Shown piece by piece: positions 1 to 64,000 of a stretch of 64,000 nt of DNA (positions are counted from its first letter, which is position 1; each line of letters starts with the position of its first letter). Source of the DNA: Amphibalanus amphitrite (Eukaryota > Arthropoda > Thecostraca > Balanomorpha > Balanidae); NCBI RefSeq assembly GCF_019059575.1, contig NW_024881678.1, forward strand, positions 248,001-312,000, given 5' to 3'. The translations under genes and the position numbers were made by a program. Below the pieces are notes generated by a model, which was given only the letters and a program-made list of their open reading frames with translations, searched no databases and was not told where the DNA came from.

Positions 1-600
1 CCGCCCGGCTGGCGGTCATCAGTAGGTATAACCAGTGGTTGGAGGAACCAAATAAACAGTTCCGACGGGGTAGTCGCTAGCGCGGCTTGGTGACTTTTCT
101 TTAGTGGCTGGTCACTTGGGATTGCCGAGCTTCAGGGTCGCGCTTGACTGCCTTACCAGTCCATAACCCTTATCTATCCTATCATCCAACGGTCCGAAAG
201 GGGTTTTATCAGTACGAAAGAGTCAATTTCAGCAAAACCAAATCAAAACAAATATGACATGACCTAGGGTCATTCGGGTCATGGCCCTGGCATGCTGCTG
301 CGAGTGATCTGGATCGTTGACACTTGACATTATCTGACAGTCTCGGCTGTGACCTTATCAGCAGACTAACACAGTCGTTAGTATCTGGATCCGGAGGGCG
401 GCCCGGTGTGCCTGCATGTGCGCTCGAGTGAGCGAGTGACCACGAGCACGACGCTCACTGGCGGCTGGCCGCAATTGTGGACTGTGGTCGCCAAGAGACG
501 TCTTATTTCAGATTTAAAAAAAAAAAATAAACTATAGAGTTATCAAAGGGACTCACAAAACACAATATATGCTTAGGTACTTTTGATATTTTGTAGCTGC
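1..600. other. No gene recognised
   Basis: I see no coding frame, RNA gene or clear repeat boundary here. The stretch leads into a retrotransposon remnant and may be part of its degraded body. Confidence 0.4.
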
Positions 601-611
601 CTTGTACCCGC

Positions 612-1225
612 AGGATGCGTCTCCCCGCCTCAGATTTTAATGCCGACATCAAAGGTTTTATAATGAACAAATGGCAGCATTCGTGGAATAGCACGAATGA
701 TAACAAATTGAAGCATATGAAACCACTCGTTGGGACACTGGAAATCATGCTACCAGAAAAAGAGAAAAGACGAGGTAATACTGAGCAGGTTACGTATTGG
801 TCACACGTACGCCACGCACCGATACCTGTTATGCGGGGCAAGGCGGCCGCTCTGCTCGCGGTGCGACCTTCCACTAACTATCCGTCACGTTCTCATTGAC
901 TGCCGCGATCTTGACGACTACCGAGCTCGTATATTCGGATCCAGAACCGTATCTTTACGGGGTCTTATAGGTGACGACTCGACTCTGATCCCTAATGTTT
1001 TTGAATTTCTCAACTACGTTCGTTTTTCGGTCATCTTCTCGACGAACTCATAGGGCTGGTAGTCCGCAGTTTTATCTCATTGTTTCCGCGACCTTTTATC
1101 TTCTACATGTTTACGATATGATTGATGTGTCGACATCCTCAATAACAGCGATGTAAACCAGTCGTTATGGGCGCCATATAACCTCCCGAGTTGAGGCGCC
1201 CCTAAACCCCAACACACACGATATT
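612..1225 (+). pseudogene. 3' end of a dead non-LTR retrotransposon
   Basis: Two overlapping + strand frames (from about 615 and from about 730) together look like the C-terminal end of a LINE polyprotein of the Jockey/I/R1 type. The first frame has an IKxF..KWQxSW-like segment. The second has LSRLRIGHTYATHRYLL, then a Cys/His cluster (C-S-R-C, then H-V-L-I-D-C) ending at a stop near 1053. In these families this follows the reverse transcriptase. The switch of frame at about 730-770 shows a frameshift, so the copy is inactive. The following ~170 bases, ending near a CCCCTAAACCCCAA run at about 1205, look like its 3' UTR. The 5' part, with endonuclease and reverse transcriptase, is not seen. 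Confidence 0.65.
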
Positions 1226-1229
1226 TTGT

Positions 1230-2160
1230 TGAGAAATGGTACAAAGTGGGACGTGGTTCCTTCACGCTAAACTAACAGCAATGTCAAATGTGATATGTCC
1301 CCGAAGACGTGAGAGCCCGAGGGACGAGGTCGGCGCCGCAGAAGGTACGCAACACTGTGCCCCCTCCCCCCCCACCCCCCATGTCCTGTCAGGCCTCCGG
1401 GAGCCGGACGGACCAAGGTCCTCGGACCGCCGGCACACACCGTTTGCAGACCGCGGTATGCGAACTAAGAGCAGTCCTCACCTCAATATCGGGCGGGTCC
1501 ACGCTCAGACACGAGGTCATGGTCTCCGCTGGACGGCTCGGCGGCTCGACTCAGCTATAAGATTCCGTCTCTGGTGGCGCGGCTACGCCTATAAGATAGA
1601 GAAAACAGGTTACAAGAATAACTCAGCATCGATTGGAAGTTTCCACGGAGGCAAAGTGTCATGCTTCGACACATGTGAATGCCACATAGATGAAGTTTGG
1701 ATATAATTCCCGCAATTGATTTTACAGAACATTCGGTGAAGGCACTTGCCGCTCGTAATTCTGCTTTCCGGTTGGTCTGTAATAAACGTTGGTGTACTTT
1801 GGAATAGTGTTTTGCTTCCATCGGCTGCGAATGTGAGACGGTAACCGAAACAACTAAACGGACAGTGACTTAAACAACTTGACCATTTTCACCCGTTGGG
1901 CCGCTTTATCCCTCTTTCCGGGACGCAAAATAAGACGGCATCTACTGAACAAAATGATTCGCATTGCAAGGTTTCCTTACAGCCTAAGACTTGTGCTGCA
2001 TCGCCAGGCGGACCTCGGTGGGGCAGCTGCTTGTTCAGGCCAGTGAAGTGGTCCCGGGGTGGCCCCGCCACCCACACCACCAGAACGCACATTTGTTATT
2101 CTAGCGACAAATAGTCAAACACAAATAATCACACATTGCTGACGTTTACACGATAACAGC
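1230..2160. other. No gene recognised
   Basis: The stretch is GC-rich at 1300-1560 with a C-run near 1365-1380. The short open frames have no recognisable domains and no supporting splice structure. Confidence 0.4.
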
Positions 2161-2183
2161 ATCGAAAGAAATAATGTAATTTA

Positions 2184-2505
2184 CCTCACAGCTGCCCGGC
2201 GCTATTCCGTGCGGTCCTCAGCGAGCGCACGCGGTCCGAGTCTCGCACTCGCACCACACTGCGCAGATCGCTCGGGCTCACTCTCCGACCTCGGTGCCGC
2301 AGTTCACACGTCCCTCCCTCCACCGGCGGCGGCGGAGGCACTGACCGACTGTCCAGCGCCGCAGGCCCTCCGACTGGAGCAGCGGGAGGGCGGAACGGCA
2401 AACACGGGCCGGGCCGAGCAGGCAGGGACGTGGCGCCCTCTGAGCCCTCGGTGGCCTCAGCAGCACGACTCGGCGAGTATGCTGTATGAGATGCAAGGCC
2501 CTATA
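2184..2505 (-). promoter_or_regulatory. Candidate minus-strand promoter and first exon
   Basis: This is a CpG-rich block. On the minus strand a TATATAG element lies at about 2500-2506, and downstream GC-rich sequence ends at a possible splice donor (GAG then GTAAAT) near 2184. The arrangement resembles a TATA promoter with a 5' exon. No coding exon of such a gene is identified further left, so this rests on base composition and two short motifs only. Confidence 0.22.
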
Positions 2506-2821
2506 TAGATGAGATGAGATACGCAGGCGCAGGCAAGGCCCTAAAACATAGGCGCAGGGGCCAGGACGAAGTAGTGTCTAACTGGTCATGCACGTGAAAT
2601 GGAGTTTCGGGTACCTACTTGCTTAAGATCCTGACGGCAGCTGGTCCACGTCCACATGATATAGGTACCTCGACACGGACCAAGACGATACCTAAAGCTG
2701 AGACCCGAAAGCAACCAGCCTTTCATTTCTAAAGCAGTATACGTAAACAAGCTTTTATTTCTCGACATGCATTACGATTAACCTTTTGGTGATTATTGTT
2801 CCAGATTTTCCGTGACACAGT

Positions 2822-2974
2822 CAGTAGCGGCGGAACACCTTCAATTAAGGGGGGGGGGGACTGCCGACTTTTGGTCCCATTCTTTCCATGCAACGCCCAT
2901 AAGGGCTAATGTTAAAATGCCAAAATCAAAGGGGGGCACGGTGCCCCGGTGCCCTCCCCGTTCCGCCACCTATG
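2822..2974 (+). mobile_element. hAT-type MITE, 153 bp
   Basis: The ends are inverted: CAGTAGCGGCGGAAC at the left, and GTTCCGCCACCTATG at the right. A perfect 8-bp target duplication, GACACAGT, flanks it at 2814-2821 and 2975-2982, the size made by hAT transposases. The interior has a G-run and an A/T-poor segment but no coding capacity. The same family occurs at 3221-3365 (opposite orientation) and 40622-40752. Confidence 0.85.
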
Positions 2975-3220
2975 GACACAGTGCACAGCACACTCAATAA
3001 TGACAGCTGGTTTGTCCTCTTTCCCAAAAGTCATTGCCACGCCCAAAGCGATCCGCGCCTATATGTTACTTTATGTCGGGCTCGGTTCCGGTCCAAAGCA
3101 CTGTGCGACCCATGGGTTACGCACGGCGTACGTTTACGATCCGAGTCCTGAGAGAAAATCATGGAGCTGTCCTCTTACTTTCGAGGAATTAGGTACAGCC
3201 CAGCAAATGCAACACTCAGC

Positions 3221-3365
3221 CATAGGCGGCGGAACGGGGGGGGGGGCGCCGTGCCCCGGGCCCCCCTTTGATTTTGGCATTTAAACATTAGCCCGGGCGT
3301 TGCATGGAAAGAATGGGACAAAAAGTTGGCAGCGTCCCCCTCCCCATGGTATTCCGCTGCCACTG
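3221..3365 (-). mobile_element. hAT-type MITE, second copy
   Basis: This is the reverse-oriented relative of the element at 2822-2974. It begins CATAGGCGGCGGAAC and ends CCGCTGCCACTG. The flanking 8-mers CACTCAGC and CACTCAGA match at seven of eight positions, consistent with an aged 8-bp target duplication. Confidence 0.75.
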
Positions 3366-3550
3366 CACTCAGAGTCAGCCAGGGCGACATCGGCAAGTGC
3401 GGACGCGGTCAAGATTCCTTAGTGCGGTAACTTCCGGCCTTGTCGCCTGCCGGTACTGGTACTCCTGGTACTGCGGTAAGCCGGCAGTCGAGGGCCGCCG
3501 ATGGAATTTCTTAGAAGCTGCTCTTCTTTACAGGCTAGATTTAGAATTAA

Positions 3551-4730
3551 CCCGCGCCCCAGTGGCGGTCTCAGCCAACTTCGCCCTAGTGGGGGGGGGG
3601 GGGCATATGTTACCACCCACCTCTAACTCAAAAACTAAGAGGGCTAGAAAGACGCGGTAAAAAACAGTCGATAGCTCTCAATGCGTACGTTTGAAAGTAT
3701 TTCGGTCATTTTTCACCTCAGAGCAATATTGGGGTCACCAGAGGTCATCAAAGGTCAAAATTTGCCAATTGTCATTATATTTTTCAGAAAACATGCCGCT
3801 ATCACAGGAACTATGGTAGCTAGAAAAACGCATTGAAGTACAAACGATAGCTTTTGAACTCTTCTTTTGAAAAAGTCATTATCAATATTGACCTCAGGTC
3901 AACGGTTTAGCCTCCAGAGGGCAAAAACTAAAAAAATAGCTGTTTTAACGAAAAGTGTTTTTCGACAATAACTTTCGACTACAAAAAGCCACGACATTTC
4001 TATTGCCAGAATCGTGTTCCCCTCGCCGAGACGCGTCGAATGAACTATAATTTGACCTTGAAAGGTCAACTTGAAAATTTGACCTCAGGTCAAGGTCATG
4101 ACCTTACCGAAAAAGGTCATGTTGCATATCAGTCGATGCGTTTCAACAAGACAAACACAATGAGACCATCTTCAGCGTTCTATCTCTTTCCAATCGCGAG
4201 TTATTGGCAAAAAACTGTTTGTAGCCTCAAGTGACCTCGGATGACCTGTCTAGAGGCTATCAGCAAAAATGACACCCTGGTCATCACGAGTGGACTAAAT
4301 CATTGTGATTCTGAAATAGTTGGACTGTTCCGATGCGTACACACGGATCTAGAGGCATTTTCATTTTTCTCCATTGACTTGTAATGGAAAGGTCACGCCA
4401 CTGACCTGACCTTAGGTCACGGATATAAAAAATCCGAGATATACAAATTGTAGGCTCCCATAACAGCATGCAATCCACCAAGTTTCAAACCTTTCTGACA
4501 AACACTGCAGGCTGGACATGATTGCAAACTTTTTTAGGCTTGGTCAGTTAACTTGACCTGGTGACCTGACCTGACATGACCTGGGGTCAAAAATTTCACA
4601 CATTGTCCAAAATTGATGTACCAAAAGCTACCCCAAGCGGCGCGGCGCTACGCGCCGCGGTTTTTTATTTACACGCAAAAAACGCGACAGGGTGGTAACA
4701 TATGCCCCCCCCCCCCCACTGGGGCGAAGG
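3551..4730 (+). mobile_element. TTAA-flanked non-autonomous element, copy A
   Basis: It is flanked by TTAA at 3547-3550 and 4731-4734, the target used by piggyBac-type transposases. The left end (CCCGCGCCCCAGTGG) and the right end (read inward CCTTCGCCCCAGTGG) are inverted, each with a long G-run and a CATATGTTACCACC segment just inside. The left end repeats its terminal motif about 30 bp inward, a signature shared by all five copies here. The interior has many TGACC/GGTCA pentamers (dense at 4080-4100 and 4540-4590) and a GC hairpin at 4637-4660. There is no transposase frame. Confidence 0.8.
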
Positions 4731-4734
4731 TTAA

Positions 4735-5285
4735 TAATAACGATGCCCTGACAATTGTTGGAAAGGTGTATTCACTAAGAAATAATTAAATTGCTAGCAT
4801 AACGTGAGAATAACATTTGAAGCAATATTACTTTACTAATAATGATTTGAAGTGCCGCGAAAACCAAAGACGCGTTTACATAGGGTTTGTTGCAAGCTTA
4901 TATCTCCGTCCGTGATGTTGCAAAAGATGCCAATGGTGCTTAACAATTTACAAAATGATCCCCTCTAAATATTTGAAGATCACTGCATCGCAATTATCGC
5001 CAAATTAACGAGCTAGAGCCTCGTCAAAAATGCTATGTAAACCGGGTTCAAGATTCTTTTACTACTTGGCGTAATATGGTACCCCTTATGGTAGCCGTGT
5101 GTAGGACATTTGTGACGCATGTGTTTGAATGATTTGTTTATAGTTAATTTACTGCATTTTTATGGCATCACGAAAATAAAAAGTCAAAATGGGAGAGCAC
5201 AGTGCAAAGCTTTCAATAATGGCCACCAGGTGGCAGCAAGGGCGTTACTGCCGTTCCATTTGCTGTCACGGCCGGGGCCGGGTAT
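4735..5285. other. No gene; one CTCF-consensus-like site
   Basis: The stretch is AT-rich with no credible gene. At 5223-5238 it contains CCACCAGGTGGCAGCA, a close match to the animal CTCF core consensus. This is a motif match only. Confidence 0.35.
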
Positions 5286-5401
5286 CACGGAGCGCTGCCT
5301 GCGCTGTTGCGCTTTTGGTTTCATACTTGTTGCACTCTACCATACTGTTGGAGATATAGGGGTAGTGTGTGACAAGTATGAAATCAAGGCAGCGCTCCGT
5401 G
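5286..5401. repeat. Inverted repeat, hairpin-forming
   Basis: CACGGAGCGCTGCCT at the left edge is mirrored by AGGCAGCGCTCCGTG at the right edge, and TCATACTTGT by ACAAGTATGA further in. About 40 bp separate the inner arms. It is probably a small foldback element; no target duplication was found. Confidence 0.55.
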
Positions 5402-5462
5402 GAACACGGCGCGGGCTGCGTCCGTCACCCAAGTCCCAGCAATTATCGCGCCTCAGGCTGAT

Positions 5463-6101
5463 GTGCAACTGGCTGCTGCTGATGTCCAGCTGCTGGCAGA
5501 CCAGCTTCAGTCTCATGCCGCCATGCCATCAAATGAACCCAAAGCTTTCAATCATTTGATAGATAACTACCAAATGAACCCTTCCGTAACTCGACTCTTA
5601 CTCAGAGCAAGAGTCACATCGCAAGGTCAGGTCACTGCCGAGGCGAGAGCCGATACCAGAGGCACGCATTCATCCAATATTCTCGCTTCTAACGTCAGAA
5701 AAGAAACTATGCGAACAGATATGGCGAAAAATAGATGTGCGGATAATTTCGTTACACCCTGTAGGAGTTCCTTTAGACCATGTCCGTATCCTGTAACCAG
5801 CTGCAGACAGAGCTCGTTCGTTTCTATTCATGCCAATGAACTTATGAGCGTCACTGCGCGATGGCGAATACAACACATGGCTTTTGAAGCAGTGTATGAT
5901 AGTCAACAGCGGTGTATTGAACTGACATCGAAACATAGCAGAGTTCTAGCTAAACCACTTCGACAAGGCAAGCTCCAAAACTCAAAAGCATTCAATACCA
6001 CCGATTACCAAATAACATACAGCTTTCAAGCAATGCACTGTGCACGGCATACACATGTCGCCCTCCAATGCACCATTCACAAATGTAGGCATGTACAATA
6101 A
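5463..6101 (+). other. Open frame of 212 codons, unrecognised
   Basis: A single open frame without recognisable domains, biased composition or splice-site support. It starts inside an MQLAAADVQLLADQLQ-like helical stretch and then becomes featureless. In a repeat-rich eukaryotic region an open frame of this length can be chance or a degraded transposon gene. I do not call it a gene. Confidence 0.2.
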
Positions 6102-6289
6102 ACATGAGAGGGTGAAGCTCAGTCTGCTAATGCTAACGTCCCAGAGCGCGCACATCCCCGCAACCTGCATGAGCGATTTCTGCAGGCTACAGACGAGACA
6201 CACAGAACGGAATATGTCTGAAAGAACAGGTACCTAACCGGCATCGATTTGCCCCCTAAGAAACGAGTAAGTCTTGATCAGACCAATCA

Positions 6290-6581
6290 TACGCCCGACA
6301 TGGATATGATCCCTCGTGATAGATAGGGAGCGACTGAGTGCATTCAGCGGGAGAGAGCTGAGACTTCCCTAGGAACGCTGGTGTTATGACACGTACATCA
6401 CGACAGGCTAACAGATCTTGGACATTGAACCTTGGTGCTGATATTGACAGCACCATCAAATAGCCCCGCAGTGGTGCAGCACACCCCCCTTCAGTGTTGC
6501 ACTTCTCATAAGCAGCAACGTCAGGTGGAGGTGGAGCACTCTTCTCCATCTCATCTGCCTGTTGAGCCCATTCTTGTACCT
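6290..6581 (-). other. Candidate minus-strand exon, function unknown
   Basis: On the minus strand a splice-acceptor-like TTTTCACAG ends at about 6582. It is followed by about 95 open codons beginning VQEWAQQADEMEKSAPPPP and including GGCAAPLRGYLM. No family is recognised. It lies downstream, in minus-strand order, of the THAP-type exon at 8530-8703 and of an open basic segment near 8080-8200, so the three could be parts of one gene. Linkage is inference. Confidence 0.25.
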
Positions 6582-6639
6582 GTGAAAACAATAAAATTTG
6601 TATTAACTGCTTCATACATACTGTATACAGCCTGACAGG

Positions 6640-7560
6640 GCATGAGATAGACCATTATCAGAAACTTTATGCACGTCTTTTCCTACATGCCGGGGTATGT
6701 CTTAAGCACAGCACGAGCCGGGCAGTAAAACTATGACCAAGAAACTGTCGGTGTCAAAATGCCATGTTATTTGATAGGCCGGGCAGGAAACAAAAGTTTA
6801 CTGCCCGAGTTTACTGCCCAGGGCAATGACCTCTTAACTACAGTTTATCGCATTAGCCCAGAGGTATAATTGACAGGGAATGTATAATTGACATCATTAT
6901 TGCATGATATTTCCCGCGTAAAATTAGAAAACTAACATTTTTTTGGTAGAAAATATCTGCTTTGCTTATCAAGGGTTTTGAAATATTTTGCATTGGTTAC
7001 AAAGCCGAAATTATGTTAAGATATGCGCCTAATAATCGAAATCCGTTATCGCTTGTTATCTTATCTTCGTTTGATATGTCTACTGAGACCTTGGGACTAA
7101 GTTATTGCGTTATCATTTGACAGTTGTAGTCCTTTCCTCGAAACAAACATGTAAAATATGGAAAATATAATGTATTTCACGAAAGTTTACCCATAGGGCA
7201 TCAACAAAGTACGATTACATAAATAAAGAAAAGATTCTTGCAAGAGCACTGGAAAATTTACGTTTAATCACTAGGATTATTATACCTTCTTCTTGTTCTT
7301 ATGTCGTGGCAAATTATTCATGTATTATGTTCCTTGGATATCTAGTTGTTGTGCCATTCTGAGTTGATATTTTCAGACGCGATTCTTTTTGAAGTAATTT
7401 GTTTTGATGCATTTTCTTCTATAAATTTCCTTTAAAGCTTTATCCACAGCACTTAGCAGTAGCGCAATCACTGTTAGGAAATTATGGACAACACAATTTA
7501 ATAAAAGTATCACCAAAACCTGTCGAAACTACTTAGCAGGTATGCGGCATGTAGGAAAAA
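6640..7560. other. No gene recognised
   Basis: AT-rich sequence with no open frame of note. It contains a short degenerate inverted segment of GGGCAGTAAA type near 6715-6830 (CCGGGCAG/CTGCCCGA/CTGCCCAG), perhaps an old MITE. Confidence 0.3.
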
Positions 7561-7562
7561 TC

Positions 7563-7698
7563 TTACTGACCTCAGCCGTACGAAATTATTTGGAAACTCG
7601 GTTTGCAAAATTTGACTCCGGCCCTCGTGCTTCGCACTCGGGCCTACGTCAATTTTGCAAACCTCGTTTCCAAATAATTTCGTCGGCCCGGTCAGTAA
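7563..7698. mobile_element. Foldback MITE, about 136 bp
   Basis: An almost perfect hairpin. The outer ends are TTACTGACC and GGTCAGTAA. Long inner arms (CGAAATTATTTGGAAAC then GGTTTGCAAAAT at the left, their complement at the right) enclose a small loop that itself pairs (CGTGCTTCGCACG-like). There is no coding capacity. Confidence 0.7.
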
Positions 7699-8065
7699 TA
7701 TATATTATTACCACTGGTTGGTTCTGAGCAATTAACATCTGCCAAAAGATGAAAACACTTTAGATTGAACATACAATTTGCCCAGTTAAGTATACTTTTG
7801 TGACTTGTCTGTGAGTTGTGGGATAAAAAACCTTTCAAAAAACAAACTTTGAGAAGTGATCCCCTTACATCTGCCATCCAAATCACAAAACAGAGAATCT
7901 CCTATCCTGTCTGGATCTGACAGTGTCTGCCCATTGCTCAAATGTCAATAACAATAAACAGTTATAGATAAATAGTGCCACAAGGCACAAACTTATTCAT
8001 CGTATCTGCAGGTAAAGGACAGCATCTAAGCTCTGTAGTCGTTCACTGACCAAGCTGCCCAACAG

Positions 8066-8205
8066 CTAGCCATGTTCCTTTTCCTTGCGCCTAGCTTGCC
8101 TACGAATTGCTGAAGCAGTTGAAGCTGGTGCTTTGCCCTGAGTAACAGATGGAATAACCCCCTTCTTCAGCCTCTTCTGCTGTTGTCTGGCCCTTGACAA
8201 TGCAT
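8066..8205 (-). other. Short basic open segment
   Basis: On the minus strand, about 40 codons rich in Arg, Lys and Gln (RARQQQKRLKKG, then RRQARRKEKEHG) end at a TAG near 8079. It resembles a basic C-terminal tail and could be the last exon of a gene that includes the THAP-type exon upstream. No splice sites were confirmed. Confidence 0.22.
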
Positions 8206-8529
8206 GTCATTGTTTATAGCACTGTGAAGTGTTTTCTTGCCTGTGAAGTGTTTTTTGATGGATCATGAAGTATACGTACCTCACCTATGATGTTGATGTG
8301 AGATGTCTATGAAGCATGCAATAGCTTGTACAAATAAAGGTAGTAGTATAATTCTAATAAATGATTGTTGACCTCTGTAGTATTTAGGACATGAACATTC
8401 CATGAAAAGCAGACCCATTTTTCGTTTGATACTTATGGTGGTAGCCGGTAGGTGACTTCCCAGTTCCCCGGGTGGCGAATGATAGGGTATATCTTAGATA
8501 CAAAGCTGCGCATGACCATAAAAACTTAC

Positions 8530-8703
8530 CGTAAGCAGTATATTCCAAAAAATCATCGTCGGTGAAATACTTCCGAACACACAACCAAGTGTTTGGTGGG
8601 ATGAAATCCATTGCAGCCTGAGCCATATCTTCCTCGGTCTCTTGTCGCGAGGAAATACAACCCCACCACTCTCCGAGCAGCCATAGACACAACACTGAGC
8701 CAT
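8530..8703 (-). pseudogene. THAP-type zinc-finger exon, broken
   Basis: The minus-strand ATG at 8703 opens MAQCCVYGCSESGG, then VVFPRDK and RKIWLRLQ, which is the start of a THAP (C2CH) DNA-binding domain. The expected continuation, DFIPPNTWLCV then FTDDDF, is present but in the next frame, so a one-base shift lies near 8612. The last zinc ligand, expected as His in Cys-x2-His-Phe, is not seen; the position reads Tyr or Val depending on frame. A donor-like GTAAG follows at 8529. THAP domains occur in transcription factors and in P-element-type transposases. This copy is a pseudogene unless the shift is a sequencing error. Confidence 0.6.
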
Positions 8704-8928
8704 TTTCTTCCAAATTTAGGTCTTATGCCACATGTGACTCACTACTTCCTCAATATTTCACCCACTTTCACCGCACGGCACGGCTCCGAACGGCACCGGC
8801 GCAAATTGAATCAGCAGGAACGCCTACAGTGACACCTGGCGGCCAAAGTTCCGTGTTATCTCCCATTAAATTTGCTGCTCTTATTTGTGATTTTCACTAA
8901 CCATTTTGTGATAAAGAAATAACATTTT

Positions 8929-9243
8929 TTGCAATTGGGGTCAGTCAATAGCGGTGTTTGTTTCAAGTTTGTTTATCGCGCAACAACGTGCGACGCAAGG
9001 TGCGACGTGGACGAATCCCCCAATCTCGCTTCCGTAATCCGTATCCTATATACGGCCTATCGCTGCAATAGTTAAAGTTATGGTTATTGGTTACGTTACA
9101 TGAAAGTTAGCCTATTGCAATTGGGGTCAGTCAATAGCGGTGTTTGTTTCAAGTTTGTTTATCGCGCAACAACGTGCGACGCAAGGTGCGACGTGGACGA
9201 ATCCCCCAATCTCGCTTCCGTAATCCGTATCCTATATACGGCC
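8929..9243. repeat. 129-bp direct repeat around a 57-bp spacer
   Basis: The segment 8929-9057 is repeated without visible change at 9115-9243. Both copies begin TTGCAATTGGGGTCAG and end ATATACGGCC. The spacer is unrelated AT-rich sequence. It could be a recent local duplication or a very small terminal-repeat element. No target duplication or primer site was found. Confidence 0.85.
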
Positions 9244-9784
9244 CCACGGCCTTGGTCCGTATGTGTCCGCGGTTCACATCGCTGGGTTCACTTCATTTGG
9301 CTTTATTGTATGCTGTTATTTATGCTTGTTATTTATGCTTGTGCTGCACTTTCAAACACATTTTTTTGTATGTAAGCATCTTCATCAATAGGTACCATTA
9401 ATAAGTTTTTTTTTTTAATTTGTAGGTGCGTAATAATGCACCCAGAGCACTAAAGAGTCAAGCGTCAATGCACCCATGCCTGTGATTAGTTTGAGTTTAA
9501 CCTCTTGAGTATGGCTCAAATCATACAATGGTAATGGATTCTAATAGAAATTGATATTGTTGTGATGCTTTTGGCCTAGACAATAAAAAAGTGCATAAAA
9601 ATTAATATTAAGATGTTTATTAAAAATCCAAAGCTAAAAAAAACACCAAATGTAGCATGATGCACACAGTACTCATTGTTGATGTCCATTTCTGATGTAC
9701 TTGTGAGGCATGTATTGTGACCGAGGCCTCTCGTCTGCTGCCTGCTGGGCGATGGTAACTGCTTGAATCATCATTGACACACAT

Positions 9785-9976
9785 TGGCCCTGTTCATGTG
9801 TCTGCGGGTGCGGCCGCTCTGCGTTAATAAAGTCAGGGCCTAGCTAGTGGCCAATTAGGGTGGCGGGAACGGGAACTGCCATATCTGTGTGACGTGTGTT
9901 GCCTGATTGGCTGTTAGCTTAGCCCTGCCTTTTGACCGCAGGAGCCATGGGTGCCACAGACACTCAAACAGGGCCA
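9785..9976. mobile_element. MITE with about 25-bp imperfect terminal repeats
   Basis: The left end TGGCCCTGTTCATGTGTCTG is mirrored by CAGACACTCAAACAGGGCCA at the right, with two or three mismatches. The interior is GC-rich and noncoding. I could not find a convincing target duplication. Confidence 0.6.
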
Positions 9977-10381
9977 TGGAATGTTAAAAGAAATCATAGA
10001 GGAGATAGAAATGCTTCTAACAGATTTGCACAACACTTAAGCTGAACTGTTACTCTTAGGTTAGTTTTTGACCTTTTTTGCTTCAATTGATGCTCTAGAT
10101 GAGATTATATTTATGATACCTACTACATTCACTCATTACCCTTTCCCTTTTCCGCTCATTGCATGCAAGATTGGGTCATATACTGAGACGGATTTCATTG
10201 TTATAACTGATCAGTGAAGGCCAATGGACTTGGAATGAATTCCATTTATAGCACTTCAGGTGAACCCTGGTGTAGTGTGCTGCAGTAGTCAGCAGCTTCA
10301 AAATAAGCCAAATACTGTCAGCAATTAGGTAAGACTGAACTTGATGCTAATTTTTGTATTTTCCAGCTTCTCCCCATCACC
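9977..10381 (+). other. Upstream flank of RECQL5
   Basis: AT-rich sequence with no coding frame. A TTTTCCAG splice-acceptor-like sequence ends at about 10366, 15 bases before the RECQL5 start codon. The transcript may therefore begin in an unseen noncoding exon further upstream. No promoter element is convincing. Confidence 0.35.
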
Positions 10382-18757
<8,376 letters not shown>

Positions 18758-20924
18758 ACTGGTGAGCGAGCGAGGCTTCTGGTAGTGCTAGTGCTGTTAT
18801 GTGTAGAGCTGTGCAGCTATTTGGGTGCCGGTGTTTTAGTATTATTGTCGGCTGGTGTTATTTACCGGCTGTGACCTGTTGCAGTGTCGTTCGTATATCT
18901 CATGAATATACTTACTGTGCCAAAAGTTGGGTGGCACTTGTCTTTTCTTTCACTTATTTGGTGATGTTGTTAGTGATCTAAATCAGGGGTCAGCATCGGG
19001 CTCAGCCGGTGGGTCGGATCTGGCCCACAGTTGTAAATTTGGTATCGGTAAAAAATGTAGAGATCTTGCCCTCGGTCACCACCCCTCCCCGCTCCCCCTA
19101 ACAGCATTCATTGTAGGTATTTATGGCACAGCAGGGCCCTGTTTCACCGGTGATAGCAGCACGCTACTATCAAATTGCGCGAGCTGACGTAATGTGATGA
19201 CGTCACACTAATGACGTTTCGTGTAATCCGTGAGCTTTTTCATGGCTACGTTTGGAACAGACTTGCTGTCTCGTTGAATGCGTTTGATACATTCGCACGG
19301 CCGTGAAGATGTTAGCAGCAATATTTGATGACATCACACAGATTGACGACGGCATGGTTTGTTGATGTTTCCATGGAAACCTAATTTGACACGTGTAATA
19401 GCAGCGTGCTGCTATCACCGGTGAAACAGGGCCCAGGGCAGCCCACGTCTTCAGCTGTCACATCCAAACAGTCCATTTATTGCGTTGGCATCTTTCCAAA
19501 TTGTTGTATGCGCTTGCCGTGCATGATACTATGTGGCTTTTTACGACAATATGGACCACTGGCCACTGCTATCCAGACGATTTGTGCACTTTCTATCGGG
19601 TGTGCACCGCACACCCAAAGAAGGCTCCCGATCAATGATTAAATCACTGAATGTTGATATTTGCGTTGCCCAACTTGTTCACGTCTACTGATGATTTCGT
19701 CCTCTTCGTATCCGGCTGTGTAATAGCCGTTGAATGGAGTTCTTAGAATTAGCGTGGTTTACGAAGGTTGCTTTCATGACCTGCATATTGGGGTTCGGTT
19801 GTGAAATCTCCCGCTCTGTGACGCCTTGCTCATGGAAAAATTACGGCACCTTGCTAAGAAAAGGCACGTCAACGATATTTTTCAATGAGCTTGTATATTT
19901 ATTTATGGCACGCGGTACCACTTTAAGCCTGTGTTGAGTGGTAACATACGCGACTCATAGTCCACACGCTATGTATCACGTTGAACCACAGCCAGAAACC
20001 CAAGCTGCCAGCAGGCGCCGACAAACTTCTTGAACCGGCTATTCCTGATCCGAAGAAGCGAACACAGAAGACTTCAGGCTCCCGCTATTGGAGCGGCAGT
20101 GGATGTACGAGTGAACCCGTCATTCTAACCACTCGTCATTCGTACACCGCTAGTTGTCTTTCGGACATCGTTGCTTGGTACCTCTCTTGCGTGCGGGTCC
20201 TTGCAGCTATTCGCCGTTAAGTGACTCGAGTCCCGTGGGCTGGCTATTTTCTTTGTGTGCGTTGGCGCCACTAGAATGTTCGTTTACGTCCATTGTGATG
20301 CTGTTTTATTTCTGGTATGTCTCAGAGTTTCATATCAACTACCAGTGTTCGTATGCTTGCAAAGCTCAATCGAGCAGCTGAACTGAGACGTTTGATGCGA
20401 TTTGTGAGGACGCTGTATGATAAGTGATTGGTATTTAGGCTGTGATTGAAGCTGTCTCTGCCTTCAGTTGCGTATTATAATTGTAGTGCGATGTGGCGCA
20501 ACGTTCGGCCGGTAATGGTGAACGAAAAGACGTCACATGCACGTCAAGCGTACGAGAGTCGTTCTCGTATGATAATCCTGTTCTGTATCTGAGGAAGGTA
20601 CCGATTGTTTGCGGACGACGTCGGACTACTGGAAATATACCAGCCGATACTGCTCATGTGCCCCTGTAGACGGTACCAGCGGCTTTCTATCATAGCGAGC
20701 TGCGCAGTCATGTTGCGTGCTGAAGTGCTGTATAAATTGCCGGTGGCTTGTTTCATTAGGATGTTTACTTCTGTTTCTCAAATTTCGTGTCGTCTGATAC
20801 ACTGGCGTAGTGCTCGAAGAGTTGAGCACCCTGAATGCTGATGTTTTGAGCGCGAGTCGAATCGTACGTACACTTATGAAATAAAGAGTGATTTGAAGTG
20901 GCTGTAGCACTCTCCTTATGCATG
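18758..20924 (+). other. RECQL5 3' flank / possible 3' UTR
   Basis: There is no further coding exon. An AATAAA at 20880-20885, just before element C, could end a 2.1-kb 3' UTR, but an earlier noncanonical poly(A) site is equally possible. A hAT-like end (CAGGGGTCAGCATCGGGC, followed by a TCGGATCTGGCCC motif) lies at 18984-19026 with no partner end found. Confidence 0.35.
19132..19436. mobile_element. MITE with GGGCCCTGTTTCACCGG ends
   Basis: Terminal inverted repeats of about 35 bp: CAGGGCCCTGTTTCACCGG at the left and the complement of CTGGGCCCTGTTTCACCGG at the right, continuing into GATAGCAGCACGCT. No matching target duplication was seen. The interior has TGACGTAA, TGACGTCA and TGACGTTT within 35 bp (19185-19219), a small CRE-like group. 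Confidence 0.75.
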
Positions 20925-20928
20925 TTAA

Positions 20929-22108
20929 CCCTCGCCCCGTTGGGGGGGGGGGGGCCATTTTGGCCCCCCCCTGTGGTTTTTCCTGAATAGCAAGAAAACG
21001 GCGGCGCGCAGCGCCTCCAAATTTTCAGTACCTTCCCGGGCATCAATTTGACACCTTCACACCAAATTTCAAGTCTTAGGTCACCTTAGGTCAGGAGTTA
21101 TTGAGGTCAAACTGAGGTCATGTTCGAGCAAAAATGAGCAAAAAACAGGCAATCTTGAAACGCTCACCAAATCTACAGTTATCAAGCAATTTCAAAGTTC
21201 TTTATATGGTCTAGTAGACAAAAAGCGGCGCTACAAAACTGCTATCTCGGATTTTCAAAATTTTTGGTTTTTGACCAAAAAAAAAATCAAAAAATTGATT
21301 TTTTTAGAAAAACTTTGAAAAAATCCAAAAAATTTCCGAATTTCGAAAAAACCGGAATATATGTGATAGTCCCAGCGCTCTTCTATATACCTACCAAATT
21401 TCAGATCGATATCTCGTTTTTTGGCCAAGTTATAGCGAAAAAACTGTTCAAAAATGATGACGTCAAATTTTTGAACTCAATTTTTAGCGATTCTAGACCA
21501 CGTACGGCAAAACAAAGACCACCATTGAACTCCCCGTGACGAGCTGCATCGATTCGATACCCATTTTATGCAAAAATATTAACTTTGAAATTTGACCTAA
21601 TTTGACCTGACCTTGACCTGACCTTGACCTGACCTTGACCAAAACGTGATCTAAGCTGGCCCCAAAGGCTGCCTGACCCATATAATCGCATTTGTCATGT
21701 AAAATGGACCATAAAACATGTATCACACGACACTTTCATATTGTGACCCCCCGTGACCTGACCTCTGTGACCTGACCTGGTATCAGTGACCTCAAATAGC
21801 AAAATATGTGTTTGAAGAACATTTCCCCATCGATGATTTTCAATGAAATGCATTTTACTCGATTTTACAACGCATTTCTTGAAGTGCCTGTAAACGGTGA
21901 AAATTGGACCTTTGACCTGACCTGTGACGTCATCGGTTTGACCTAGGTCAATAAAATTGGGTCACAAGGTAGTTCCCCGTTAAGGCTATCCAACGCCGTT
22001 TACCGCTTGTCGCTATGTTGCGCGGTTCTCGAGATCTTAGGGGGGGGGGCCAAAATGGCCCCCCCCCCAACCGGGCGCGTTGCTCGGCAGAGCCCAACGG
22101 GGCGCGGG
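20929..22108 (-). mobile_element. TTAA-flanked non-autonomous element, copy C
   Basis: Flanked by TTAA at 20925-20928 and 22109-22112. The left end is CCCTCGCCCCGTTGGGG; the right end, read inward, is CCCGCGCCCCGTTGGG, repeating its motif about 30 bp inside (the family signature, which sets the orientation). G/C-runs pair around GGCCATTTTGGCC near both ends. The interior has TGACC arrays at 21594-21640 and 21745-21785. It shares diverged internal blocks with copy E, for example AAACCGGAATATATGT and a CGTACGG segment. Confidence 0.85.
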
Positions 22109-22393
22109 TTAAAGAGGAGTGTCTGAAATATATCTATGTGATACATTTTGCGTTCTAATTCCTTTTGCGTAATTTGTTAAAATTGCCGTTCAAAGTACGA
22201 AAATAGAGAGCCTGTCGCCTCTGCCTACAATCTCCCATGAATCCGGAGAACCCGCTTTTGTCCGGATGCAGAAATGCGATGGGTGAGACTTACTTACAGG
22301 AAATTTTTAGTCATGTCGAGTTGCGAGTTTTATGCCAGAGAACACGTTCTTATGTCACTTAATTTGTTTTGGATAAGAGTGGCGGCCTTGGTT

Positions 22394-22840
22394 GCGGCAC
22401 AGCGTAACTGCAGTCTGCAGACGTTTTGCTCCTGCCGTCTTGGGGCTGCTTGAGGCGAGTTGTGAGAGTTCAATCACTGCGGCACAGTATCACTGCAGGC
22501 GCTCTGTTACTGCCATCTAGGGGCGAAATGAGAAGTTACGACTATTGCGGCACAGTATCATAGCAGGCGTTCTCCTCCTGCCATCTATGGGCGAAGTGTG
22601 AATCTAGCGAGCACTGCGGCACAGCATCTCTGCAGGCGCTTTGCTGCTGCCATCTAGGGGCGAGTTGTGAAAGTACAATCACTGCGGTACAGTATCACTG
22701 CAGGCGCCCTGCTACTGCCATCTAGGGGCATATTGTGAAGCTTACGACCATTGCGGCACAGCATAACTGCAGGCGTTTTACTACTGCCATCTATGGGCGA
22801 AATGTGAAAGCATTGATTATTGCGGCACAGTATCGCTGCA
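22394..22840. repeat. Tandem array, about 69-bp unit, with CTCF-like cores
   Basis: About six degenerate units between RECQL5 and SLC9C1. Each contains TGCGGCACAGTATC..CTGCAGGCG and then a 13-mer near GCCATCTAGGGGC at 22434, 22512, 22580, 22649, 22717 and 22786 (spacings 78, 68, 69, 68, 69). Read on the minus strand the core is GCCCCTAGATGGCAG, similar to CTCF binding-site consensus. The core is better kept than much of the rest of the unit. Binding is inference. Confidence 0.85.
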
Positions 22841-23834
22841 GGCATCGAGGAGAATAGCTTGTCAGTCCATGAAGTCACTTAATCTGCATTTTCAGACATG
22901 CGCATCAAAACCGTTACCGATAGCCTATCCATCTCGGTAAAATTGAAAGCTGGACGTGACCTATGTGGACATTTCAATGGAAAGAAGACGGACTTGATAT
23001 CCTGAGAGGGCGTTGACGTTAAGACGTTGATTCTGCGAGTGACAAAATATTCCTGGTCTCCATGCCACGCCTTGAGTAAGGACCGATCGAACAAAACTGG
23101 AAAGGCTGCCATGAGAGGTCAGCATTGATCAAGACATTGACCTCTCACATCCAACGTGGCCGCATGAGCCCTAGCCATTCGTGTCACGAAAGTAGTCTGC
23201 AATAGCCAATAGCACATCTGGTCATTGGATAAAACTTCAGATAGGCACATATTATGCCCATTTAACCTTTTTGGTTATGGGAACATATCGTTTTAGTCTA
23301 CGATTTTCTGGTATCTACATCCGTGTTTGAATCTAATAATGAACCCACATCAGCTTTAATGGCAATAAATAATTTAAAACAATGAAATGCCTGTCAGTCT
23401 ATGAGTGATCATGCCACCCATTCGATCACTGCCGACATTAAACGAATCATCGACCAGTAAAGCCATCAGCAAGTAATGACCTGCTGCCGATCAGCGGGGT
23501 GCGCAGCCCTATCGATCAACTTTTCCTTCTTGGCCGACGGTGGCACTAGACGTCATTCACGTGGTAGCTCTCGTGCCGTGCTGTTTTCGAATATCTGTAG
23601 AGAATTTACGGAGCGGAAAATAATAAGTGAACGGTCATTAATTCGTTTGTTCATATACCGTTCGGGAAAATGTCGATCGCTGATTATTGTGTTCGATTTT
23701 ATATTTCCTCGGCGTTTCTTCAGTGGCTGTGATGGTTCATCAAAGCGATGCTTTTATTCACTGGGTTTAGGCGTCTAGTTATAATATCGCTAAAGAAGAG
23801 GTCATCCCAAAGTATCATACAGTAACCACTAACC
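22841..23834. other. Intergenic; upstream flank of SLC9C1
   Basis: No gene recognised. The SLC9C1 promoter should lie in or above this stretch, but I see no clear TATA or initiator motif. Confidence 0.35.
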
Positions 23835-26800
23835 ATGTCATTTTATCCAAATGAGTCGATGCTTACAAGTATCATAGGGAGTGTTTTAACTTCTCCCTTG
23901 AAAGAATCATACGGACCCTTCTACGCCTTTGCAGGTAAGAAAATTACGTCTTTACTGTGTGTTAGTAACCATGCTGTTTGATTCCAAGTAACGTTTATGT
24001 TTTTATGTTTTAACTACATCGTTCACACCTTGCTGGATCTTTTGACCTTCGTGTTTTACCCTTTCCGCTTGAAAATTCTTGCTCCGAACCTCTACGCGGA
24101 GCATAATTTGACGTAATAGCGGAATACATATGGTAAACGGCGCTATCGAGCATTTCATGCACATTTGTCAGTACCCTTTTTAGCATTAGTTGAATGTTTT
24201 TTTTTCTTCAAAAATCAAGCCATGCCACATAGCTTCAGGAGTTTGTCGTTATCACTCAACCTGAGATAGCGGAGTTAAGCTATTTTCAAATATAGGTACG
24301 GCCAGACCTCGATACTACGTACGCATGCGTGCATTCGGTGGTATTTTTTAGGCAAATAATTCATTCATGCGTGACTCTGACGCGAGTGGATCAACATGAG
24401 TCTGTATTTATTTTCTCAGAATCATCCAACATTTCGGCAAATGTGTCCGAGGCCGACAGTGTGACGGTGGTACCACTGGGTCCAACAACAACCGCTCACC
24501 ACTCTGAACACCCGGCGGCCCAGAATGGCTCGTCCGCTGAGCACGCCGAGCATGAGGAAGGCGAGGAGCACCACCCGTACGTCATTCTGTTCCTCATGGT
24601 GTCGTTCGCCACCGGGGTGCTGGTGCGCGGCATTATCAAGAAGCTGACGTGGTTCAAGCTGCCTTACACGGTGGTTTTGCTCATGCTGGGTGCTCTGTTC
24701 GGCCTTGTGTCAGCCCGAATACCAGCACTGCAGCTCTACACGGCGTTAGGAAGAGAAAATCCGCATGTGATCCTGCATACTTTTCTGCCTGTTCTCATCT
24801 TCGAGTCAGCGTTCGCTATGGAGACGCACACCTTCCTCAGAAGTAGCTTTTCGGTAAGTAGGCTGTAAAATGTAGTAACAAAGGTAAAAACATACAAAAT
24901 ATCTTGTAAGCTAAGGCTAATCAAGAACAAGCGTCGCTTGTCGCAGTTTTAAGCTAAAAGCTCAGTTTTCGAATGGCTTGCAACCATGTGTTTCGTAGAT
25001 GTTTTCGCATGTATTTCCGTTATTATCACCTACATTATCGACTGTTTATTTTCAGATCCTCGTACTTGCCATTCCGGGGATGTGCATAGCGGCGGCGATG
25101 ACGGCCGTGCTGGCCACCTTCCTATTCGACTACTACTGGAACTTCAAGGAGGGCCTACTGTTCGGAGCCGTCACGGCCGCCACAGATCCCGTGGCGGTCG
25201 TCTCGCTATTGAGAGAAGTCGGTAAGAAAAATCTATTTGGTTTTGAAAATATGACGTGTGGTTCACACTCTGTGTGTGAACCTTTGATAATCTTTTGTAT
25301 ATGATACGGTTTTTGGAGAATGTGGCATTGCCATGAACCCACCATGAATCGGGTTTAATATTTTGCGATAATGACCAGTTTCAATACAGCCGGTATCACT
25401 GACAAATTATTATCTCACTAAGTAGGTCAAGGAAAAGGAATGTTTGGTTATTTGTGCTAATTGCACGTGGTAGGGTTCACTGACACATGTTTTTACCTTC
25501 ACGTATTTATTTCGATGTATTTATGATATTCATGATCCTTCGGTGTAGTGCTATCATTTGCATGCATTTTCATATGCAATATAGGTACGATACCTACTTG
25601 TTTACATGTGTATACTGTCACACTGTGTATGTTTCAATGTTTCCATGAGTGATGAGTGTGTGTCATGCCCCTAGTGTGATACGTCAATATCCGTGTTTGT
25701 TCAGGTGCCTCGAAGCCACTGAGTATGCTAATTGAAGGCGAGTCGCTGATGAACGACGGATCGGCGATCGTTTTGTTCCTTATCATGCTGGACATCTGCA
25801 AAGGAACGGCGGAGGTGGCAGGTATGCTTTTTGCAAAGTTTTGTGTTGCTATGCATTGCTTAAGTCTGCATTTAAACCGTATCTCGTGTAACTACTCATT
25901 ACCCAAGATAAACAACGTTGGAATAATCGGTCTCATGAATGAGTTGAATGATGAAAAGTTTAAATGCGGAGTACACACCTTGGACAGAAACTGGTAGAAT
26001 ACTCGAGGGCAGCGCTTTTCGAGGAGCGCTGTGGCCCGAAGGTTTGGACTTTGAATTGTGAAAAACGCCCGCCCGCCGCAAAACGCAAACACCGCAAAAC
26101 GCACGCCCGAAACGCCAACGCAAACGTCGCAAAAAAATAAACAAACGCCCGCCCGCCGCAAACCGCAAATAAAAAAAACGCAAAAACGCCGCAAAACAAT
26201 AAAAACCGCCCGCATCGCACGCCCGTTAACCGCCAACCGAAAACGCCTAAAAATCGCCCGCCCGCCGCCAAAAGCAAACACCGCAAAAAAAAACGAAAAA
26301 GCGGCCGCCAACCGCAAACAAATTTAACACCGCAAACGACGCAAAAAAAAGAAAATCGCCCGCCCGCCCGCCCGCCGCCAAAGACAAACACCGCAAAAAA
26401 AAACACAAAACGCCCGCCCGCCGCAAAACGTTAACACCGCAAAACGTGCAAAACGCACGCCCGAAACGCCGACGCAAACGTCGAAAAAAAATCGTTCGAC
26501 CGCCGCAAACCACAAAAAAACCGCCGAAACGCCGAAAAAAATAAAACCGCCCGCATCGCACCGACGCTAACTGCTAACCGAAAACGACTTTAAGTCGTCC
26601 GTCAGCCGCCAAACGCAAACACCGCAAATAAGCGCGCAGCCGCAGCAAGATAATAATTTATCAACGACTGGCATACCGCTAGGATTCCAGCGATTCAGCT
26701 TTTTGGTCATTTTCACGAATCAAAAAGATATCTGCAAAAATCTCCTAGATGAAAGCGCCCAATTAAAAAACGGATGGCACGTGCGTGCTCCTCGCCCCCA

Positions 26801-29800
26801 ACCTCCTTCAGGTCAATCGTCATTTGGGTCACCTAACGCATTGACGACCGGCTGGTTGGAATGAACATTGCGCCAAGAAACGTAAGTATATTGTCAAAAA
26901 GAATCCCCAGAATGGTGGATCCCAAAAGTTTGAAACTACCACTCTGACCCACTGGACGACACCTTAAACAGTTGCCGACCGGATGACACCCATTGTTTGG
27001 TCACCCACGCCATAGTATGCTTCATGGGTGCGCCGAAATGACCAAAAGTCCAAATTTCCGGTGTGCAGGGTCATTTTCAACGGCACGTGGCACGTGGTTC
27101 TGGACTTTTCCGGCCACTTTGCGACATACCCATGGGTAGTGTACCGAATGGTGGCTGATACGCATGGAAGAAAATGGGGGGTCGTTTGGATCGTTTTCGA
27201 GCAATCTGCCGTGGAACGCATTTTTTTCAATTTCCCCATTCAAATTCCCCATGGGAATTTTCAAAGTCACGTGGCACGTGCACCAGACTGTCCGCGGAGG
27301 AGAGACCCATACCAGAACGTAGATCACCTGGCCCACTAGAAATCCTGAAAAAAATCAGAATTTTTGGAGCAGCCGTTTTCTAGAGCATCAAGTTGTAGGT
27401 AGGGGAGAGCGGGGAGAGTTGTATCATGTCCAAGTTGTATCAGGGCGAATTGTGCCAAACATATCCAATAGATGGCGATCGTGACACGACCAGCCGACAA
27501 GGTTTTCCGGGCTCCATCTTTCCCTGTTCTGTCGTGTGGCTGGGTGGACGCGTCTCGAGGATGAGAGCCGATTTTATGTTTTTTTAATGTCATTCTAAAA
27601 AAATAAGTTGCAATAAAATGTGTGTTTTGGGCATTTAAATGTGCACGAATTTGAAAGATCTCCGTAGCGGTGGTGAGTGCAGGTCCTAAGGCTGCGTGAG
27701 TGAAAACGGATTTCTCCAGCTCTCCGCTGTTTTTGAGCACGAGGATGTTTTTCCAAGATGGCGGCGAGGTACATGTTGTATCAGAGCCGGGTGGGGTATG
27801 TTGTAACATGTATGTATGTATGTATGTATGGGTATGTTGCTGTTGATCGCAAAAGCTAAGCCCTGGCTGGCGTTTGTAGGTAGCTAGTCAATACTCGTTC
27901 CATTTCGGCACGATGTGTTGGCTTCTTTGCTCTTAACGGGCCACTTTTGCGTCTAGTCTGTTAATGTTTCGTTCGTTTCGATGCTTCGTTCGGATTGACC
28001 TAAGTTTGGTCTATTAAAAGTGAAGCCTTTGAGCATATACATTGTATTAACCCCATTTAATGTTGTTGTTATGTTCAAAACCAGTAGTAAGCACACTCCC
28101 TGAAACGTGAAATAGTGAATAGTGATACAAATTACCCCACCATGTGATACAACTCACCCAAGCCATGGGGCAAGTTGCATCAAAAACCTTGTTCTATTCG
28201 GCAGACCGTAGAATAAAAACTGGTAGAGGTAGCGGAAAAGTTACGTTGCACAAAAAAGCAGAAGAATCAAGGAAGGAGATAGTATGGAAATAATGATTTT
28301 ATCACGGATAGTTACGAGGTTATGGGTCTCGGAGTAAAAACTGATACAACCCACCCCACTCTCCCCTACTGATCTCAGGCAGCTTTTGCCAAATTGTCAG
28401 GGAACTCAGATTTGTTTTTCAATAGAAAAACACAATTCTAAAGAATAGTGTTTTAACTATTGACAACAAACCTTCGGTTATGGACACGCACAGAATTCAC
28501 CTTCTCGCCGATTTCGGACTCCTCTCCAACACTAATGGAAAATGTCCAAGTGTTCGGCGTAACGACCCGACCGATAGGTTGATCGATAAGAGCAGTGAGG
28601 AGGCTGGACTAACAGTTTGATCATGATCATTCGACCTCTGAAAATGGAAGACGTCTGAAAATGTAGGGATGGACAATACATGAACCACCGTCTAATTTTA
28701 AAGAATGCACGCACACCTATTCTATGCTATCAACCGTCTGATGACCGACCTGCTAATGTATCGACACGCCTCCCCTGCCCGTTCTGCTGACACATCACCA
28801 GAGATCTTATCGCGACTGTCTCGAGACGCAGTCGACGCGTGCCGCACTGCTCGGCTCGTATGTTCTCGACTCGTAGCGTATCCTATTTCACACTAGGCGT
28901 GTCGTCTCCGATCGGGCCACATACGACACCGCGGAGCTCGCGGGCGCGGTTGAGATGGAGTTGCGCGGGCTCCGAGTGGATATGATGCTATAGCCGTTTT
29001 TACGGGACTGCTGCGGCTGCACAGTGTAAAATTGGGCCAAATTGGGATCCATCACGTTATGCATCGCACACGGCAAGCCACTTTAGGTAGTCGAGACTAT
29101 CTAATAGCCCGTTTGTGAAAAAGATATCAAATATTTGCCTCATATTTTGTCGTTGCTTACATTTTGTCACTGACGCTGCGTTTTCGTGCTGTTTCCAGTG
29201 GGCCCGATTTTGGCTCGGTTCTGTCAGATTGCCATTGGTGGGCCCATTTTCGGGATCGCCTGCGGCCATTTCTTCGTGTTCTGGCTCTCTCGGATATTTA
29301 ACGACGCCGTCTCCGAAATCACACTGACTATCGTGGCGGCGTACTTCACCTTCTACGTCGGGGAAGTTCTCCTGGGTAAGCAGACGGACTTGAATCGGCC
29401 ACAATGTAGTGTAAGTCGTCTTTGATAATGTTTTTGTTATTGGTTGCCGCATAATATTCGAGCTTACTTAAAAATGACGTGCAAACTTACACTTGATGTA
29501 GTCCAGTATAGTCCAGACAAACATTTGATGCGGTGAACCTTCTGAATGCCGATATCGTACCACCGCACTTCGTTTACCAGATTTTGTACTTTGCAGAGGT
29601 GTCGGGAGTGATGGCAGTTGTCTGCTTAGGTGTCGTCATCAACTCGAAGAAGACGTCCATTTCGCCAGAAGTTGAGCCGTCCTTGCACATGTGAGTCCAT
29701 TTCACCGACCAGAAAAGAACTTACGACCCGGTCTATAGTGTCGCCGCAAATTCAAAGCAAATTAATTGCATTGTGATGATTTGAGCATTCCACTTATGCA

Positions 29801-32800
29801 TTACTATGCCGCTGTGACTTACTAGAAAGATTATTTCAAAATGACAACTTTTACCGCCGGCAGGTTTTGGGAGATGCTGGCCTACCTGGCCAATACTGTG
29901 ATCTTCATCCTCGTCGGTATTGTCATCACGGAACAGGCCGCCGTCGTCTTCACCAACAAAGATCTTCTCGACATTTTCGTCCTCTACATCGGCGCCAACT
30001 TCATCAGGTCAGAATAAATTGATGTTCCCTTCTGGCAATTACTTTGTATTTTTTTTTCAACAACTGAGCTTGAACGATTTATCTCTCGACGCATTTTATT
30101 TGTATAGTGCATCGTAGAAAGTGAAATTATATTACTCGTAACATAGATAACGCGCTTGATCAAGAACCCCATTTCATCCCCGCTCTGTACCACGCTCACG
30201 GTCCCGCTGTCCCATTCACACTTCTCTGCCTTTACTCACCGCAGAGGCGCGATGGTGATGATGTTCTTCCCGCTGCTGTCGCGCATCGGCTACGGCCTGT
30301 CGTGGCAGTCGGCTCTGGTGATCATCTGGGGCGGCCTGCGCGGCGCCGTCGGCCTCTCGCTGGCGCTCATCATCTACCAGGACCCGCTGCTCGGCTCCGG
30401 TGTCACTCGGAACGTCACCATCATCGGGCCCGACGGCAACGACGTGGTCGTCCACAAGGTCGTCGGAGAAAAGGTCCGTGACTGACGGACTGTGATATAG
30501 GCAGATAAGTCGTTTGGTTGCTTAGAAGTAATCTCTTATGTTTGCTTTTAAATCGATTTAAGATAAATGCAGACGGTTGTCAATTATTAATACGCATAAA
30601 TTGACATGTTTTGATAAAATAAGCCAATCGAATCTCCCGGCTGTCGGCCTCGGTTGGAAGACATTAACCGTTGAGAAAGCGAAAATCGCACTTATATCAA
30701 ATATTTTTTTTTCAATTTAGAACGTCTAGCGCGCATTCTTGTCTCCTCACGATTGGTATTGTTGTCCGCCAGTTTCTGATCCACACGGCGTCACTGGTGT
30801 TCTTCACGCTGTTTATAAACGGCACCACCACGGCGCCGCTGCTGCGCATCCTCGGCATGTCGGATATCAGCGCCGCAGCCAAGATGAACATGGCCCACGC
30901 CATAGCGCAGCTGAGAGAGACCAGGAACAAGTGAGTGCCGAGTCGGCGACGGCTCCTCACACGGATCTCCGGCTTTACACACATATCTCCTTTACGGCCT
31001 ATGTATCGCTGGTCCCTTACTTCGGTAGTGTTTGGTCAACTTTTAAAATCAAACATCGCAACTTCCCGCACTTATTATCAGAAGTCCCGGATCAATAAAT
31101 GCGTGCTTTACGTAACTCCCCATGTCCCCAAATCATGACGGAAACTATAGCGGAAATCCCACATGCATTGCTCGGACGGTGGAGACGGTCGCCAACTGAC
31201 CACCGAAGACGGCTGGGTATGCGAGCATAGTAAATGTGTTTACCCCACGCTACCATTACCGATTTTCCATAGATCGATGGATATGTCAGCTGATCAGTGA
31301 TCGTCTTATGTCGGATGTAAATGTCACGAATACGATGGACCGTGAATACTGACCGTATCTTATTAGAACCTTATTGGTTGTCAATGTGGTATAATGGCCT
31401 CTTGATTCCTGCTGTTTATCAATGAGGGCTAACACATTAAAAACGTTCTGTCTGTTACCCAACGCCTTTCTTTGTGTTTCAGGACAATTTCGATGCTGAA
31501 GATGGACCGTTTCCTAGCAGACGCCAACTGGGACATGGTGGAAAAATACACCTTTATCATCAACCCCTACCACAAGAAGGACACTGACGATAAAAAGTTG
31601 ATGATTGATGAGTTCCTGTACCCAAGCATGCGCTACTCCAACTGTCCAGAGTGCAACAGTCGAGTGTTCAACGAGCCGACGCCCAAAGAGCACTTCGAGA
31701 TGGCCAACGACGCTCGGGTCCGCTACCTGAAGACCGAAAAGGTGAGTACGTAATGGTGGTTACCATTATAGATTTGTCGCTTTGGCTGGGTACGTGCTTG
31801 CTTACAAAGCCTGATGTGTTTTGGGTACGTGCATGCGTGTGGAGTCTGAGCCGACTGGTAGTGCGAATTCGGTTCGAACTGCTTCACATCAGTCGTATAT
31901 GCGTTCTGATCGAGATGGCCTGGCGGTCACTCACAAATACTGCTGAAAAAAATGACCGAACTTTTCCTCAAATCGCACCTTTGCCCGCTAGTTTTAACCC
32001 TCACCGGCACAGGGGGGGGGGGGGGTTGATGTACCCCCTAAGGTTTTTTTTGCAAATAACTCGCGTAAAGAGCGGCCGATCGCAACGAAACTTTCAGTAC
32101 CTTCGCATTGAGCAAGTTTACACCTACCCTGAAAATTTCATGACCCTGACCCAAATGACCTTTGACCTGTGACCTACTTTCCGAGACCATGTTTGGCCGG
32201 AATCGCGATTCGGCGTATGTCGGCTCGCATTAGCCGCGCGTTTGCAAGCTTTTCGTGGTTTCAAACGTTCAAACATGTGATTTGATGTTGCTCCCATGCA
32301 TTAGGGTGGATGTCAAGGTCATCTGAAGGTCAGGTCAGATCATTGACCTTTGGTGACCTCGGTTCACTTTTTCGAGTTTTACATGTTTCTAGGCTAGTTT
32401 TTGGAGCTGATTTCGAATTTAGCAACCATTTGAACATTTACGAAGTAGTTTTGGTGCCTTCGTAACATGTTACGAAGCTGTCAGAGGCGGTTGACACGTA
32501 TTACGAATACCCGTCACGACCACGACCCCTACCGGTTGCCGTGACCTGACTTGACCTGACCCGACCTGGTCTAAATGAAGGTCACCCGATGAACTAGGAC
32601 CTTAAAATTGGATATCATCGGCTTCCTCTCGTGAAGGGCAACACGCTCGTTTTTTCCGCGAAGCTCTAGCTCGATCAGGGGCCAAACGCGAGGGGGGTCG
32701 TACCAACCCCCCCCCCCCCCCTCCCCCTTGTGCCGTCGAAGGACGCAAAATGGCCTGTGCCGGCGAGGGTTAAAGGAAATGAAGGGTCGCTGACGCACTA

Positions 32801-35800
32801 TTAGGTGTGAGGTCATTTGTGGCACGGGGAGGAGTCGGTACCGGTCCTAGCGGGGACGGTGGCTGCGGCAATGCCGTCTCCCCAGGAAATATTAGTCCAG
32901 CGCCATGCCGGGTCGTGAGGTTCCGTCGGCCACAACCCACCGGTGACCCGGGCGGACGTCGGGTCTCGCCGGCAGTCCGCCGGCGCCGTGGATGGCGAGA
33001 CGGGCGAGCTGGTGCCGGAGGCGGGCGGCAGCGCGGCGGCGCCCGACGGCGACGACGTCAGTCAGTCGGAGAGCACGACCAGCGACTGGACGGCGCAGCA
33101 GGACGACGACAGTGACCTGGCAGACGAGGAGGCAGGGCCCACCTACGAGGAGCTCGACGATGCCCGACGTCGCTACCTTCAAGTGGAGCGGGTGGGTGGC
33201 AAGGCCCGACTAGCATGCAGCGTATTGCGCTTCAAACAGAAAATGCGTGTTTCGTAGGGTCTCCCGAATGCTTGCTCCCGTCTGAAAAAAAACCAAATCG
33301 CTTAGTTCAGCCCTGAGGCCACGAAGAAGCTTGTGTTCATTATTATACAAGGGTTCGGTCATTTCAAAACTGTTGCAGCGAAACTTCTGGCTCACCATTT
33401 TGGGGAAAGACGATGAGTCGCCGATGAGCACCGACGCGGCTCGAACTGGGCTCTCGCTACCAGTCGGCTCAGCTCCCAGCGCCTTTCCGACTGACTTTAT
33501 AGACGGGCAGTCGTTTTGGTCACGGGCTCCTAACCATAATTTTCATATCAGTAGTTCTTGAACATAAATAAAGGGTACGATCTTTGAACAGTTGATGTCC
33601 GTGAAGTTCACAGGTTCCACTCAAAGCCTCATTTGAATGGCCCTGTTTTCAGATATCGTACTGGCGTCAGTTTGAGCACGGTATGATCAGCGCCGAGGCT
33701 GTGAGGACGCTGGTCGGATCGACCGAGGTGGCTGCCGACATGGAGGGAGCCTTCCTGTCCATCGACGAGCTACGGAAATCCTGGGAGGTAGGCGGCACGG
33801 AATATACACTGTGTGTGCTTGCCGTGTAATCTGTGGTATTTGATGTTGTTTCTTTAAAGGCAGCTGCTATTAAAAAATACCCCTTTCTTCTGACGTTTGG
33901 ACTGTTATCGAAGGATTACTGGGGCATTATTTTGTCGGGCAGGTGCGCGGAGCGTTCGCCTGGATGCGGCAGCGGCTGGAAACTGTCGCTCGCTCCACAG
34001 AGCTGGACGAAGAAGAAGGCGATCTGCCTCAGGCTAGCTGGCGACAGGTATGCAACAATGACATTATTTGATATTGCAGTCGAGGCGGGGTAAACGCATT
34101 GCACAGGCAAGTTTTGAGACACTGATTTGCCACATTTTTCTAGAGTTGCGTCCTGATTTCCAGCAGAGTGAATATGTTTGTTTCGTAGTACCTAAATTGG
34201 AATAACTTCTTTCTAGAAAATCGTGAGTCATCAACGAATCAGATCGTCATCTTTTCTGAACCGTTTTTATATCTCACCTCATTCTTCATTTTCCCAACCA
34301 AAATTCTTCATTTCAGGCTATTTACCGTAAAGTGGTCAACACCACTTGGTTCGAGGTGCTGGTGTACACGGTCATTCTGCTCAACATGGTCCTCATGATA
34401 CTGGAGCTGACCATGTTCGATAAGATGGCCAAAGAGGACGATCCCGAGCACCAGGCTCGCATCCACAGCATGGAGCCGGACCACAAGAACTCTGCACACC
34501 GCAAACTGGAGCTGCTCCGCTTCTCGGTCAATATATTCTTCTTCCTATTCTACGTGGCCGAAGCAGTGCTAAAGGTGAGATATCGCGGTGAGATGAAGCT
34601 ATAGGTAAGAATAGGCCGTAATATTCTGTCCATACTGTACTACTGTATCATTTGTGTTCCGCAACAGCACGCATTAGCAAACTGAATACCATCTTCAGAT
34701 TATCGGTCTGGGATTCTGCAACTACTGGAGCACCCACTGGAACAAGCTGGACTTTGCCGTGGTGCTGCTGTCGATGGGAGACATCACATTCGAAGTGTGC
34801 TCACTCATCATCCGCGAGGGAATCGACGAGAAGTTCAAGATCATCAGCCCGGCAATCCTGCGCAACATTCGATTCCTTCGCCTGTTCCGCTTCACCCGAG
34901 TGCTGCGACTCATCAAGGTATGTCACGCACTAATAAGGAAATACTCGGAATCGGGCGCTTGACGGAATGACTATGTGCTTATCGTTAAAATGCTGGGGCG
35001 ACTACCGCATCCTCTCGTTCCCAAACGGGAATAGGTATAGTGATACATGTGTAGGGATAACACGTCCTCTGAATTGACTTCATGATAATGATTGACGTCT
35101 TCCGAGTCGTCGGGAATTAACTAATCCTGCTTTCCGTTTTCAGCCGATGGTGCCGCGGATTTTGGACTTTTTGAACCGTCAGATCAACCAGCGGCTGTCG
35201 CTGGGCTACGACATCGGCAAGGGCTATGTAGTGGGAGAGGAGGAGGTGGCCAAGTACATCAACCACATGGTCGACCACAAACAGATACTGGAGAGCCTCA
35301 AACGGCTCTCAGACGAAAGCAGGTAAGTGCGATTCATGGTTGTGGTCCTGTACTGACAGAGCGATGCGTAATATGAATAGTACCGAAGCGCTGTGCAATC
35401 CGCACTGGTATGGTAGTTCTCATAACTGCCTGTGCAACATTTGACGCTACAAACTTTTTGCAGGCTCATGGTGATCCGAGACTTGGGAATGCTGCAGCGA
35501 GAACACCCTGGCATTGCCATAGCCGTGAAGACGCGCCAGGCAGTCCGCTCGGTCCTAAACAACGTCAGGGAAACCATCACCGAACTCAAGGAAGGAGGTC
35601 GGTGGAATAGCGATACAAAAGCATAAATAGTGTCCATGACAATGTCATTACAAATACTGTCCATTAATAATATTCGACGTTATCTACGAAACCCTTAGTA
35701 TCCTTCGAATGTCTAAGTTACCATCGAAATATTGTCCTGTGTTTCTGTGGGACAGGCTTATTGGACGAGGCCGAGTACTCGCGACTGGAGCACATTATCG

Positions 35801-38455
35801 ACGATCGCGTCAAGCTGCTGATGGTCGCCCCACCGTACCTGCCGCCGCTGCCGCCCACCGAGCTGCTCAAGAACATCCACTGGGTCGGCAAAAACCAGCT
35901 CCTGGTCGACCACCTGGAGGTCAGAACATCTCATTGGTCCACACATTTGGCAGCCCTCTGTTTAATCGTACTGCTCTTCGAAAAATCACTTACTTACATT
36001 TTCCAGCTAATTGTTTCAGTACTTTGATGGCCTACAAAAATGCGTTTTTATTATCGTAAGCAAAACGGTACCTGCATTACCGTAAATGGTGCTGGAGCGC
36101 GATGGGCGTAAACGATAATAATAAAGGCCTGCGTCTGCTTAATAATGTTCATCATATGTCGTTTCACGCCCTTCAGAGTCATGCACAACTAGTAAACCTG
36201 GACTTTGGTGACAAAGTGAAGGACTACGGAGATGCTCCTAACGGCATTTACATCATAGTCTCCGGTATGCTGAGAGTAGAATGCCGTGAACCCGCCAAGC
36301 TTCATGAAGTGAGTATAATTGCGTAGTGACATGAAATGTATGGAGCTGTTTCCATTCATGCAAATTACTCGTATGCTAAAACAATCATTTAAAAGGGTCA
36401 TTCATTGGCTTCAGCATTTCTTAAATATTTTTCAACATAAATCCGGTTAGGCCAAAATTAAGCGGTATTTGAAGTACTGAAACGCATGTTTTAATCAATC
36501 TGATCTGGTAGATGACTACTCAGTACTCACAGCGATAAACACCGCTGCACATTGCAGGAGATTCTGAAGACGGGCGTGCTGCCCAACTCGGAGATCCTGG
36601 CCCCCTCGTACGAGGTGTCCGTACTGCGCGACTACGTCGGCGCCGGTAATGTGATTGGCGAGGTGGGGGTACTGACTGGCCGACACCGGGACGCCAGCGT
36701 CGAGTGTGAGACCGCCGTGCAGGCCTACTACATCTCCAACGAGGTGAGGGACACGGGCAAACGGATACAGACGCATGCGTTACGAATAATCAGACGGACA
36801 GATAAACACATAATTTGTTTTATTTTTTTTTTAAATAATTTTAGTCCGAACCTTTTGATAGGAAGGATTCACAAGGACAGAGCCACCGCTAAGCGAAGCT
36901 TGTTGCGGTGACCCTGCCCTCTACCCTCCGATCGCGCCAATTCCAGTTCTATGGCAGAATTTAGAGTCCAAGGTTTAACGTGCGCACATAGCCGCGCACG
37001 GCCGGTCCCCTCACTGACTTCGCCTGGCTACGGCCTGCCACCAACCGCAACCATACCTGTCAGGAGGCCCATAAATGTCAAGCGCCCGTCGCGCTTCGAA
37101 CCCGGACTGTTGTAACCGGGAACGCGTGCTCTCACCACGCGGAGTCCAACGCTCTACCAACTGAGCTACGGGACCGGACCGGCAAATACGCATGTGGGCA
37201 ACATATGTAGACACTGACATGACAGGCATGCACACATCAAATCCGTACTCACAACTCAAAATGAGTAAAATCGCACACTGAGTACGACCTCGAGGGCTTC
37301 AGCTGATCAGCTATTTGATAAGTTTTTGCTTCTCCCGACAGGTGATGGCAGAGATGCGTTCCAAGTTCGGCGAAGGCCCCGAGAACCTCGAGTACATGAT
37401 GTGGCGCAGCATCGCCATGCGAGTGGCAATCAACGTGCTGATGGACCAGTCCCAGTACCAGGTGAGCCGCCCTCAGTGGTTTCCAGCCGCGTTTGAGCGC
37501 ATAATGAACTATATGAAAATATATGCAATAAGCATGCCAGACTCACGAAAGCAAACCAAATAACGTTAGCATAGGCTGTTGGCATCATTTTTGGCGACGC
37601 TTCTTTTCGTGACGCTTCAGCCGCGGCTCACTGGCAATGGCAGACCAAACATTTTAAATATTTCTCTCGAGAAGTTTTGTGTTGTTACATTCATTTGACT
37701 CGGCCACTCGTTTACAGTCGTGGACGCAGCAGAGGATAAAAATCTACGTAGAGAAATGCTTCCTTCCCAAGCTGGACTACAAGAAGACATTCACAGCGGT
37801 TGATTATTTGGAAGACGTGATCTTAGTGCAGGGCAAGGCGATGAATCCCCATACCAGAGAGGTGAGTCACTGCGCTCCAGCGATACGTCTGTGTCATTTC
37901 ACACATCGCAAAACCTATTTAGCTCGATTAGTAGGTTTGAAACCGAAGCTTACCGTCGGTATAATTTAACGTCGGCTATATTTCAGCTTGTTGTCGAATT
38001 TTGATAGGTGGAATATTGCGGACGTTGTAAAAGAGGTCCGCATCTGCTGGAATTCATAAATAATGGTCGAAAATCAGCGCCTACCGTCCGTTTTCGCTCG
38101 AATATGATTGCTCTCAATAATTCACCGTGTTTATTTGTGTTTTCCGCAGGTGTTCACGGCGCCGACGTACGTGCCGCGCACGGTGCACCAGCTGGCCTTT
38201 CTGACGGAGCGCCGTTCGAGCACCAGCGGCTCGGCCGTGCTGCCGCGGCTGCTGGTCATCCCCGGCGCCGACATGCCGCAGTCAGACATCTGGGAGATGA
38301 TGGGATACGACGCCGACGCCATCGCCACCAAGACTGTCAGCTCGGTGGCCAGCTGTAACATCCACACCAAGTCGTCCCGCGGCCTGCTGGCCTCCCGGCC
38401 GTCACTGTCCGGAGCCAACCGAGCGTCGCCGTCCATGCCGAGGGTCGACGAGTAG
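23835..38455 (+). CDS. SLC9C1: Voltage-sensing, cNMP-gated Na+/H+ exchanger (sperm NHE type), 23 exons
   Basis: A plasma-membrane exchanger that, in sea urchin and mammalian sperm, raises flagellar pH on hyperpolarisation and is modulated by cAMP. One frame runs through 23835-23934, 24420-24853, 25056-25221, 25705-25821, 29199-29375, 29597-29690, 29864-30007, 30245-30473, 30773-30930, 31483-31741, 32976-33191 (possibly optional), 33653-33787, 33943-34047, 34317-34574, 34699-34917, 35144-35322, 35464-35597, 35756-35919, 36177-36308, 36558-36743, 37342-37461, 37718-37861, 38150-38455. That gives 1391 codons, or 1319 without the optional exon. The exchanger core shows ATDPVAVVSLL, LIEGESLMNDGSAIV and WGGLRGAVGLSLAL. 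A voltage sensor follows (S1-S4, residues about 789-937; S4 is RNIRFLRLFRFTRVLRLIK), then a cyclic-nucleotide-binding domain (about 1097-1202) with GIYIIVSG and GEVGVLTGRHRDASVE. The start MSFYPNES is the first ATG in an open exon with a good donor. The exon 8 donor (GTCCGT) is weak. Confidence 0.92.
26058..26640. repeat. Degenerate low-complexity array in SLC9C1 intron 4
   Basis: Irregular repetition of CGCCCGCCCGCCGCAAA, ACGCAAACACCGCAAAA and CCGAAACGCC with A-runs. Several long spurious open frames on both strands arise from the repetition. The unit is about 25-35 bp and poorly preserved. The other strand is G/T-rich with many GGGCGGGCGG runs. Confidence 0.85.
26641..27400. other. Intron 4 sequence, probable old repeat
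   Basis: No exon is recognised. Local repeats of GGCACGTGGCACGTG (27078-27095 and 27270-27282) and ACCCATGGG-type palindromes suggest a degraded mobile element; its ends were not found. Confidence 0.3.
27402..28366. mobile_element. 965-bp TA-flanked element in SLC9C1 intron 4
   Basis: The inverted ends GGGGAGAGCGGGG / CCCCACTCTCCCC sit inside TA dinucleotides (27400-27401 and 28367-28368), the duplication made by Tc1/mariner-type transposases. The subterminal GAGTTGTATCA motif recurs in direct and inverted orientation through the element (for example near 27418, 27772 and 28140). A short (TATG)n run lies at 27810-27830. No transposase frame is seen, so it is non-autonomous. Confidence 0.65.
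28369..29198. other. Remainder of SLC9C1 intron 4
   Basis: Nothing recognised apart from the acceptor GTTTCCAG before exon 5 at 29199. Confidence 0.35.
31998..32769 (-). mobile_element. TTAA-flanked non-autonomous element, copy D
   Basis: It lies in SLC9C1 intron 10, flanked by TTAA at 31994-31997 and 32770-32773. The ends are CCCTCACCGGCACAGG / GTGCCGGCGAGGG, with G/C-runs inside and the duplicated terminal motif at the right end. It is a reverse-oriented relative of copy B. The interior has TGACC/GGTCA runs near 32150-32175, 32320-32360 and 32530-32575. Confidence 0.82.
32976..33191 (+). other. Candidate optional SLC9C1 exon 11, acidic linker
   Basis: Seventy-two codons in phase 0/0 between acceptor CGCCGGCAG and donor GTGGGT. 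The encoded stretch is rich in Asp, Glu, Ser and Ala and ends EELDDARRRYLQVER. Exon 10 ends FEMANDARVRYLKTEK, so the two ends are alike, and either joins naturally to exon 12 (ISYWRQFEHG). Skipping exon 11 keeps the frame. It may be a partly duplicated, alternatively used exon. Without transcript data its inclusion is unproven. Confidence 0.5.
36975..37180 (-). mobile_element. tRNA-derived SINE in SLC9C1 intron 20
   Basis: On the minus strand the head reads GGTCCCGTAGCTCAGTTGG (RNA polymerase III A box) followed about 55 bp later by GGGTTCGAAGC (B box). The presumed anticodon arm does not fold as a clean tRNA, and about 115 bp of unrelated tail follow, so this is a SINE rather than a tRNA gene. 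The tail boundary near 36975 is approximate. Confidence 0.7.
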
Positions 38456-39240
38456 CGACGGAGGTTCGGGAATCAGGAAGGGCCAGTCGGTCAAAGATGG
38501 ATGCAGAATCTCAGCTAGGTGAGGGACAGAGCTGGTCCTCAGGCAGCCTAGACTCAGCACTGCGATCCCGCCTTCAAAGAGGCTGATTTTCGTCAGATTT
38601 CAGTTGTACCTAATGATAAACTGCATCAATATCTATTTGAGCTCGGCGATTAAGCACAAACAGCATTCGCAGAGCATTTAGGACGTGCGATGTAACAATG
38701 TAGGTTGTAGAACTTGGAAAGTTGTATGCACATGATGCAATCATGAGATGTAAATGCTCGCAAATAAAGGTTGTTGTCTGTTCACCATTACAAATGATTT
38801 TAGTCGATGACGCCAATTCGGATTGAACGATTTAGTCAATTACGTCAATTTGGATTGAACGCTTGTGCCTGCGGTTAGCGAAGCCTGGCGAGCAGTCTTT
38901 CTCGCCTTTTCCTTTCTCTCGCTCTACTAAAGCGCGACGCGTTTTTTTTATGGCAGCAAAAGATAACAGCTCAATTCTCTTATGAGTGAACACAAATGTA
39001 AAAAATATACCATTTTCATAAAAAGGAAGCTTTAAAGTAGCGTGGACGGATGTTGAAAAGTCATTTCGGTTCTTTTATGATAATCGAGATCGAAATTGAT
39101 TGAAATGGAAAAACTTGTAGGCTAGATGAAAATGACATTTCCAGCAAAATGTAATTTTCATCAATCCCTTTTGTAGAAGAAAGGTCACAGTAGAATATTG
39201 CATATCATTTCGCTCATCTTTCTCGGATAATTTAAAAATG
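38456..39240 (+). other. SLC9C1 3' UTR and downstream flank
   Basis: An AATAAA poly(A) signal at 38763-38768, about 310 bases after the stop codon, followed by a T-rich tract, probably ends the SLC9C1 transcript. The rest is AT-rich and unremarkable up to the LTR element's target site. Confidence 0.55.
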
Positions 39241-39568
39241 AATTTGTAGCGGGGCTCGGCTGCAAGATATTTTATTTGTTTGTTTGATTTGCGAGGCTGG
39301 TCAGTCACTGGCGGACACATAGACTGCTACACTGATGGAGTGGGCAATGGGGTTAAGTTGGAATGCAAAAAAAGGATCTCTGACAAGGTTACCCTGATAA
39401 ATCTCTCTTCCCGATCAAAGGATTAAAATAACGAAAGTTCATTAACGTTGCAAACTTCCATTAACTGCACAGAGGGGCGCCTCCCACTGGATATAACCAT
39501 TCATGCTCCCATTCACACCATCATGCACACTTCCCATTCATACAAATTAAAACACCAGGTCGCTAAAC

Positions 39569-42100
39569 CAGGGGCGGCGGATTCGGGGGGGCAGGGGGGG
39601 CAGCTGCCCCCCCTGGCAAAATCGTGGGGGGGGGCAAAAGTATCTTTTTGCCCCCCCATAATTTGCGACAAAGCTTAGACAAGAAACCATATACCTGATT
39701 ATTCTGTTCGATCATCTGAAGATGTAACCAGATGCCCATATACTTTCAAACGTTGTCTTTCTTAATTGGCAAGCGTTCGCGTTCAATTGAAGTTTTCCTC
39801 TCTTCAACTTAGTTTTGGAGGCATTATAAGCGTCAACATGACGCACCGGCAACCCAGGCCTTCAGTGACCGCTTACAGGGGCGACAGATACAGGCAGAGG
39901 AGGCATCGTCCCCTAAGAAACTTTTGGAGGAGGGGCAAACGTTACAACGTATATTCTTGCCCCTCCATAATTTGTGCCCTAATCATGAAGAAAATTTCAT
40001 AACCTGATATTGCAGCTATGCGCTCCTACAGTTTGTCCAACGGTGCCTTTTGAATATGTGTAAATGCCAACCATTTCCGCTTTATATCATTTTTTTTTGT
40101 CTTTTTAGATTCGATTTAGAGATATTTTAAGTGTGCAAGAGACGCAACTCATACCTTCAGTGGTCGTTTGCCGCTATTTTGTACCTACATAAATGCCAAA
40201 TCGCAAGCGATCGGAGACGGAAGGGCTAGCCATTCGTTTGCGGGTAGTTAGGACTGATGCGCTCATAATAAGCCACTCGCCTGATTTTTTTTTCAAGCGC
40301 AACAGTTTCCAGCGCATAAAATGGTAAACGCCGAGGTCGTACTTACACATTGACCACATTGACCAATGCACGGTCGACGGTATGGTATGACACCCAAAAG
40401 CCAGTCATCAGAGATCTGCTTTGGGCATTCGGAGGCTTGTGTGGGGCCAGTGTTAAAACTGGATGTTCACAGTTCAGTATCCGCTTTATTTCAGTTTTTA
40501 CTATTAAAAAAACAAAAATTAATGATGGAAACTTTTGAGGGTTAGGGCACTGATCATTAGTGCCCCCCCCCCCCCCCTCTGTCTATAGGCTGGCTATAGA
40601 ATAAAGAGCATCAACCACGAACAGTAGCGGCGGAACACCTTCAATTAAGGGAGGGGGGGACACTGCCGACTTTTGGTCCCATTCTTTCCATGAAATGCCA
40701 AAATCAAAGGGGGGCACGGTGCCCCCGTGCCCTCCCCGTTCCGCCGCCTATGAACACGAAAGCAAAATCTAAGGCATTTTGGAAAAATGAGTATGCCCCG
40801 CAGCGTCCGATAACTACCACTTTCCATTGGGTCAAGCCAACCAAGTGTATAGCTATGAATATTTTTTTATTCATATATTATTTTCATAATATTATATATT
40901 CATATATTCATAATATTATTTTAGTATGTATATACTTGGCTTGGCCAAGTGTATACACTTGGCCAAACCAAGTGTATAATGGCACTTAACGATAGCACTA
41001 ACCTTGTCTCACTTTTCGTTGAAGTCTGTTCCGAATGGTTTCGGCCACAGACTGGCTGCACTGAGGTCGTTTGGTATGTGCAACTGTAATTAAAGCCACC
41101 TGAGGCGCCCTGACACCAGGCTGAAGCTGGGTTGGAAATGCTTCGTCTTTGCAGATATCACTGGCCACTGATTCTCGAGTGCCTGAACCGGTAGATGTCG
41201 TGGCAAAATTTGGTGTGATAATTTGGACCTCACCGCAGTCAGCACACCCTAAGGCCCTAATAAAGAAACGCCCCACCCAGAGCTTCTGGATTCTCGTTCC
41301 AGTCCAACGTTCCTTCACCTCAGCCCGCCGCCGCGCTCCCTCGCCCTCCGTTCCCAGCTTGACGAGCGTTTGGGCCTTAGTTAAGCCATGCTGTAGGCTT
41401 ACTGTATAAACCCATCGAGACAGCCCGTCTCGGTGAGTTTAGTTGGCGAACTACTGCCTTGGGGTGGGTTTCTGGCGGATTGCTGTCCCAATAGGTTTAG
41501 ATGCGACCGACTGTCTCTGAATGTTTGAGCGGTCTCCTCCCGCTGTGAGCTAGTTTCAGTTGATATCTGTCTCAGAAATACTTTTTAATGGAAGGTTAAG
41601 CGGAAATCGAACGTAAAATGAACAGAAGAAATGGTAACCAGTTACCTCATTGCAAAGAATAGCGCTCGCCTACTTCAAAAGGTTTGGCACCGTTCTTCAA
41701 CATCTGATATGCGATCGGGTTATGGCACAATTTTTCCCATTGGAGCTTTTTTTCTAATACAGCAATACGAAAAGCGTTACATCGTCCACTGGCGGATCCA
41801 GGGAGCGGGCATTTAATGCAAATATTTACTCCCCCTCCCCCTGGCTCCTGCATCGCCCGAAATAGACAAAACGTACCTTATGTTTCCTAATAATAACACT
41901 TTTATCATATTTTTTTGCTTTATGCTGTTCAGCAGTAGGTAAGCCCGTAAGGAATCGAAATCCGAGGAGTTTTTGGATTTTGGACACTTTTTTGGGGGTA
42001 TGTCCCCTACAGCGTCGAAAACGCCTTTCTGGATCCGCCTATGACATTATATCGACTGGGATCTTGCCCCCCCACGCCAAAATCGAATCCGCCGCCACTG
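39569..42100. mobile_element. hAT-type element, 2.5 kb, inside the 3' LTR
   Basis: The ends CAGGGGCGGCGGATTCG and CGAATCCGCCGCCACTG are inverted. The 8-bp target CGCTAAAC is duplicated at 39561-39568 and 42101-42108, while the other LTR has it once at 52557-52564. The interior holds G/C-runs, the sequence TTGCCCC(C)CCATAATTTG twice (39648 and 39957), an ACTTGG/CCAAGT palindrome cluster near 40930-40975 and a nested MITE. No hAT transposase domain is recognised, so it is non-autonomous. Confidence 0.88.
40622..40752 (+). mobile_element. hAT-type MITE nested in the 2.5-kb hAT element
   Basis: Third copy of the family at 2822-2974, starting CAGTAGCGGCGGAACACC and ending GTTCCGCCGCCTATG. The flanking 8-mers ACCACGAA and AACACGAA match at seven of eight positions. 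It is a nested insertion or was carried along with the host element. Confidence 0.75.
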
Positions 42101-44828
42101 CGCTAAACTGGCCCCTCCCTGTTTACCTAACCTCCCCCAGTGGTGTACAGTAGCCGTTCGTAAGCATGCGTCAAAACCTTTGTCCTTTGCCATTATACAT
42201 GATCTCTGGAAATTTCCTTCTTAAGATTTACGTCCGTTGCTTGATAAAATGTATTATTCCCCATTCGACTGCTATAGTTCTCTCTTAAAGCTCGCCCCTA
42301 AAAGAAATACAACCCTTCCCAAAATACTCATTAACTCCAACCGGCTTTATTCACCTTGCGATTTCCGTTTACAATTAACCAATATGGCTCAATCATCATA
42401 GATAATACCGATCGAGTGACAATAACATACACGTCATACCTTGTCGGATCTTGGCCCTCCCCTCTTTCTGATATCTACGGCAGCGGAGGCCTGAAACCCT
42501 AACATTAAACGCCCCAGTCACATGATCGACGCAAGACGGGCTAAGGGTGCGTGGCGGCACGATGTGAACGAGTGCTGCCGCCGTCTTAGTGCCGACATGT
42601 GATGGGCCTAACCCGCACGTCGCCGGTGGCGCGGCCGTGCCCTACCTATCCCCCGGGTCATAAAACTGTCAGTTAGGTTCCGCAGGTAACACTACACCGT
42701 AGGTTCTATGAGGGACATAACCTATCCTTTTGCCGGAGTGAGATTTTAAAGCAGGCCGGATTTCCCTGCCTTTTAGAGGGTCCAACCCTCCTTCCGAATC
42801 ACTCCGGGTGGCCGAAATTTAAGGACGACTCAGCAACTTCGCCCCGTGGTGCCCTTACCGCGCCAAACCACGCCCGTGGGGTATTCCATCTTCCCACACA
42901 CCCCGGGTCCCTTCCCGCCCAGGGGCCTTGGAGCAGCCGGACCTATCTGCCACTACCCCGCATCTGGCCGGAGGGAGTACTTAGTGCACCTTTCTGGAGG
43001 CCTCCCTCTTCCAGGATCTTGAGACCAATAATAATGCGTCTTTCTGACGCGCTAGTCTCCCCCCCCCCCCCCCCTTCGGGACGCCACCCGAGTTTCTACA
43101 CGGCCTTCGAGTTACCGCCCTTCTCTGGACCCCGATATCCCGGCCGTTCCCTCCCTAAACTGCCGTCGCAGACCCTACTCGAAATGACCAACGCGCGCCC
43201 ATGGCTACGTGGCTGCCCGCGACATGGCCAGTGTCGGCTCGCAGCCCTCACATGGTTCGCACGCGTGGTATATATATTGTTACCTGGTCGGCCCCGGAAC
43301 TCAAGCCGGTTTCCCGCGCCACTCCGGCGCAATACCCTTCCTATATCTTCCTGAATACCTTCCCGCGCTATACCTGCGCAATAATTAGCAGCGTGACCAG
43401 GTCCTACCCAATTCCGTTCTCGTGACCTGCTGGTGAACGGTTTCCTGCGGTGGACTCCGTTCGGCAGGACACGCCGGATACATCCTAACTTTTTTATCAC
43501 CGGAGTGGGGAGTTATAGGCGGGCGGGATGCTTCCTGCCTGAGGGGTATACCGATCCATGCCGATCGACCCTCGCTTTAGAACCACTCCGGCGGCCGAAA
43601 TGTTGACGAACGGGTGAACAATCCCGTACGGTGGCTCTCTCCGCGACAACCCACGTTCGTGAGACGCTGTGCCCTCACGCAATACCGGGGAAAACTCACA
43701 CCCTGAATCGAACATTCCTGCATGAGGACCTCCCGTAATCGAGCAACACTTTCTGTGTCCCTCTGAACTGGTCATTGGGGAGATATAAGATCTGAAAGGC
43801 ACCGTTCTGGCACCTCCCCAAAGCCAGGTGGTGCGACGGCCTGTACACTCATCGTGAATGCTCCGTCGCACCCCACCGGTTTCCCGCCTGAGTCACCAGG
43901 ACTTAAAAGTTCCTTAAATCTTAGCCGAGACCAAGACACGGCTATTTATTTTGCCCGACTTACGCCGTAGAAACATCCAGAGGGGCATTTGACGAGCCAG
44001 ATCATTCAAACGTAAGAGCATGTTGTTTGAGTCACTTGGGTCGTCGTCACTGTCTACTGAATGATGTTGAACCTTTGCCCGAAATGCGTTTATCTCAAAA
44101 TGACTCAGAGTAAAACGCGCACAAAATAATCAAGTAAACGAAATTATTTATATCTAACTACCTTAGGACGGAGAACCTACGAAACAAGCCAACAGAGCCG
44201 ATCTCCTTAGTGTTCAGCACACAATAACCAAATTTAATACTTCCTCGTCTCATACACCTGAATTGTAACCGTAACTCCCCGACCTCCTCTTGGCCCAGAA
44301 ACCTAACGTCCTGACCTCCCGGTGGCCTTACTCGTACCCGACCTGTACCCCCCATTAGACCGGCCTTCCTACCCTTTTACTACCTTGGCTCTCTATAACC
44401 TTCCCTATGAACTGTAATCTCGTTCTGATTCGATACCAACTTAAACGAGCACTGACATACATTTACCATAGTTTAGTCATTCAATAGCTTAATTTAAACT
44501 CTCCTCCCCCACTCCCATTTCTCATCAGTTAAGTAGTCGCGTCGGTGGGCTTATCACACACAGGGGTGTCACATGCATAGACAGCCTCGCAGCCCCTAAA
44601 CATTACGCCAACCAATGTATCCCATATCTGTATCCTTTATCCTATACTTAGCTCGTAATCCCTCCTAGAGTATCCCATCCTTAAAAAAAACATAAAAAAC
44701 ATAAAAAACAAAACTACGATCATGTTCGCCCTTAACATACTAAAGTTACCACTGCTACCGACACAGAATCTAAGAAAGCAGGGCCCTACGCGCATCGGTC
44801 GCCGAACCGGGTTTCGAACTGGAATCAA

Positions 44829-45618
44829 TGACGTCATCAAAGGGTCGGAATGATACTTTTACTGTTCTCAGAAGCGCGCGCGTATGAATGGTGCACCCTG
44901 CCCCGGCATGTCGAGAGTCCTGTGTCAATGACGTCACTCATCGATGGTCACGGCAAGAGTAGTTCCGATGACGTCATCAAAGGTTCCAAACGAGTCCTTT
45001 TTCTACTCTCCAATGTAAATGCATATGAATGGCACGATTAGCCCGACGTACCGAGGGCTCCGGGCCTATGACGTCACTCATCTGAGGGCACTGTTGGCAT
45101 TAGGCCCATGACGTCACGAGGGTGATCGACGTGAGTTCCTTGGTCACCATGAATAGTGGGCGCGGTCCGGGAGAGCACGCGTGGGCCGGGGCTATAGCAC
45201 CCGTCAAGTGCACAATTGGAGCGGCCTGCATAGCCCCGGAGGGCACCGATCGACAAAATCTCCCTTCACATTGCCTGAGGGCAGATGTCACGCCCCTGAC
45301 AGCGATCGGCCAGCTCTGCAGTGAGCTTTGCAGCCCTTTACTGGGATAGAACCAGTAGCTGCCCATAACGCACCACCGCCGCCCCTCTGAGACGGGCCCT
45401 GCTCCCCGCTGGCAGTTAATCCCCTTTAGTGACCACTCGCTGGGGTCGGGCGGCTGCCTTCTGCTTGAGAATGGCGCGGGGCGCCATGCCCGTCTGTATA
45501 GGGTGGTCCTCTGGACCGTCTCCAGGAAGGAGTGATGCTCTTTTACGCCACGGGGTGGCGCGCAGAGCATATTTGGCGACGATCGGTGACGTGCGTCACC
45601 CGGGCCATAGTGACGTCA
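44829..45618. promoter_or_regulatory. Cluster of six perfect CRE sites in the 3' LTR
   Basis: TGACGTCA occurs at 44829, 44929, 44969, 45069, 45109 and 45611. The first five alternate at 100 and 40 bp, giving a 140-bp period. They belong to a degenerate 140-bp tandem repeat that also contains TCAAAGG after the site and a TATGAATGG motif. The octamer is the binding site of CREB/ATF bZIP factors. The cluster is a candidate LTR enhancer; activity is inference. Confidence 0.7.
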
Positions 45619-46067
45619 CTCAGGGGTGACCGTCACGCTGGACCACCTGTCAACTCGGTCGGCCAGCTCGGCAGCGAACTCGGCAGCGGGCTAACTGGAC
45701 TGGAGTCACTAGCCGTCCATACAGCACGGCCGTCCGCTGCTCCCCTCTTGGGGTCTCCCCGACCAGACGGCGGTGTACCCTGTCCCGGCGCCGGTCGGCT
45801 GGTATGCGTTAATGACCCTGACGCCGCCGTGAACCGAGCGGACGGTGAGGATTATCGGCGCGGGCGCCGGCCCGGCGCGGTTTCTGCTCGACTGCGGGGA
45901 CCGCTTCCGTCTACCGCGGCGACATGCTATTATGAGTGCGGCGCGCTGGACACCTATCGTACTGATCGTTTACAATCGTGATTCCTCTCGTGTTATGTAA
46001 ACAATCGACACCACTCGCAATGGAGGGACCTTTCCGGGCAAAATGAATGGGAAGTCGAAAGATAAAG

Positions 46068-46075
<8 letters not shown>

Positions 46076-46116
<41 letters not shown>

Positions 46117-46140
46117 AAGAGAGAGAGGGGGAGAGAGAGG

Positions 46141-46230
<90 letters not shown>
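46076..46230. repeat. (GA)n microsatellite in the 3' LTR
   Basis: An interrupted GA tract with GGGG interruptions, longer in the other LTR (56759-56948). Arg/Glu and Ser/Leu frames over it are artefacts. Confidence 0.97.
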
Positions 46231-46231
<1 letters not shown>

Positions 46232-46683
46232 GAGGGAAGTGGATGATGTGAGCGGTTTTAGGGAAGGGCTAACTGCAGGGAAGGGGAGCCAGACAACCAG
46301 ACATTCATGTACGGTCGCCATACACACCGACCGACATTTTGACAAATCCACGGACCGACAATCTAACCCATTTGACAGAAGCACGTGCAGACAATTGGAC
46401 CGACAAACCGACGGGGTGGCTAGCGAGACAGGTCGACTCTCTCACCGACTGGATGACGTGCAATCTGACGAATAAACAGACGAAAGGGCTGGCAGACCGA
46501 CATGATTGTCCGACCGACCGACTAAACCACCGGCAGACTGATCGACGGACTGATCGACCGTCGGACTAGCAAACAGCCAGATAGACAGACAGTCCGGCAG
46601 ACAGGCAGACAAACAAACAGACCGGCAGACCGACAGACTGACAGACTGACAGGCCAGACCGACAGACAGATGGGCTGACAGAG

Positions 46684-46687
46684 AGAC

Positions 46688-46779
<92 letters not shown>
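46684..46779. repeat. (CAGA)n microsatellite in the 3' LTR
   Basis: An uninterrupted four-base repeat, preceded by a longer region of degenerate GACAGACCGAC-type sequence (46300-46680). Cys-Leu-Ser-Val frames over it are artefacts. The counterpart in the other LTR (57411-57529) is longer. Confidence 0.97.
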
Positions 46780-49700
46780 GACTTATCGATCGACTGGACG
46801 AGGACCACAGGTTGGAAGGTGGCGGTGTCGATTATTTATACACATACTTGAATGCACTGTGAAATGGATCAACTTTAGTATCCGTTAAATGCTAGATGAC
46901 TTGAATGATCCTCGGGTTTAACCTGATTATCCAGACGATTCTCAACTAATATAATGCCCTAATTAACAACTAACTGCATTGATCTCCTCCTTTACAAACA
47001 AAAGTCCATGTTCAACCGTTCTTTGACAGCGTAACTAATTGCTTGTCACTGACCTAGCACGGCCCCGACACGCTCCCGACGCGCGCCCGGCCGTCCGTCC
47101 CGCTCCGACTCGCTAATCCGCCGCTCCGCCCGGCCCGTCTGATCCCTTCCCATGCGGCAGACCGCCCCCCCCGCATTCCTTCCGAGAGCGCAGCTGACCG
47201 TCGCCACCCGGCCGCGGGTTGAGTGATTAATGGCACGCGATTGTTCCTATTCTTTCCTTGGATAATCCTATAACTTAATCACCAGGACAGCTAATGATAT
47301 AAATGTGAAGCGTACTACTGCATTTTGCCGTGTCGTAAGGAATCTGAACGCAAAGCAATTCTGTAAGTCGATCGAGGCGATATCGAGCTATTCATGAATT
47401 ATAAGAATAAGTCGGATTGCTTCCTATCAAACGTTCTACTTTACTTTGGAGAACGAACTATAATTACAGTTTAAAATTAACCGCAAGCACGTCTATTTCA
47501 CTTACGTTATTAAAACCACAATAAAGAAACGGCAAAACACAAAGTACAGCGTCATGGCACGTAGATTATTTCAAACTATTTGAAAATAAGGACCTAACAG
47601 ATGCTGCATAAAACAAATTATTAGCTGATCAGATAAGTCTGAGGTGTGAGCTACTGATTCTAAACCGAAATTAACCTGAGATATCCGAAATGAAGGCCGG
47701 TAAATGACGATAATGGACTGACGATAAGTCGCAACGAGGTATAAATTAACTGGAACCCGAACAAAATAAACAGAACAAAAAAAAAATCATTTAAATGCTG
47801 GGAAACTTAACTACGGAACCACCATCACTGAACTATACGTCACCAGTGATCAGCCGACCGGCCGGCCGGTTCAGCCGTATCGCTAGCACAGACGTTGATG
47901 TGAGACAAATCATTTTCGCCGCCGGAATCCTCGTGATTAGTGGACCCATCATGTGTCCTGTTGATACCCACACCATATTCCCCCAGTCTTGTCACCTGCA
48001 AGGCTCACTGAAGTGTCCCGGCCCCACCATAAACGTGTTTAAACTCCCCGATCGCTCCCCATTTGTGATCTCATTTCCCAATTAACTCTGAAAGAATCGT
48101 TCCACTATTCCCGGTTTTATTCACAAAGGCGAAGAGATCAAATTAGCCAAAGACTTTACACCGACCAATTATAAAGAGAAATCGATATCAAATTTAAGAT
48201 AACAGCGCTAATAACCTATTTCCCTAAGAGCTGGTGGTACGAATGGCAAACCAAAGTAACTAACTGCAATCAAACCCGGAGGCCGGACGATAGGCCAGTC
48301 AGATAATTAACACGCGCAGACAGAGAGCATTCTTCCCCCCCCCCCCCTCAGAGATTAACCCGGGGAGCACCTCTGATGAGCGGAGCAGAGCCCGACCACG
48401 ACGCCACGCCACAGTGCCACCTGTGTCAGGGCACGCCTCCCCTGTGACCCTGCTAATGAACCCATCGATTATCCCCACCCACCACACTCACATACACTCA
48501 CACCTATTCTACTGTCCCCTCTAATCAGATCCATCAGTAACCAATAAGGCCGGATTAATCACCTCAGGGAGAGAGAGAGACCAGGGCGGCAAACAGGGCA
48601 CATGATAAGGAAAAGATGGGCTGAGCAGACTTGTGCCACCAGTGCTGACCTTTTGGTGCTGGGTGCCAAATTTGCTACAATGGCTGGCTGGGTGGCGCTG
48701 AGCTGACCGTTGAATGACGAGAGATTGAGACGAGCAGACGAGGCGTGGTACCGGCGCAGACTGCGAATGTGACCGGCGAGCAGGTCTTGGCTCCCGTGCA
48801 GGGACTTACTTGTTTACTGGCGTCAGCCCTCTGGGTCGTCGAGCCGGCGGCGGGAAGCTGGCCATGACCGGAGAGATAGAGATGAGGGCAGGCGCCAGAC
48901 GGCGCCGACCCGTCCACCTCTTGCGTCACCACCGACTCGACTGTGCTCCACTGTCTCTGTCTGTCCTTGTTGTCCTGAGGCCCCTCCTCTCTCTTTTCTG
49001 CCCTTTTTGTATCCCTCTCGCCGCCTCCTCGGGCCATCTTCTGAATCCTCAACTTCGCTCCGCCCCTTTTCTGTCGATATCGGTTGTATTTCTTGCCAAA
49101 AAGGTTCATGTTTCCATCAGTTTGACCCTGGATTTGAGCTTTAAATCGTCCAACTTTTGCAGCGCGCCCTCCGGGGGCCGTAGTCATGGTGATATTTTGT
49201 CTTCAACGGTGCTCCTCCTATTTCGAATTTTCCTTTCTCTGATAGGTGGGAACTCATAAGCTCCCACCCCTTCCCACAAAAATGTAACCTCAGGGCCAGC
49301 TGCCATGGTGTCGTAGCTCCGCCCACATTTCCATCTTCCATTCGAGCCTCAGACGCACTCCTGACGCCGGTCGCGGAGGATGGGGAGAGGCGGAGCGGCG
49401 GTCCAGCTGCATATGGGTCACCGCATAATGGTGCTCCATGTCCCGGAATTCGGCGGAGTCCTTGATTAATACCGAGCGGCCTGAAATAGCAATACTTTTC
49501 TTCTTTTAGCTCCCCCTCTCCCCCGATGCCCGCCCTGCCAGACGTGCCCTCCATGCCGATGGTGATCGCAGGCCGACGCCGGCCGTCTGGTGGGGGGGGG
49601 GGGGGGGGGGGGGAGGGTGTGGGAGTCGAGAGATGACCCATTTCGCACGGCGGCCGGTGCCGAAAACAGCTGCGCCCTGCTTGCCCGGTGACGGTTCCTG

Positions 49701-50546
49701 GTGTTATGCTCCTGCCACTGCGTGCCTTCCAGGTGATCGCGTGTTTTTGAATGGCACGCGTGTCCGGGTCAACTGAAGCCGACGCCGGCCGTCTGGTGGG
49801 GTGCGGGTAGGGGGCCGAAAGATGACCTCTTTCCCATCGCGAGCGTCGCCAAAGCAGGTGCGCTCTGGTGTTATGTTCCCGTCACTGCGTGCTTTCGAGG
49901 TGGCCCCGTGTTTTCGATGGCGCACATGTCCGGCTCGGTCCCTGCTTCCCTTTCTGTTTTTCTACTTACAAATCGGGGCCGGTCTCCACTCCCTTCTTTC
50001 AGTGATGGCCCGGCGGATCAATTGAACGTAGCGCTGTCGTGTGCTACCCTTTCAGAATGTTGTTCTGTTGAGTCCGGTCGGAATTTTCTCATGGTCGTCG
50101 GACGGTCATCGGTGGAATTGCCAGTTATTTTTGGATGTCAGCTGCCGTGAGAGAGCCGGGCCTGGACAGATGCTGATCCTCTGTGCATTGTGTGTGCGTC
50201 GTGCGGCGCACGCAGGTGGCTGGGGTCGGCCGCCGGACGACTGATGATCCTGTTTATGAAAAGGGTCGGGCGCCAGACGGCATGGCCGGCCGCTCACGCT
50301 TCGGAGATTAGAGTGGGAGCAGTGGCCCGCTCCCCTTCCATGGCCTAAATAGTTGTGTCTTTGCAGCTGCCCTCCTTCGCGCCTGGCCCCGTCCCCGGCT
50401 GAAATTGTTGGTCGGAGAGGAGCCGTCCTCGCTGCTAGTGTATATCTTGGTTTTGAATTTTGATGGAGCCGGTTGGCAATCTTTGGCTTGGTGTGCCGCG
50501 GCCGGGAGCCGGCGTCCGCTTGGAAAATGAACGCGCCAGCGTTACA

Positions 50547-50566
50547 TTTTCATGACCATTTTCTTT
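50547..50566 (-). promoter_or_regulatory. Candidate polypurine tract
   Basis: The minus strand reads AAAGAAAATGGTCATGAAAA immediately before the 3' LTR. It is purine-rich apart from three or four bases, so it is a plausible but imperfect plus-strand primer site. Confidence 0.4.
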
Positions 50567-52217
50567 GAGTCGCGCCCCCGCGACTCGGGGTCGGTGCTTG
50601 CGTTTTGGTAGGAAGAGGCCTTGTACGAAAACGATTGCTTCGATAAGGGTTGGGAAGGATAAGGATTGCACCCTGCTGCTTGGCCCCCTCGCACCCTTCC
50701 TGTGTATCTGGCCCTAGTCACTGATTAACCTGCAAATAATAATTAACACCTTACACGTATTTAAAGTGTTTCCGGTTTTGCAATGATAAATTTTCAGGAA
50801 CTACACGATTCAATTGACCTACCGGCATAATCGCACAATATCAGCAGCACAATTACATATGCATTACACTTGTAGCATATTTACATTCACAAAAGGTCTC
50901 TCGGGCGCGTCACTCGGCCGTTCGCTCTCTGCCAGCCTTGCGGACTAGCTGAGGTACTAGGCCTGACGCATTGTCCGGATTCCGATGATCTGGCGGGCAC
51001 GGGCTGTTAAGGCTCGAGCTCTTTGCGGTAGGCGGCCCCCGCCTCCTGTAGCCGGGAGGGCCAGATGAGGCAAGTGGATGCTGCCCCGGCAGCTGCCACG
51101 GCCCGCTCCACTGCCGGTCCGTCGCCTGCTGCGTCGGTGTGGACGGCAGCGCCGGCGGGCACGGCCCCCCACGAGACGAGGGAGCGCCTCGGCAGCCATC
51201 CTCGCCAGCTCTACCTCCAGCCAGTCACCTGCCGTTGTCGGTATAGGCGGCAGCGCCGGCGGGTGCGGCCGCTAGCGAGACGAGCAAACGCCTCGGCAGC
51301 CAACCTCGCCAGCACCGCCTCGATCCTCCTGGAAGCCAGCTCCTCCTGTAAATAAAAGAGCGGGGAGGGCAGGCAGAAGACCTTTCGGCGATGATGGCGA
51401 CGCGGCCCTCCGTCGCGCCCTCCTTTCTCAGACAGCTTTGCCTCGGCCGTGATCTGCTCCCAGTTGTCGTCCTCTTCTCGGGTTCTTCCTCTCACCAGCT
51501 TGTAGTCCGCTCCAGTTTTTCCCGTTCCATTTTCCTCCACTTCTGGTAGTTTCGCCTCTTGTGATTCCTCTCCTCCGCCAGCTGCTCCACCGCTCCAGTT
51601 GTTCCCTCCGCTCCAAACCACCATTTGTTCTGATACCGCTGCCAAACGTCTGCCTTTGTGACTCAGGCCACCCTTCAACATCTTCATGGATATTGTTTTC
51701 AGTACTACAACATCTTCATATATGCCCCCAGCCAGCAACTGCCACAATCATACCTTCGCATCCAGTAACATAAAGCCGCCACCAACCCTTAAACTGCCAA
51801 AACGTCTTCCTTTGTAATTTAGGTCAGCTTTCAACATTTTAATAGATAAACGAATGCTCAAACCTTCAACATCTTCATACCCCCAGCCAGCCAGTAAAGC
51901 AATGCAGTTATTGTCCAAATCAAATATTTGCCATTAACATTTAATTTTAGCCGCCCCTGTGCTCATACAGTTGCAAAGCCTCCTTTCTGGTTCGGGTTAA
52001 CTTTCAACATCTTCCTTGACAAACTAATGCTCAGACCTTCAACATCTTCAGTTCTCCAGGAGCCTCTGGCCAACCGTACGCCGCAGGAAACACTGGGCAC
52101 ACCTGTCACCTGAAAAGTCTCCTGGAAAATCCGTTCTTGCAGTTTTCGGTAAAACAACTTTTTCCGTTCGGCTATGCATGTCAGCCCACCGACTTCATGC
52201 CACCAGGACATGACCAC

Positions 52218-52235
52218 GCCCCACGTTGGGCGCCA
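52218..52235 (-). promoter_or_regulatory. Candidate tRNA primer-binding site
   Basis: The minus strand reads TGGCGCCCAACGTGGGGC, seven bases inside the 5' LTR. It begins with TGG, complementary to the CCA end of a tRNA, as expected for minus-strand priming. The primer tRNA was not identified. Confidence 0.7.
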
Positions 52236-55200
52236 AATTTCTTGTAGCGGGGCTCGGCTGCAAGATATTTTATTTGTTTGTTTGATTTGCGAGGCTGGTC
52301 AGTCACTGGCGGACACATAGACTGCTACACTGATGGAGTGGGCAATGGGGTTAAGTTGGAATGCAAAAAAAGGATCTCTGACAAGGTTACCCTGATAAAT
52401 CTCTCTTCCCGATCAAAGGATTAAAATAACAAGTTCATTAACGTTGCAAACTTCCATTAACTGCACAGAGGGGCGCCTCCCACTGGATATAACCATTCAT
52501 GCTCCCATTCACACCATCATGCACACTTTCCTTTCATACAAATTAAAACACCAGGTCGCTAAACTGGCCCCTCCCTGTTTACCTAACCTCCCCCAGTGGT
52601 GTACAGTAGCCGTTCGTAAGCATGCGTCAAAACCTTTGTCCTTTGCCATTATACATGATCTCTGGAAATTTCCTTCTTAAGATTTACGTCCGTTGCTTGA
52701 TAAAATGTATTATTCCCCATTCGACTGCTATAGTTCTCTCTTAAAGCTCGCCCCTAAAAGAAATACAACCCTTCCCAAAATACTCATTAACTCCAACCGG
52801 CTTTATTCACCTTGCGATTTCCGTTTACAATTAACCAATATGGCTCAATCATCATAGATAATACCGATCGAGTGACAATAACATACACGTCATACCTTGT
52901 CGGATCTTGGCCCTCCCCTCTTTCTGATATCTACGGCAGCGGAGGCCTGAAACCCTAACATTAAACGCCCCAGTCACATGATCGACGCAAGACGGGCTAA
53001 GGGTGCGTGGCGGCACGATGTGAACGAGTGCTGCCGCCGTCTTAGTGCCGACATGTGATGGGCCTAACCCGCACGTCGCCGGTGGCGCGGCCGTGCCCTA
53101 CCTATCCCCCGGGTCATAAAACTGTCAGTTAGGTTCCGCAGGTAACACTACACCGTAGGTTCTATGAGGGACATAACCTATCCTTTTGCCGGAGTGAGAT
53201 TTTAAAGCAGGCCGGATTTCCCTGCCTTTTAGAGGGTCCAACCCTCCTTCCGAATCACTCCGGGTGGCCGAAATTTAAGGACGACTCAGCAACTTCGCCC
53301 CGTGGTGCCCTTACCGCGCCAAACCACGCCCGTGGGGTATTCCATCTTCCCACACACCCCGGGTCCCTTCCCGCCCAGGGGCCTTGGAGCAGCCGGACCT
53401 ATCTGCCACTACCCCGCATCTGGCCGGAGGGAGTACTTAGTGCACCTTTCTGGAGCCCTCCCTCTTCCAGGATCTTGAGACCAATAATAATGCGTCTTTC
53501 TGACGCGCTAGTCTCCCCCCCCCCCTTCGGGACGCCACCCGAGTTTCTACACGGCCTTCGAGTTACCGCCCTTCTCTGGACCCCGATATCCCGGCCGTTC
53601 CCTCCCTAAACTGCCGTCGCAGACCCTACTCGAAATGACCAACGCGCGCCCATGGCTACGTGGCTGCCCGCGACATGGCCAGTGTCGGCTCGCACCCTCA
53701 CATGGTTCGCACGCGTGGTATATATATTGTTACCTGGTCGGCCCCGGAACTCAAGCCGGTTTCCCGCGCCACTCCGGCGCAATACCCTTCCTATATCTTC
53801 CTGAATACCTTCCCGCGCTATACCTGCGCAATAATTAGCAGCGTGACCAGGTCCTACCCAATTCCGTTCTCGTGACCTGCTGGTGAACGGTTTCCTGCGG
53901 TGGACTCCGTTCGGCAGGACACGCCGGATACATCCTAACTTTTTTATCACCGGAGTGGGGAGTTATAGGCGGGCGGGATGCTTCCTGCCTGAGGGGTATA
54001 CCGATCCATGCCGATCGACCCTCGCTTTAGAACCACTCCGGCGGCCGAAATGTTGACGAACGGGTGAACAATCCCGTACGGTGGCTCTCTCCGCGACAAC
54101 CCACGTTCGTGAGACGCTGTGCCCTCACGCAATACCGGGGAAAACTCACACCCTGAATCGAACATTCCTGCATGAGGACCTCCCGTAATCGAGCAACACT
54201 TTCTGTGTCCCTCTGAACTGGTCATTGGGGAGATATAAGATCTGAAAGGCACCGTTCTGGCACCTCCCCAAAGCCAGGTGGTGCGACGGCCTGTACACTC
54301 ATCGTGAATGCTCCGTCGCACCCCACCGGTTTCCCGCCTGAGTCACCAGGACTTAAAAGTTCCTTAAATCTTAGCCGAGACCAAGACACGGCTATTTATT
54401 TTGCCCGACTTACGCCGTAGAAACATCCAGAGGGGCATTTGACGAGCCAGATCATTCAAACGTAAGAGCATGTTGTTTGAGTCACTTGGGTCGTCGTCAC
54501 TGTCTACTGAATGATGTTGAACCTTTGCCCGAAATGCGTTTATCTCGAAATGACTCAGAGTAAAACGCGCACAAAATAATCAAGTAAACGAAATTATTTA
54601 TATCTAACTACCTTAGGACGGAGAACCTACGAAACAAGCCAACAGAGCCGATCTCCTTAGTGTTCAGCACACAATAACCAAATTTAATACTTCCTCGTCT
54701 CATACACCTGAATTGTAACCGTAACTCCCCGACCTCCTCTTGGCCCAGAAACCTAACGTCCTGACCTCCCGGTGGCCTTACTCGTACCCGACCTGTACCC
54801 CCCATTAGACCGGCCTTCCTACCCTTTTACTACCTTGGCTCTCTATAACCTTCCCTATGAACTGTAATCTCGTTCTGATTCGATACCAACTTAAACGAGC
54901 ACTGACATACATTTACCATAGTTTAGTCATTCAATAGCTTAATTTAAACTCTCCTCCCCCACTCCCATTTCTCATCAGTTAAGTAGTCGCGTCGGTGGGC
55001 TTATCACACACAGGGGTGTCACATGCATAGACAGCCTCGCAGCCCCTAAACATTACGCCAACCAATGTATCCCATATCTGTATCCTTTATCCTATACTTA
55101 GCTCGTAATCCCTCCTAGAGTATCCCATCCTTAAAAAAAACATAAAAAACATAAAAAACAAAACTACGATCATGTTCGCCCTTAACATACTAAAGTTACC

Positions 55201-55278
55201 ACTGCTACCGACACAGAATCTAAGAAAGCAGGGCCCTACGCGCATCGGTCGCCGAACCGGGTTTCGAACTGGAATCAA

Positions 55279-56068
55279 TGACGTCATCAAAGGGTCGGAA
55301 TGATACTTTTACTGTTCTCAGAAGCGCGCGCGTATGAATGGTGCACCCTGCCCCGGCATGTCGAGAGTCCTGTGTCAATGACGTCACTCATCGATGGTCA
55401 CGGCAAGAGTAGTTCCGATGACGTCATCAAAGGTTCCAAACGAGTCCTTTTCCTACTCTCCAATGTAAATGCATATGAATGGCACGATTAGCCCGACGTA
55501 CCGAGGGCTCCGGGCCTATGACGTCACTCATCTGAGGGCACTGTTGGCATTAGGCCCATGACGTCACGAGGGTGATCGACGTGAGTTCCTTGGTCACCAT
55601 GAATAGTGGGCGCGGTCCGGGAGAGCACGCGTGGGCCGGGGCTATAGCACCCGTCAAGTGCACAATTGGAGCGGCCTGCATAGCCCCGGAGGGCACCGAT
55701 CGACAAAATCTCCCTTCACATTGCCTGAGGGCAGATGTCACGCCCCTGACAGCGATCGGCCAGCTCTGCAGTGAGCTTTGCAGCCCTTTACTGGGATAGA
55801 ACCAGTAGCTGCCCATAACGCACCACCGCCGCCCCTCTGAGACGGGCCCTGCTCCCCGCTGGCAGTTAATCCCCTTTAGTGACCACTCGCTGGGGTCGGG
55901 CGGCTGCCTTCTGCTTGAGAATGGCGCGGGGCGCCATGCCCGTCTGTATAGGGTGGTCCTCTGGACCGTCTCCAGGAAGGAGTGATGCTCTTTTACGCCA
56001 CGGGGTGGCGCGCAGAGCATATTTGGCGACGATCGGTGACGTGCGTCACCCGGGCCATAGTGACGTCA
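55279..56068. promoter_or_regulatory. Cluster of six perfect CRE sites in the 5' LTR
   Basis: TGACGTCA at 55279, 55379, 55419, 55519, 55559 and 56061, the same arrangement as in the 3' LTR, offset by 10,450 bp. All six octamers are unchanged between LTRs. Confidence 0.7.
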
Positions 56069-56160
56069 CTCAGGGGTGACCGTCACGCTGGACCACCTGT
56101 CAACTCGGTCGGCCAGCTCGGCAGCGAACTCGGCAGCGGGCTAACTGGACTGGAGTCACT

Positions 56161-56390
56161 ATTTATTTATTTATTTATTTATTTATTCCTCGTCCTCCAC
56201 ACGGGATGTTTTCCCATTTATGGGAGGGCTCCTGCTCCTCCTCAGGGCTACGGTGCAAGGCGGGAGCCCACCCCACCCCCCAGTGACACAGTTGGGGACG
56301 CCAGTCCGGAAGCCGGGCGGCACCGGGGGTCGAACCCGGGTCCTCCCGACCACAGAACCGACGCCTTACCAACTGCGCCACTGGAGCCGC
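56161..56390 (-). mobile_element. tRNA-derived SINE in the 5' LTR
   Basis: On the minus strand: head with TGGCGCAGTTGGTAAGGCG (A box) and GGGTTCGACCCC (B box), then about 130 bp of body and an (AAAT)n tail. The other LTR lacks it: TGGAGTCACTAGCCGTCC is continuous at 45701-45718. The target duplication is short (CACT). It is distinct in sequence from the intronic SINE at 36975-37180. Confidence 0.88.
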
Positions 56391-56751
56391 CACTAGCCGT
56401 CCATACAGCACGGCCGTCCGCTGCTCCCCTCTTGGGGTCTCCCCGACCAGACGGCGGTGTACCCTGTCCCGGCGCCGGTCGGCTGGTATGCGTTAATGAC
56501 CCTGACGCCGCCGTGAACCGAGCGGACGGTGAGGATTATCGGCGCGGGCGCCGGCCCGGCGCGGTTTCTGCTCGACTGCGGGGACCGCTTCCGTCTACCG
56601 CGGCGACATGCTATTATGAGTGCGGCGCGCTGGACACCTATCGTACTGATCGTTTACAATCGTGATTCCTCTCGTGTTATGTAAACAATCGACACCACTC
56701 GCAATGGAGGGACCTTTCCGGGCAAAATGAATGGGAAGTCGAAAGATAAAG

Positions 56752-56949
<198 letters not shown>

Positions 56950-57405
56950 GAGGGAAGTGGATGATGTGAGCGGTTTTAGGGAAGGGCTAACTGCAGGGAA
57001 GGGGAGCCAGACAACCAGACATTCATGTACGGTCGCCATACACACCGACCGACATTTTGACAAATCCACGGACCGACAATCTAACCCATTTGACAGAAGC
57101 ACGTGCAGACAATTGGACCGACAAACCGACGGGGTGGCTAGCGAGACAGGTCGACTCTCTCACCGACTGGATGACGTGCAATCTGACGAATAAACAGACG
57201 AAAGGGCTGGCAGACCGACATGATTGTCCGACCGACCGACTAAACCACCGGCAGACTGATCGACGGACTGATCGACCGTCGGACTAGCAAACAGCCAGAT
57301 AGACAGACAGTCCGGCAGACAGGCAGACAAACAAACAGACCGGCAGACCGACAGACTGACAGACTGACAGGCCAGACCGACAGACAGATGGGCTGACAGA
57401 GAGAC

Positions 57406-57529
<124 letters not shown>

Positions 57530-59897
57530 GACTTATCGATCGACTGGACGAGGACCACAGGTTGGAAGGTGGCGGTGTCGATTATTTATACACATACTTG
57601 AATGCACTGTGAAATGGATCAACTTTAGTATCCGTTAAATGCTAGATGACTTGAATGATCCTCGGGTTTAACCTGATTATCCAGACGATTCTCAACTAAT
57701 ATAATGCCCTAATTAACAACTAACTGCATTGATCTCCTCCTTTACAAACAAAAGTCCATGTTCAACCGTTCTTTGACAGCGTAACTAATTGCTTGTCACT
57801 GACCTAGCACGGCCCCGACACGCTCCCGACGCGCGCCCGGCCGTCCGTCCCGCTCCGACTCGCTAATCCGCCGCTCCGCCCGGCCCGTCTGATCCCTTCC
57901 CATGCGGCAGACCGCCCCCCCCCCGCATTCCTTCCGAGAGCGCAGCTGACCGTCGCCACCCGGCCGCGGGTTGAGTGATTAATGGCACGCGATTGTTCCT
58001 ATTCTTTCCTTGGATAATCCTATAACTTAATCACCAGGACAGCTAATGATATAAATGTGAAGCGTACTACTGCATTTTGCCGTGTCGTAAGGAATCTGAA
58101 CGCAAAGCAATTCTGTAAGTCGATCGAGGCGATATCGAGCTATTCATGAATTATAAGAATAAGTCGGATTGCTTCCTATCAAACGTTCTACTTTACTTTG
58201 GAGAACGAACTATAATTACAGTTTAAAATTAACCGCAAGCACGTCTATTTCACTTACGTTATTAAAACCACAATAAAGAAACGGCAAAACACAAAGTACA
58301 GCGTCATGGCACGTAGATTATTTCAAACTATTTGAAAATAAGGACCTAACAGATGCTGCATAAAACAAATTATTAGCTGATCAGATAAGTCTGAGGTGTG
58401 AGCTACTGATTCTAAACCGAAATTAACCTGAGATATCCGAAATGAAGGCCGGTAAATGACGATAATGGACTGACGATAAGTCGCAACGAGGTATAAATTA
58501 ACTGGAACCCGAACAAAATAAACAGAACAAAAAAAAATCATTTAAATGCTGGGAAACTTAACTACGGAACCACCATCACTGAACTATACGTCACCAGTGA
58601 TCAGCCGACCGGCCGGCCGGTTCAGCCGTATCGCTAGCACAGACGTTGATGTGAGACAAATCATTTTCGCCGCCGGAATCCTCGTGATTAGTGGACCCAT
58701 CATGTGTCCTGTTGATACCCACACCATATTCCCCCAGTCTTGTCACCTGCAAGGCTCACTGAAGTGTCCCGGCCCCACCATAAACGTGTTTAAACTCCCC
58801 GATCGCTCCCCATTTGTGATCTCATTTCCCAATTAACTCTGAAAGAATCGTTCCACTATTCCCGGTTTTATTCACAAAGGCGAAGAGATCAAATTAGCCA
58901 AAGACTTTACACCGACCAATTATAAAGAGAAATCGATATCAAATTTAAGATAACAGCGCTAATAACCTATTTCCCTAAGAGCTGGTGGTACGAATGGCAA
59001 ACCAAAGTAACTAACTGCAATCAAACCCGGAGGCCGGACGATAGGCCAGTCAGATAATTAACACGCGCAGACAGAGAGCATTCTTCCCCCCCCCCCCCCC
59101 TCAGAGATTAACCCGGGGAGCACCTCTGATGAGCGGAGCAGAGCCCGACCACGACGCCACGCCACAGTGCCACCTGTGTCAGGGCACGCCTCCCCTGTGA
59201 CCCTGCTAATGAACCCATCGATTATCCCCACCCACCACACTCACATACACTCACACCTATTCTACTGTCCCCTCTAATCAGATCCATCAGTAACCAATAA
59301 GGCCGGATTAATCACCTCAGGGAGAGAGAGAGACCAGGGCGGCAAACAGGGCACATGATAAGGAAAAGATGGGCTGAGCAGACTTGTGCCACCAGTGCTG
59401 ACCTTTTGGTGCTGGGTGCCAAATTTGCTACAATGGCTGGCTGGGTGGCGCTGAGCTGACCGTTGAATGACGAGAGATTGAGACGAGCAGACGAGGCGTG
59501 GTACCGGCGCAGACTGCGAATGTGACCGGCGAGCAGGTCTTGGCTCCCGTGCAGGGACTTACTTGTTTACTGGCGTCAGCCCTCTGGGTCGTCGAGCCGG
59601 CGGCGGGAAGCTGGCCATGACCGGAGAGATAGAGATGAGGGCAGGCGCCAGACGGCGCCGACCCGTCCACCTCTTGCGTCACCACCGACTCGACTGTGCT
59701 CCACTGTCTCTGTCTGTCCTTGTTGTCCTGAGGCCCCTCCTCTCTCTTTTCTGCCCTTTTTGTATCCCTCTCGCCGCCTCCTCGGGCCATCTTCTGAATC
59801 CTCAACTTCGCTCCGCCCCTTTTCTGTCGATATCGGTTGTATTTCTTGCCAAAAAGGTTCATGTTTCCATCAGTTTGACCCTGGATTTGAGCTTTAA

Positions 59898-61071
59898 CCC
59901 GCGCGGGGCTGGGGGGGGGTAAATTTTACCCCCCCTCGCGAATTTTTGCGATATCTCAAAAACGGCGGCGCGCAGCGCCGCCAAACTTTTAGTACCTTTT
60001 CTTACATCAATTTGACACATTCCCTGAAAATTTGAGCGAAATCCGTCGGAAAAAATTTTGAGAAATTGACGTTTTAGTGACGTCATGTTCGCCATTTTCG
60101 CCTAAAAAACGGCAAAAGTTCAAACGCCGCTAACATCTTCATTTTTAAAGGAATCAAGACGTAACAAAAAAGGTTATACGTAATTTTACTTTGTCTATCA
60201 AATGGCTATCTCGGTTTTTTGAAAATTTTGGATTTTGGCCTAAATTTTTTCAAAAAACTAACTTTTTTTGGAAAATCATTATAAAATCCAAAATTTTGAG
60301 TCTATCGAAAAAACCGGAATATATGTCATAGAAGTGGTCTATGTGCACCTACATACCAAATTTTAGAAGAATCGGTTCAAAAATGTGGGAGTTATTCAAA
60401 ATTTTATGACGTCACGACACACAAAATTTTTGAAAAATGACTTTTTTGGAAGTTCTAGACCTCGTACGGAAACAAAAATAGCACCATTCGATTCGCCGTG
60501 AAAAACTGCATCAGATAGACACCTCTTTAGGCCTTAACAACCAACTTCAAAATTTGACCTCACTTGACCTGACCTTGACCTGACCTTGACCTGAAATTCA
60601 TCCAGAGGTGGTCCATATCACTTATTGAGTGTGCCTATTGAATTCTATGAGTAAAATGACCCATAAAACATGTGTCGCACATGCCCTTTTCTATATTTTG
60701 TTTTTTGGTGACCTGACCTGACCTGACCTGACCTTGACCTTGACCTCTGAATGATATTGTATGCAACAAATATTGTCTTGGTAGCCTAAGAACACGTTTT
60801 GGGCGATCAGTCTCAGTCCATGACTCCATTCTTCGGTAACTACGGTGCAAGGCCGATACTGTAGAAACTTGCAATTTGTACCCTTGACCTGACCTTGACC
60901 TTGACCTCAAACTTTAAATTAAGTACATGTTTTTAGTAGTTCGTGATGAGAGCTTTCGATTGGCGTTTGAATTTTCCAAATCGGACCATTAGTTCGGGAG
61001 ATAACAGGGGGGGTAAAATTTACCCCCCCCCAGCCCCGCGCGTTCGGCTGGAGACCCCAGCCCCGCGCGGG
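59898..61071 (-). mobile_element. TTAA-flanked non-autonomous element, copy E
   Basis: It sits in the 5' LTR between TTAA at 59894-59897 and 61072-61075; the other LTR has a single TTAA at 49141-49144. The ends are CCCGCGCGGGGCTGGGG (left) and CCAGCCCCGCGCGGG (right), with the terminal motif repeated inward at the right end. Just inside, GGTAAATTTTACC palindromes carry G/C-runs. TGACC arrays lie at 60555-60595, 60708-60750 and 60883-60910. The interior is related to copy C. Confidence 0.92.
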
Positions 61072-62569
61072 TTAAATCGTCCAACTTTTGCAGCGCGCCC
61101 TCCGGGGGCCGTAGTCATGGTGATATTTTGTCTTCAACGGTGCTCCTCCTATTTCGAATTTTCCTTTCTCTGATAGGTGGGAACTCATAAGCTCCCACCC
61201 CTTCCCACAAAAATGTAACCTCAGGGCCAGCTGCCATGGTGTCGTAGCTCCGCCCACATTTCCATCTTCCATTCGAGCCTCAGACGCACTCCTGACGCCG
61301 GTCGCGGAGGATGGGGAGAGGCGGAGCGGCGGTCCAGCTGCATATGGGTCACCGCATAATGGTGCTCCATGTCCCGGAATTCGGCGGAGTCCTTGATTAA
61401 TACCGAGCGGCCTGAAATAGCAATACTTTTCTTCTTTTAGCTCCCCCTCTCCCCCGATGCCCGCCCTGCCAGACGTGCCCTCCATGCCGATGGTGATCGC
61501 AGGCCGACGCCGGCCGTCTGGTGGGGGGGGGGGAGGGTGTGGGAGTCGAGAGATGACCCATTTCGCACGGCGGCCGGTGCCGAAAACAGCTGCGCCCTGC
61601 TTGCCCGGTGACGGTTCCTGGTGTTATGCTCCTGCCACTGCGTGCCTTCCAGGTGATCGCGTGTTTTTGAATGGCACGCGTGTCCGGGTCAACTGAAGCC
61701 GACGCCGGCCGTCTGGTGGGGTGCGGGTAGGGGGCCGAAAGATGACCTCTTTCCCATGGCGAGCGTCGCCAAAGCAGGTGCGCTCTGGTGTTATGTTCCC
61801 GTCACTGCGTGCTTTCGAGGTGGCCCCGTGTTTTCGATGGCGCACATGTCCGGCTCGGTCCCTGCTTCCCTTTCTGTTTTTCTACTTACAAATCGGGGCC
61901 GGTCTCCACTCCCTTCTTTCAGTGATGGCCCGGCGGATCAATTGAACGTAGCGCTGTCGTGTGCTACCCTTTCAGAATGTTGTTCTGTTGAGTCCGGTCG
62001 GAATTTTCTCATGGTCGTCGGACGGTCATCGGTGGAATTGCCAGTTATTTTTGGATGTCAGCTGCCGTGAGAGAGCCGGGCCTGGACAGATGCTGATCCT
62101 CTGTGCATTGTGTGTGCGTCGTGCGGCGCACGCAGGTGGCTGGGGTCGGCCGCCGGACGACTGATGATCCTGTTTATGAAAAGGGTCGGGCGCCAGACGG
62201 CATGGCCGGCCGCTCACGCTTCGGAGATTAGAGTGGGAGCAGTGGCCCGCTCCCCTTCCATGGCCTAAATAGTTGTGTCTTTGCAGCTGCCCTCCTTCGC
62301 GCCTGGCCCCGTCCCCGGCTGAAATTGTTGGTCGGAGAGGAGCCGTCCTCGCTGCTAGTGTATATCTTGGTTTTGAATTTTGATGGAGCCGGTTGGCAAT
62401 CTTTGGCTTGGTGTGCCGCGGCCGGGAGCCGGCGTCCGCTTGGAAAATGAACGCGCCAGCGTTACAAATTCACCGCAAGTATGACGCCAGAAAATGTTCG
62501 CAAAAGCACTTTAATGAGCTGGGTTTGCTGATTGTCGGACCCTTTCCCTTATCGCATTCCTACCTCGCT

Positions 62570-63000
62570 CCATGACCGCGCGGCCGGCCGAGACGGGGCT
62601 GTTTTGATGAGCGGGCGAGCGCGGCGGGCCGGTGCGCTGGAGGCAGCGCCACCATACCTCATACCGGCTGCGTGTTATTGAACTGAGCCGCAGCGGCGGC
62701 GCCAGGAGCGGCGTCAGGCGCGGCCGAGACTCGCCGTCAGACGCGGCCGAGAAGCGCCGCTGACCGGAGCGCTGCAGCCGCGCGGCGCTGCTCATTCCGC
62801 GGTGAGAAGACGCGTCACTGGGAGGGGGCCGGCCGCGGACTGGCAGCTGGGGCCGCGCCGAGGGTCGTGGAGGAGCTGTGCTCAGTGTCGGACAGACGCC
62901 ACGTCAGTGGACGGCGGCTGTGTGGACCGGAGCTAGTGAATATCGTGTCTTCAACCGGTACCTGCACGACACGTCAGTCACTGCCTGCTGAACCGACAGG
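62570..63000 (+). promoter_or_regulatory. CpG-rich promoter and candidate noncoding first exon
   Basis: A GC- and CpG-dense block starts about 100 bp past the LTR element and ends at a good splice donor (CGACAG then GTGAGC, boundary at 63000). No long reading frame starts with a convincing ATG in it. This looks like the promoter plus 5' UTR exon of a + strand gene whose coding exons lie beyond the window. No TATA box was identified. Confidence 0.45.
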
Positions 63001-63294
63001 TGAGCAAAACTTTTGTCATCACAGATTGTAGATTCGTATACTTTGTCCACTGCTTTCACGCAGGCGTTTGCATATGGTTTATGTGTATTGTGTATGCGTG
63101 TGAGTGCTTTTATCACGCCGGACGTGACGGAGATGCCACCAGCCGTGACAGACTGGCCGGCGCCGAGGTCATTAAACTCGGCCGCCGCTGGTGGGCCGTT
63201 CCGCGGTCAAACGCCGCCCGCTGACCGTGTCGAGCCCGGCCGGCCGCCGGGAGTGGCCGTCAGCCGCGGAGGGCAGGGCGCAGCCCACTGAGGG
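63001..63294 (+). other. Intron-like sequence after candidate first exon
   Basis: AT-balanced at first, then GC-rich with short open frames. No exon is recognised. Confidence 0.3.
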
Positions 63295-63690
63295 ACAGGG
63301 TGTAGCTCGATAGATCAGCCCACTGTGCTGCATAACAGCCGTAGAGATCAGCCCACTGTGCGGCACGGCAGCCCTTCATGTCAGCTCATGGAAAGGCAGG
63401 GCGCAGATCGAGAAGGTATCTGACGGAGGGCGCGGCATAGCACGGCAGCCCGGGAGGTCATCCCACGGAGGGGCAGGGTGCAGCTCGAGAGGTCATTCCA
63501 CGGAGGGGCAGGGCAGCTCGGAAGATCAGCCCACTGAGCTGCAAAGCAGCCCTAGTGGTCAACCTAAGATGGGGAGGGACACGGAAGCCAGAGAGGCTAC
63601 CGACGGAGGGACAGGCTACAGTCCAGGAGGACAACTCACGTTACAGCCCGGGAAGCCAGCCCACGGAGGGCGCGACATCAAAGCAACCGG
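63295..63690. repeat. Degenerate minisatellite
   Basis: Irregular copies of GATCAGCCCACTG, GGAGGGGCAGGGYGCAGCTCG and GCACGGCAGCCC, with units of about 30-50 bp. Variation between units is high. Confidence 0.65.
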
Positions 63691-64000
63691 TCTCGGCAGT
63701 GGAGAGACGCGTCAGGCAGGGTCAGCCTCGCACCAGTTGTGAATGTAATGAATGCGCTGCCGAGGACCAATAGACGGTCTCTGGCATCCATGGAATTGTT
63801 ATTGGACAATGGTGTGAGCGGCGAGATGGGATTTCCAGACTTTTGGGAATCCGTCCCTTGAAATCGCATTATCGTGCGTTAGTCTTTACAAGGTGTCAAT
63901 GCACCCTCCTCCGAAGGTGCATTAGGTATCTAGCGTCGATATCTCGCATAAGTAGGTACCCATTGCAAAAAATCTAACTCGCGAATCGATTTTGTGGATA
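63691..64000. other. No gene recognised; short hairpin
   Basis: A perfect short stem, AATGCACC / GGTGCATT, lies at 63898-63923 around a CTCCTCCGAA loop. Nothing else is recognised. Confidence 0.35.

Follow-up and report, generated by a model that had tools for sequence, protein, structure and literature searches.

An LTR retrotransposon whose repeats are several times longer than its interior raises the question of what such repeats are and which element mobilises it. A locus of this kind was proposed by a first-pass annotation at 39245-62466 of the window, by which we mean the whole stretch of 64,000 nucleotides from Amphibalanus amphitrite that was analysed (contig NW_024881678.1). The observation is real, and the locus holds a recently moved LTR retrotransposon that consists almost entirely of LTR. 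A pair of direct repeats surrounds an interior of 1,696 bp (50547-52242, minus strand), and the sequence AATT stands on either side of the pair as the 4-bp target-site duplication (TSD) that had been claimed (39241-39244 and 62467-62470). Since the 18-nt primer site reads on the minus strand, this is the sense of the element, and the left repeat (39245-50546, minus strand, 11,302 bp) is its 3' LTR and the right repeat (52243-62466, minus strand, 10,224 bp) its 5' LTR. The difference in length is due mainly to three later insertions; without them the LTRs measure 8,762 and 8,812 bp, as against 1,696 bp of interior, in agreement with the annotated figures of about 8.8 kb and 1.7 kb. In this state the two LTRs differ by 15 mismatches over 8,742 aligned positions, with 90 gap columns, and 9 of the 15 mismatches fall within one (GA)n array (46068-46230, with its second copy at 56752-56948); an (ACAG)n array is likewise present in both LTRs (46573-46779 and 57291-57529). 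The near-identity from which recent movement had been deduced is thus confirmed, as are the TG..CA ends, found at both LTRs, so that the ends, the two direct LTRs, the interior and the TSD are all in place.

The signals expected at the borders of the interior could also be recognized. The primer-site-like sequence that had been noticed beside one LTR is an 18-nt primer binding site, TGGCGCCCAACGTGGGGC (52218-52235, minus strand), which lies 7 nt from the LTR and is complementary to tRNA-Lys(CTT), and a genomic tRNA-Lys(ctt) matching it was found. The purine-rich tract annotated beside the other LTR is weak in the window copy, where the polypurine region adjoining the 3' LTR (50547-50566, minus strand) reads AAAGAAAATGGTCATGAAAA in the element sense and the purine tract itself is modest (AAAGAAAATGG) and at some distance from the LTR; it is clearer in relatives, such as the copy on contig C8 (AAAGAAGAGGA). 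Before the polypurine tract, in the element sense, sits a hairpin, GAGTCGCG-GGGG-CGCGACTC (50567-50586, minus strand), which shows compensatory changes across families and is a concrete candidate cis signal for Gypsy elements with an env gene. An AATAAA at 52269-52274 (minus strand), 32 nt from the 3' end of the LTR, may serve as a polyadenylation signal; at the corresponding place it was not found in C195, C332, C289, C110 and C54.

As the first-pass annotation had stated for gag-pol, coding capacity appears to be missing: the longest frame of the interior has 178 codons and no Pfam match, and gag, pol and env were not found there. Neither was coding cargo found in the LTR, where 10 of the 36 frames of at least 110 codons were scanned and gave no Pfam match. 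At locus L063, gag and PR-RT frames were considered as the autonomous interior of family B and rejected, being located outside the 1,842-bp interior and within the LTR; they probably belong to a nested unrelated gypsy element, whose gag matches DUF7041.

An autonomous relative with the same primer site and LTR edges, which had been suggested as a check, was found in C195. This element has open gag, pol and env frames with matches to the Pfam families zf-CCHC, Retrotrans_gag, RVP, RVT_1, RT_RNaseH, Integrase_H2C2, rve and Baculo_F, and the gag with a zinc knuckle, the PR-RT-RH-IN order and the Baculo_F-type env place it among the env-bearing Ty3/Gypsy elements. Its first LTR (10,240 bp) is 98.9% identical to the first 5,624 bp of the second, which runs off the contig start and leaves the TSD unreadable; one copy of this type was found. 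Similarity to the window element is concentrated at the borders. At the start of the interior, it amounts to 97% over 58 bp and at the primer-site end to 88% over 77 bp; in the stretch of C195 that was compared, it reaches 95% over 66 bp of the LTR start and 90% over 68 bp of the LTR end. No similarity to the C195 interior is seen in the middle of that of the window element, and for this reason an origin by simple deletion is not shown. Taken together, the window element is very probably a genuine non-autonomous, minus-strand member of a Baculo_F-env Ty3/Gypsy clade with LTRs of 6.5 to 10 kb, and, judging from sequence similarity, its mobilisation by a C195-type element appears most likely.

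Three more distant env-bearing families, with LTRs of about 6.5 kb (C332), 8.2 kb (C289) and 9.5 kb (C110), carry perfect 4-bp TSDs in all three cases (GCTA, TCAA and CTAA, respectively), and it is conceivable that one of these types mobilises the window element instead. They have open env frames, open pol frames around the reverse transcriptase match and near-identical LTRs, and the env search returned several places near the identity of C332, C289 and C110 and a single one at that of C195. However, what they have in common with the window element is just the primer site, which in C332 carries an insertion, and some short stretches in other places, whereas C195, alone among the four, matches the LTR edges and the polypurine end at 90 to 97%. 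We therefore regard a mobiliser of the C332, C289 or C110 type as unlikely and retain the C195 type.

The occurrence of giant LTRs in C195, C332, C289 and C110 indicates that they are a trait of the env-bearing Ty3/Gypsy clade, as far as it was examined. Their presence in all four env-bearing families could mean that the giant LTR is kept for a function, for instance as an insulator, as a regulatory U3 of great length that carries (CT)n arrays or in the form of a long non-coding RNA, and such arrays do occur in four of the six LTRs compared (window, C195, C289 and C54; absent from C332 and C110). Conversely, the LTR bodies have little sequence in common between families, the LTR has no match in Rfam and none in Pfam among the 10 of 36 frames scanned, and its translated similarity is seen on either strand, as expected of non-coding DNA. 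A retained function is doubtful, slightly more so than a mobiliser from the distant families.

The LTRs of the window element have themselves received later insertions. The 3' LTR contains a 2,532-bp DNA element (39569-42100) with ends CAGNGGCGGCGGATTCG and an 8-bp TSD, CGCTAAAC, which we take to be hAT-like from these features, and related sequence occurs on many other contigs. In the 5' LTR, we found an insertion of about 0.23 kb with a TTTA-type tail and CACTA on both sides, presumably a tRNA-derived SINE-like element (56162-56395, minus strand), and one of 1,174 bp with ends CCCGCGCGGGGCTGGGG and the TSD TTAA, which we assume to be piggyBac-like (59898-61071). These LTRs thus take up DNA, and one may ask whether an ordinary small LTR was merely swollen by recent nested insertions, which would make its size trivial. 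Short forms do exist, since a solo LTR of 254 bp that has both edges and the TSD ATAT was found at the C969/C1281 locus and a 2.3-kb LTR with the same edges and the TSD GTGG in C923. However, such forms are few in number and may have arisen by internal deletion, 8.8 kb common to both LTRs remains after removal of the insertions, and LTRs of 6.5 to 10.2 kb occur in four gag-pol-env families, so that this explanation is improbable. In a weaker form, that of historical LTR growth by insertions, we propose it as part of the explanation that we favour.

The same element type was recovered throughout the genome. In an assembly that retains haplotype duplicates, which are included in both counts, a 25-nt LTR-start pattern gave 87 matches and the primer-site/LTR junction 31, with none in the control in either case. 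By match pattern, 17 of the junctions have the window-type interior, 13 a second type (about 1.84 kb as read in C4 and C1095) and 1 a gag-pol-env interior. Dispersed copies are accompanied by solo LTRs, identified by their LTR-sized length and the lack of a primer-site junction. The first-pass annotation would have been undermined by confinement of all copies to one tandem block or by lack of flanking duplications elsewhere; instead, copies lie on many contigs with different flanks, and a perfect 4-bp TSD was read at 14 of the 15 distinct loci with both outer ends available, the exception being C752 (TTAT versus TTAC), in a three-LTR array. A tandem or segmental duplication or assembly error merely resembling an LTR element, to which the tandem arrangement of three LTRs with two interiors in C8 and C752 and the retained haplotype duplicates could point, is rejected as hardly credible on these independent duplications, given also the same end bases in copies and single LTRs on many contigs and the primer site and hairpin at their expected places.

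Identity between the LTRs of different copies is patchy. In C322, it is 95% over LTR positions 1-738 and 85% over 806-2850, and in C10, C4, C340 and C1378, positions 691-2176 are at 94 to 95% and the LTR starts at 83 to 89%. Such a patchwork between subfamilies would fit template switching between co-packaged RNAs. The 1.5-kb LTR segment 52933-54418 was considered as a free transposon, a reading that we rejected, as no free copy of it was recognized among the 40 candidates scored, out of 81. Of these 40, 37 are within 1 kb of a listed LTR start and a further one is the left window LTR, displaced by the hAT-like insertion; those in C783 and C752, 6.7 and 7.0 kb from an LTR start, likely sit inside interrupted LTRs.

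It is possible to envisage how such elements arise and persist. The window element would have retained what is needed in cis for reverse transcription and integration, namely, the tRNA-Lys primer site, the polypurine tract with its hairpin and both LTR edges, an unrelated 1.7-kb non-coding interior standing where gag-pol-env would be, and Gag, Pol and Integrase would be supplied in trans by a C195-type element. We propose that the LTRs grow by a ratchet, in which sequence gained in the U3 of the 3' LTR is copied into both LTRs in the next round; the growth is probably located in the U3 part. A window-type RNA, made of one LTR and the interior, would measure about 10.5 kb without the later insertions, and passenger RNAs would mostly measure 8 to 11 kb, whereas the four autonomous elements that were measured would yield RNAs of 15.7 to 19.4 kb. 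Replacement of gag-pol-env by a short non-coding interior may have given rise to abundant passengers made up of LTR, which outnumber the gag-pol-env type 30 to 1 when primer-site junctions are counted without merging haplotypes, and packaging length may select for them. The reading as a whole, in which the LTR is the main body of recently active, virus-like elements of 22 to 29 kb that carry env and have RNAs of about 16 to 19 kb, grown by the ratchet and accompanied by passengers that packaging length may favour, is put forward tentatively, its chances falling a little short of even. As both autonomous and non-autonomous elements of a giant-LTR clade occur in a single genome, the limits on the length of LTRs and RNA genomes, the way in which LTRs grow and whether shorter RNAs let passengers win become testable.

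LTRs of 6.5 to 10 kb are well beyond the approximately 5 kb usually quoted as large. According to one source, LTRs range in size from 80 bp to more than 5 kb (PMC3485330), and the portions of the literature that were searched contain no LTR figure beyond "more than 5 kb," which does not prove its absence from print. Since LTR finders are run with length limits, such as the 7,000 bp stated for PlantLTRdb (PMC10025401), most giant-LTR elements of this kind would be missed or split. Plant elements with large LTRs (non-chromoviruses such as Ogre/Tat, and Retrosat2) are similar in these LTRs, in their large total size and in tandem repeats in non-coding parts; for their extremely large LTRs, a length of up to about 5 kb is described, in elements of up to about 24 kb (PMC6317226). 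Env-bearing Ty3/Gypsy elements, described across metazoans and also outside insects (PMC13172572), include the gypsy errantiviruses of the Metaviridae, which resemble the present clade in the gag-pol-env order, the Baculo_F-type Env and the tRNA primer, as well as in the TG..CA LTRs and the 4-bp TSDs of the relatives examined here. However, ICTV gives 200 to 1200 nt for the U3 of Metaviridae (PMC7879559), compared to 6.5 to 10.2 kb here, lengths that lie far outside this range but refer to whole LTRs, of which U3 would be one part. TRIM elements share the non-autonomous condition and an almost absent interior with the window element, whose 8.8-kb LTR sets it apart. TRIM LTRs are under about 0.5 kb; in LARDs (large retrotransposon derivatives), a plant group, the LTRs measure about 4 to 5 kb and the interior about 3.5 kb. 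Short LTRs for the former and, for the latter (e.g., barley Sukkula), a non-coding core with an assumed dependence on proteins in trans are described in the same source (PMC7215508). The window element resembles LARDs in that no coding sequence was found in its core, and it would likewise depend on proteins supplied in trans; different from them, its LTRs are about twice as long and its interior half as long, and it belongs to an env-bearing animal clade.

The minus-strand element at 39245-62466 of the window is bounded by two directly repeated LTRs (left copy, 39245-50546; right copy, 52243-62466), which enclose an interior of 1,696 bp, and the AATT target-site duplication is present on both flanks. 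The length difference between the two LTRs is mainly due to later insertions, namely, a 2,532-bp sequence in the left LTR (39569-42100, with the 8-bp duplication CGCTAAAC) and, in the right LTR, a 1,174-bp sequence with a TTAA duplication and a third one, which from their ends and duplications we take to be hAT-like, piggyBac-like, and SINE-like, respectively. Sequence similar to the hAT-like insertion was found on at least dozens of contigs (best 40 of 2,665 candidates in a genome search). Once the insertions are removed, the LTRs measure 8,762 and 8,812 bp and show 15 mismatches over 8,742 aligned positions, with 90 gap columns; a (GA)n array holds 9 of the 15. The primer site (52218-52235, minus strand) matches tRNA-Lys: the 22-nt 3' part of the tRNA has four exact genomic matches (control, 0), and both places fetched among the four are tRNA-Lys(ctt) genes. 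The first-pass annotation, which had described near-identical LTRs of about 8.8 kb around a 1.7-kb interior, an AATT duplication, and a primer-site-like sequence, was therefore confirmed on these points.

The genome-wide LTR search that it had proposed revealed dispersed copies, single LTRs, and distinct 4-bp duplications. The 25-nt LTR-start pattern (at most two mismatches) gave 87 matches (reversed control, 0) and the primer-site/LTR junction pattern gave 31 (control, 0), but both counts include haplotype duplicates and are inflated, because the assembly seems to retain both haplotypes at some loci. Identical insertions with identical flanks occur in the contig pairs C969/C1281, C1151/C1175, C143/C910, C223/C53, and C951/C428. 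The 24-nt LTR-end pattern, which detects some subfamilies only, gave 29 matches at up to one mismatch and 5 at three mismatches (control, 1). By match pattern, the 31 junctions comprise 17 of the window type, 13 of family B, a second type with an interior of about 1.84 kb (read in C4 and C1095; start alone in C54), and one of the gag-pol-env type.

For 18 rows, corresponding to 15 distinct loci, the sequence was read at both outer ends, and 14 of the loci carry a perfect 4-bp duplication (AATT, TTTT, GAAG, CCTA, CAAA, TTAC, TAAC, TGTG, GTGG, ATAT, GGAC, TCTG, ATAG, and CTTC); the sole imperfect one, TTAT versus TTAC, belongs to a three-LTR array on contig C752. The window-type element moves. 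C8 and C752 each contain a tandem LTR-interior array. LTRs standing singly, judged solo by their length and the absence of a junction, occur on C918, C412, C1436, C151, C1151, C143, and C31 and measure 5.0 to 11.6 kb. A few LTRs are far shorter, i.e., 2.3 kb on C923 (L034 596-2908) and 254 bp on C969 (L068 101-354); they keep the same edges and perfect duplications (GTGG and ATAT, respectively), and they either derive from longer LTRs by deletion or survive from an ancestor with short LTRs.

The search for an autonomous relative carrying pol and sharing the primer site and LTR edges, also proposed in that annotation, located contig C195. In its region 5560-14850 (L064), the frames of gag (407 codons), pol (1,667, stop to stop), and env (685) are open, and the Pfam domains matched are zinc knuckle, Retrotrans_gag, RVP, RVT_1, RNase H, integrase, and Baculo_F. 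Within this region, similarity to the window element is confined to the cis ends: the interior start (58 bp at 97%), the primer-site end (77 bp at 88%), the LTR start (66 bp at 95%), and the LTR end (68 bp at 90%). The C195 LTR, of 10,240 bp, is colinear with the window LTR, with patchy similarity, and the second LTR runs for 5,624 bp up to the contig start with 98.9% identity to the first. Most likely, Gag, Pol, and Integrase would be supplied by a C195-type element, and the primer site, polypurine tract, and LTR ends would be provided by the window RNA itself.

Among the 65 env places listed, the env next closest to that of C195 is 55% identical. Giant LTRs of 6.5 to 10.2 kb were present in all four env-bearing families examined, i.e., C195, C332 (env, 54%; LTRs of about 6.5 kb, 99.95% identical; duplication GCTA), C289 (48%; about 8.2 kb, identical over samples of 862 and 553 bases; TCAA), and C110 (48%; 9,466 and 9,470 bp; CTAA). 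In the reverse transcriptase search (best 111 of 3,433 candidates), 31 places showed 55 to 100% identity to C195, the matched stretch being stop-free in all 31, and the next showed 45%; given this gap, the 31 places look like a distinct clade, in which LTRs were measured in four families. On C2132, env and RT matches recur every ~14,724 bp, which suggests that a further family of the clade forms a tandem LTR-interior array there.

With RNA length approximated as the distance from one LTR start to the other, the autonomous members would have RNAs of 15.7 (C332), 17.1 (C289), 19.0 (C110), and 19.4 kb (C195), and the window type, without later insertions, one of ~10.5 kb. An upstream LTR start was found among the LTR-start matches for 27 of the 31 junctions; omitting C195, the LTR-start-to-junction spacing is 7.8 to 11.3 kb in 20 of 26 and 3.4, 12.3, 13.0 (window), 15.1, 16.5, and 19.5 kb in the others.

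We read the LTRs as non-coding: 10 of the 36 listed window-element frames of at least 110 codons were scanned with no Pfam match, and an Rfam scan of the LTR gave no match. Translated similarity between LTRs falls on both strands, and (CT)n arrays occur in four of six LTRs compared. An AATAAA lies 32 nt from the 3' end of the window LTR and is absent there in five other LTRs compared; if it is a polyadenylation signal, U5 would be very short and the LTR almost all U3 or R. LTR bodies of different families have common patches only, and identity between subfamily LTRs is also patchy, as would be expected if co-packaged RNAs recombined by template switching. The LTRs of the window element and family B are mosaic. 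A 1.5-kb LTR segment (52933-54418) is 94 to 95% identical to family B (C10, C340, C1378, and C4), whereas the LTR starts of the same families are only 83 to 89% alike to the window's. In the family B copy on C4 (L063 1-2425), gag (DUF7041) and PR-RT frames lie within the giant LTR and apparently belong to an unrelated gypsy element. The window LTRs visibly accumulate insertions, and we propose that LTRs may grow as U3 gains are copied into both.

Furthermore, immediately upstream of the polypurine tract a hairpin (50567-50586, minus strand) occupies the same place in the fetched stretches L064, L074, L076, L078, and L011. All 12 aligned junctions (from 21 extracted, near-duplicates omitted) can fold a 7- to 8-bp hairpin ~20 nt upstream of the 3' LTR, where about 0.03 perfect stems of 7 are expected per 40 nt. 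Five of eight pairs are changed on both sides, and pairing holds in 98.9% of 94 cells, versus 14 to 45% in slid controls. None of 500 shuffles equalled the alignment in pairing, in two-sided changes, or in covariation score, for a structure picked after the sequences were seen and with 9 of the 12 sequences being close relatives; the count of further pair types was not above shuffles (402/500). The first 15 to 23 nt of U3 form a second palindrome, imperfect and weak (-1.2 to -8.1 kcal/mol in six sequences folded). The hairpin, with its compensatory changes across families, is a possible cis signal.

The ICTV account gives U3 as 200 to 1200 nt (PMC7879559). Elsewhere, LTR sizes are quoted from 80 bp to >5 kb (PMC3485330), a large plant survey set an upper limit of 7,000 bp on the LTRs it admitted (PMC10025401), and extremely large plant LTRs reach ~5 kb in elements of up to 24 kb (PMC6317226), so that, on this account, RNA genomes of ~19 kb need not be unique. 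Env-bearing gypsy elements are described as widespread in metazoans (PMC13172572), and LARDs are the nearest non-autonomous kind to the window element (PMC7215508). It follows that the kind itself is known, and that the novelty is the degree of LTR size, surprising also in being common to autonomous env-bearing members.
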